Assembly: GCA_034620365.1 (NCBI GenBank)
Contig: JAQGEQ010000179.1
Location: 124,001-188,000, forward strand
From: Pegea sp. RAD2-039
Lineage: Eukaryota > Chordata > Thaliacea > Salpida > Salpidae
DNA length: 64,000 bases
Reading direction: 5' to 3'
The notes under the pieces were generated by a model that worked only from the letters and a program-made list of their open reading frames with translations, made no database searches and was not told the origin of the DNA. The position numbers were made by a program, and so were the translations under genes. Below are positions 1 to 64,000 of the stretch, piece by piece. Within the stretch, counting starts at the first letter, position 1. Each line of letters starts with the position of its first letter.

Positions 1-3000
1 AACTATTTCTTCTATCATTTGTTATAAACGACATTGTAAACGAAATCGTTATTAAGATATTTTGACTTGTAACATTTTTAAAGGTTTAAGAAACTTTATA
101 ATGGTATTACGAGTCTAGAAATTTTTATACCGCTAGAAAACGAGTTAGTACATTTGGCCAGTCAAGCGTAAATGTCACATGACTCATCATTTTCCAGTTT
201 TACGCATTTGTAGTTAAAATTTGATCTTAGCAATCTATTTACGTTAAACAATTATTTAAGATATAATGAAAATTTCACACCATTTCATTAATTTCCAAAA
301 CATTTGCAGTAAACAAATCCCGTAGTTAGAGAAACGACCCCTTGAAGTTGCATATTTTTAAAGCGTTGTCTTTGCAAGGAACTTCTATTTAATGTACTGG
401 ATGTTAAAGAAAACTAGGGTGTCAACTGGGAAGATTACCGCTACATAGACGGCTTCAAAGTTATTTTCAATATCTTACAGTTTTATGGCTATCTATAAAC
501 TTTATGATATTTATTAACATTAAAACGTTTTCAGTTTATGCTAGGTGTTAGCTTTATAAACTATATAGTTAAACAAGAAATCATTTTGTTACTGAATAGA
601 ATAAGAAATATATGAATTAAAAACATATTTTGTTTTCTCCAATTTTATTCTTGAAACTTTTTGAGGTGACATATCAATTTTAGAGTTACATTTTATTAGT
701 GTAAATGTATTTATGTTTATTTCTTAAACCACCTACGAGATGCATTACTATTTGATTTTACAAATTTCAAGTCAGATTATCAATTTAGTTTAAAAACTAT
801 CTTAGATTGCAAATAATAATTATTTTCAGATAATTTCTATTTTCGCAGCCATATCTTTTTATTTTTATTTTTACATTGTAAAATTTTTAATAACCATTGT
901 TTAGTTGTTCTTAGCTTAATACTTTTTCTTGTTGTTGAAAAATTTTGTAATTTTTAGTCTATTTCTATTCGATCCAATAGCTTTCTTTTTATATATTTTG
1001 TAAAGTTTTGTATGAAAGTCTTTTTAAGTATAATTTTTTGATTGAGTTATGTTGGCTGAAGCAGTAGACAGGAAGTTGACATTTACTACATTCAAGCATT
1101 CGCATAGGTTTTATTATCGTTTTTAGATGCAATTCGAGGTAACACGGGACCCTGGGACCTGGGACGGTAATATCAAGGTCAACGGATTGTAGTTTTTCTG
1201 TCGGGGTTTCTTCCATAGACAACCACGAGGAGGTAGTACTATTCATCCATACTTGGAATATAAAGCAATTTTGTAATAAATTTTGTATTAAAATCATGAT
1301 TAACTTTTTATTATTAAAAAAATTCTTACTCCAAACCAAAAGATCCTTCTTCAAACAATGAGAATTCAGAACTCATTTTATCACGTTTATTAATAGGGTT
1401 CAATCACTTATTAAAAATATATCATTGTCATAAAAGTAATATTTTTCAAATATATCGTTGTTTTCGATATGCTGTAGCTAGAGTAAAAACTTTGACATCA
1501 TTAGTTCATTACTAATGTTTACTCATAAACTAGTCATTTAAAAAAAATTTTCAGAGCTGAAAACAACCTTTACTCAATGAAAATTATCATTACTAAAATA
1601 TAAACTTTTCTTTTAAACTATTTGTTTTTGTAGCAAACACAACAATATGGCTGCAGCAAAATAAAAGAAAAATGTGTAAAACACCAAATTTCAACATAAT
1701 AATATCAAAAACATCATGCCATTGCCAAGGCGTAGGTATAATACAGTTAGAAATTTAAAAATTGATTCCAAGGTGTGGTAAACTTAACGAAAAAGGTATT
1801 AGCCCACTGGGTGTTATTACAGTTTCTATTTGGATTAATTTTAACAAAAAAACTTCTAGGAACTAAAAGAGGTCATTAAAGTGAAGGTGAGAAAACCCTT
1901 ATTAACTTTAAACAGTAATATGAGGTGAGACAAAGTTTCAATTTTGAATAGTTTCAATATCAAGCTTAACCCTCTGTGATGTTTAGAGAAAGCGACCTTT
2001 AAACGGATTCAAGGCTTATATTGTTTTTCATACAAAAGAGTCGAACTCTTGTTAGTAAAGAGCATCAAACTTCAAAAACAGTTTAGAGCTGAAAAACAAA
2101 TTGTGATATTATTGAGATAAATATGGAAAAGAAAAGGGTTAATAATACTGCTTAGGGGAAATTTGATGTAGACAACTTGAAACAGAGTTGTTGATGGTGG
2201 TCTGTTGATGTCTATCTTTCAGAAATTACTTAATTAACAAGATAAGAAAAGGGTTACTACTACACTCTCTTAAAAAATTTTTAATATGAAAATGGAAACT
2301 AAATCGAAAGCTCTGCGAATAAATGATAGTATTAGCCTAATTATTTAGTTACTGGTGGATGCAGGGCAGCAGCTGATTGCCGCTAAATATTTGATACTTA
2401 AAAAGTAAGCTTTTATGAAGAAGATGAGTCAGATTTATTTGTGAACCAATCATTTCAAAGATTTGACTGAAGCTGATGATGCTAGAAGTTGGTCAGTATT
2501 TTAATGGCTTATTTTTATCTCCTTTTTATGAACTAGAATGATAATGAAACTCTTTCATTGGAAAATCACATAATTGAAAGATAACAAAGAATTGAAGACG
2601 ATCAATATAGTTTGGATAATATAATGAATAGAGCTTTTAACAAAATAATAAGGAATTTTTCAGGCGTATAGTCACTTTCTTTTATAATGCAGACAGCAGT
2701 AAAAATCTAAAAAATTCATCTATAAAATTTGAATTTTTTGCTTTAAGAGTATCAGTCGTAGTATTATCGTAGTATATCTTTATCTTGGTAAAGACAAGTT
2801 CAGCTTTTTTAAGATCGCTGGGATAAATATTTATTTTCATTAACGAACAATGGTAAAGCTACGTGGGGATTTAATTTAGACCTACTAAACTTAACGAACT
2901 TATTGCTAGTGTCATGACAAACTGAGAGCTAAAAATATGATTGAAAACTAACAAGGTAGAAGTGCAGAGGAACGATATGCCGCTATTGAGAGCTAAGTGC

Positions 3001-3655
3001 AAGAGATTGCTTAGAGTCTGAAGCAGTCCAAGCACTTCAGTTATGGGTGTGGCACCTTCCTCCTGTCACTCTTTCTCGGCGTATCGTTTGCATATGCTTC
3101 TTTTTTTATATATCCGATGCTCTATCTTTGACCCTTGAAACTCTCATCTATCGGTATCCAATTTATTTTAGATCATATTATTTTTCAGATTCAAGGTCTT
3201 GGTTAACTTAATAATTTCTTTCCAGATTTCTTAAACAATTATAATAGCTAAAAATCTTTTTCCAAGCTCTTAAAATCTTTCTTTATTTGATCAGTAGTTG
3301 ACTAACACTAGTTAATCCAATTCAAGATGCCTTGAATTTAGTATACAGAATTTTTTCATTCATTAAAGTAAAAACTTTCTTCTCCGGCTGATGCCTCTTT
3401 CTTACAATATGGTAATATTAAAATCCAATCATTTTATAAAATCAATTTTTATTTAAAATTATAAATACTTATCTTACAAAATTAGCAAGTGACAAAATAA
3501 AAGCTATGAAGTATACAACATTCCTAATACATACATCAACTATAAAAAATTGTCAAGAAGTTACATTATTCACGAAATCAAATTTATAAACTACATACAA
3601 CGTCAAATAAGATGTTTAATCATTATCGTCTGTTATTCAAATGATGAAAAACGTA
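1..3655. other. AT-rich intergenic region at the left edge
   Basis: No gene can be supported here. The stretch lies 3' of the Delta-like gene. It has many stops in all frames and no convincing set of exons. One locally GC-richer patch (about 1120-1265) is listed separately. The segment at about 2990-3100 is also less AT-rich, but I see no coding or repeat signature in it. Confidence 0.6.
989..1354 (-). other. unassigned GC-richer open frame, possible exon or repeat remnant
   Basis: An open frame of about 120 codons runs on the minus strand. Its central part (about 1120-1265) is clearly less AT-rich than the flanks, and a possible splice acceptor lies near 1257. I do not recognise the translation: there is no signal peptide, no cysteine pattern and no known motif. 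It could be an isolated exon of a gene extending left of the window, or a decayed transposon piece. The open frame alone is weak evidence because the flanking AT-rich part adds only Lys/Asn/Ile/Phe-rich sequence. Confidence 0.15.
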
Positions 3656-6600
3656 TTAAACAGTAGCAGTGACAGACTGCGCTTTTGAAAATGTTCGTGT
3701 TCGGTGACTAACTTCTGTTTCTTTTGTAAGTAAATCATTTTCAACTGATTTATCATAATTTTGTTCATTTTCATTCCTATTGGATCTACGGCGCTTCGTC
3801 ACCACACACACAGTTACCACAACAGCAGCTATCAATATACCAGCTACAACCAAAAGTGTAGCGAGTTGTTGAGATGTCAGCACTCCATCATGCTTATCAT
3901 GGACTTTTAAAACTTTTTCATTTCTTTTGCATTGCTCACCAGAATGCCCAGAGCTACAAATGCAAACCTTAAACGTTTCGTGGCAGTAGCTGTTTAAAGG
4001 GCAGTCCATGTTTAGGAAACATTTCCACTGTTCCTTTTGACTCAAACATTTTTCATCGTTATTACAGTCCTGTCCACAGATAACTTTTAAAGGATCCTTG
4101 GTATCGATCGAGCAAAATACTTTACTCGGTGTTATATTGTTTACTGTTGTTGGTTTTGTAGTGTATGGTTTGGTACTTTCTTTATTTTCGTTTGCTGTCG
4201 TAACCGGCAATTCAGTAGTTATTGTCATTGTTGTTGTTATTGTTTTATTAGGAGTGATTTCTGTAGTTTCTATAAATGAAAAAAGTTGTTTAACATCGAT
4301 AAATGATTTTTCAGATATTTATAAAAGTAATAAGACTTAAACAGAATATTTTTTATCAAAATAGGATATATGTTTACCTAGTTAGGTTTAAAGTAAAAAC
4401 TACTTACTGAAAAAAGTAATAAGGTAAAAGATTTGGTTATGTTTTCTAATATTGATTTTACAGGTAATTTGCTTAAGTTATTATTCGATTACTTTGATTG
4501 TAAAACTTTTGTTTTTGAAACATTGTAAGAAATTAAAAGTTTTAAGGTTTATAAGATACATTTTTTAGTATAAATGAATATTTGATTATTGAAACTATTA
4601 ATTATTGATCTGGATGTAATCAACAAACTAACTAGTTTACCTGGAGCTATCATTTCACATTTTTCACCAATAAATCTTTCAGGGCATTGACATAGACTTG
4701 TGTTTTGTTGGCAAGTCCCGCCATTTAAGCAACTACATTTTGAAATTTCACAATTCTTTCCTTCAAACTGATCACTACATTTGCATTCATACTTATTGCG
4801 AAATTCCTGTAAAGAACTCTCAGTTATTGATGTTTAATAATGGATTGTTTGGCTCACGATATAAAATTATTTTGTTTTTACTTTACAAGTTCCTCCATTT
4901 TTGCAAGGATTCAATGAACAGTATTTAACTATCTGGCAGTTTGCCCCCATATACCCACGTTCACAGGTACAAGTAAAGTTTCTTTGAAATGAAGCGCCAC
5001 TTCGGCATAACCCTCCGTGTCTACACGGGTCATTATTACTGCAGTAGTTTTCATCTATAATATTCTTTCAATTATAAAAAGCAACTTTAAAACTAGTTTT
5101 GAATTCAAACTAGTAATAAATAGATCAAGTTTAGTCGCAAAAATAATTCTAATGTGAACAAACCAATATTACAAAGAGCCCCTGTCCAGTTTGAGATACA
5201 TGAGCATTCATTTGGAGATGAACAGGTACCATGTAAACAACCAATCTTTGTCAAACATTGATCACAGTTTTTTCCTTTCCATCCTGCTCTGCATCTGTAG
5301 TTTATCAAAGATTTCATTGTTGATGCACAAAGATACAAGCGAGCTATTATACTTACTTGCACTCAGTTTGAGTGCATTGATAAGAGTTTTTTTCCACACA
5401 ACCTTCTGGGCAACTGACTGAAAAATATTTTGATAAATTTACTGTAAAAATTGAAGTTTTAATAAATTAGCCAACAAATTTGAATTGTTCTAAAATTGTT
5501 ATTTTCTTTGGTAAAGTTTGAAACAGTAGTTTTCAATCAATAAAAACTCTATACAAAAATCTGAATAGTATGAATAAATACATTTTTGAATATTGAATAA
5601 GTAAATTCTTCGAATTTCGAGTATTCATTCAGGTTACAAATACTTAAAAATTTTATTTATTTTTACATACACTTTGTTGCTTGAATTACAAGTATTTGAA
5701 TGACATTTAAACATATATTCAAATCTTTTTAAGAAAGGTTGTGTATCGTATGAATTTAGTTCAAACATTTAAAAAAAATTCAGCCATTGAAAATTCTACA
5801 GATATCTTTATAATAAGCTTTGCATATTACTTTGAGTGCATGGTTTAGTTCCAATTGGGTTTTTCCAACCTTTCAAACATACTCTATCACCATTTTCATC
5901 ACATGTAAAATGTCCCAAGGAATTATTTTTCGACTCACAATACTTTGCACAAACAGCGTTGTGATAGTTACTAGCACACTCAAGTTTACTACTCCAAGTA
6001 ACAACCGATCCAGTAGAAGAATCAGAAGAGTTATCCTCTTTTGAAAAATCATCGGAGCGTAATATAGACTTTCGAATTATTTTCCAAAAAATTCGTTTAG
6101 GTGTATATTCTGATAAAATTTAAACAATAAGAATAAATATAAAATACAATTTAAAAAAAAGTTCTTGGTTGTTTTTGTCATTTCAAATTACACACTTAAA
6201 AATTTAAAACAATTCAAAAAAGTGTCTAGTAGCAAATTTTATTTCTACTTAGTATAAAAATGTTATTTTAAAGCATTCTTCAAACAAATCTACTGATATT
6301 TGAATTGAAAAAATTCTAATATGTAAATAAGAAAATTACATAAAGCAAAATTGAGGGAAATATTTATCATGCTTTCTTCCTGAATAAACCACAAAGAAAT
6401 TTAGCCGATGTCTTACCTTTTTGAATACCAAAACTTTCATTTTCATTTCTAATATCAAAAGCTGCAATCAAGACTTGACAATAACCCTGTAAAAAATGTT
6501 AGCATAAAATATATTTAGCATATACAATAATATACCTAAAAAGATGTATTAGATAAAGAAAAATGGATAAATGCGGTTGTAAATGCATAATAATAAATAT

Positions 6601-7430
6601 GCATAGATAAAGTATAATTAATTTGAAAAAAATATATTTAACAATTTTAGATTTATGAAATATGCACAATACATTTTTTTATTGTCTTTTACATAAACTT
6701 TAAATTTGTTTAATGCAATTTTAACTTCTAATCATAACAAAACTAAAACATTGCTGGAAAAAATCAAACATTAAGACTTACAATCCATCTATATGTAGTT
6801 ATATTAAACTTTAAAACCAAATTAGTATCTATGACTGTATCTTCTCCTAATACTGTAGTTTTGGATATTCCGTAGTTTAAATTATTCCATTTCTTAGACC
6901 CTAGGTCTGGTCGAACAGATACTAGGAAAGCTGTTTTACATGGAAAAATACAAGAACCATTTACTGCAGCAGCCTGGTTACAACAGCTTCCATTTGACAA
7001 CTTTGACGTGGGGTTGATAAACTGTCTCAGTTTTAAAGATAAAACTCCAAACATTTGCTGAAAGTCAGAGTAAAATATTTCTTTGCTTAATTTCAAAAAA
7101 TTTTAAATTTTAATTCATGCTGTTTTATTAGCGTTTTAAAATATACGAGTTGACTATTTAATATAAAATAAAATTAACTTAAAAAAACTGACAAATCTAG
7201 CAGCAAAAACTTTGAAGAAAGTTAAAAGAATAACAAAAGTTTTAGCTAAAGTTGCTCTGGTTAAATAACCTTACAATTAATTTGAAAGATTTTTTAATAT
7301 TTTAGAGATTTCTTGCAACTTATCAATATTTTTATAATTAGTTGAGTTAGGCAGCAATTTGCTTAGTACTTACTGATGAAGACAAGCCAACGCAAAGTAT
7401 GGAAAGAATCAAAATGCTGAACAATCTCAT
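3656..7430 (-). CDS. Delta-like Notch ligand (MNNL-DSL-EGF-TM), complete
   Basis: Type I membrane ligand for Notch, predicted 608 aa. Exons (5' to 3' of the gene): 7430-7374, 7057-6782, 6486-6417, 6109-5831, 5417-5357, 5294-5164, 5054-4882, 4806-4641, 4269-3656; all phases agree. Exon 1 is a signal peptide (start MRLFSILILSILCVG). Exons 2-4 carry the MNNL/C2 region: FGVLSLKLRQFINP matches the family's start, followed by a CC pair and IFPCKTAFLVSVRP. Exon 4 holds the DSL domain with GHFTCDENGDRVCLKGW. About six EGF-like repeats follow, for example NPCKNGGTCK, CSCLNGGTC and a juxtamembrane CPLNSYC...CSSGHSGEQC. One membrane helix (LATLLVVAGILIAAVVVTV) precedes a KRRR stop-transfer and a tail of about 45 residues. 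The tail ends TATV, which is not a class I PDZ ligand because the residue at position -2 is Ala. Family identity is firm; assignment to a particular Delta paralogue is not attempted. Confidence 0.95.
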
Positions 7431-10400
7431 TATAAAATCTGTTTCGACAAGATGAAGAGTTTTTTGAATTGTGAGATAATAATAACCTCTGAAATGTTAT
7501 TTCCTCAAAAAAATCTTATTTAAATTGCCTTTCCACAAATACCAGCTGATAATTGAGATAAATGTGATCTTTCATGTTATTAGTATTCAATTAATTTTTA
7601 CTTTAGTCCTTTTTATAATGAGATTAACGTATAGTTTATAGAACAAAATCTGTTAATGCAGTTTTACATGCTTTCCGGACACGTCCATTGAAAAAAAGAC
7701 GTATAGGATATGATCAAAGGAAGGGGAAAAATAATGCAACAGATGATTCTAAAAATTCATGAAATTTAATTCTAAGTACAACAGTTCTATTTATATAAAA
7801 CTGTAATGATTCATACTGTTTTTATTTATTCGCAAGACTATGTACACAATGATTGCATAAACAAACAAAATGTTTTGGAAACAATAATTATGAAAACTAA
7901 TAAAATGTTATCAGATTGTTCACGATGAGCTTTTGCTTTAATTTACAGTTTAATACTTTTCAAAGTAGAATATTTAAAAGTAACTGATAAACATCTTATT
8001 CACTTAGCACATTTTCATTTTCAATTTAAACAGAAAGTCTTTTACTATAATGAGTTTTGAAAAGAAAACATATTGCCATACTCAATCATTTTTAATTTAG
8101 AGCAATAAAATAAGAAAAGCATTCTTTAAGCTAATTATCAGTTTACCATCAGTTTTTTCCTGATTTATCTCACATAAAAACACAGTAAAATAATTTAAGA
8201 GCATAAAAAACAGTTGCAATAATTTAAACTTTAAAGTTTTTACTTATATGTTTACCAAGTTGATAAATCAATAAAACATAAAGTTATTGCATCTGCAGGA
8301 AACGAATGACTCAACTATATATAAGCCACGTATAGCGAAATATGCTGAAAACAACAAAAAATTACAAGATTACTTTAACTAAAAATTTCTTTATCAATCA
8401 TTCACTTAAATCATTTTTATAATCTATAAAATCACATAATTTATTATTTTTAGTTATCTACTAATTTAAATAATTAAATAATAAGTAACAATAACTGAAA
8501 AACTTTTGTCGATAAGCTTTGCTCAAGTCTCTCTAACCACATTGAAATGAATATTATTACTGCTACTTTTATAGAGACACGACATTATTGCATTAGCCTT
8601 TAAAAAGCCAGGAAGTAGTATCGCAAACTTTGTAAACAATTTATTAAATGTTGTTTCAATAAGTGCATGATTTTTCTATAAAAAATTTTCATTGCCATAT
8701 ATATTTTTTTAAGTCTTTTTTTCTAATTTTTAACCATATTTATAGTCAGATATACTATAGTAACATAAACAATTCCACTGAACAGGTAATTTAAAAAGTT
8801 ACTGCTTTCAATGATATACATTATTCTAATAAAACCATCAGCTTGTTGTATTGTAATTTCTTTTCTTTCTTTTCTAATTCAATTTTCTATAATCACAAAA
8901 TTGTCATTAAACTAAGTAGAGCTGTACAATATTAACTTTTTATTGAAACTAGGAGACTTACTGTAATTATTTTACTAATTATTAATTATCATTTGAACGT
9001 TAATATTTTAAGATGAAATAGATTTGAAGAAGTTATAAGTTTGCCAAAAGACTAACCAATTAATCTCAATATTAAAATCCAAAGTTTCCATTCCACAATT
9101 GATAAAAAGTTTTGCTAGAAAAAATTGTAAAATATAAGTCAGTGTAAAAACTAATTATTTTAAGATACGGCCTTATCGGTAGTTGTTCATGGCTTAAGTT
9201 TTGTAACGAACGTGTGATCTCTTATAGCAATGATTTATGGACACAATCATCTACATCACCATCGACTAGAAGCTAACTGCTCTGCATCTAAGATACTATT
9301 TCTGCTAAGAAGTGAAAAAACATAAGATTAGAAACAAATTTTTTTTTATAAGAAATTACTCTTGATCAATTTGATCACAATTATTATGTATAGATGTTTA
9401 AGAAGCTTAGTAAATACGATGCAGGCCAATAATAAAGTTATAAGAACTCTGCTTCCAGGTGCTCTGTTTGAAAACTTTACAGTTAAGTTAAAATCATGAT
9501 GCTTATCAAAAAATTATATAGCAATACTCAACACTAACTTAAGGATATCATAGACAAGACTCCATAACTTAAAAAAGATTGAAACACAAAGTTGTAGAGG
9601 TGTTCATATCATCTTTAGAAAGATGTACTTACCGTTTTATCAAAATGTAAGGAAAATTGTTTCTACCAGTTCATTACCAATAATGGTTTTATAAAAAAAG
9701 GTAAACAAATTTACATCTCTTCAATTTGAAGATTAAAGTAGTGCAAAAAATTTTACTTTTTATTTGATATTTCTGATTTTTGAACTTTTACTACTGTTTT
9801 AACTTTACTATGAGAAAATGTATAATAACCCTATAGTAATTATAAAAGTATGAATGTAACATAATTTAATCAGTAGAACTATTAATAAGAAGTTGCAGCA
9901 CCATAAAAAACCAACTATGAGTTAATTTAATACTTTTTTCTTAGAAATTTTGGAACTGTTTTGAAATCAACTTAGTGAAGATTTTTATGTTTAGTATATT
10001 TTGATGTGTGATCTGTTGAATAAACAAACAAACTTTTGTAGCTTGTTTTTTTTCTTGAACCTTCAACCTCATAATCTTTTAAATTCATGATAAAATTCAA
10101 ACAAGATAGAATAAATGAAAACAAAAATTAAATTTGATTGCATTATTTTTTGATTTATTCTATTTATAAACTTTTGATACCATTTGATTTATCCTGTCAA
10201 CTTCTATGCTTTAGCCTCTTTCCACCTCTAGTAAAAAGTCCTGCTATATTAAAAAAGAAATTCATGAGAATTTACGTTTAACTGTTTATTTATTAGTATT
10301 TACTTATAAAGTTAACAGGTGCTGTATGAAGCAAACAATTCTTTCAATTCTTTCTGATGATCCGCAATTTTGTGGATTAAGACTGTTCCTGGAAAAGTGA

Positions 10401-13400
10401 TTTATTTTTATAATTAGTTGTATTTATCAAATATATTATAATGCTTTGCTTATTTAACTCACCAAAACATCTTTATCGCTAATGAGGACTGAAGAAAATA
10501 GAATAATAAAAAAAGTTAGGAATAAAAAAAATGGTTATGAGTTCTTGCAATAAGAGAATCTTTGACAGTATAATCTATTTGAACTTGCTATTTTTGTTGC
10601 TATTCTACTTATCAGATCTTCGTCAAGAATCACTGTCAATCGTTCATACAATTTCATTAATCTTTTGCAGAGCGCTAGCAAAAGCATGATAATCATAAAT
10701 AATTATATATTTAATTAAATAACTAAATATAAGAGCCCTATTAATTTTTGCAAGCGCTGTAATCTCATTGCACGAATAAATTGAGCCGAATATATCTTTT
10801 TTGCAGTTTTTTTATTAGTTATAATCATGCTTGCTAAAAGAATAAAAGCCGTGATTTTCTATACTTATACCTACCTCCCGGACATAAAGGCAGTATCGTC
10901 AAAAACTTTAATATCTTCCGCTCGGGATAAAACAGTTCAGTAATGAATTATTTGCGATTTAATTTTATGGTTACATTATTTATGACTTTTTAAGTATAAT
11001 TGTTGAATATTGAAATCCAAACAATGTAAACAGCTTTATTTATAATGCATTTTTTAAATCTTAAATCTTTAGACAGAAATGAAAACCTTGCACGTCTACA
11101 TTTTTAGGACAATAAGTGCATCCCTAATATAAAGATAAAACTTAGTTTTGATGTGTCTATACAAAGAGATGCAATCTATCAGTGTTTTTAGTATTATAAT
11201 TAATATAAAGGCTCTTAACAAGCCTTCAACTACTACATGATCTCAGAAGGTAAATATTTAGATATAAGTATATAATAAAGCTTAATATAAAAACTTAAAA
11301 GTTGTACAATAGATCTATTAATTAAAATTTTCATCTTTTTTACAATTTTTTTTTTATTTTTCTATGATTTTTTCCTGTGAGATGCTCGAATTATTACAAT
11401 TTTACTAATCTAAGCTTTAAGTTTGCTTTTTTACAATCATATTCTTAATCAGTATAATAAAATAAATTAAAAACAAAAAAACATATAATAAAAAAAGCTT
11501 TTCATTATTTTTTTGAACTAAATGATGCTTTATTTATTGAAAAAAAATTATTTCATTCATTTCTTTTATTTTTACTTTTTATCACTAAAAGTAATAAACC
11601 ATTTATGACGAGCTATGCTTATCTCCGTATTTATAAGTATTTGACGATTGTTGATTACATCAACATAACTACAATGTTAATTTTATTTTTTCAAAAATAA
11701 AAGTAGATCAACTTTTCGTCAATATAAGACATCTCATTAATGACCTCAGTAAATGATTGGACAAACTTAAAACCTTACTAACGATTACATAATCTGATAT
11801 GCTTTTTAGTCTATTTCCACTCACTAAAGCTGTGGTTAGAAATTGATAATTGGACTAACAAACTAAGAGCCTATTATATTTAAGTGGATTGTATGAACAA
11901 ACTAAGTTAATTTTTGAAATATTGTGTTGTTATAAGTAAATAAAACCTGGTTAAATTTATTTTTTCTTTAAAGTTTAATTTTTTTAATTTGTGTTTTTAT
12001 AATTGAAAGTATTATTTTTAATTAGATTTTTATATTAACATTAGAATAATAAATATTTTATTTTTTTATTAATACATATTTTTTACATTTTTTTTTACTG
12101 GTTTACTACTTACTACTTAAAATTAAAAGTATAAATTGTATATCTAGTCATTTACTTGATTAATTTTGTGATAAATGAAGATTTTTATCAAATTTAAGGT
12201 GTAAAGTTTTGAGCATAAAGTTATTGCAATGAAAATATTATTCCTTTTTTATTAAAATTTAGCAAAAGCTTAAAATCATCTAAGTATAAAAATGAATATT
12301 TTTATAACTTTTCTATTGAAATGGATAATGAACAAAAGTTGTTCAATTAATTTTTATCTAAAGTTTTTTTATTTTTAACATTTTCTTGATTGAAGTCCTT
12401 CAAATTGTTATTAATCCAAAAACGGGAATTGTTTTTAATAATCTTCTAACAAATCAAGTTTTTAACAAATCTTTGTAATATTGTTTTGTTTATCAAATTA
12501 ATAAAACATTGATAAGTTCTATCATGTAACTTCTAAGTTATTATGACCATCATTAAATTTATGTCATTGTATATTGACGGTTAAATTATTTATCAAGAAT
12601 TATTTAAATAAACTATATAGAAGTGTTTTTTTAATTACTATTGATTTGAAGTATTATATATTACATATATAAGCTATTATTTAAATTATATCAGCTTTAA
12701 ATAATTTCACATAGTGATTCTTACTTTAAGTTAAAAATTATAATAATAAGTTAAATATAAAACATAGTTTTTTATAAAATTCACTTTAAGTTTTAAAATA
12801 TTAAAGTTTACCTCTACAGTAATATGGATGGTTATTAAGATATAAAAATATATTTTTTATTATAAAACTTATATAAATGTTGTCAATATTTTTTACTCCA
12901 GTCTAGTTTAGTTATGCTCTTTTAATAGTAAAAACATAATTGTATATTTTTAAAGTAGCTTTGTTAGTAAATTTTAATTGAGTCAGCTATTCTATTTTAG
13001 TGTAATGTTTTGATATTTCTACAATAATCATAATCAAAACCTACTTAATTTTTCTAATTTATTTAATTACTTTTTTCTATTACTTTATTTAGGTTTTATC
13101 CCTGAAAATGTGCAAAATAAAAATGATAAATACAAGATCAATAATTGTCTTTAAAATGAGATTTTATTATTTACTAAATTATTTAATGGGTTTTAAAATT
13201 TGTTTAAACTTGTGGTTAATTTGTATATTTTTTTTATGATTACAGAATAAATTTTTACTTCAATTATCTTCATAAATTTGTGGTATCTATATACTCTTAA
13301 GTATCATCAAGTATGTCACCTTTGTCAAGTCTTCTTCTATATAAACTGTAAGTATTATAAACTTTTTTTGATAAACTTTTAATGCTGATAAAAAATGATT

Positions 13401-14603
13401 ATCTCTATAAAAACTTAATATCAAGTCAAGATTGGTAAAAGATTAAAAATAAGTTTTTTTTTGGTCTGCTGCATAACAATGATGCAATTTGGCAAACCCC
13501 CTTTTATATCAGCCAATCACAGTTGATCAGTCATGCTTACTTGAAATATTTTTCAAGATCTTCTATTTCGCAATCTCAAATAAGATTTGCTTCAATAATT
13601 TCTTTGGAAGGCCTCACATACATTTGACATAACCTTATTAGAAACTGTTTAATAAAATTAACCATTCTTTAATTATAATATTGTTATTTTTGATAAATAA
13701 GTAAGTAAAATATTTAGTGGTAAAATTTGTTATCAAAGTATAAGTTCTTATAGTTTCAAAAATCCTTCGGTAATAAATATACCAAAAATTCTTTTAAATG
13801 CTTCCTCAAAAACATTTCTTGTTAGTTTAACCTTGCGTAACATCATCTAATAATGTTTAACAAGTGTTAGACAAAGCTACTTTCATTGGTTATACAAATG
13901 GGCGTTTCCAAGTACTGAAATAAGGTTGGAAGAAAATAGAACACCTTCTTAAAGAACCAATCAGTGCTTTGCTGTTTGCAAACGTCAAGCATTTGCAATA
14001 TCTAACCACACATCTCATAAATTTTTGTATTTTTATAAAATATCATTAAATAATTAAACTTTTAGAAATAATTAATCTACGAAGTTTAATTTGTTTAAAA
14101 TAAAGTTTTATTCTTGTACGCCATATAATCATCAAATATTTGCGCTTAGGTTAAATGAGTCGACTCATATTTTTGCAAAAAAAGCGACCGTTTGCCGATA
14201 TCAGCTAAATAAATAAGGTTATAGCTGTATAGTTTATAGATATCAATATAGATAACGTCATTATTTCATATGATATAAATAATTTGTTATTGTGTTCTTC
14301 AAATAATGACTGTTGTTTTTGTTTGTCGTCGACATTTGTGAGTTTTAACGAAAATACGTTGCTGAAACGGATACTCGATTTTGATTGGTCGATTTTTTTC
14401 TGGGCGTGTGAAGGAAAGTGTAAGATGGTTACGCTTGACTTAAGAATAAGAAAAAATTTGTTATGATGAGAAAATAAAATGAATTGTCATGTGATTGTCC
14501 ATTTGATTATATATTAACCGGTTCCTGTTCAGATCAATTTATTCTGATTTTTCTTCATTGAGCTCAGTCAAATAAACGTTATTTGAGTTTATCAGCTATT
14601 AAA
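7431..14603. other. 7.2-kb intergenic region between divergent Delta-like gene and PEPCK
   Basis: This AT-rich region separates the 5' ends of two divergently transcribed genes, so it should hold both promoters. I find no exon that can be supported: the 60-codon plus frame at 14284-14466 has no family match and starts at a non-ATG codon. The last kilobase before PEPCK is less AT-rich. It has CCAAT boxes or their complement at 13513-13517, 13885-13889, 13957-13961 and 14384-14388, and a perfect 14-bp palindrome at 14155-14168. Confidence 0.5.
14155..14168. promoter_or_regulatory. perfect 14-bp palindrome upstream of PEPCK, bZIP-like half-sites
   Basis: The sequence ATGAGTCGACTCAT is a perfect inverted repeat about 440 bp upstream of the PEPCK start codon. 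Each arm holds TGAGTC/GACTCA, which resembles AP-1/Gcn4-type half-sites but in the outward arrangement rather than the usual TGACTCA. PEPCK genes in other animals are controlled through bZIP sites, so a regulatory role is plausible. This is inference from one site only. Confidence 0.25.
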
Positions 14604-17600
14604 ATGCCAGTTAACGCTTTTACAACAGATGTAGGTGTGGCATCTTCTTATGATGGGTATATAAGCTTACTTTTTGAAATCAACTTAATTTATTAACTAT
14701 TTGTTAATTATTTAATTGTTATTTTCAGGCCAACAACTTTTTTAAAAAGCCCAGCATTGAGACAAAACATTCGTATTGCTTCTTATAGTTCATTAAATGT
14801 TGTAAACGGAAAGTTTGATAATTTACCGAAAATTGTTCAGGTTTGTATCTACGATGTTGCTCACTTTGTACAGTGAAATCATTTTATTTATTCCAGGATT
14901 ATATCAAAGAGAAAAGTGAAATTTGTCAACCAGATGCAATTCATATTTGTGATGGTAGTGAAGCTGAAAATGTCAAATTTATTGATGAGATGGTAAAAGC
15001 TGGAGAGTTGAAAAAACTTCCTAAATATGACAACTGGTTAGTACTTGATTACCTGCAATATTCTTCAACTTTTATTCGGACAAATTTCTAGTTGGTTGGC
15101 TCGGACTGATCCTAAAGATGTTGCCAGAGTTGAAAGTAAAACTGTGATCATCACGGATAAAAAAGAAGATACTATTCCTACTCCCAAAGAAGGAGTTACA
15201 GGAACTCTGGGTCACTGGATGTCACCTAGTGATTTGGACTGTGAATTGAACAAACGTTTTCCTGGGACCATGAAAGGTTTTTTAATATTTTACACCGATT
15301 TTTCAACAATTTAATTATTTGATATTTTATTATTGAATTGTTTAGAAGTTTTCATCAAATCTTTTTTTATAAACTTTCAGGACGAACTATGTTTGTGATT
15401 CCTTTTAGCATGGGACCTACCGGAGGTTCTATCAGTAAATATGGAGTCCAGCTGACTGATTCCCGCTATGTAGTAGCTAGTATGCGAGTAATGACTCGAA
15501 TTAACCCAACAGTTTTTGATTTAATCAAATGTAACAACGAATTTGTGAAATGTTTACATTCAGTTGGATGTCCTTTACCTTTAAAAAGTCAGTTTCATCT
15601 TTCAACTATTTTCATCAATCAATTTTAATCTTTAATTCTTTTAACAGGAGAATTAGTGAGAAATTGGCCATGTGACCCAGAAAATGTCCTTGTAACTCAC
15701 ATTCCAGCTAAAAATGAGATCATTTCTTATGGAAGTGGATATGGAGGAAACTCTTTATTAGGAAAGAAGTGTTTTGCTCTTCGAATCGGTTCTACAATCG
15801 CTCATCGCGAAGGTTGGCTTGCAGAACACATGCTGGTTGGTAGTTATTTAACTCCTAATTTTGCTCAGCAAATATTTCAACACTTCTACTCAAGTTTTTA
15901 TTTCGAAACTTTTGTTACTTTTAAAATCAAATCGCTTTCAACTCATTTGTCGGCTTTTCAACCACCCAAACCTTTTCTCTTCACTTTTCATCGTGTTGCA
16001 CAATTTGAAGCTGTTTCTACTCAGAAATTCTTCTCAACCTACACAAAGACTTATTCATATTTTTTCGTTCTTTAGAATACAATTCAAAACAATTACTTTT
16101 CAAACAACTCATCTATTACTTACTACTTATTCAGTTAATTCATAAAAGTTGACAAATTATTTTTAGAAATTCAAAAACATCTCTTTTTTCAACTTTTTGA
16201 ACAATCAAGTTGATGTTGATTTTTTGCTAATAGATTTTGGGCATCACTAACCCTGAAGGTGAGAAGAAGTACATCGCAGCAGCTTTTCCAAGTGCTTGCG
16301 GTAAAACTAATCTAGCAATGATGGATCCCTCCATACCTGGATGGAAGGTTTCAACATTTCGTTGTTGTGCTTCGACTTTTTAACTTATTTTATTCCTTGA
16401 AAGGTTGAATGTGTTGGTGATGATATCGCGTGGTTGAAGTTTGGAAAAGATGGAAAGCTGTATGCTATTAACCCCGAAAATGGTTTCTTTGGTGTTGCTC
16501 CAGGTACCTCTAAGAAATCAAATCCAAACGCGTTGGAAGCTTGTATGTCAAACACAAGTCAGTTTCAATTTGTTGTATTTGTTTTTAGGTTTTGTGTAAT
16601 AATTTACTCTTTTTTTTTAAAGTTAATATTCGACAAGTAATTGAAAGTTTATAATTTCATCTGGAATTTTTATCACGATTTAAAACTTTTTGTAAATAAA
16701 CTTTTTATGACTAAAATCTCATAAAATTTGATCTGTTTACAAAACAAGTTCCATTTAAACAAATAATTGGTTGTTTAAATCGATTTCATCATATGTCAAA
16801 TTAAATCAATTTTCTGTCCAAAAAATTTCATTTAATTTCTTATTTTTAAATAATTTTATTGGATTTTTATTACTTAATTTAATGAAGTTGTTTTGAAGCT
16901 TTTTTTACGATGTTTTTATTCATATTTTTTTTTCTTTTCTGATTGTTGACTCATTTGATTGTCAATCAAATCATGTTTTTGATTTTTCAGTTTTTACAAA
17001 TGTTGCTGAAACCGGTGATGGAGGTGTTTACTGGGAAGGATTAGATGAAGAGCCTTGCCAACCAGTTACATCTTGGCTCAATGAGCCCTGGGACAAAGGT
17101 CTCTTAATCTGTCCCATTCCTTAGACATTTTATCAACAATTTGATTAAATTCAGATAGCGGAAAGTTAGCTGCTCATGCCAACTCGCGGTTTTGTGCCCC
17201 GGCAAGTCAGTGCCCTACAATCGACCCTAATTGGGAAAGTGAAGATGGCGTCCCAATCTCCGCGATTATCTTCGGAGGCAGACGTCCTAAAGGTTGACAT
17301 CAAATATTTGTTTAATTTATTTATGAAGCTATAAAGTTTTATTATGAAAACTTCAAAAACAATCTCACTGTGATAAATATTTGTTGATTGTTTTTTGTAG
17401 GGGTTCCACTTGTGTACGAGGCTTTCAACTGGCAACATGGGGTCTTTATTGGAGCTTCAATGAGATCAGAATCAACTGCAGCTGCTGAACACAAATGTGA
17501 GCAGTTAACTTTTCTTATCACTTTGCGACTTCTATATTTTGTAAACAGCCAAAGTAATTATGCATGATCCTTTCGCTATGAGACCTTTCTTTGGCTACAA

Positions 17601-18073
17601 CTTCGGCAAATACCTCTCACATTGGCTCAGTATGGAGAAAAACGATCGTTGCATGCCAAAGGTCTTTCACGTCAATTGGTTCCGTAAGGTTGGTTTGGAG
17701 TTTTTTGTCGGAGACAATTTAATGACACTTTATTTAGGATGCTGCTGGGAAATTTATGTGGCCTGGTTTTGGAGAAAATGCGCGCGTCTTGGAATGGATT
17801 TTTAACCGAACTGCATCTGGATCAGATGATATGACAAATGCTCGCCAATCAGCGATTGGTCTTCTTCCCACTTCCGGCTCCATCAACACTAAGTGTCTGA
17901 AAGGGTTTGAAGATCCAGCAACCTTAGAAAAAGTCTTTCAAATTGATCAAGAATTTTGGTGCGAAGAAGTCGAAGCCATCCGAAAATATTTCGATGATCA
18001 AGTCAACAAAGATTTGCCATGTGAGATTAGTGAGGAGTTAGAGAAGTTAGCTGATCGAGTTAACAAGATTTAA
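14604..18073 (+). CDS. PCK: phosphoenolpyruvate carboxykinase, GTP-dependent, complete
   Basis: Interconverts oxaloacetate + GTP and phosphoenolpyruvate + CO2 + GDP; in many invertebrates it also runs in the CO2-fixing direction. Thirteen exons: 14604-14656, 14729-14840, 14897-15036, 15092-15276, 15381-15587, 15648-15835, 16234-16347, 16404-16557, 16991-17098, 17155-17292, 17401-17496, 17549-17688, 17738-18073, giving 656 aa in consistent phase. Visible family signatures: [11 protein letters not shown], the YGSGYGG substrate loop, EGWLAEHM with the metal-binding His, the P-loop with reactive cysteine [19 protein letters not shown] with the metal-binding Asp, the mobile lid region [15 protein letters not shown], and the guanine-binding [15 protein letters not shown]. 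The start MPVNAFTTD lacks a basic amphipathic presequence, so a cytosolic enzyme is more likely than a mitochondrial one. Introns are mostly 49-108 nt; two are about 0.4 kb. The gene converges with the PWWP-ADD gene on the other strand. Confidence 0.97.
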
Positions 18074-18976
18074 AAGAACCTCTTTCTAATTCATCCCCTC
18101 TTTTACGCGAAGCAATTATTATATACTTTTCTATGTTATCTTGTTGTTTTGATATAAAGTTAGCCCATGACAACAAGTCAGCGTATATCTAACTTCTCGC
18201 GTAGAAGTTTATTCTGCACCGTTCAAGGTGTCTTAATTTATGTAGCTCAACTGATTTGGGAACTTAGTTTCCATATACGAGTTTTGAAACCCTTAAATTA
18301 AATTTTTTCGAACCATAACCTCCAATATTCCTTCAAATTCTTTTATATAATTGGTGTAATATGTTCAAGTTCAAAAAAAAAATAAAAATTACTGTAACTG
18401 AAAAAAGTTGGTGTTTGTCAAAGTTGTTTGAATAAAAGCGAACTAAGTTGCAAATATTATATAACAAACAACAAAGTTTATTTCGTTTAAACAAACATTC
18501 TTTCATTCTAGCTCATTACCAAGAAACAATTGATTATAATGTATACTTTTAAAAAATTAGAGATTATATAAACAACATTTGTCATGTCATCGTATGGAGA
18601 AGTTGAAGCTTTTGTGTAATTGAGTATTTTTAATAGCTAATCTATTGATACTTTAGTGACTGGACGAACTTCTTTTAATTATACAACATTTAATCATTTT
18701 AAAATTGTACACTGATTAAGAAGTACTAAACTTATAAAAGAAATCATTTTTAAAAAAAGGCGACTTTTTACTAATCAATAGCTAACAAAAACAAACTTTT
18801 TGAATTATTGCAAAATATCTACAAATGTTCTCAATACTTTAAAACTAAAACTAGTTCAGTCAACTCATTTGAAGTATTCGATATATATTTTATTTAGTTA
18901 GATAACAATTCAAGTTTATTATTCTCTAAAGATTCCATTTGTAAATGATTCAATACTTAGTTGCAAGATATTGTTA
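18074..18976. other. intergenic region between two convergent 3' ends
   Basis: About 0.9 kb separates the PEPCK stop from the stop of the minus-strand PWWP-ADD gene, so it should contain both 3' UTRs and poly(A) signals. An AATAAA-type run lies at about 18380. I see no coding exon. In particular there is no methyltransferase-like sequence that could extend the PWWP-ADD gene. Confidence 0.6.
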
Positions 18977-21900
18977 TCAAATCGTGCTTAAGGCTTTTTT
19001 ATAGCATGAAATCAGTTGAGATGTCCAATTAAATCTCCAAGTAAATAATTTTGAATCAATGCAAACTTTGCAGCAAGGACACATCCAAGATGACGGATCT
19101 TCAAACTGAAAAGTTCAAAGATATGAATTTTTAAAGGTACCATGCTTCAAAAGAGGTTTAAAACTAAACAAGTTACAATTTTCAAGGTGATAAACGTAAA
19201 ACATTTTATTGACAAATTTAAAAATTTTTATGATTCAAATTTACTAAATATAAGAAGTAAAATGACTTACTTGAGTAATCATTTCATCACTAACCATACT
19301 TGTGATACAAAACTTGCACAAATTACTAAAATTAATCGCATGTTAGACATATTTCTGCTTAAAGTCTAATCAAGTTACAGTCAAAATTATCTTTGATGTC
19401 TAATTATGTATTTATACACATTAGTTTATTGACAAATGACTGATATTTTATTAGATTTGATTTTATAGTTTTGCTGTAGACACATATTACTTTAACCAGC
19501 TTATTTGTTTTAGTACTGAAATGTTAACAATCGATACTTACATCTGACAGTATTTGTTACAGCATTTTAATAATTCAAAGTTGGAAAAACAGATAAAACA
19601 AATATTTTCCATTAAAACATGCTTTGAACTTCTCAAATGATCATATAAAGTATTCTGTAAAAATAATTTTATAAAAAAACCTGAAAATGTTTACCAGTTT
19701 ACTTGACAGTTTTCACAAATTCCTCCTATTATAAAAGGATGATCAGACTTGATCTTTTCACTGCTACAACAAACAACACAGACAAATTCGATAGGAATTT
19801 CTCCTCTTTTGATCTTTTAATTTCGAAAAACCAATTTTGCAAAAAAAAAGAATGTTAGAAACAAAACTATAAATTAAAATTTTCTAAACCTTATTAAAAA
19901 TCAACATTTTCTTCTCATTTTGACAAAACCGTTCTTTCTCTTTCAAAGTTATTTTTTTATTTTGATGTTTCGATCTTAGATTATAATCTTTCTTTTCCTG
20001 ATCAACTATTTGAATACTATCGAACATGGGGATAAAAACCTTCTCGATAAGACTTTCATCTTCGTCGTCACTCCCAGTATAAGCAACAAACTCAATATAT
20101 CTTTCTTCAGAAAAATGATCCAATACTGATGCTTGTGAAATGCCTATTGAGTCAGACACTGAACAAGACACCAGCTCTTTTGAAACTCTTTCATCCAGTA
20201 ACTTTGATGTAGTTGGTTCAGATACCAACCTTGTGTGGGATACATCAGTTAATGGCGAGTCTATCGGTTTCCTTACTAATTTTCTTCTTTTTATTTCTTC
20301 AAATGATTCTTTACGTCTTGATATGGATGATAAACCTTTTTTAACTGAATTAGTTAACAGAATTCTCTCAAGTGATCCGTTACCAAGCTCTATTGGAATG
20401 TCTTCACTTAGATATTCTGTTACTGATGAACCACTTAAGAAATCGTTTTCTGATTGTTTATTATCAAATGATTCGTTTTGGCAGAGCTTGTTGGGAAACT
20501 TTGATGTCATTGACTCTGTTTCATTTTTACGTATCAAAAATGCTTTATAATTTTTTTCAGTTCTTAATCTGTTTTCAAATAATCTTTTCGAATGTTCTAC
20601 TTTTGGATATTCACTTAACAATTCTGTTGCTGATGAATTAGCAGATAATCTTAGTGATCCTGAGCTAACTGAAGATTCGGTTGCTGATGAACTGTCTAAT
20701 AAATTAGATTTGGTAAGTGATTTATTTTCAAGTGACTCACTAAAAAGTTGTGAGTTAAAAGTTTTACCTAATGTCTCCGTCAAAATAGTTTCGTTAAAAA
20801 TACATTTTTCATTTAATTTAATTGGGAAATTATTTTTAGCTAGTTCAGTTGATGGTTGTAGTGCAGTTTGCTGGAAACAAAATTCTGTTGCTGAAGATTC
20901 ATTCAATGATTCTGTTGCTGAAAGAGTCGCCGAAGTTGATTCCGTTGCCGAAGAACTGTCTGATAGAACTCTTGGAGATGGTTCATTATTTACCTTTTTT
21001 TCATTCAAATTAATCCTCAGCTTCGATGCATTCAATTGATTTAGTGATTCTAACCCACTTGTTTCTTCTGAAAGCTTTTTTCTACTTGGTTTAATGGACA
21101 AATTATTCTTATTTAAGCTATTTAACGGGTTTACGACAGCATACTCACTAAAAATTTCAGTTGCTGACGAATCACCTGAGGATTCTGTCGCTGATGAAAC
21201 ATATAAGTTTTTGGACCATAGTTTCGGTCGATTATCGAATAAATTATTTTTATTGGACTTGTTAAAAGGTGTTGTTGTATAAAGATTATCTGAAGGGATT
21301 CCTGCTTTGGTCAATTCACCCAGTGATTCCGCTGGAAGTGGTTTAGGCAGTAGCTTCTTTCTTTCAGGAATTTTGAGGTAATTTGGAGTAAATGGTTTAG
21401 CAAAATCATCTTCTCTAGCTGGCCGATTTAATGTTCCAATTTTAATGGATTCGTTTAATGATTCTGGCTCAGATAAATCACTAGTCAACTCTGAACCTGT
21501 AAATCGATTTGATGAAAAGTCACTTATTTCTAAATCTTCTGTGACTTTCTGACTGGTCATTGCTGGTTGGTCATTCAACAAGTCTCGTAGTTTTAAATTT
21601 GAAGTCCAATCATTAAAAAATAGGTCTTGTGAATATTGTTTGCAAGTTAGGTCCAACATGAATGCGCTTGTTGTAGTGTTATCTGAAGATTGATTTACTT
21701 TTGGTGATTGAGTACTCGCTGGTCTTTTTAAATGTAGTTCTTTGTTCACAGTCCACTCAACCACTGATCGGTTTTCGACATTTGTTGCATGATGCCCTTT
21801 TTCTGAAGCGAATGATTTCAAATTTAGTTTTTTAGCTATTGACTCGTTTGATTTTGCTGGAGGGTTCATTTGTTCATGAAATGAATCGTCAAATAGATGA

Positions 21901-24900
21901 AGCTGTGAAAGTTGATCTAAATTATGTGATTCATCAGGTGTTAACTCCTTCTGCTTGTCGAAATCTAATAATGAACATTCGTCCAGTGCTTTCTCTGCTG
22001 TCTTGTTCATAGTCGATTCTTCAAAAGATGTCTTACCTAGTATTGACACTTCCTGTGTTAATTGCTTGGCAACTGTAGTTGACAATTGATTGGACTCATG
22101 CAATGTTAAAGAGCTTGGAATGCCTGAATCCAGTTGATCAACCAAAGGTACCGATAGACTCAAATCTGTCAAATTATTCTCATCAGTTGTATTTATTTGA
22201 TTATTGATTTTTGTTTCTTTAAATGATTTTTTAGCTTCTTTAAAATGTTCAAAACTTAATGGAGTATTTAGTGGTTTGTCAGCCAGTCTATCAACACTGA
22301 GATTTTGTTGTTGTTCTTGTACCGACGACTCCAATGTCAAATTAGTTCTTGTTTCATGCTCTGATACGGACTGGTTGTTCGTCAACTTGGATATTACTTT
22401 GTTTTCCAACTCTTTTACTTGATTTTCTACCAGACACTGGACATGTCCGAAATTCTTTGATTTAATTTGGTTATTTGCCGTTTCACTAATTCTTAAATGG
22501 TTACCTGATGGCTTTTCTAATTCTTTCACATCAGTCTTTTCATTCAGGTTTTCTACTTGGGCAATTATATTTTGAATCAGTAACTTACAAGTTTGTAAAA
22601 TTTCTTCTGAGCTCACTTCCATCACATGATCAACTGAAATTAGCTCATGAGAGAGTGGGTTTGCCACTAACAACGGAACGTTGTCAACTTCTGACGTAGA
22701 TAAACTTTCATTACTTAAGACTGAATGATTAATTACTGTTTTGTTTTCTATTACTAAACAGTCAGCTATTCCTTCAAGTTTTTTAGTCGACTTACTGCCT
22801 TCTGCAGTTGTTTCAACACCATTTGGTTCTTTCTGTACTCTTTGAGCGTTATCAAATTCTTGTGGAAGAAAAGTTTTAGCTGATTTTGTTGTTAGCTGAC
22901 AAAGCTCTGTTTTTTCTGGTTTCTTTTGAGATATAAAAGTTTCACCAGATAGCTGATCTGAACAAACTTGATTCAGCATTAGATTTGAATTCGGCAAGAT
23001 TTTTTCAATTGTATCCAAGCTTATAAGTCGGCTGGTTGTTGGTTTGTTTGATGGTGAATGGTCAGACTTCTTACATGCTGGTGAACATTCTAATGGTTTT
23101 GATTTTAATTGTCCAATTGCTGATCTATTTAATGAAGTAATACTGATTGGAAAATTCTTTAATGATAAATTTTTGACTATTTGCTCAATTGAAGTTCCTT
23201 TATTTGATAGCATTGTTTGTTTTACAAAAGATAAATCGTTAATATGTAGTTTTGATCGAGCCGATCTTTCAGAAGCATTTTCTAAAAGTGAATTATTTGG
23301 AAATAAATCTGGTGAGGATTGGGTGTTGGTCGATTCTTTGGACTCTGTTAAATCTTCAAACGCTTTTTGGTTATAAGAAGATCCTTGTGATACTGGCTCG
23401 TCTTGTTTTAATTTATCGCTTGATAGACTTTCAGATGCTTGCATGTCTTCTTGTTTCTGTGGGAGTTTGTTCTTTAAAACTGATTGATTGTTTTCTAAAG
23501 TCTCTGAAGTTGTCGGTCCGTCCGAAGTTTCTGATTGGTTTGGTGTAAGTTGCCTCAACGTAGATGATCTGGTTATCATTCTATGCTTCAGTTCAACAAC
23601 TACCGGTTTTCCAACTTTCAAAGCTGTTTTCTTCACTTCAGGCCTGTTTTGATCTCCCATTTCAACTTCTACTGTTAATTGCTTATCCGAGAGTTGACTT
23701 TTGACGCAAGTTGGTTTTTCAAGTGATAAGAAGTTAGCTGCTGAATCTTCCTTAGTTGGCTGTTGCTGGTTTATTAATTCTTCTGAACTCCAATTTTCAC
23801 CATCTAAGCTTTCTGGACTTGGTTGGTTAAAACATGAATCTTCTAGGAATAATTGGTCAACTACTGATTGCTCTAAATGTGGCTTTTTTCTTTTTGGCTC
23901 GTATGAAAATGATTCATCGACATTTATTTTCGTTATACTTTCAAGAAAATCTCTAGATTTTTTTCTACTGCGGAGTGAGTAGGGATTTTCTGTCAGTGAG
24001 TTTTGTTTTTCTGGTAGTAACCGACAAAGGGGTTGATCTATTAATGGTAGCTTTCTCTCTGATGATGGTTCATTTTGAGCTATGCTTTTAACCGCCTCAT
24101 CTTCTTCCTCTTGTCTATTCCAACTAAGATCTGACCTTTGGTCTAAAACAAAAAATTCTTTAATGAAAAACCAAAGCTAAAATACTTTAAATTTATCTTA
24201 ATATAAAGTACCGATTATAATAACAAAAGAACAAATATTTGTTTGTCTTCATATACTTGAAACTCTGTTAGATCAGTTAAAGACTGAATGAAAATACTAG
24301 TTTAAGCACAATCAATTTGAGACTGTTACCAAATATTCCCAATTTCAACTTCATTTTATCATCTCCACTTAGATCAAACTTTATCCAATCAATCAATTTG
24401 TCAATATCTTCATTATTATTCTTTCGATCTGTCGAGCAGAATGGAACATCTCTTAAGTTAAAATTTTAGTTTAAAATTGTAAAAGTATTAACAAAAATTA
24501 GATACAACATTTTTAAACTATTAAACATTTGAACTTACCTAACCGCTTTGCCACTTCACGAACAGCCTCTTCAACTCCACGACAATAGTTCTCATCTCTT
24601 CGGGATTTTCGGTAAAATTTTACATCATTAAAGCACTTGTCAAACTCATAAAAGTAAGCCATATTTTCAAGTTTAATCTATGATATTATTAAGTTTGAGA
24701 AAATAACTTATATTTAATATATTTAAAAAAATAAACCTACTATTTCTATTACCTCTGCATATAATCCGTCTCCATAACATTGTAACCATCTTTTAGGGTC
24801 ATTAACTTTAACTGGAGATCCCTTTAACTCTGAGTCACTAGCAATTCGAGCCGGCCACCATCCATGTCTAGGAAGTTTACCCCAAACCAACTGAAAATTA

Positions 24901-25027
24901 AAGTTATTTATAGATTTAAAAGAAAAAAAAGGAAACAACAAACCGTATTTTGATAAGGGATCACCTTAATTGGTTTCTTTGCTTTCCACTCTTTTGAAAC
25001 CTTTATAGGGTACTCATCATTAGACAT
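18977..25027 (-). CDS. DNMT3-like PWWP-ADD protein, long form, no methyltransferase domain
   Basis: Predicted 1713 aa from nine exons: 25027-24944, 24890-24753, 24677-24539, 24449-24330, 24142-19890, 19813-19703, 19654-19542, 19325-19271, 19105-18977. Exons 2-3 are a PWWP domain (LVWGKLPRHGWWPARI, then CYGDGLYAE and a helical tail with EEAVREVAKRL as in DNMT3). Exon 4 (VPFCSTDRK...LIDWIKF) also follows DNMT3. Exon 5 is one 4.25-kb exon of low-complexity Ser/Asn/Leu/Lys-rich sequence with repeated SATE motifs and basic patches (YSLRSRKK, YNLRSKHQNKK). Exons 6-9 are a complete ADD: GATA-like finger CVVC...HPFIIGGICENC, then PHD-type ligands ICFIC, CCNKYC, LCKFC, WMCPCC and a terminal Trp-rich helix. 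The protein stops 30 residues after the last cysteine, where DNMT3 enzymes enter their catalytic domain. The exon 1 donor is ambiguous (24944 or 24965); 24944 matches the paralogue. Likely a nuclear histone-tail reader; function is inference. Confidence 0.85.
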
Positions 25028-25359
25028 TTTGAAAACAAGAACTTTAATGAAAGATTAGCTAGTGGGTAGCTGTAATACATTATTGGTAATAAAATTAGAA
25101 TTATAATAAACTAGTTTTCTTTGAAAGCTTTAAAGTCAATCCTTTTTGTACAATTTTAAACAAGATCACAAACGATATACTCTGCATTTTATAAATCTAA
25201 CTTGCTAGTAACAAAAATGTGACAAATTTTGCCAAAGAATAAACATATATTCTAATAGAAATTACTCGTCAGCACAATACTTGTGCAGTTAGTAATTCAA
25301 TAAAAAAAATTGAAATAACTTTTAAAGTTTGCTAGTAAATAATCAAAGAGTTGATTCAT

Positions 25360-25520
25360 AGCTCAAGTCAAAGTCTGTCTGTTAAGCTGCATAACCTGGC
25401 TAGCGTGGAGAGTAGAATCCTGCTACATGGGCAACAACTGGATATACATAACTTCTGTCCTGGCACATTTATGCATCGTTCATATGTACGCATGGCCATT
25501 CGCGGCCGAGCCGGGCCACT
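25360..25520. other. unexplained GC-richer patch
   Basis: About 160 bp stand out from the AT-rich flanks by base composition. Both strands have a short open frame here, and neither translation is recognisable. No tRNA boxes, terminal repeats or similarity to the other repeats in this window are obvious. A transposon remnant is the likeliest explanation. Confidence 0.3.
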
Positions 25521-26889
25521 TTTTTCACTTTCGAGTAAAAGTCTAAACATCAAGTTTATTTTAAACTTTAAAAGTTCTGCTTTTTCAATCACAAATTAAG
25601 TAAGCTACCCAAAGGTTTACATAAAGTTGTTATAGTTAGAAAAAGCTTCTATTGATTTCCTTGAGTAAAAACAAATTTGGAAATTAAAATCTTATGTACA
25701 AAACTTATAACTGCTTTAAGCAAGACGCTCGTAATTTTGTTATAAGTTGAGCCTCTATCGAATATACAAAAAATCTAAGTTTGATTTACCAACTTTGATT
25801 TTACGATAAAAACAAAGACAAACAAGAATAAGTTTCATACAAAAAACAAAAATGTAAATAAAAAAAGCAGAAGAAATTTACTAAAACACTCGAAGCTTTA
25901 GTAGTTTACAAAATAAATATGTCTAGAATCTTTTTGATGTTAAATAAGTGGTTCTAACATATACTATTTAGTATTAATACCAAAGATATAATCGAAGATA
26001 TTTGTTGATTTATGGATTTAACGACCAACAAGGTTTAATAAGTTGTACAGATATTTAATTTTGGTTGTTGAGCTTTTGTGGTTGTATTTTATGTTATTAT
26101 TATTTCTTGTTTTGCTGACATACCTTATCTTTCTAATGCATTGGATTTTGACAATAATTTAGTAAGATGAATTTTTGGTAGTCTATTTGAAGTATCAGTG
26201 GCATGCAGTAATGGCATATTAATTGTTAATAAAAGTGTAGTATATTTGAATTAGGTAACTGTAGAATATTTTTCCGCTTACGTAAATGTGATATGCTTAA
26301 CTATTCTATATATAGTTCATTATGTAGCTGACTGTTATGTTGGCGTAGAGTGTATCGTTGTTGCTCATCGTTGTTGCTCATCGTTTTTTCTAGTTGCTTT
26401 TACAGTTGAATAATAACTTAACAATTGAGTTCTCTTGAAGATTTGTTATGATTACAAATAGTAAATAAATTTAAAGCTTATATAACTGTCTACTATTGAA
26501 AGCTGTTCATACAGCACAAGTTGTGATCAATATTTTTATTAAAAAAGTAGATGATCATTCAATTTAAAAGTTTTTGTTTAAAGAAAAGTTCTTTTAAGTA
26601 AATTGAATTAGTTCTTTATAGACTTAAGCATTGAAAATAACCTTTGAAATGTAATTGGCTCAAAAACATGTTTTGCGTTTTTAAGTGCATAGAAACAAGA
26701 AGTGCTCAAGTTCTTATAGCATAACTTCAAAGAGAAAAACATAAATAAAACTATAAGAGTTTGTATTAATTTGAGTAATTAACAACGTAAAATAGTTGAT
26801 TTGAAGGCCAACAAACTCGTAATAGAAATCAGAACTAAACTAATAATCAACTAAATATCTAGTTGAAACTAATAATCAGTTTTGCTATA

Positions 26890-27246
26890 AAGCCAAGAAA
26901 AAATGAATGTGCTTCGGCCGACCACACAGGTACAAATTATAGAGATATAGTTGCTGCTCGTGCGGCATGAATACACTCTCTTCGCCAACAAGGTGGATAT
27001 ATATGGGTGGCATGCAAGCAGAATAAACGGACTGATGCAGCTAGGCCCAGCTGACGTCGCAGGAGCTGCCAGAACGACAGTGACTAACTGCCTACAAAAC
27101 TCCACCCCGGCCTTAAATTCGAGGTCCTTCTACCTGGGCTTTTATATGAACTTTTTCTTGTTGCAAATATGTGTCGGACTGGGCTCGAGCCTGAGACCTT
27201 CCAAGTATCAGTCAGGTGTGATAACCGCTACAATACGGAGGCAGGT
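26890..27246 (-). mobile_element. tRNA-derived SINE, family distinct from the copy at 33.9 kb
   Basis: Read on the minus strand, the head at 27246-27180 looks like a tRNA: TGTAGCGGTTATCAC resembles an A box as in Val/Glu-type tRNAs, a possible anticodon arm follows, and the B-box region GGCTCGAGCC sits at about 27181-27191. No acceptor stem closes it, so it is not a tRNA gene. About 280 bp of GC-richer body follow, down to about 26890. The body does not resemble that of the SINE at 33.9 kb, and no shared LINE tail is visible. The limits of the element are approximate. Confidence 0.6.
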
Positions 27247-27867
27247 AATAAGTAAACAATAAAGATTAAGTTTGCTTGTCTAGACAAAAAGCTCAATTAA
27301 ATTAAATTTGGAGTAAACTTTGCAAGAATAAAACTCAATCATGAATAACTTTTAGAATCTTCCTTTATTACTTTCATTTTTAAGCACGTGAAAATTCTAT
27401 AAAAAATTAACCAAATTCTTCATCGTTTTATTATACAGGATTGTAAAAAAAATAAATGACAAGTAAATTAACATCTTTTGATAAATTTTCTTAAATAACT
27501 TTTTCGGTAGGTAACAGTATTATATTTGGAAAGATATCTGACCAAATATTTCATTTGCGGTTTTAGCTTAGTCTGGTTCAAAACTTCAAATAAAAAAAAA
27601 TATATATTTCAGTTTTTTAATGCTCTGAAAAGTATGTGATATTTAAGTTAAGTCGATATAAGAAGTTCTATTATATATAATACACTTATGGCAATTTTTA
27701 AGTTTTGTGACGAAGCTAGTCTGGATCAAATCGATTTTTATAATATTAGGAAATTGCAGACCACCAAAACTTTTGTAATTTAGTTTTATAACAAAACTAT
27801 TTTATAAACTGAATTTTGTTAACATTCCAGAAAACAAATTTATTTAACTTGAAAGAATTTCAGAATA

Positions 27868-30053
27868 TTACAACACAACAATTTCAGAAGCCTTTCTTTC
27901 TTCTAATCTTTCTGTAATTAAAATGAGTCTCTTAACTCTTTGCATCTGATTTACAAATAAATAATTTTTTGCTTCTCAAAAATCTTTAAATACTTAAATG
28001 TATGATTAAAATTATTATAGGAGATAGATAAATATTAAAGAAATTAGATAGTAACTGCAGTATGGTTACCAGTTGCAAGTTTGCAACCAATTACTCACAA
28101 AATATTTTAAGATTACTATTTAAATAACAAATCGAATATACTTACCAAGACACTAAACTTGAGTAATCGCATTAACCAGTCTTTTCTCCATTTAATTAGT
28201 TCGTATTGAGCTAAATTTCGACATTTCAGGCAATTCCAAGGTTGCATATTTTCTTCCTTTAATTTAAATAGAGAGGGTTGATTAAATCACCGAATAAGTG
28301 CTAATAGAAATAAACACAGTCAGCTCATCTTTAGTATTTTCGACAGCTAGGCCCAATATTTGTTTGTAAGACAACATTTTTGGGTTGGTGTTGTTGATGA
28401 AAGAGATTTTACAGATTAAAGTATTAAATCGACTCAAATAGAAATACATTTTTGTAATCTATGCTGCGTTTGAACTAGTATTGTTGGTATTATTAATAGA
28501 AGATTATAGAGCGTTGTCACACCAATAAACCTAGTCGGTGAAGAAACCAAAAGTATAAGTAACTAAAAACCTCAATTAGAGCATCTTCTCCTTCTAGTAT
28601 GTAGATACATTTCTTACAGATCTTACTAAAAAAGTAAATTTATTGGTTATAGATTTCATGCTCAGCAACCAAACTTAGATTAGAAAAAATAGTTTGAAAA
28701 TCTTACATGAAACAAGATGTGTTCTCACATCTTAATAACACATTTTCTTTCATGCAAATGATACAAACTTTTACATAGAATTTCGTTTCAAACAGTTTTA
28801 TAATACTCCAAAAGTGATCCTAGTAACAAAAAAGTTATCCAATCAAAAGGTTACGAAAACTTTATGCAAACAAATTGTATAACGAAAAATTACTTTGCAA
28901 GTTAAACAAAGTCCACCATTTATCAAAGGATGGTCTTGAACAATATCGTTTAAACCACAACCCACGCATATCAAATCAATTGATGTTGTTCCTGCTTTCA
29001 CCTAATTTCAAAAATCATTTCAAAAACTTATCAGCAAGTATAAAACGAATTTACTTTTGCAATAGAATCTAACTTTCTTTTATAGCTTGGGCAAAACTTA
29101 AAACGCTCCTCCAAGCTATCTTCTTCATTTTTCATAAGAGCTTTAGTGGTCAATTCACATAACTCTGTGGCTCGATCTAGTAAGAATTTAGGAGCATCTT
29201 TACCTATAATTTGTTTAAATTCCATTAAATTTGTAAAAATTATCTACAGATATTAGTGAAATACTTATGAATAGCTTCAAAACTGAAAGCAATATTCTAT
29301 AGAAGCAAGTACTGTAACAGTGATAAACAAATTTTAGCAATTTAATATTTTGGAAAACCAAACTGTTTATTTATATTAATAACTTTCTCGTCTTGTATAA
29401 ACTTTTAAAGCTTGATAAACAGCTTCCTTAAAAGATGACTCCTTGTTAGATTGCAGGATTTTTATTACATCTAGTTTGTGAAACTCTATCACTTCCTCTG
29501 CTTCTAACTAAGTTGAAAAAATATATATTTGAAAAGCTTGTTTATTAATCATTGCAAAGATTCATTTCTAGTTAATGTAATTAGTAAAAAATAGTTTTAT
29601 ATTTCAACTATCATAATATACTTTTTAATCTTTCAATCTTTAGCTTAAAAACTTCTATAACTATTTCAAATACAGGTCAATAAAAGTATTTAAAGAATTT
29701 AGACTCAAGTAATAAAGCTTTGTATTCAATAGTTTAAACCATATACACCAATGATGCAAGATGACTCTAATAATTTTTAGTTTATTTTCATTTAAGTTTG
29801 GAAAATTAAAATAGACTTGAATACCTTTGTATAAGAAAAGTCACCAAACCATTGGATCCAAATTTTATTAGAATCAGAACTAACAAATCCTTCACCTATT
29901 TCATTACTCTTTACTACCCTTCCAGGCCACAAGTCACCATCATCAGATTTTCCCCAAATCAACTGGAAGTAATTCAAGGGTTTAGCTATTGAAACTTTAT
30001 TTTTTCAAAAAAAAACAGCTTACTGTATCTTCAGCAATTTTGTTCCGACTCAT
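27868..30053 (-). CDS. DNMT3-like PWWP-ADD protein, short form, no methyltransferase domain
   Basis: Predicted 301 aa from nine exons: 30053-30024, 29962-29825, 29507-29384, 29203-29055, 29001-28894, 28819-28707, 28625-28571, 28256-28146, 27945-27868. Exons 2-3 are PWWP (LIWGKSDDGDLWPGRVV, IWIQWFGDFSYTK, then SSFKEAVYQALKVYTRRE as in DNMT3). Exon 4 ends EERFKFCPSYKRKL, the linker leading into the ADD. Exons 5-8 are the ADD: CVGC...DHPLINGGLCLTC, then CIIC, RCENTSC, ICKKC and PWNCLKC, followed by IKWRKDW, which closely parallels the DNMT3 ADD end. Exon sizes 138, 113 and 55 nt and their phases match the long paralogue exactly, so the pair arose by tandem duplication. The last exon (25 residues, charged) is the least certain; reading through the exon 8 donor also stops within a few codons. 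No catalytic domain follows. Probably a nuclear H3-tail binder; function inferred. Confidence 0.85.
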
Positions 30054-31445
30054 TAGCTTAGTTGAAAACCTTGAAAATGTTTGATAATTCAGATAAATTA
30101 GTAAAAAATAGTTATAATATATAAGATGCAATCATAGATTTATTAAAATGGTTACTCTTATAAAACTGACTTTTAAAAACTATGTTATATTTGGTTCAAC
30201 ATACTAAGCCTATACAGACGTTAATATACTTAAATCTATATATAAATTAATGAAAGAACTTTATAATTATACTACAAGCTAATTTACACTATCATGTAAA
30301 ACATTGAAATATGAGTTATAAGATTAATCTAATTTTTGAAAACTGTTGAGTATCTTTAAAATGTATAAAACTTATTATTGGTTTCAATTCAATCATTTTT
30401 TTATTAACATTTAGAATATATAAACTATTTGAAAATAATGTATTTCAACTCAAAGAATAACTCAGATTATCGATGATATTTTAAAGAAATATAAATTTGA
30501 GTAATTGAAAATATTAAAAAATAAAAACAAAAAATTTTAAACATATAATTTGGCTCTTTTTTTATGATAAAACATTTATTTTGTAAACTTTACTCGAAGT
30601 TTTAATTTAACATCTTAGCTTTCCTTATAAAACTATTCCACCAAGCAATAGATGAATATATCTTAATTCTTTAATAAAATTAAGTTTTCTGATTTTTAAG
30701 ATCGTAATTTCTGATATTGGTAATGGTGTTTTATATAGAGTAGTACAAAACAAAATGTCTCTCATATCCTTGAATCACCAAGTTCAAGATCTGTTTTTTA
30801 TGATAAGTTTTATGGAGCTATGATTCATCCTTAGAAGTTCAAAAAATTACATACCAAGAAGATAATTGATTCAAATAGATTTGGTCAATTTATAGAATCC
30901 ATTGTGCAGCTTAAGAAGCGTAGTGCATTGTGATATTTTTATAAATAGCAAAAATTATTGAATTTTTTCAACTTTTCTTGATATAAGTTTAAGCTTTTAT
31001 TTGTATAAGATACAAAAGTATTTGCAAAAGAGATCTAACATTTTTATTATTGTTTAAATTATGTTAACACCAAACAATTTTTACATCTTAAGAACTAAAT
31101 TCCATTAAGTATTATTTCTATTCGTTACTTCAAATTTTGATGGAGATTATCAGTGAAGTTTACGAGACAGTTACTAAATTAAACTATAATAATTTATCAT
31201 AATAACAATATTCTACATATTTTATCAATTTATTAATGCACCAAGTCATGACCAAACATAAAAAATATTCAACTTTTAGAATAAAACCTCCAACTTGTAC
31301 TTTAAGAATCAGCTAGTTTAATAAAACTAAGAAAGTTTTACATCCAATCTTTGTGAGGCACAAATTTCTTTGTAGAAAATTCAAAAAAATTTTCAAAACA
31401 AAAAGTTTAATCAAACAGAAGACAAAAAAGGGAAAGAAAAAGCTT
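30054..31445. other. intergenic region between MEAF6 and the short PWWP-ADD gene
   Basis: About 1.4 kb of strongly AT-rich DNA. It should contain the promoter of the short PWWP-ADD gene and the 3' UTR of MEAF6. The frame at 31353-31550 on the plus strand is mostly the antisense of the last MEAF6 exon. I see no further exon or repeat. Confidence 0.55.
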
Positions 31446-32846
31446 TTATTTCACAGATTGTTTCTTTCTTTTGCGTTCTTTAGCAAGACTTCCGCTAGCA
31501 GCATTTGTTCCACTATTCTTTCGGCTCACCGGCGTATGCGGTTCTTTTAACTGATCAGACCTAAGCAAAAGATACAAAGAGTTAGGAATAACATCTAAAT
31601 ATCTGCAAGAAAGAAATGAGAAAGTTGTTTTAAAACAATTTAATTAAATCAAACTTGTGGCTAATTATTAGTTTATTGAAATTGATTGTTCAATTTATAT
31701 GAAATAAAAAAAGGAAATTATAAAAAACTTCATAATCAAATGAATATTACACCAACTTGCAACTTTCTTTATCGGAGTTGTCATCAGATATAACTAACTT
31801 TCTTTTGACAGGTTCTAATCTAATATGAGAGCTTTCACTATCGTTCTCATCTTCTGCTACTGTTACTACTTCTTCAAGTATAAATGATTATAAGAAATTT
31901 TCAATATAATTTGAATTTCAATACATCAAATATTAAATCAATAGAATTATAGTAAGACGTTTTAATTTAATTCAAATCAAATACTTCTTCTTATCAATGA
32001 ATTTAATAATTTCACCTTTTTTATTGTTTTCAGAATTACCATGAATTGCAGCAGCTGATGTTACTGACGACAAACTAAATAATCTATCCGATACTTTCAA
32101 TTTTTTGCGTCGCTCGCTTTTACTACTAGCATTTCTGCATTAAAACACATTGAAAAATCAACCACTACTTTTCAAACTCAAAGTACTTACTTATTATTCA
32201 GGTATCTGTCCCAACCTCTAATAATATTCCCATATTGTTGAGTATCTTCTAAATAAGTTGCTTCAAAAGCATATATCTGTTTTTCTAGTAATACCAGACT
32301 CTCCTAAAAAACAATTAAATTCAAAAATTAACTTCAAATAATTATTATAAAAGTTTAAAGAATAATTTAGAACAATATATAGATAAATTATTATTTTTTA
32401 CTGCTTAAACAATAACATAAAAAACCTACACTAAACATTAAAACTATACCAATAAAAATAATTGCCATCACAAAAAGTTAATAACATGATAAAAAAGTTT
32501 ATCAATATAAACAAATTAAATCTAACGACATACAAAATCTATTGTAAGTGAGACTTTATAAATTTTTTTATTACATATAAAGAGATAATATTTATGTAAA
32601 TACTGATTAACTGTATTTTTAATACATAATAACAATCATATAACAAAATTAATTGTTGATTTTTATATTTTTTAATGAAAAATACCCATATTATATTTAT
32701 ATAGTCAATGTTTAAATAAAACTGGTCAATAAGAAATAAACTAAATAAAAAATAGAAAAATTATAATATACTTTTGATTCTTGCTTTCTTCTCATAATTT
32801 CTGCCATCTCACTTCTAATATCACTTACAAAACCACGGCCAGCCAT
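31446..32846 (-). CDS. MEAF6: MEAF6/Eaf6, subunit of MYST histone acetyltransferase complexes
   Basis: Small scaffold subunit shared by NuA4/TIP60 and BRPF-MOZ/HBO1 complexes, predicted 178 aa. Exons: 32846-32772, 32303-32191, 32134-32016, 31871-31757, 31560-31446; all in phase. Exons 1-2 give the diagnostic coiled-coil core: [15 protein letters not shown] followed by [20 protein letters not shown] and [12 protein letters not shown]. Exon 3 contains the conserved [15 protein letters not shown] block. The remainder is acidic, then Lys/Arg-rich ([10 protein letters not shown] at the end), as in other animal MEAF6 proteins. The exon 3 donor could instead be at 32040, which keeps the same phase and removes eight residues. 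Length agrees with the roughly 190-residue vertebrate protein. It sits head-to-tail with the two PWWP-ADD genes. Confidence 0.93.
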
Positions 32847-33863
32847 TTCATTAAAGTGATTTTACTAAAACAAAAATTATTAATTAACTGCAAAAAAAGA
32901 TTCATTTATATCATTTTTATAATTTAACTAAATTAAAAAGTATGCATAACTAAAAATTGAATCTTTGTAAAATAAAATTTATAAAAACAAACTATAAATA
33001 ATATACTTTATATAAAATTTAATATTTTGTTTAATTACAAAATTGATTACAACTCAAAAAGTAAATAAAAGATGATGGAAAATTAAGAAGAGATTGCTGA
33101 AAAAATATTAAATATTGTAGTTTATCTGAAGGAAGTAATTAAAGATTTATTTTTGTTGTTTAGTTTTCCAATTTTAATATAAATCTTTAAATTAATTTTA
33201 AATTTGATAATGCTAATTGCTAACAATAATATTTTATAACCAAAAATCATTTACATAAAACAAATTAGATAAACAAGTGTGTACAAATTATTATTAAAAC
33301 CTAAAATTAATTTTAGATTTTAGAAATTAATTTTTTGCAAAGCAATTTTCATGTAAATTTAAAAATAAATTATTTTATTTAAAATTATATTCTATTATTT
33401 ATACATGAATTACAAAATTTGTTATTCGTCAGTCAAAATTAAAATTTGATAAATAAAATAAGGAACATTTTTTTTTATTCATAACATTAAAAATATACAT
33501 AAGATTTACACGATGAAAAAAATTAAAAGATTTAAGTACAAATTTTCGATTTTGAACAAGTGATTTTATTACCCATAAGACTTTTTAATAAAAGCTTTTA
33601 GAATAAGCAGGCTGTTTGTAGCTTTAAACATATCATAGATAATTAAAATGATTATGAGATCACTGATGAGCTACACTCACTACTAAAATATTATCTCAAT
33701 AATAAGACAATGTTTATTTCAAATTTTAATGAAATTAAAAAAAAAACTATTTATTTAATTCTTTAATTTCGCTCAAATATTCTTTAATGGCTTTGTAAAG
33801 CACTAATGTCACCAAAAATATAATAACTAGGTAATTTCTTCATAATAATTATAATAATAATTG
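32847..33863. other. AT-rich intergenic region upstream of MEAF6
   Basis: About 1 kb of extremely AT-rich sequence, presumably holding the MEAF6 promoter. No open frame, RNA gene or repeat can be supported. Confidence 0.6.
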
Positions 33864-34058
33864 TCCTGCTTGGTGGCGAAGCGGTTACTACACCTAGCTA
33901 CTAGGTACATCTAGCTAGGAAGTACCGGGTCGACCCCAGGTGGAGACATATAAAACTCCTGAGAAAAACCATAAAAAACTCCTGAGAATGTGTTTTAGTG
34001 AGATGTGCTCTCCTTAGGCACCCTCCTTCGCATTTATATATATAAAAAAATAAAATAA
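33864..34058 (+). mobile_element. tRNA-derived SINE with a LINE-type 3' tail
   Basis: Short interspersed element of about 195 bp. The head carries pol III promoter boxes: A box TGGCGAAGCGG at 33874-33884 and a B box GGGTCGACCCC at 33927-33937. The predicted anticodon arm holds an internal duplication (CTAGCTA ... CTAGCTAGG), so it cannot fold as a functional tRNA. The last part (about 33982-34038) is closely similar to the 3' end of the LINE copies at 35.3, 49.7 and 54.7 kb, sharing GAGAATGTG and TTCGCATTTAT with matching spacing. An A/T-rich tail follows. Such tail sharing is the hallmark of SINEs copied in trans by a partner LINE. Confidence 0.78.
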
Positions 34059-35249
34059 TAAATCAACAATAGGAAGAATAAGTCAGGTGAAGGCCTTATT
34101 TTGTTTTTATGAGACACATGCACTTTATGATTAGAATAGACGCTTCACGGTGCTCTACATCAATCAAGCTAGATTTAAATTCCCTCATTTTTAAAGAGAA
34201 CATCTGTATGTAAGACAAGTTTGTTATAAAGAATATATAATCAAATGTTTAACCCCTGTTGAGGGTAAATAATTTTCATTTTACCGAAAGTTATAGCTTA
34301 CAGCTGAGTAATTGCTGATGAAAATACTGATGTACTATGTACAATTATAGATCAGATGCATAAACAGATTATAAGAATGCTATAACATCACATTTTTGTT
34401 TGAATTCCTATCTATTGGGTAATAGAAGTATAATTAGAAAAACATGTAAACTTAAGAATATCATCTTCAATAATAAAAAAACTTAGTTACTGAGATTGCT
34501 TAAATGTTGATTATTTGATGGGGAGTAAATGATTATATTGAGCATTTCCACTATTTTGAATTCATTCGAAACACCATCACAGTAGTGAAATGATTTTTTA
34601 CAAAAGCTTTATAGCTATGTCATTTGAAAACGTTTACATAACAGAAAGCTTCTCTAAGTTTTAAATGCTAAAATTAAATTTTGATATATAATTCTAATTG
34701 AATGAGGTTGATTATAATTAAAATTTTAGTTTTCTTACTCTTTCTGGTTTTAAGAATTTATTAAAGAAAGGTGCCAGGGTAGTTACGACTTGTGGTGTAT
34801 GCTTACATAGCATCAATGACAAGAAATTAACAGGAGTAAAGCACATGCCATGTGAAGAATGGAGTCATTTCAAATACTGTATGACAAACGAAGTATTTTA
34901 TCTTTTATGTAAGGTAAATAGTCGCAAAAGGATGCCATTGGTGTCTTCTGGTCTTGTCACATATTTGTTTAAAGACTGTAAAATACTCATTGAAACAAGT
35001 GAAAGCAGTTCTATTTTGCCAAGTACTTATTTCTTTGTACTTTTAAATGGAAAACTTTCTTATTTATCCTTTATTTATCAGTAATAAATGAAACAAAGTC
35101 AGAAATTAGATCAAAGATTGAATCTACAAAGTTGCAGTTTTTATTTGTTACTGGTTATATAAGATTATAAATAACCCATGAAAGCTATTTTTGGAAGTTT
35201 ATTATGGGTTGGTTGAATTGATTCCATTGCTTATCAATTTTATTATATT
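34059..35249. other. intergenic region, no supported gene
   Basis: About 1.2 kb between the SINE and the LINE fragment. A plus-strand frame of 79 codons at 34845-35084 begins at an ATG, and its first half is less AT-rich. The translation has no recognisable domain and no flanking exons, so I do not call it a gene. Confidence 0.45.
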
Positions 35250-36035
35250 GTTTTATTTATTTATTTCAATAAATGCGAAGAAGGGTACCTGAAGAAAGCA
35301 CCTCCTGCTAACACACATTCTCACAAATAACACATATTTAGCTAGAAATATAGAAAGTAAAAGATGTACCACATGGCATTTCAGTCAAAAAGCATATAAC
35401 AGTGAACAATTACATGGAATGTTAATGATATAAAAAAAAGAAAAAAATCACAGTTTATAAATGAAAATGTTGGCAATATTATAACGGTTCAACTTCTGCT
35501 TGAACAACGCGAGCGACTTCGACATGGCAATGTCTGATGGCAGCTGGTTCCATGTATTAACTGTGCGGTATGAGAAAAAATTTGCTCTGACCAATGTACA
35601 AGGACTAATGGAAAAGAAATCATCAAACTGAATGTCAATTAAAATGTGGATAATTTTAAACATAAGAATTAAGTCGTATTTAATCCGTTGGATTTCCAAA
35701 GTATCTAAATTGAAGAAACTGAGACGATGTTTATAATTATCATATTTAATATTAAGTTTCCTACATACTAATCTTGTAAATGTGGCCTGAACGGATTCGA
35801 TTTTTTTGATATCACTGACTTGATATGGCATCCATGCACTGACATTGTATTCAAGAATTGGACGTACGTACAATTTGAAAAGATTGATAAAAAGGTCCTT
35901 AGAATTAAAGGTCTTTATTATTAGGAAGGCAAGGTTGATTGATTTTCCAAAGATTTTGGAAACATAATTGCGCCATTTAAAGTCAGTTGTTTGGTTATAG
36001 TTAGAGATAAGTTTATTTATTCTTTGTCTTAGTTA
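35250..36035 (-). mobile_element. 5'-truncated CR1/L2-like non-LTR retrotransposon (LINE)
   Basis: The minus strand encodes the C-terminal tail of a non-LTR reverse transcriptase ORF. The frame is open from about 36030 to the stop at 35448. Diagnostic pieces are YVRPILEYNVSAWMPY, a KIESVQATFTRLVCRK stretch, RLSFFNLDTLEIQRI and RTVNTWNQLPSDI, all typical of Jockey/CR1-type elements. A 3' UTR of about 190 bp follows and ends in (AAAT)n at about 35255. The RT core and the endonuclease are missing, so the copy is 5' truncated and cannot move by itself. Two more copies of the same 3' end lie at 49.7 and 54.7 kb. Confidence 0.88.
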
Positions 36036-38554
36036 ATGCTTATATGAAGCTTTTGTTTTCTTCTTATAAAACTATATGACTCTTTATATAGTGACAAATT
36101 TTTATATAAATACAATCTAAAACGTCACATTTATTTTCTAAATATTTGATCAAATGTTTTCTTATATCTATTTTTTTCTAAGAAATCAAATATTTTAAGA
36201 AATATAATTGATACAGTTATTTAAAACAGTGACGTGACGATTACTAAGAATACAAAATGATCTATAAATCTTCTAAAATATTTATAATTTTTAAAAAATC
36301 ATTGTTCTATTATTTTTTATGAATATTCACGGTACTGTATTAAAATCAATTCGTTTTGTAGAAATCTTAGTTAGTACTTAAATAAAATAAAAACTTCTGC
36401 ATCTTCACCATAATCAATACGATGCAAAACATTAAACCAAATTTGTTCACAGATTATTATTAATATTTTTAAACAAAAGAACTAATTAAGAAAAATCAAT
36501 ATTTTATCTTTGGAAATAATTTAGATCAGTGTATATGAAATGATGTAGTTGTTTATCATTAAATTCTTAGTTTTAAAAAAACAGAAAAACAAATTATTAA
36601 AAACATCTTAAAAATCAAGAAGATTTCAGAAAACAAATTTTTGTTATTTTTCATTTTAATCTTATACTCGTTTATATATGATGTACATATATTGGCATAA
36701 TTTAGTTTAAATAATTTTCAAGTTATAACTTGAAATAATACAAATTCCAATGAATAAATTTAAAATATTAAGATTTTAAAAGGTTTGTTTATAAAATTGT
36801 TTACTGAGTCCGAGACAAATAACCTATAATATATATGTGATGTTTGCTAATATTTGGCTATGAGTAATACAGAATTTGCTTTTCTCACTTTGTATATTAA
36901 CCACAGTATACGCTCAAGTTGCAATCAATAAGAAAACTATTTTAATTATCCATAAAACATTATTTTTATATTTTTAAGTTTTACGAAGCATATATGAGCC
37001 TCTTTTCGCAGTAAATGATCTATCAAAGTATATCTGGTATTGAAAAGCATAAAACAGTTTCAAAGAATTTAGAAAAAGACTAAATTGTCTTTTAAAAGGG
37101 TCTTTCAACTCGTATTTATAAACATTATAAAAATGCGTTATTCTTACGATGTTTCATTTTGAAGCCGCTCGTTAAAGGAATATGTTACGTGAATGGAAAT
37201 ATTAGTAAGACATATTTGTAGTTTTCAATCATAGTTAATTACGAGAAGTACGAAGTTTTTTTGGAGAGATTTATTTCAAATAGATGTTCACTGGAGTAGA
37301 AATATTCTATTTGTTTAATAGCCGAACAAGAGTACATTTTAACCAAACTAAACTAAAGAAGTAAAACTAAAAAATAAACATCGTAACAAACTTCAGTTTG
37401 AATTAAATTACGATTACAGAGAAGAATTTTTTGTAGTCTAGTAGTGTGAATGTGTTTTGAGGTATCATAAAACGATTTACAAAACCAGAAGAGTTTTATG
37501 AATTATTAATTTTAAAATTAAGTCTAAGTTTTTTTCTTTTTAAATTAGTTTATCAAATCAAGAATTAATTTACGTTTGCAATAAACTTGCTATAACCAAA
37601 TTAGAAGAATTTTCAAAAATAGAATGAACTTTTATTCAAACTTTACTTTGCTATTTGCTTTGTTTGATTTCGAAAAGTGAAATAAAGGTTTTTTCTTTTT
37701 CTCAGAAAATAATCGTTTTAACCTTTAAAGTATCGTAAACTTGTTGTAAATCATTTATGGTACTCACAAAGACATTAATGAAATCATTAGATAATTTTTA
37801 GTTTTATTTTTATTTTTATAATTATATGTTAAATATATTTATATTTATGTTCTGATTTAAAGTTTAGGTATCCTAACAAGTTTTTCATCAAAATTTGATG
37901 TATAATTATAATTTGTTAACGTGATAAGATATTTTATTTAGGTAATAAACAATAAAAATTTAGAAGGGTTAAAAGATAAGGTAATCAACATATTTAAAGT
38001 TTATTTTTGTATACATAAAAAAAGTTATAGCTAATATAATATTTGAACTTTATATGTTTATCTACTAAACTTGTTCGATACAAGATTTTTTATTATCAAA
38101 TAGCATCTACCAGATTTTGCGCATTATCATCAAATTGTTTTAATTCTAGAAGAAGATGACTTGTTAAGCAGCTCTTCAACACCAAACACAAAATCTGTCA
38201 GTAAAACAAAGATCTACAAGATAGATTTTTCATGGTTCAAGTCTAGGTTTTGTAGGTCAAGGCCCTAAATCTATTCAAATAGCTTTGAACTACACTAGTG
38301 TGTTTATATATCAACTTAGCTCGCACTTATAAGCGTCTAGAAACAAAGATGGTTACTAAATTAACGTTTATAGGCTTATGTCAGATTACAATCTAGAAAA
38401 ATTTATAAGTATAAACATATATCTATTAATTTATAATTTAAAAAATATAATTATTGAAGAAAATAAAAATAGTTTAAGTAATCAAGTGTGCTCATTGTTA
38501 TATCACCAAGAAATAACCTTAATCTTCATTTTCAAAGGTTTTTTCTAAGTTAAA
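36036..38554. other. intergenic region upstream of the P450 gene
   Basis: About 2.5 kb, AT-rich, without a supported exon. It must hold the P450 promoter. It might also hold an upstream exon coding for a membrane anchor, since the called P450 start lacks one, but I could not find a hydrophobic ATG-initiated exon with a good donor. Confidence 0.5.
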
Positions 38555-41546
38555 ATGTCAGGAAAGTCTCTACCAGGCCCATATGGGCTTCCTGTATTTG
38601 GATCTCTTCTGAGTCTTGTAAATTTTAAAGAACGAACTTTAATGGAGTGGTCGAAGTTGTATGGATCCGTGTATCAAGTAAAAATGGGTTCCTGGAAAGC
38701 AGTGGCCTTACAAGGGTAAATATACAATGTAATAAAGTGGTAAAAATTGAGTATAAGTAATAAAATATTGAATAATTTTCTTTTTCATTCCTTTTTATAC
38801 CGTTTAATTTATTTCATAAATTTAAAGCTTTTTGCTCTTTAATTTCAGTTATGAAGCAGTCAAAGAAGCTCTTGTTGATAAAGAAGATATTTTTTCTGAC
38901 CGACCCGTTATTGACGTTTTGAAATCGTACAGAACCAACAACGGATTACTCTTTACACCTGATAACGAACAATGTAAAGAGTGGAAAAAGTTAATAGTTG
39001 AAAGCTTTGATAAAGTTTGGAAACGTAAGCTTTTTAGATTTTAATTTAAACAATTGAATTATCGTTAATTTTAATAATGAGTTAGATAGATTTAATTTCA
39101 TAAAAAAAAACTAAATAAACTTGTTGAAGCTGCTTTATATGCGCTTTGTGTAAAGGACTTAATCTTTGTTTTTAAGTAGATACTAGAGAGAATTATTTTT
39201 TTCTATAATTATTTGTTTGAAATGTACAGATATAGGAGAAAGCATAATTACAGAAAGTCAAATACTTGTTCAAGAGCTTCAAAAAGCGCAAAATCAAAAG
39301 ATAGATATTGGAAAATATTTGGCTCAAACTTCAGCAAATATATTACTTCAAGTAAAACAGTTTATCTAAATTATCTATTGTCAAAATTTAACATCATAAA
39401 CGGTAACTACTACTTAAGCTTACCATTTTTTATCAATGTGTTATCTAAAGTTATTTTATAAAGTTGTCAACCTACAATATAAATTGTTTTAACCCTTTAT
39501 TTTCTAAAGCTGTGCAAGACTTAGGAATAAAGAAACAAAACCATTTTTATCGATCTGAGTCAGCATACCAAAATGCTTTTAATCTTTAGTAAACTGAGTT
39601 TTCTGGTGACTCTTTGTTCCAGTATTTAATGTTGTTTGTTTAAATTGAACAGTGGTTTATAAATAGTTTTTAAATTCTTTGATTTTTCAGTATTATTCAG
39701 TTTTTCAATGAAATTTAGCGAGTTCAAGCCAAAGAAAATTTCTTAAAAGTCATGAAAAGATGACAATATCATTGAACACTAACATAGTTTTGTTTACCGA
39801 TGGCGTTTTTCATATAAACTCTAAATCATCACTAAATCATAAAAACTTTTAATGCTAATTTTACTTCTAAAGTTTAAATGAAATAATCTTTTTAGATTTG
39901 TTTTTCCAAGCGGTTTCAATATGGTTCTGAACATCTGTCGTCAATTATTCAGCTTGTATATGGGACCCCACGGGACAGTCGGTTTGGTTTGATGGTTTTT
40001 ATGCCATGGACTAAAATACTTCCTTCTCATAGAAGGTTTATAGTTTTTATCTAGCCTACTTTAATTGAATTTCTTTCTGGCTGAATATATTATCTTATAA
40101 TATGTTAAAATGAAATGATTACAGTTTTAAACCACTTAAAGTTATAGTGAAGCATTTAACGATTTTTTTAGAGCATAAAAAATGTTTAGTAGTCGGTATA
40201 GAGGTGTGATATTATTGAGAAAAGAATTTTACAAATTTGTTTACTAAATGTCTTTAAAACTTTTGTAAAATTTTTTTGACTAAAAGTTATTCAAAAAATC
40301 AAAATCTACCAAAATAAACTTCATTAAGAGTTAAAATTCTAATTATTATTTTAGTTTTGTTATAAAGATATATCTAAACTACTTTAAAAAATCTATGATT
40401 TGTTAAAGTTTTGAATTTTTTTTTTATTGACAGTAATTAAAATGTTTTTTCAAGCTTTAATCATATCAAACTTATAAATGGAAAATTTTCGCTTTTCTGT
40501 TATTGTTAGAAAAGTTTATAGCAAACTTGATAAACTAAAGTTACTAAATGTTTAAAGATATCTTGAAGAAGTTGAAGATAGACATGAAAACCTTCTGAAA
40601 CGACTTGAAGAACTTCTCAGAGAACGAAATAAAAACAACTTAAATATTTCGGACTTATCATCAACTTTTTACGACGGTAAAACAGAAACAGTTTAAAACT
40701 CATCTTTGTAGTTAAATGGAAAGAAATTATTTTTTAACTGGTTATTTGAATTTATTTTACTTATCAAATTTTACTTATTTTACAGCTTTTAATTTTATTC
40801 GTCTTTTATTACTAGCGTTTAAGAATCCGAATAGTTCAGAAGTTAGGTACTTTCTGACAGTGATTGAAGATATGCTTTTTGGAGGAACTTTCCCATCACG
40901 ATCTCAACTGATGTGGATTTTGTTACTTTTATTAAAAAATCCGTCTTATGTTCCTCGAGTTCAAAAAGAAATTGATGAAGTTTTCGGTGAGGTTTAGTTC
41001 TGATGCTTACAAATCAATAAAAAGTTTCAGATGTCTGAAAGTGAAATAAACAATTTAGAATACGGAAAAAAAAGGATCGAAGATGGAGGTGAAGAGCTTG
41101 AAAGATTACATCTGGCTCGAGCTGTAATGGAAGAAGGGTTAAGACTTCGACCCGCTGTTCCAACCGGCAACTTCCATTCTACAAAACGGGACACAATTTT
41201 CAAAAATTTTTATATTGAAAAAGGCTCTATGGTGATCCCAAACATTTGGAGTGTTCATCATGATTCTAAATTTTGGGCTCCTGATCCCGAAGAATATCGT
41301 CCAGAACGGCACATGGATGAAAAGGGGCATTTTGTTTCTTCCGGCCACGTGATCCCGTTTTCAATCGGACGACGTAGCTGCGCAGGAAGTAAAATTGCAA
41401 GAAAGCTTCTTTTCACTACTTTTGTATCTTTACTGAAAAATTTTGATTTGAAAATTGCTGATGATAGCACAGTAGATGTAGAAGGAGAATCAGTTGCTTT
41501 GTATGTTCCTCCTCCTTATAAATTACTTTTAACAAACCGATTTTGA
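38555..41546 (+). CDS. cytochrome P450 with atypical I-helix, near complete
   Basis: Heme-thiolate enzyme, predicted 479 aa from seven exons: 38555-38715, 38849-39024, 39230-39351, 39896-40035, 40558-40676, 40786-40991, 41031-41546; all in phase. The start MSGKSLPGPYGLPVFGS is the proline-rich hinge of microsomal P450s, but the hydrophobic N-terminal anchor that normally precedes it is absent. A CTAAG acceptor-like site just before the ATG leaves room for a missed first exon. Exon 4 has the KRFQYGS region. Exon 7 has the K-helix ExxR (EEGLRLRP), the YRPERHM PERF motif and the heme loop FSIGRRSCAG with the Cys ligand. The I-helix reads FGGTFPS where AGTDTT is usual, so the acid-alcohol pair is missing. 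The CYP2-like layout suggests a CYP2-clan member, but the family is not assigned. Intron 6 is only 39 nt. Confidence 0.9.
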
Positions 41547-43646
41547 AAATTCCAAAGACATTTTTCTGTTTATTTCCTGTTTAAAAACTTCTCATTAAAA
41601 TTTTCTTGATTAAAATTTCTTGAAATTCCACGTTAATGACAAAAACATTTGTTTTTTTTTCATAATATTTTTAACTTTAAATGTATAATAACTTTAATAT
41701 TTTGAAACTAAGTTTTGTTGAGAAATTTTCCTAGAAAAATTTATTTTCAACCAACTGCTGTAAACCATCTGAAAACATTTTTTTGTTTTTTCATGAGATA
41801 TTTTACCACATATAATTAAGCGTGGAAATCTCTTTACATTTTGTGGCGCTATACAAAACTTTAATGGGTTTCAAATCAAATTTTCAAAAAGTTGTTGTTA
41901 AAGCAATTAAAATCTGCACAACAAATAAATGTTTGATCTCATCACTTTAAAATGTTAAACTATCTTATCTAACTTTTCTATTTATGCAAATTATAAACAT
42001 TTTTCGTATTTATAATTAAGCAAATTGAACTAAAGTGGAAAGTTTTTTCATTTGACAAACTTTTAATTCGCAAATTATCTTGTCAAATTTACCAGTCAAA
42101 TTGTATATTTAAAATAACAAAAAATCAACCAATAAACGGCTACAATATAAAAGTTTTCTTTATTCGTATAATGATTAAATTGAAATAAATTTGAAAATTT
42201 TTTTAATTTAGATAATATACAATTGTATTATAACTATTAAAATCATTAAGGTACACTTTCAATACGCCAATGCTATTACTTTAAAATAGTTAAAATAAAG
42301 TAAAAAGTTTTTATCCTTTAAATTTTGATTCGAAAACATCTCGATTTAATTTAAAAGTAGACAATAAAAAGTTTTATGATTTAGCAAACATAATAAATTG
42401 TATAAAACGGTATCAATATTTAACGAAAAAGAAAATTTGTTGATTCAATAAGTTTACCATTTGTTTAGAATCTTTATTTGCTCTTTAATAAGTTTGCGTG
42501 AAATTTTTTACCTGCTGATACCATATCAACGAAGAATATATTCTTTTAAAAAAGCTTTCAATTGTAAATGTCATCGCTAAAAAGCATAGAAAAGGTTACA
42601 AAAGCCAAACAATTACGAGTTTGTGCTTTTTTTCTAGTGCATTCAAATATTTCAAATTTTAGATTGTTTGCTATTATCAAGATGATTTTATTTCTTGTTT
42701 ATAAATATAATTGAACTATTCAGTAAGATCTATCTACTCATATAAAAACAGGTTCTTTCCCAATACTTGTTCGTCACACTTTTACAAAATCATGTGATAT
42801 AAACGTTTGTTTAGAAAAACAGAATGAAATCTAAGTAGGATTTAAAAAACACTTTAATTCAAAATCAAATAACTAATTCAAAAGTAATGTTATTAAATCA
42901 ACAAACAAAACAATCCGTCTTTAATTCCTTAGTAAAAAATCTAATAAAAGTAAGTTAATTACATCCATACTTGTTTATTAAAATTAATATAAATAAATAC
43001 CAGTAAAAGTAATAGCTTTTAATCTTTAAAACTTTTGTGCATACTTACCAATATTTATATATATTTATTTACAAGTATTTATTTATGAAATTTAATCAAA
43101 CAATTGAATAGTAATAAAATTGAACTATTTGTACATATCAAAAGTATTTATCATGTGTTTATTATGTAGATAACTGAATATAACTAATCGAAAAACTGTA
43201 GACCTCAAAATTCATAAAATACAAAATATTTAAAACTATTCACTTAAAATAAATATTCTTTTTTTTCTCTCAAAATCAATTTAAGTTTGAGTAAAATATT
43301 TTAGTCTTAGTATTTATTTAAACTTGGAAACAACAATTAAAGAATTATTCACTGGACAACAATTTACTACTTGTAAATACGCTAGTAGCAGAAAGCTCTT
43401 ATAAAAGTGATGTCCAATAGTATTGATATAAATCAACACAATTGGAAGATTGAACAATTTATATATATAAATTAAAGATGCAAAAAAGCATTCATAAAAA
43501 TCATTCTAATTTATTTGCAAATAGAAATCAAAGTAGAAAATGTATAATGAGCTCAATAAGTAAAATCAAAATAATTAAGAAGTACAGAGAAATATTTGAA
43601 AGTCTTGAACATTGGAAAAATTGCATTATTCAAAATTGAAAAAGAT
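41547..43646. other. intergenic region between convergent P450 and Rab32/38 genes
   Basis: About 2.1 kb of AT-rich DNA that should contain two 3' UTRs. No open frame, RNA gene or repeat is supported. Confidence 0.6.
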
Positions 43647-45377
43647 TCATTTGCAGCATCCTTCTTTGGTATCTTTTTCGTTGCCTGGCGACTTCTCTAA
43701 ATCGATTATGTCCTTGACAACTACCTTCGAGCTACTGTGGCTTCGTTCATTTGACAAAATTTTATTTACCATATAATTAGCTGCTTCATCAATATTTGTG
43801 TTGTTCTATAAAAAGATTTTTTTTATTTTAATGAATATTTAATATCTATTAAATCCCTTATTGTATAAATGTATGGTTGTAAAAATTTGGATAAATTAAA
43901 TCATTTTTCAGGTAATTACTTTAAAACTAGCTAATTGATCAAGTTGTTTGCAGATAAAAAACAAAAGCTCTTTCAAAAAGATTATCAAAAGTAATTTTTT
44001 AAGAAACAAAACTTTAACTATTTGAATGTAATTCGAGTATTCACCAAACTTTAGCATCAAATAACTTTTAGATTATGTCAATCAAACTTTTAAAGATTGG
44101 TACATTTTCAATTCAAAAATTTTACTTTTGCAGATGTTGGATAAAAAGCATCAAATCCTTTTTCTTCGCAAAAATTATTCATTTGAGTCATTTCTTTTGA
44201 GACATCTTCTTCAATGCTATCACATTTGTTACCTAGTAATACTGTTGGAATATGTGACCCATTTGGCAATGATACCTATATGATATTCATGCTTAACTAC
44301 AACTATCATGAAGAAAATTGTAATGCTATTACAAAATACTTTTATATTTAAATTTTAAACCAATTATTGTTAGATTTCTTAACCAAAAGTAATTTGGGTT
44401 TAGCACACAATAAAAAAATACTTTTCTTTTTCAAAAAAGACTTAAAGCAATACTTTTTGAAAAATCTAAATTATACTGATAAATTAAATCTAAAAGAAAT
44501 TGCGATTTCTAGACCAAAACTGTTCTAGTGACAAAAAAATGAATTCTTCAAGAAATCCAAATGTACAGTTTGTATAAAATACATTTTTGTCATTCATATA
44601 TCACTCAGATGAGTACATTAAAAGACTTCACTAACAGACAAAAGAATCTTTAAGTCCTAAGTTGGTCGAATTGGTCAGTAAGTTGTAATTCAATCATTCC
44701 ATTTTATTAAGTTTACCATTGTTTAGTTACTTTTAGATATTTTTACATATACAAACACAACCTTGTTGTCCAGATCGCTTTTCCATCTATTGACTGCCTC
44801 AAACGTAGAAGTTCGGTTCATATCAAACACGATAAAAGCCCCCACAGCATCACGGTAATAAACTCTTGTCATATTTCCAAACCTTTCTTGACCTATGCAA
44901 AAAAAAAAGCGCTTTAACTTGTGGGGAATTTATTTTTATGTATGTCACAAAGTGATCCACCAACCAGCGATATCCCATAATTGTAGTCTGACTAAACAAT
45001 TTTCATCCCAATTTATTATTTTCAGAGCAAAGTCGACTCCAATGGTAGCTCTATATTGCTGGGAAAATATTCGATGTACATATCGTTTAATGATGCTTGT
45101 TTTACCAACACCAAGGTCTCCAATAACCAAAACCTTTATTTTAAAGTCGTAATAAAAAGTGATTTAATATTTTACTTTTTAGAGCTATAAAAAGTATTAA
45201 GCAGATGTTTATACCTAAATATAAAATATTAAGTAAAGATTTATATCAATAGATAATTAATTATATTTTAAACTTTTTTATTAATGAATGAAAAATATTT
45301 TGACGTTTTATTATAATTTCAACTTTTAAAATAATCACCTTAAATAAATATTCTTTTTTTTCGTCTAATTGCTCCAT
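43647..45377 (-). CDS. RAB32: Rab32/38-family small GTPase, complete
   Basis: Membrane-traffic GTPase linked in animals to lysosome-related organelles and mitochondria, predicted 215 aa. Exons: 45377-45339, 45133-44965, 44892-44762, 44275-44126, 43805-43647; all in phase. All G-boxes are present: GDLGVGKTS (P-loop), [12 protein letters not shown] (switch I), [12 protein letters not shown] (switch II; the Ile instead of Thr is typical of Rab32/38), GNKCD and TSAK. The [18 protein letters not shown] segment and SDLDNK further on are close to vertebrate Rab32. The C terminus EGCCK supplies a double-cysteine prenylation site. Human Rab32 is of similar length (about 225 aa). I use the Rab32 symbol for the Rab32/38 ancestor and cannot separate the two paralogues here. 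Confidence 0.95.
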
Positions 45378-48018
45378 TATATTTAAAAATATATTTTTTT
45401 TCTGTAGATTTAAATAAAGTAATTATTACACTAATGAAAGCAACTTATTCAAAAACAACTTCAAAAAAGATTTTTACATTTTAAAGCATATACTAAAAGA
45501 ACAAAAGGTGTTAACTAATAAAATCATTTTGACTTTGATGTTATTGATTGAGTTAAATGTTTGCTGCAATTTGTAGTTAATAATTAATTTGTGTTTAAAA
45601 ATATAATAATCAAAATATTATTTTTGTTGATGTAACTTTTTAAGAGCAATTTATGAAGTTAAATGACAATTTTCATGAAATTAAACCAACAAAAATTTTA
45701 ATGGCTTTATAATTTAATTACTGTTATCTTTGAAAAAATTCAATTTGTAATTTCACCAAATGAAGTGATATTATATTATCATTTGTTTCAATACTTAATC
45801 CTAGAATTGCTCTATTAGAATTATTCACTTTTGAGTTGATATTACGTTATTTTTTATAAATTAGTAACTAACTTTTTATCACTTGCTGAGGATATTTCCT
45901 ATTTTTCAGATAACAAATAATTAAAAAAATGTTTAATCACATTTAATCACTATACTATGAAAATATTGAATAAAAGCTTTAATTAAAACCTATTCAATAA
46001 AACAAAATTGAATTTTCACTGAATAAATTGTAACGATCAGAAAATAAAAAGGTAGAAAACGCCGTTTTCTACATATCATAAAATTATACGCCAGAAAGTT
46101 TCAAGTAATCATTGATGTTAAAAATTTATAATACAAAGACTTTAATATCATAAGAAACTAGGTAAATTCATTGCATAGATCTTCTTAATATTAATAATAA
46201 TAGATGGTGATAGATTGTTTGCAGGGTCTTAAGATAGTTAGAGTAATCAAAACCTTTAATTCATAATAGCAGCTGCCTCTAATACTGTTTAAAGATTCGA
46301 TGAAAAGCATTTATGCCTGATAACCTAAGCCTACAAAATTCTTAACTTAACAACATTGAATCAAAGATGCAACCGTGCGTAGCAAACGTGTAATAAAGAA
46401 AAAACCACATACAAAAGATAACAAAAAATGCCTTGACAGAGAAATATTTTAACAAAATAGTTCGATTTCCTCTTTTACATTTAAAGAATTTTTATTAACT
46501 TCAATAGAATGTTAGACTGTCGAATAATCTTTAAAAATAAGATTTATTTTAAAGCTGAAAGAAAGCAGTATAAGAAGTTTCTGTTTCTAAACATATTTAA
46601 AAGTGCAAATTTGATGTAACAGCTGAAAGTAGTAAAAGAAAAACAATTAAGAATAAAGATTTCTATTAACAGAAGAAGCTGGAAACTTACAGAAGAAAAC
46701 ATAGATATAAAAATTTTAAATTAATTATAAATAACGAAATTGTATTACGTGTATACAAGTCTTGAATCCTTTCTTTGTTTTAATTCTAAAAATATTTAAA
46801 GCAGAGCCTCTCACAGAAATGCTCAATATACTAGTTATACCTAGCAAAAGCCTGCTTATTTTTTCAAAAAAAAAGGAATGATTCGAAAAAAAATAAAAAT
46901 TTTTTTTTCAAAGTTACATATTATGGTTTAAATTTTAAACTTTCATATTTGCAATCATATTTTACAAATAGTTTTATTATAAGAAACTAAATATTACAGT
47001 TCTTGAACATCACCGACCATTTTCTACTACTAATTAAATTGTACAACTTTGTTTGATTTACTCAAATTTGAGTTCTTCAATTTTCAGTGTAGTTTTTAAA
47101 GATGGTTGTTTTATTTTTTTAAACTGCTTTGTAGGCACAAAGGCATTTTTTCAATTTAAAAAGAATAAATTGGTTTTCATAATGTTAAATTTTGCTTTTA
47201 TTTATTTGATTACTATTTATAATTTTATCTTACAGTTATTTAAAATATGTTAATTATCATATTAATTAGCAGTTTAAACTTTTATGTAACTTGAAGTAAT
47301 ATATAATAATTAAAGTAAATAAAAGTAATTTTCAATATTTGTTTTCAACTTATTGATTTATCTTAAACTGACTTTTCAATATTTTTTTGGTAATTGAAGA
47401 AATATTATAAAGATTGAAAGTTTGTTTTTAAGATGGTGAAGAATTTATAAAGATGATTATTAAATTACTAGTTTTAAAGTATTTATATAAGATCAGAGAA
47501 AAAACCTTCTATTATACTTATTTTAATTATTCTACTTTAAAATAAAAATATAATTTGTTTTATATATCCTAAGTTTGATAATAATGCTAGTAATATATTT
47601 TTTCTATGTGTTATTATTAAATGCCTAAGAATAATTAATTTAAGTCTAAAATTTTGTGATTTATTTTGTTATTTCATTAGCAGCAAATTACCAATTAAGT
47701 CTAATTTTTTGTTTATTATTTCCTGCATATACTGTAATTTTCAGGATCTTATAAATGATTCTATTATTTTTATTTATTATAATTTTAATCTTTAGTCTTA
47801 ATTTAATTTTTTTTAAACATTAAAAGTTTAGTTTTTATATAATTTTTCTTCATATGATGATGTTACATTCTTTTTTATATTAGACAATCTTTTCAATTTA
47901 AAGGTCTGTTGTTTCTACAAATTTTTATTTACCTAGATAGAAATTTATTTATTTGTTTAAAACTTTATTGTTTATCAGATTATTGTTATATTTTAGTGAT
48001 TAAAGTAAAATTTCAAAA
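45378..48018. other. intergenic region between divergent Rab32/38 and CCDC12 genes
   Basis: About 2.6 kb, strongly AT-rich, holding the promoters of both neighbours. The plus frame at 47053-47253 is Phe/Ile/Asn-rich and looks like AT-driven noise. No feature is supported. Confidence 0.6.
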
Positions 48019-48809
48019 ATGTCTGAAGATAATATTGGTAAAATGGAAGAAGTTGCCAAAAAACGGCGTGAAAAATTGCTAGCATTAAAGAAAAGAAAAA
48101 ATGAAAATGATAATCCTAATCTTCCTATGGATGAAGGACCCAATACATTGCCTAAACCTCAATTTAAACTCCGAAGCTATTTCACAGATAATGAAAAGTT
48201 TGATAACCAGGTGGAACCTGCTAAACCATCTGATATAACTAAGCATGTTGCTGTAAGTATTTGTTTTATTTATAAAGCTTGTTGGTTGATATTTGTAAAT
48301 ATAAAACTTAATTTTATTTGAGTTTTCAAGATTTATTCAACTTTGATTAAGCTGATATTTATTTAAATTCTTTTATAGTTTTGAGCTGATTGTTTATAAC
48401 TCTGAATTTACAATCTAACATTGTAGTGTAAATTGATATAATGAAGATATCAATCTCAATTGTTTCTTTGTAAAATTCTAAAGATATTTATTACTCAATA
48501 TGTCAACATATGTTTAATTGTTCTTTAAAATCTACAACTTTATTTTGATCTTTTTAACAGGATCAACTAGAGCATCAGGAATCTGTTCCAACAATTGCCC
48601 ATGAAGTAGATCTCTTTAAATTAGCTCCTCGCAAGCCAGATTGGGATCTAAAACGAGATATCAAGAATCGATTGGATGCTCTAGATAGAAGAACATCAAG
48701 AGCTATTGCTGATATTGTTCGTGAAAAGTTGATTGAAACAGCTAAAGATGATATTTCATCAATTACTTTACCTGAAATGAACAAACAATCAAATTATGAA
48801 TCAGATTAG
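48019..48809 (+). CDS. CCDC12: CCDC12/Cwf18 spliceosome-associated protein, complete
   Basis: Component of activated spliceosomes (yeast Cwf18 relative), predicted 160 aa from two exons, 48019-48252 and 48561-48809. The N-terminal part is a charged coiled coil (EEVAKKRREKLLALKKRKNE). The diagnostic C-terminal block is EVDLFKLAPRKPDWDLKRDI, followed by DRRTSRAIADIVREKL, both close to human CCDC12 (EVDLANLAPRKPDWDLKRDV). Length agrees with the family (about 166 aa). The start ATG is the first in frame. The single intron has a consensus GTAAGT donor and AACAG acceptor. Confidence 0.95.
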
Positions 48810-50961
48810 TTTGAGAAAAGAGACTTAATATTCTGTTATCATTTTGTATGTAGTCCAATAAATATCGGAATCACATAACGTTATGTAACTATCAACTTAT
48901 GGTTCTTGTTGAAAGCAATATAATGGAGTTGATGAAACTGGAAATTTTGGCTTCTAATTTCAACTTAGACCTTAAGACTTCTTCTAACTTTAGATTTGTT
49001 TCATCAAATTTGTTTAAATTGGTCTGTTTGCTTTTTTATCAACAATCTTTTTTAAATTATTGAATAAATATTTGTTGATATAAACTATTAGGTGAAATAT
49101 ATTATTATTTTTTGCTTAAACAGAAGTCCTAGAAGGTTAAATAAATTTGTTGAATGAAAAGACAAACTAGAAATTTTTAGAAATAGATTAAATAAATTTT
49201 TTTATTGATTTCAGTTTTCTGATTTTGATTATATACTAGACTTATATTAGTTGTCAACTGACATATTTGTGGTGGTTGCTCCAAATTAGTTAGAATGAAA
49301 CCGCGACAAGTTTTAGGGCGTTGTCTAATTTATATCTATTATTCAACATATTTTATGGGAAATGAATTTCTGACATTTGAAAAAAATCGCTTTACTTGTT
49401 TCAAATAAGAAAATAATAATATGAAAAAGTTATTTGCTTGGAAAGCATCGTCATTTTTCATAAAATATTTTACAACTTTTTATTTCGGTTTCAAAGTTTA
49501 AAACGAATTTCAAATAATAACGTCTTTTACTTTATTAGCAACTTTTCTTTAGGCTTTTAATCAACTCAAACAAAAGATTTAATAATATCTTATTAATAAT
49601 GTCTTAGTAAACATTTTTAAGTGCAATTAAACTTAATAATTGATACAAAATATACATCAATTATACTAGTGCTAAGGTTTTTGAACTGCTGTACTATCAG
49701 CGATTTTTATTTATTACAATAAATGCGAAGGGGGGTACCTGAAGAGAGAACCTCTCGCTAACACGCATTCTCACAAATAACATATATTTAGTCAAAAATA
49801 TAGAAAGCAAAAGATGTAACATATGGCATTTCGGTAGCCCTCAAAGCATATAGCAGTGAACAATTACATAGAATCATTATAATATTAAAAAAAAGGAAAA
49901 ATTCACAGTTTAGAGCATAGGCAGTGTTCTATTCTATATTTTTACATAAATTTCTAGGTAGACTTGAATTTTTTTTTCTATTGTAAATCTATAAAGAAAA
50001 AAAATTGTTAATTAATTAATTAGCAGATAATAAAATGTCTAATGTAATTTAGAGTGCTCGTTTCATATTATTTGAAAAACTTTATAATAATTGTTGAATG
50101 CTGAAGGTCGAGCTTGAGAAAAAATTTTAAGCTAAATGATTTATATTATTTAAAGTTTAAATTTATTACTATACATTTGTATCTTAGATAAAAATTTAAA
50201 TAAAAATACTAAAAGTTTATAATAATAAAGTTGAATATTGCTGGCTAACAAAATATACTTTCAAATTCCCAAAATTGGACAATTTTGAAGTTGTTTTTTT
50301 GTACAATGTGAATCATATCAAAAATCTTATTACATTTATTAACTATTTTGAAATCTTATTTACTAATCCTAAATTTGAAACTTTTATTTAGATAATTTAT
50401 AAAAATTAATATTCGAATTTTTATATATTATTTATGCATATTTTTCATGAAATTGCTTTTTGATTTCAATTTTAAATTGTATTGATAAGATAAATTATAT
50501 TTAAATTCAAATTATTGTTTTTTTTACTAATTTCATTTGTTTATGATTTTATTATATTGATGTTTTGTTTAGTATGAAAAGTATTAGTTCTATTCAATTG
50601 TTTTAAAGATAGCTTTAAAGATATATAAGTTTTTTTATTTGAAAGCTTATACCTTTTTTCTTGATACTTTGAAATTTATATTTTCTATGTATACATTTTA
50701 TACCATCATTAGAACAATTTTTCAGTCATGACTAATAAATCTTTTAATAATTTCTTCTAATAGTTTTTTGAAATATTTTAATGGGTACTATGATAATAAA
50801 AGTCTAAATGTTAATATATATATTTGTTTTTTTAATCTAACAATTTATTATATTTATTTTGTTTCAAATCTTTTTGTCTAAACTAGTTTAATAGAAATTA
50901 TATCTCATTTGATTAATGTTTTTATGTTTTTAGAACAATCTATAATAAAAATTAATTGATT
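48810..50961. other. intergenic region between CCDC12 and TACO1
   Basis: About 2.15 kb between two genes in the same orientation. It contains a LINE 3'-end fragment (49706-49922, listed separately); the rest is AT-rich without a supported feature. Confidence 0.55.
49706..49922 (-). mobile_element. 3'-end fragment of the CR1/L2-like LINE
   Basis: About 215 bp that align with the 3' UTR of the LINE at 35.25 kb. Shared features are the ATAAATGCGAAG start, the GGTACCTGAAGA block, ATTCTCACAAATAACA, the CATGGCATTTC-like block and the AACAATTACAT block near the far end. It is in the same orientation (minus), severely 5' truncated and without any ORF. It also shows strong similarity to the SINE tail at 33.98-34.04 kb. 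Confidence 0.8.
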
Positions 50962-53900
50962 ATGATAATTAAAAGTAGTTTAAATTTAATAAAAAAATTC
51001 AAATTTAATATTCTAAAAAGTAATCATACACTCTCTGCGTCATCTGCACACTTTTTTGACCAAATCCCCTCTTCCAACTTTTGGAACTCTTCATTTTTGA
51101 TCAATAGATCTTATGGAACTAATCCTGGGCAAAAAGCTCAAAGTGCTGCAAAGGCACAAGAAGCAGGAAAAATCCGATCAAGACAATTAAGTAGATTAAG
51201 AGGAGCCATTAGACGTAAGTTGAAGTTAATATTACATTTAAAATTTCGATAATAGTTGAACAAATGTGTTACTGAAAGTTCTTAGAATGAGTATTATTAG
51301 CGAATTTTTATTATTTTATGAATTGTTGAAATTAATTAATTAAATAAATTAATAATTATTATTAGATAATGAACATTTGTAGTTTGTCTTATTTAAATTA
51401 TAAGAGCTTTTATATAAAAACTTTCGTTGATTTGTTTTTATAGATATATAAACTTTTAATAATGTATTATTTTATGAGATATTTTTATATAAAGTTCCAA
51501 ATACTGGTGAATTGGAGTTTGATTTAACTAAAAATCAAGCCCTTAAAAAGATGATTGCTGAATTATTAAAAGAAGGTCTACCAAAAGATTTAATTGAACG
51601 AGCTTTGGACCCTAGCAAGGTAAAAAAGAAATTTATTCATTTCTCGAATTGTTTTCTTTTGCAGATCTCTAAAATATTGATTGATGAATATTTGAATTAA
51701 AAAATGAGATATATAACAGTCTTATAATAAATCACTTTTGTATAAACTTACAAACTATTAAAAATGTTCAGTAATACGAAGTAATTGAATAAATGTTTCT
51801 GCTTTAATAGTAATTATGTAATTTCAGTTTGTAATTTTGTTTGTTTTTACTTTTCTCTTTTACTGTCTAGTTTTTATCTCAGTTATTTTATGTTTAATCC
51901 AAATAAAATCTCCACCACAGAAATAAGCTTTGCAAGATTTAAAATTTGAAGAAGCCATCATAGACTTCACTGTTATTCACTGAAAGAAAATATAGTTGGG
52001 GTCTGCTTCGGCTGAGAACGGCCATGTAGGATGTTCTTAATGATGGTATTAAAATAAAGCAAAACAAAATGAGATGAACAAGAACTAATAAAGCAAAACA
52101 CAATGAAGTGCAAAAGGAAAAGCCTCTAGGGATTCTTTCCTTTTTTTAAAGCTGGTTTTTCTTCTTTCTCCTTCAGTTGTTTGCGAAGTAGAGAGTACCA
52201 TTCGAAGCGATCTGCTGTAATATCCTCCCAATTGCTGGTATTGATGTTGAGCGATTTCATATTGCGATTGCAAGTATCGTTAAAGCGAAGACAGGGACGG
52301 CTGATATTGCATTTGCTTTTTGATAGCTCCCCATGCAACAGGCTCCTTGGGATCCGTGCGTCATCTATCCGACAGACGTGTCCGAGCCAGCTAAGCATTT
52401 GCTTAGCCTGGTGTACATTGTTGTCAGACCGGTACGCCTTAAGACTTCCTTGTTCGAGATCTTTTGCTTCCACGCTAAATGAAAAATATGCGACGAAGAT
52501 GACAGAAATAAAAGATGTTAAGTTTATTTTTTTAGCCTTAGACAAAGTCCAAGTTTTACTGGCGTAACGTACTGCAGACAAAGACTGTAAGATGGCAGCC
52601 TTGGTTTTGATAGATAGATTTGAATTATCCCAGACCCTGGAGGTTAACCGTGAAAATGTACCAAATGATTTACCGATGCGACTGTTGGAGAAGACATACC
52701 TCATGCTAATGGAACTGACTCATAAAAGATGCAAAACTGGGCACAGAAACTCCAAAAAACAATTCAAAACTCTTAAGTGTTGCTAAAAGTTGCTTGTTGA
52801 TGAACTGATTTCTGTTGTTTAAAAGTTGGTAGAAAACGATACTGAAATAAGTCTTTACCAATATCTCATGTTGCTGTTGTTAAAGTTCCTGTTTTATGTA
52901 TCTTATTAGTTTTAATAGATGAGGTCGTATTCCACTTCTCAAAGTCCTTTCCTAGTAAAAACAGAAATCTAGAAAACTCAGGTATAGTGCTTGCACTAGA
53001 TTTGATGCACAGAAAGACTTTGAGAATTTCTACAGTTTCCACTTCTCAGTTTTCTTTTGGTATTTTACACAAACTAAACAATTTTGAAGTTTAAAAGGTT
53101 ATTAGCTGAAAAATTAACTGAGATTTCTACAAATCTGTTACCCTCTATTTACACTTCAATTTTAGTCGAGTTTTTTTTCTGATTTATTCTCTTCTATTGT
53201 GCTTTGAACGTTTTAAAGAATTTGTTGGATCTTTTTACGGAGAATTTCTAAATAGGTTCAAAGTAGTTTGTTGAAACTATTTTTAGTCTACAGATCTGAA
53301 AAAGTCTTACATTTTGTTATTACATTCTCAGAAGCTGACAGAGATGATGGTAATGGCGGATGGACCAGTTGGAATCTGTTTGCTAATCAACTGTGAATCG
53401 AAAAACTTTCAAGTTGCTAGATCTAATATTTCACAACAAGCTAAGCGGTCAAAAATGTAAATTTCATCGAAAACTCTTCTCATTTTATAACAAACAAATA
53501 CATAAACTCAATTTGATCTAAAAAATTCATAAAATGTTGTCAATCTTATTACTCAAACTTCTTTCATTTAACTGAAAGTTTTAACTTTTTTGTAAAAAAT
53601 GTTCTTTGCAGTCGCCTCAACGTGACTGAAGCATTCAACTGGGACCATTATTTCGAACGTAAGGGTTTTGTTGATATTCCTAATAAGCTCGAAGGTAAAG
53701 TAATGGATGATGAAGTTGCCACCGATCTTGCAATAGAAGTTAATGCTGAAGAATTTCACATTGAAGGAGACATAGTAAAGGTTTGACGATGAGGTGTTAT
53801 CAGATCGACTAATACTGATTCTATTATCTTTTCCAACAGTTGGTTTGTAATCCTTCTGATTATAAATCGTGTTTATCAGCTTTAGAAGAACGTAATATCA

Positions 53901-54055
53901 AAGTATTAGATGCAAGACTTTCTTATAGACCTTTAGAAAAAATTGAATTAGATGAAAATTATGCTGTCTTCATGGAGACCTTTGCTCAAAAAATTTCTGG
54001 AAATATTGATGTGAATTTCAACTGTCTTGAATTGATCCCAAATTATGATTTATAG
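50962..54055 (+). CDS. TACO1: TACO1/YebC-family mitochondrial translation factor, complete
   Basis: Nuclear-encoded mitochondrial YebC-like protein; in mammals TACO1 is needed for efficient translation of cytochrome oxidase subunit I. Predicted 295 aa from five exons: 50962-51214, 51495-51619, 53332-53456, 53612-53780, 53840-54055, all in phase. The first about 50 residues (MIIKSSLNLIKKFKFNILKS...) form a basic, acid-free presequence. The following blocks line up with TACO1: an N-terminal helix (SRQLSRLRGAIR), NQALKKMIAELLKEGLPKDL, MADGPVGICLLINC (equivalent to the GPGGSSLLIE strand) and FERKGFVDIP (like the FDKKGVIVVE segment). The near-universal HNKWSKIK motif of the family is replaced by a Gln/Ala/Lys-rich stretch. 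Length is close to human TACO1 (297 aa). Intron 2 is 1.7 kb and holds an antisense LINE remnant. Confidence 0.88.
51985..52790 (-). mobile_element. degenerate LINE fragment, RT C-terminal tail, antisense in TACO1 intron 2
   Basis: The minus strand at 52704-52126 encodes 192 residues of the C-terminal part of a non-LTR retrotransposon protein: RIGKSFGTFSRLTSRVWDN, SIKTKAAILQSLSAVRYASK, WLGHVCRIDDARIPRSLLHG, and CNISRPCLRFNDTCNRNMKSL with WEDITADRFEW. This is the familiar tail of RTE/Jockey-type elements found across invertebrates. The central segment is decayed (the usual LYGSETW is here RYASKTW, and the cysteine-rich middle is disrupted), so it is an old, 5'-truncated copy. It is not related to the LINE at 35.3 kb. 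The limits outside the ORF are approximate. It is inside an intron and opposite to the direction of TACO1. Confidence 0.85.
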
Positions 54056-57000
54056 TTTTCATAGTAATTGTTTCATATAGTTTTATCAACTTGCTTGTAT
54101 CGAGTAAATACTTCCCACTATAAAAACTTGTTTAATTATATTAAGAATAACTTGACTTTTTATTAAATGTTCAAATAAACTATAAAAGTTTTTTTTTGAA
54201 TCAGTTTAATTAATTTCTAATTATGTTTTACTAATGTAAAAATGCTTTTTACAAATTCTACTGCTTTCTTAGCTTCAATTAAATTTATTGACCAGTGAAA
54301 ATATTTATTAAAATCTTAAAGAAGTTTCAAGCGACGATTTTCTTCATCGTAATCTGTGCATATTGTCTCTTAAAGTCTTCGTCTAGTAGCGTACTAAGTA
54401 TTTTTACTTAAAATAGTATTAAACCTATAACTAAAAGATAGTTAGATCAGTTTAGTGGTATGAGTTGTAAAATCTCATCGGATAACAAATGTAACATTTA
54501 TCTGTTTGTAGTTGCGCGCAGTAAAATACTTCGACAGTAGTTTTTATATCCTTAAAATATTTAATCTTCAACTATTCAAAGTTTCACAAAAAGGAGCTTT
54601 TTATTTTTTGATAATAAGATCTTTAAATAACAACAATAAATCACGAAAAACGCGAATGATAGAAGGGTTGTGAGATAAGATTATTTATTTTCAACAATAA
54701 ACGCAAATAAGAGTCTCTTAATAGAGCACTTCTTGCTGGCACATAATTTTTACATATAATAAAAGCAAAGAGCGTGAGTAGATGAAAATACAGACATAAA
54801 TAGATGTAACACATGGCACTTCATGAGTGCCCATACAATTCAACAGTATATAATTACATAAAATGTGAATTTTATTCAATTAAAGTGTTTATTTTTGTTT
54901 CTAGAAGAAATATTGAATTTATTTACCTATTTCTTCGTGAACTAATAATGTGTCAAGTAATATCTACTTTTTTGTTTATCTGATTTTGTTGAAAAATTAT
55001 GCAAAGCGTATTAGATTATTAAACCAAATCATGTTTTGCCATCTTATTTATGTAACTTGAATTATATTTAATAATTAGTACTATTTAATATTTAGGTAAT
55101 ATTGAGTGATTTAGAAAAAGAAGAATGTCTACAAGCTGTTAAATCATTTGTGTTGAGATATTATTTATAATTATAAAGTAAGATTTAATCTTAACAAATT
55201 CTAAAAATAAGTAATATTTGCTTTCTTTATAAAAAGAACATTTATACTAAAGGGCATTATTTACTTTATGAATTATGTAAACAACTTAAAAAGTTTACAA
55301 CATAAATGAAACAATCTATTCTTATGTGACCAACTGGTTATGAGAAAGTAAAACTGGTTTGACTCCAATAATCCTGCTTTTTCTCAAACTTTAGATGTGA
55401 AAAAATTTAGAAAGCTAAAAAATGGTCAAAAAATCACTTGTAGGTTCTACTCAAAGCAGTTAACCTATTTCAGTAACGTAATTTCGATCATCTAATAGTT
55501 TTATCCTACCTATAATGCCAATTCAAAGTTGAACATTTTTTTAAATAGTATAGAAAACGCCTGACTGGTTATTATTTTAATTATCATTTGCTTATAATTA
55601 TTCAACAATAATAACTAAACAATCCTAAAAATGATCATGATCAAATGTAATATTTTTATTAAAAAGTCTTGAAGTTAGCTTCTCAGTGAACGTTTCAGTT
55701 AAACTTTAAACAATGATCTCTTGGTAATAAAAAATGATTGATTTTCGATCTCTTGCTTTAAGTAGATCCTCTCAGTGATAAGGAACACTTTGATTAAAAC
55801 GAGACTACAAATACGTTAGCTTGATTCTCAGTAAATTTAAAGTTGCTTATTAACTGTGCATAAAAAGTTTTTTATCAAAGTTTTCCATAAATCTCCATTT
55901 TGGTGTTTGTTGAGCTTTTTTACAAATTCATAGAAAGTTTAACTTTCCAACATTTAAAACAATAGAACGCACAACATAATGTTTAATGCTTAGAAATATC
56001 ATCTCATTGAATACAAAATAAAATACCAATAAGATACATAATACATTAAAAGTATATAATTACACATCATCAAATTATCGACAAAGTTTTTGTAACAATT
56101 AATCAATAAACTTACAATTTGATTCCTGCATATACTTACAAAAGTGATTAGGAATAATGTTTAAGCAATTGAAAATAGCAGATTTTTAACTAAAAGTGAT
56201 AATTATTCAGTATCGATTTTACATTTTGACGATTTACTTTGATATCCAAACAGATTAGTTTTTATCAGAAACAATCTCTCTTTTTGTAAACCTAAAATAG
56301 GATCTTGAATCTAAAAGTTGATTTACATTTATTGCTCTTAGTTGTTGATAATTATTTCATTTACAAATGATAAAGTATATCAAATAATCAAGTTACTTTT
56401 AAATCAAATTTTAAGGCTGTGGTTATTTTTCAAGCTGTATAGATGCAATAATTCATAGTTTAAATGTATAACATATTACTATCGATTAACTGAATTAAGC
56501 TGAAATTCAATGTTCACGACTGAAATTTAAAAAAACTAAGTTTAGGTAATAATTAGGTAATAAATATTTAGTATTTAATTCATAAAAATTTCATTTTTTA
56601 ATACGATTTGGTAGTTTTACATGAAAATGTTTACTATTTATTTGAGTTTTGTAGAAATAAAATGAGTTTAGTAAGAGCATTTAATTTGATCTATCAAATG
56701 TAATTCAGGTAATGATTTAAATAATTAATGCAAATTTGATGTTAATAAAGTTTCCTGTGAAAGCTATCAGTAATCTACTCCAAACTTTTTAGGTATAAAA
56801 TTATTTGAACAAATTTTATCTTATATTAAATGACTTTTTTTTCCTATAAATACTTTAAAATGACGTTTGAATAAAATTGACCTAATTTACATTTATGACA
56901 CAAAGTTCACGATAAATTTAGTAGAACTATTACTATAAACTGCAAAACTTCTCGACTGCTACAATGAAAAGCAAAGAGAAACTTCTTCTATAAACTTATA

Positions 57001-59330
57001 TTGTGTATACAATTTTCTTGGTGGTTAAAGATACTTAGTGCTTATAAAGCAAGCAATATAACAACCATCTTATGGCAGCTTGTTTGCTGATCAAAATAAT
57101 TTATTTTACTGCTATGCTTCATGGTAGCATGTAATTGTCGACAAAAAGAACGATTTTTCTTTATCAAAACATTTTGAAATATTGAGCAATAATAAAGAAA
57201 ACAACTTTTCACATGGAACTAAAAACTTATTTTGATGAGAATTTTAAATGAGTTAAGCGTTCAGGTGTTTATTAATATTCTAAATTACTTGAAGTACACA
57301 AAATTTAATGCATATAAGTATAAATATTAATGGATATATGCTTATGTAAAGATATCTTTTGAATTAGGTAAGTTTAGACCATTTACATACATCATGTCAG
57401 CTTCCTAATGACAGAGTCAAAAAATGATTCTGAGCTTTTTAACAACTTATTTTAATACTAGTCTGATATTTTTAAAGCTAATAAAACACAATTAAGATAT
57501 ACAAAAAAATTAAACATGCTGAGTTATGTAAACTGTTATTGTAAGATATTAAATGATTTGTTAAAATAATTATTTTCTCCTTTTCCCCAATCAATGTCTA
57601 AAACAAGAGTTCATTAAAAATAGTCTGACAAAAGATGTGACAGCTTCGAGAGTTAATCTCAAACTTAGTTTCAGATCTAGTTTTTCTTTAATATAAAAAT
57701 ACACTAAGATTATATTCATAAATCTGTCATTTGAAACAATTCAAAATTAGAACTTAACTAAATATTGCTAACTGATATTGTAACTGATAAAATCAGTTGA
57801 ATTAACAGCTCTTAAAAAAGTTCAACAAATAAATTGGTTAAAAAACCTTATTTTCAAATACATCTTAAATGTTTGAGTTGAAATATCGATAAAACAGTTA
57901 TGCAAGCTATTCATAAACCAATTCTACAATGAGCGTTATAATTGTATTGTAAAAAACAACATATTTATATATTTAAAAACATATGCTCATGAAATACCTA
58001 TTTTCCACATGTGCTACTTATTACTAAAAACTATTTAATCCCATTTTATCATTTGAAGCCACACATTTTAAAATAATTATTTTAGTTATCTAATCATCTA
58101 GGAAAACTTGGCATTTGATTTCAACGAAATAAAGGTTTGTGGGTTATATCAGACAAAGTAATTTATTCTGTATTTTAAAAGCTCGTAACCTTCATTTGTG
58201 ATAAATAACACAGCGCCAAATATATAAACTTTTAGCATAAATGTATTCAATTTTTGCAAGATTGAAAACTTTCAAGTTTATAAGCTTCAGTAAGAAAAAA
58301 ATTTTCAATCTTACATAAAATGTAAGTTTTTATTAACTGTGCATTCTAGTGTTTATTTAGTTAGTACATTATTAAAAGTTGCACGCTTTATTTTTAAAGA
58401 TAATCGGATAGTAGTTATGCGTCACTTAGAATCGGTCCAATTTTGCAAAATTGTCGAATAAAAGCGGCTTTTAGAAGCTTTATAAGTGATGTAGAAAATA
58501 TTATACAAATGTTGAAAGTAGCTGTAATTAAAACCAATTAACAGCTTGTAGATTATTTCTGAACTGGTCGTGATAAAAGAAACTAACAACATTTGTTGTT
58601 ACGTGATGAAGATATCCAAGAGAAATGTATTAACAACTAAACACGGCAGCATCGTGTAAACCAAACTGAAAACTGTTGTAAACACAAATGAAAAAGTTTG
58701 CCGAAATATCAGCAACCAGAGAATGAAAAGTTAAAACAAAGAAATGTGGCAGACTGGCAAAGATTTTGATGGTATCTTTCAGTCAACTTGTTGTTATTAA
58801 CTTTAAAACATCGCTTTGATTTCAAAATAAATTTATCCAAATTAAAATCTTCTCTGTAAAAACCGATAGATCTAACTCAGCCAATCAAAAAACTGTTTGC
58901 CGGCTGCTTAGACTTCAACAAAATTTCATAAAACAAGTCAGCTAAATAGTCAAACATCAAAAACGAAACATTTAATAAACTTAAAATCCAAATTCATTGA
59001 ATGAAGTGAAACTCTAGTTGTTATGCAACTAAAATTTCAAATAAAACCTTAAGACTGAAAAAGCGATAAAATTACAAACATAGCAAAATTTTAACCATTT
59101 GCCAATTAACTACCAGTAATAACACGGTTCAAAAGTTCACAATTGCCACTACAAAATGAAAACATGAGTGTTGAAATTTTAAGTAAGTAATAAAGGTGAC
59201 GAACCTATATATTCACAATCCACATACTCTAAGCAAAATATTCATCACAAGTTTGCTTTCGTACAGTTAATGGTTTTTGCCATCATCAAGTGTTCTGTGC
59301 ATTTTACACAAGCTATTTATATAAAGTCTT
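54056..59330. other. 5.3-kb intergenic region between convergent TACO1 and UBALD genes
   Basis: AT-rich and apart from a LINE 3'-end fragment (54681-54870) without supported features. I looked for isolated exons. The only candidate is a 24-codon frame after an acceptor at about 55096, which I rejected. Confidence 0.5.
54681..54870 (-). mobile_element. diverged 3'-end fragment of the CR1/L2-like LINE
   Basis: Third copy in the window of the LINE 3' UTR seen at 35.25 and 49.7 kb. The order of conserved blocks is the same (TTATTTATTT, CAATAAACGCAAA, AGATGTAACACATGGCACTTCA, CAGTATATAATTACAT), but it is more diverged. Same minus orientation, 5' truncated, no ORF. Confidence 0.7.
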
Positions 59331-60052
<722 letters not shown>

Positions 60053-60745
60053 CTACTTCAATTTAAGTCTAGCCTTAAGTAGTTTGATATGTTAACGCAA
60101 TTACAACTGAAAAAGATAAGATAAAAAGTTACTAGAATAATCTATAAGTAAAAAATGGCTACTTTAAAATTTACAATATATAAGTATAAAATTAATAATT
60201 ATTTAATATATAAAATATTAAAACCATACATAAAGCAGCATAAAATAAAGAAACTATTTTTATCTTCCATTTAAAAACATTCTATTACTTTAATTTAAAT
60301 TTTACATTTACTGATCATTTACTTAACAAAAAATATTTACTCTTTGTTGTTGAAAGAAAATAAATAAATATTTAATATGTATTCGACAAGAACCAATTGT
60401 TAAATTTAAAATATAAAAATAAATAAAGAAACTATTTGTTCAATATATAAAACATAAAACCAAATAGCTAATTATAAGAATGAATTATAAATCAAATTTA
60501 TAGAGAGAGAACTAAAAATATACATAATAAATGATAATAAGCTATTATTAGCAGAATACTTAAGAAAAACAAACTGATTCATTTAATAATATTATTAGGA
60601 TATATATATAGTTTTATAAAAATTTACTGTAATCATTGCTTTACTAAAAACTTTAATATAACACATAAGAATATAAACAAAGCACTAAAGTTACAACTTT
60701 TTGCAACATAAGCAAATTAGTTAGTAATACAAAACAAATTGAAAT

Positions 60746-60785
60746 TATATACATATATATTATATACATATGTATGTATGTATGA
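60746..60785. repeat. (TA)n / (TATG)n microsatellite
   Basis: A simple repeat of TATA and ACATATAT units passing into three to four TATG units. Likely neutral. Confidence 0.6.
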
Positions 60786-61689
60786 AATATAAAAATAGCT
60801 TTGATAAAACTTAAAACAAATAATTAATTTATTATATTTTTCATCTAAAATTTTAGATATTATGGCAAACATCAAAACATAACAAACTTTGTATGCAAAT
60901 ATTGACTTAAAAACAATCAATTCTCAAACAAAAATACAAATAATCTTAAATAAAAATAAAGATGATAATCACAACACCAAAAACTGAAATAAAAAATGTT
61001 AATATAAAGAATTTGGCAATTCACAAACAAAAATATACATTTTAAAATATATCTTGCTCATTAGAAATCAAAAATCAAAGAAACCATAAAAAATTCAATA
61101 AAGACTTCATATTTTCAAACTAACCACAACATTAAAAAACAAAGTTCATATTCAAAATAAAGCAGCAAAAACAAGTCAAAGATTCAATCAATAAATAGTA
61201 CATATACTATCTGTTAGATATTTAGTAAAAAAAGAAAAATAATTTTATAAAAACAATGATGACTAATAAATGGAAGTTACAACTACTACCATGATTGTCA
61301 ACAAATATGGCGCAATATAAAGGATCACACATAATACTATGTACCATAAAAAACAAAGCTCTAAATTTAAGTAAAATGAATATAAAGCAGTTATAGTTAG
61401 TTATTTAGTTCACATACTTATAATTATGTATATAGATTTTAATTTATTGTTTATAGCCAGTTAAAAAAATAAAACTAAAACAAACTTATTTTAAACAATT
61501 CAATAAGAAAACATACACAAAAAAAAAGCTTTTGATTTCCAAAAATTTCTGAAGAAAATAGTAACAAAACAAAATTTTATAAATTACTACGATTTTTTAC
61601 AATACAACTAGTCTCTTTACACACATTTACTCAAGTCAACTTAAAGATTAAAAATTGTATCAATAAGAAATAAGTTATTCAAAAATAGA

Positions 61690-61760
61690 TGTTGATTATC
61701 TTATGGAGGCCTGGAACGGAGAAGATGGTGCCTCGGCGCACAGATACAAGGAAGGAACTT
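61690..61760. other. short GC-richer patch, possible transposon remnant
   Basis: About 70 bp with a composition very unlike the flanks. From an ATG at about 61703 a 44-codon frame is open on the plus strand, but I do not recognise the product and see no splice partners. It may be the edge of an old retroelement. Confidence 0.25.
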
Positions 61761-63820
61761 CTCGGAGAAAAGTATTTATTTACCTAATCAAGTCACGCAA
61801 GAAATCCATTCTAAATAAGCCTAATGCACATAAGTAAATATAGGTATTAATAGAAATTAAATATATAGAATATAACAAAAATTAAAGTTTAGACTTAAAT
61901 AATAACTTTATAGTTTTTAATAATCTACATGACATTAGAGAACAAAATATTATATTGTATTATCTATTTTTAGAGTGAAAAATATATACCGCAAAAAGGC
62001 AAAATAAGATTTTATGTTTTGTTTTTGTTTTTGCTCAACTCACTACGAATATAGAACAGTGCTTGAAATGCCGAATGAAATTTTTCTAAATAAAGAAATA
62101 ATTTTTTTGCAAAGGCAAAATTTAACAAAAAAATAATTATATCTTTAAATTATTAAAACAAAAAAGTTTTAGATAAAATTTGGTATACCCAAAAACTTTA
62201 CAAATCAAATTTATTTTGAAAACTAGCAGTTTCTCAAAACAATCAGAATTAACATTCAAACTTTTTTACCTCAAAAAGACAAATAACGATGGAATAAAAT
62301 AATGTAGTTTAGCCTTAAAAATGTTCAATAATAATTATTAAAACTTTAGAAGTTCAAACAAAAACTGACACGTTTTTTATGATAAATTCTAAAAAATATA
62401 AAAATTTTTATAGGCTTTTGCAACTATTTTGCTCGCCCACAAAATTATTAGGAAACAAATGTTAGAATAAACATAACTACTTCTAAATATCTAAATACTA
62501 AAGTTATTAAAGTTGATCAGCAAGGTCAAGCAAGCTATAATAAAAATAGCTTAAAGATTAATCAATAAATGTATTTTACTCAGCTCAATTATATTAGTAA
62601 GAAATATGTAATTTTTAAAAAACTCAGCACTCTTGCTATTAAACGCAATATTAAAAAATTGAATTGAATATATTGTTGACAGAGAAGTTTTTAGATCGAT
62701 TTAAGCTTTTAGCAAAAATTGTTCTTCTATAAGAAATTTTAACTAGCTTTGGGAGTATTAGAAGCCAAAGTTTCTGTCAGCTTACTAGACATCAGGCTAT
62801 AGCAAATTTCTAAATTGACCTAGGAAATTAGGTAAAAATAAAAACTTCAAAAGTTTTTCGATTTATGTAATTTCTATGTTTGATATTTAGAAGGAATATT
62901 TAGTAAAACTTGGTGAAGAAAGATATTTGAATTAATTTATTGGGCTTCATTATGATAAAATCGACTGCTAAGAAAGTTAATCCAATGAAATATTTTGGTA
63001 CGCGAATTTACTTTAATTACAAATAGCAGGTGATAATGAAATACTATTTACTGTACTTTGAAGTGAAAGAGTATAAGTAATTACTTTTACTTTTTTAATT
63101 AATTTTTATAAGCAATAAAACTGGTCAAGGTTATCATCGTGTTTTTGTCTCTTATAAAATAAAGTAAAATTTACAAACCATTCAAAAAAGCAGTTTGCCA
63201 TAGAAATTTATTGCAAGGAATATTTTTTTTTTAATAATTATTGCAGTATTATTCACAGTTTCGTACTTTATCTGCATATATCAGTATTTCATCAGTAAAT
63301 TTTATCGTAATCTATCAATGGCGTATGTATAACTCAGTGATATCTTCAGTCATTTGTAACAATCTTCATTTGAGTTAAGTTGCTTTTTATTGGTTTTACA
63401 GCTATATCGTTAAAGCTTTAATCCGAACGATTAAGTTAGATTAGACAATAAGATTATTAATTTTATCCTTTTAAAGGCTCAAAAATCATTGAAAAAATTA
63501 ATGTAGATTAAGTTTTTCTGAGTCATACATTTTTGGATTATTCAACAGATTTTATTTTAGACATTTTGTCCATGTTTTTTATTATAACCTTAATCGTGTA
63601 TTTTCGATTTTTTGTTAAAGCAGACTGATAAATAAATACTACAAAAAATAAAAAACATATTTAGACGCTATTTTTTCCCATATTTGTCTTGAAAAGTATA
63701 TAAAAAATTTTCATTTATAATTTATTATTATATTGTTGTAATAATTAGCTTTTTTATATAAAATATATAATCATTTGTTTACATAAACAAAGTATTCCTT
63801 TATAAAGCAATTGGTTTAAG

Positions 63821-64000
63821 ATGTTGAGAATTCTATCCAGAAATTTGCAAAATAGTTTAGAGTGAGTTTTTTAATCTTTTTCTATTCCATAAATTTTTAG
63901 AAAATTAATATTGAAAGATTTATAATGAAATAATAATTATGCTTTAATTTCTTTAAAATAGAAAAAGGTCTTTATTACACCGGCAAATTAGACTAATATC
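63821..64000 (+). CDS. 5' end of a gene with a mitochondrial-type presequence (partial at window edge)
   Basis: Two exons are visible: 63821-63861, starting MLRILSRNLQNSLE, and 63962 to the window edge, continuing KRSLLHRQIRLIS. The donor is GTGAGT, the acceptor is AAATAG and the phase (2) is consistent. The 27 residues contain five Arg, two His and one Lys, and only one acidic residue. They are rich in Leu, Ser and Ile, as expected for a mitochondrial targeting peptide. The mature protein lies outside the window, so the product cannot be named. Because the exons are short, the call rests on the good splice sites and the composition together. Confidence 0.5.

Follow-up and report, generated by a model that had tools for sequence, protein, structure and literature searches.

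Two tandem PWWP–ADD genes related to DNMT3, with no methyltransferase domain found, in a salp genome that also encodes a full DNMT3

The window, a 64-kb stretch of Pegea sp. DNA, holds two predicted genes that adjoin on the minus strand as the tandem pair described in an earlier note on this DNA; as rebuilt by hand from the DNA, gene A spans 25027-18977 and encodes 1699 aa, and gene B spans 30053-27868 and encodes 301 aa. Their exons, in window coordinates, are as follows.

24965..25027, minus strand: gene A exon 1, start codon, 63 nt
24753..24890, minus strand: gene A exon 2, PWWP first part (Pfam), 138 nt, phase 0
24539..24677, minus strand: gene A exon 3, PWWP second part, 139 nt
24330..24428, minus strand: gene A exon 4, linker, 99 nt
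19890..24142, minus strand: gene A giant exon 5, linker, 4253 nt
19703..19813, minus strand: gene A exon 6, ADD GATA-like finger (Pfam), 111 nt
19542..19654, minus strand: gene A exon 7, ADD PHD first part (PDB search), 113 nt
19271..19325, minus strand: gene A exon 8, ADD PHD second part, 55 nt
18977..19105, minus strand: gene A exon 9, ADD end and following helix, stop codon, 129 nt
30024..30053, minus strand: gene B exon 1, start codon, 30 nt; its end, ..GATACA followed by gtaagc, resembles that of the first exon in the assembly's full DNMT3
29825..29962, minus strand: gene B exon 2, PWWP first part, 138 nt; size and phase as in gene A and the full DNMT3
29384..29507, minus strand: gene B exon 3, PWWP second part, 124 nt; weak donor GTTATT
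29055..29203, minus strand: gene B exon 4, linker, 149 nt
28894..29001, minus strand: gene B exon 5, ADD GATA-like finger, 108 nt, as in the full DNMT3
28707..28819, minus strand: gene B exon 6, ADD PHD first part (Pfam), 113 nt
28571..28625, minus strand: gene B exon 7, ADD PHD second part, 55 nt; weak donor GTTTTT
28146..28256, minus strand: gene B exon 8, ADD end and following helix (..WRKDWLMRLLKF), 111 nt
27868..27945, minus strand: gene B exon 9 (tentative), stop codon, 78 nt

Both proteins scored above the Pfam cut-offs for a PWWP domain (PF00855; 4e-10 in A, 1.7e-10 in B) and for the GATA-like half of the ADD (ADD_DNMT3, PF17980; 2.2e-7 and 1.6e-10), and alignment recovered all 12 zinc-ligand cysteines in each, bearing out the domain content first read from the sequence. 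The PHD half is less well matched: in gene A it gave a very weak Pfam match (0.64), with the DNMT3 ADD PHD model PF21255 below its cut-off; in gene B PF21255 reached 3.1e-5 and 24.4 bits against a 27-bit cut-off, and zf-4CXXC_R1 barely passed its own (1e-4; 22.8 versus 22.7 bits). Neither protein had any Pfam match to a C5-methyltransferase (MTase) domain; the profile search proposed in the earlier note returned the PWWP and ADD_DNMT3, left PF21255 under threshold and found no MTase. From the last zinc ligand to the stop codon there are 30 residues in A and 50 in B, within the roughly 30-60 that had been proposed.

The linker is where gene A departs from expectation; at ~1400 residues it is unlike a normal DNMT3 linker, and the DNMT3-type linker ascribed to both genes fails in part, for A. 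Its giant exon corresponds, with identical phases, to the 113-nt linker exon 5 of the full DNMT3, and is that exon enlarged ~38-fold. The encoded sequence is rich in S, L, E, K and N and had no Pfam match at E <= 0.5. The exon stays open for 1417 codons, whereas 100 random 64-kb sequences with its dinucleotide frequencies gave no open run above 218; an open frame arising by chance is excluded. GC content by codon position is uneven in both genes (0.41, 0.36 and 0.25 in A; 0.40, 0.32 and 0.28 in B).

Gene A contains one weak donor (GTTTAG), and AATAAA/ATTAAA hexamers lie 57 and 83 nt 3' of its exon 9. Gene B contains two (GTTATT and GTTTTT), the former chosen because it preserves the reading frame. 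Exon 9 of gene B, a tentative exon and the weakest piece of that model, is based on an open reading frame, a splice acceptor and, 24 nt 3' of the stop, an AATAAA; this hexamer is frequent in AT-rich DNA.

The gene structure links both genes to DNMT3. The 138-nt PWWP exon and the 113- and 55-nt ADD exons have the same sizes and phases in A, B and a full DNMT3 (PWWP-ADD-MTase, 695 aa) at C32:743.9-746.8 kb, the identity between A and B that had been noted from the window holding provided that exon 3 of gene B uses its weak donor. This shared architecture argues for common ancestry with DNMT3. The full DNMT3 matches the domain order of A and B through the end of the ADD and then, unlike them, continues into an MTase: its ADD-MTase junction exon, the counterpart of exon 8 of gene B, is 217 nt long and extends into MTase motif I, compared with 129 nt in A and 111 nt in B.

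Searches of the PDB with phmmer agree. Gene B (E <= 0.001) matched DNMT3B best at 2e-29, DNMT3A/B PWWP chains being among its matches, and the gene A ADD (E <= 0.1) matched DNMT3L best at 2e-13; among the sequences listed, 26 of 26 for gene B and 21 of 21 for the gene A ADD were DNMT3A/B/L. ATRX ADD structures are present in the PDB, and the lack of a single ATRX chain in either set leads us to reject an ATRX origin of the ADD and upholds the DNMT3 origin originally proposed. A search of 5.8 billion proteins with gene B gave 540 candidates, none at E <= 0.001, so the protein database searched seems to be without a DNMT3 relative.

No MTase sequence, even degenerate, follows the ADD of either gene, as the earlier note had anticipated. 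Within the window, tblastn with the MTase of the full DNMT3 and with a second DNMT3 protein, encoded on C262, gave best E values of 1.9 and 1.4, ruling out a concealed MTase exon there; on contig C29, own-genome searches turned up nothing that matched a DNMT3 MTase. Genome-wide, the matches of the full DNMT3's MTase (seven) were confined to C32 and C262.

The 105.7-Mb assembly nevertheless retains the methylation toolkit, leaving unsupported the earlier claim that the catalytic half had been lost and that the pair were readers thereby uncoupled from DNA methylation. Searching the genome for catalytic domains, as had been suggested, located the full DNMT3 and the C262 protein (594 aa, MTase only), with SPCNDLS and ENV motifs intact in their MTases, together with DNMT1-type sequences at seven loci, as well as domains of the SRA and TET types; loss of the whole system is thus ruled out. 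Taken by itself a family search misleads here, since PF00145 overlooked the full DNMT3 because introns interrupt its MTase. The DNMT1-type loci include open-frame copies without catalytic motifs, and intronless retrocopies are ruled out by DNMT1-RFD matches upstream in seven of seven. The C262 protein has no recognised PWWP or ADD, and none convincing is seen in the 9.5 kb upstream; a degenerate version in its N-terminus was rejected, its Smith-Waterman score being reached by 179 of 300 shuffles, and one weak tblastn match of the gene A ADD (E 0.021) came up. Telomere-like short tandem repeats were not found at six contig starts. Elsewhere in the assembly, Chitin_bind_4, Col_cuticle_N and COX1 were without matches, although the first two may have been missed and the assembly may be without a mitochondrion; an 18S gene lies at about C27:4260-6045, and the DNMT3, TET and EGF-type genes suggest an animal.

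PWWP-ADD sequence was found at just three loci in the assembly, genes A and B and the full DNMT3, in an exon-by-exon search that scored the best candidates only. A and B are just 24-29% identical and still have every zinc cysteine, which, with the 1417-codon open exon, argues for constraint. In a MAFFT alignment and FastTree phylogeny of five sequences they cluster with local support of 0.90 (PWWP+ADD) and 0.97 (ADD), a grouping that could be long-branch attraction. The PWWP of gene A is 42% identical to that of the full DNMT3, 26% to human DNMT3B and 24% to gene B, so two independent truncations are possible; its ADD is 33% identical to human DNMT3L and 29% to the full DNMT3 of the same genome.

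Excerpts from the DNMT3A literature place the H3K36me-contacting PWWP cage at F303/W306/W330/D333 and the ADD contacts to H3K4 at D529/D531/Q534; an excerpt of PMC13031684 reports that W330A abolishes H3K36me2 stimulation. In our alignment the cage reads H/W/C/D in gene A and G/W/W/D in gene B, and the H3K4 contacts read K/V/E, with both acidic residues gone, and E/K/V, respectively; neither gene has a complete canonical set of either kind. The full DNMT3 itself has H at F303, Q at D531 and G at Q534, so partial drift is tolerated there too. With contact residues partly gone, plain reading of H3K36me/H3K4 marks is doubtful for both predicted proteins. The label of histone-mark readers is accordingly weakened: A is without W330, the F303 aromatic and the H3K4 acidic pair, and B, which keeps W306, W330 and D333, has lost the F303 aromatic and has E/K for D529/D531.

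We think it somewhat probable that A and B arose from DNMT3 by duplication and truncation and that their products would bind chromatin non-enzymatically with a drifted histone specificity. Because the full DNMT3 and its companions remain in the assembly, the two genes would be truncated paralogues alongside a surviving toolkit and not the remnant of a lost enzyme; they are probably side-branch copies with a non-enzymatic job, and their domains make chromatin-binding proteins the most likely outcome. We infer both the order and the age of the events: a DNMT3 gene would have been duplicated, one copy shortened within the exon linking the ADD to MTase motif I, the shortened copy then duplicated in tandem to give A and B, and the gene A member would later have gained its enormous interdomain linker. 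The proteins would be nuclear, use their PWWP and ADD folds to bind nucleosomes with a specificity shifted from canonical H3K36me2/3 and H3K4me0, and serve as chromatin scaffolds or regulators, A by way of a long, probably disordered arm. Mammalian DNMT3L is similar in having an ADD and no catalytic activity, and is the top-scoring match of the gene A ADD. DNMT3L has no PWWP and retains a catalytic-like fold through which it contacts DNMT3A, in contrast to A and B, where a PWWP is present and the chain ends 30 or 50 residues past the last cysteine; without that domain, A and B could not act exactly like DNMT3L.

Several other readings were weighed. That the pair regulate the DNMT3 enzymes in trans, their PWWP-ADD modules docking on the catalytic domain of either one, full or MTase-only, or competing with it for chromatin, is unlikely: intact DNMT3 MTases exist in the assembly, one of them without a recognised PWWP or ADD, and an excerpt of PMC13031684 gives a Kd of 11 uM for the DNMT3A ADD-MTase contact, with the PWWP touching both, but the DNMT3L-type interface domain is missing and the autoinhibitory ADD loop residues (Y526, Y528, D529, D530 and D531 in DNMT3A) are replaced by K, F, E, T and K in B and by R, S, K, H and V in A. 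We also doubt that A and B read the canonical H3K36me2/3 and H3K4me0 marks for a use other than methylation; the folds are recognisable, both proteins have equivalents of W306 and D333, B also retains W330, and some drift is tolerated in the full DNMT3, yet the cage and H3K4 substitutions above speak against it, as does C at W330 in A given the W330A effect described for DNMT3A. A more elaborate arrangement, in which DNMT3 would be split into subunits, with A and B sensing chromatin, the C262 protein catalysing, the halves joined in trans, and four of the seven DNMT1-type genes as dead partners, seems very unlikely; if true, methylation would be targeted by a separable adaptor, huge and disordered in A.

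There is similarly slender reason to suspect the gene models, either that A and B form one gene (PWWP-ADD-PWWP-linker-ADD) or that a far-off MTase exon is used. The phase-0 GTAAGT donor of gene B exon 8 could join the phase-0 exon 2 of gene A, and exon 9 of gene B is weak; against this stand the AATAAA downstream of the gene B stop, gene A's own ATG exon in frame upstream of its exon 2 and, for a distant exon, the lack of a DNMT3 MTase match on contig C29. Decay of one or both genes into pseudogenes is highly improbable: high divergence, the weak donors and the uncertain last exon of gene B would fit, but 18 exons run without internal stop or frameshift in models picked to preserve frame, and the open giant exon, the complete zinc ligands and the uneven codon-position GC all count against it.

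The nearest described case, on excerpts of PMC8016896, PMC11963560 and PMC10570034, is Daphnia magna DNMT3.1, which has a PWWP and an ADD, no working catalytic domain and a mutant life-history phenotype under starvation. Like A and B, it coexists with a second DNMT3, one with all six MTase motifs; as described there, its MTase domain persists in a diverged form that has lost five of six motifs, whereas no MTase was found in A or B, and its active partner lacks a PWWP and keeps the ADD, whereas here one full and one MTase-only DNMT3 are present. Excerpts on chaetognaths (six DNMT3 copies, all missing ADD and PWWP; PMC12460157) and Ciona savignyi (a Dcm-only DNMT3; PMC6976628) describe domain loss after duplication, like the C262 copy; there the regulatory half was lost, making A and B the mirror case. 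Pea aphid Dnmt3X, another divergent invertebrate DNMT-related gene, is judged inactive and possibly a pseudogene in an excerpt of PMC3335499, where it is described by its missing key amino acids and not as a PWWP and ADD without an MTase. Among the matches listed from open-licence PMC papers, none was a PWWP-ADD DNMT3 paralogue fully without an MTase domain. Such genes may be under-reported; an Ecdysozoa survey, in the excerpt of PMC8821070, restricted its proteome candidates to DNA_methylase-domain proteins, and would therefore skip a PWWP-ADD protein without one by design.

The regulatory and catalytic halves of DNMT3 are usually studied as one autoinhibited chain. A single genome with a whole DNMT3, the regulatory half twice and the catalytic half alone would offer natural tests of each half, and its DNMT1-type copies without catalytic motifs hint that inactive methyltransferase paralogues may be used more broadly.

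Hand-built exon models, in which keeping the reading frame was the criterion, define two neighbouring genes, A and B:

25027-18977, minus strand: gene A, 9 exons, 1699 aa
30053-27868, minus strand: gene B, 9 exons (the last tentative), 301 aa

All 16 introns of the two models are GT-AG, with three weak donors (GTTATT and GTTTTT in B, GTTTAG in A). PWWP and ADD_DNMT3 exceeded the Pfam cut-offs in both proteins, and the PHD half of the ADD fell below the cut-off of the DNMT3 model in both; in B this half also matched zf-4CXXC_R1, barely above that model's cut-off. Against the PDB, B matched DNMT3B at 2e-29 and the ADD of A matched DNMT3L at 2e-13, and all sequences listed (26 of 26 and 21 of 21, respectively) were DNMT3A, 3B or 3L. 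Alignment placed all 12 zinc cysteines in each protein; after the ADD, both contain a stretch R-x-x-W-x-x-x-L and then end. The gene models, Pfam and PDB matches and cysteines thus bear out the earlier note's description of tandem PWWP-ADD genes that end after the ADD, and assignment of both as PWWP plus DNMT3-type ADD is firm. A phase-0 donor at 28146 (B exon 8) fits a phase-0 acceptor at 24890 (A exon 2); from these matching phases, a read-through transcript of B and A encoding PWWP-ADD-PWWP-linker-ADD would be possible in principle.

Most of the linker of A is encoded by exon 5 (19890-24142), which runs for 4253 nt with zero in-frame stops, compared with 124 and 160 stops in the remaining two frames; the longest open run among 100 random 64-kb sequences generated from its dinucleotide frequencies was 218 codons. 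A Pfam search of this exon gave no match at E <= 0.5. Its product is abundant in S, L, E, K and N, a composition from which we infer that the linker is disordered, and residues 1130-1389 carry a repeated S-S-A-T-E motif (SATE seven times, SVTE once) whose putative role in phosphorylation or docking is a guess.

Other features of the window are:

31449-32861 (extent by eye), minus strand: gene with a match to NuA4/EAF6, a histone acetyltransferase subunit (PF09340 on exon 32190-32303), immediately upstream of B
15042-18070 (extent by eye), plus strand: gene for a PEPCK of the GTP type, with matches to PF17297 and PF00821 across two ORFs, convergent with A and ending ~0.9 kb from its stop
41004-41543, plus strand: C-terminal part of a cytochrome P450 (PF00067, 2.6e-41)
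35451-36032 and 52129-52719, minus strand: two open reading frames that by eye resemble the ends of LINE-type reverse-transcriptase ORFs; no Pfam match at E <= 0.01

In the assembly that contains the window (387 contigs, 105.7 Mb; the window is on contig C29), the ADD_DNMT3 profile matched at three places: A, B and a locus on contig C32 that reads as a complete DNMT3 (15 exons, hand-built; 695 aa) with PWWP, ADD, MTase and the motifs SPCNDLS and ENV. The sizes and phases of the 138-nt PWWP exon and the 113- and 55-nt ADD exons are common to all three genes; the identity of these exons between A and B, pointed out earlier, therefore holds but is not peculiar to the pair, reflecting the general DNMT3 layout of this genome. 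The linker exon of the full gene (113 nt) is phase 1 in and phase 0 out, as is the 4253-nt exon of A; in B, a single 149-nt exon replaces two linker exons. The ADD-end exon of the full gene is 217 nt and continues into LRVLSLFDGIAS; its counterparts are 129 nt in A and 111 nt in B, and the MTase part is absent from both. DNMT3L retains a catalytic-like fold. Per-exon searches of the assembly with B and the two domains of A, scoring the best candidates only, found no further PWWP-ADD copies.

The MTase of the full gene gave seven matches in the assembly, at two loci, its own and one on C262; PF00145 gave 11, at seven DNMT1-type loci, on C262 and, three times, on C49, where they look by eye like DNMT2:

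C262 (L013), 4490-6298, minus strand: MTase-only DNMT3, encoded in one uninterrupted frame (about 600 codons; 594 aa)
C32 (L004-L006) and C52 (L007): DNMT1-type loci
C57 (L001, L002) and C249 (L003): counterpart DNMT1-type loci

The MTase of the C262 protein matches DNMT3A at 5e-77 and retains SPCNDLS and ENV, and we recognised no PWWP or ADD in the protein; its gene adjoins exons resembling, by eye, pyruvate carboxylase. All nine DNMT1-RFD matches lie 5' of the seven DNMT1-type loci, and BAH was present in each of the four scanned. PPCQ and ENV are kept in three of the seven; the other four, with open frames of 832-873 codons, have neither motif and are, judging by sequence, probable DNMT1 pseudoenzymes. 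The two C57 loci are inverted relative to each other, ~4 kb apart. SRA matched four times, once in a 693-codon open frame (C74:342265) and three times elsewhere on C74 and C76, and a UHRF1-type gene may have multiplied as well; TET matched three times, at a single C52 locus. The CpG observed/expected ratios of the window (0.69) and the full DNMT3 gene (0.53) are compatible with some methylation, without proving it. The earlier note took A and B for the remnant of a lost enzyme, which is wrong for this genome because the toolkit persists: DNMT3 MTases at C32 and C262, the DNMT1-type loci, SRA and TET are all in the assembly.

PWWP identity to the full gene is 42% for A and 29% for B, and A and B share 24% with each other; for the ADD the values are, in this order, 29%, 37% and 29%. 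FastTree on five sequences placed A and B together (support 0.90 for PWWP plus ADD, 0.97 for ADD), on very long branches. The simplest history would be a single truncation followed by tandem duplication; two separate truncations are possible. In its PWWP, A shares 42% with the full DNMT3 of this genome against 26% with human DNMT3B, suggesting a lineage-specific copy; in its ADD it shares more with human DNMT3L (33%) than with the own-genome DNMT3 (29%), a comparison that lends this no support.

The earlier note also proposed that A and B read histone marks. As described in two papers (PMC6316889, PMC13031684), the H3K36me pocket of DNMT3A comprises F303, W306, W330 and D333, with W330A abolishing H3K36me2 stimulation; D529, D531 and Q534 contact H3K4, and Y526, Y528 and D529-D531 are involved in an autoinhibitory contact. 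With this numbering transferred by hand onto the alignment, the four pocket and three H3K4 positions are H/W/W/D and D/Q/G in the full gene, itself somewhat drifted, H/W/C/D and K/V/E in A, and G/W/W/D and E/K/V in B. Both folds look retained, but the contact residues have diverged, above all in A. That weighs against straightforward reading of H3K36me or H3K4me0 and makes it less likely that the pair reproduces the autoinhibitory contact in trans, although substitute residues could serve the lost contacts.

The nearest protein in the literature covered is Daphnia magna DNMT3.1, which likewise has PWWP and ADD, in which five of the six MTase motifs are gone, and whose mutant, when starved, shows altered growth, reproduction and life span (PMC8016896, PMC11963560, PMC10570034). 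Six chaetognath DNMT3s (PMC12460157) and one from Ciona savignyi (PMC6976628) are the opposite of A and B, having lost the regulatory half. Among the matches listed from mostly open-access literature, none was a DNMT3 paralogue of PWWP and ADD alone; one large survey, whose proteome search made DNA_methylase a requirement (PMC8821070), would miss such genes. The pair is a further form of an already known class, inactive DNMT3 paralogues, and its members most likely act as chromatin-binding proteins without enzyme activity.
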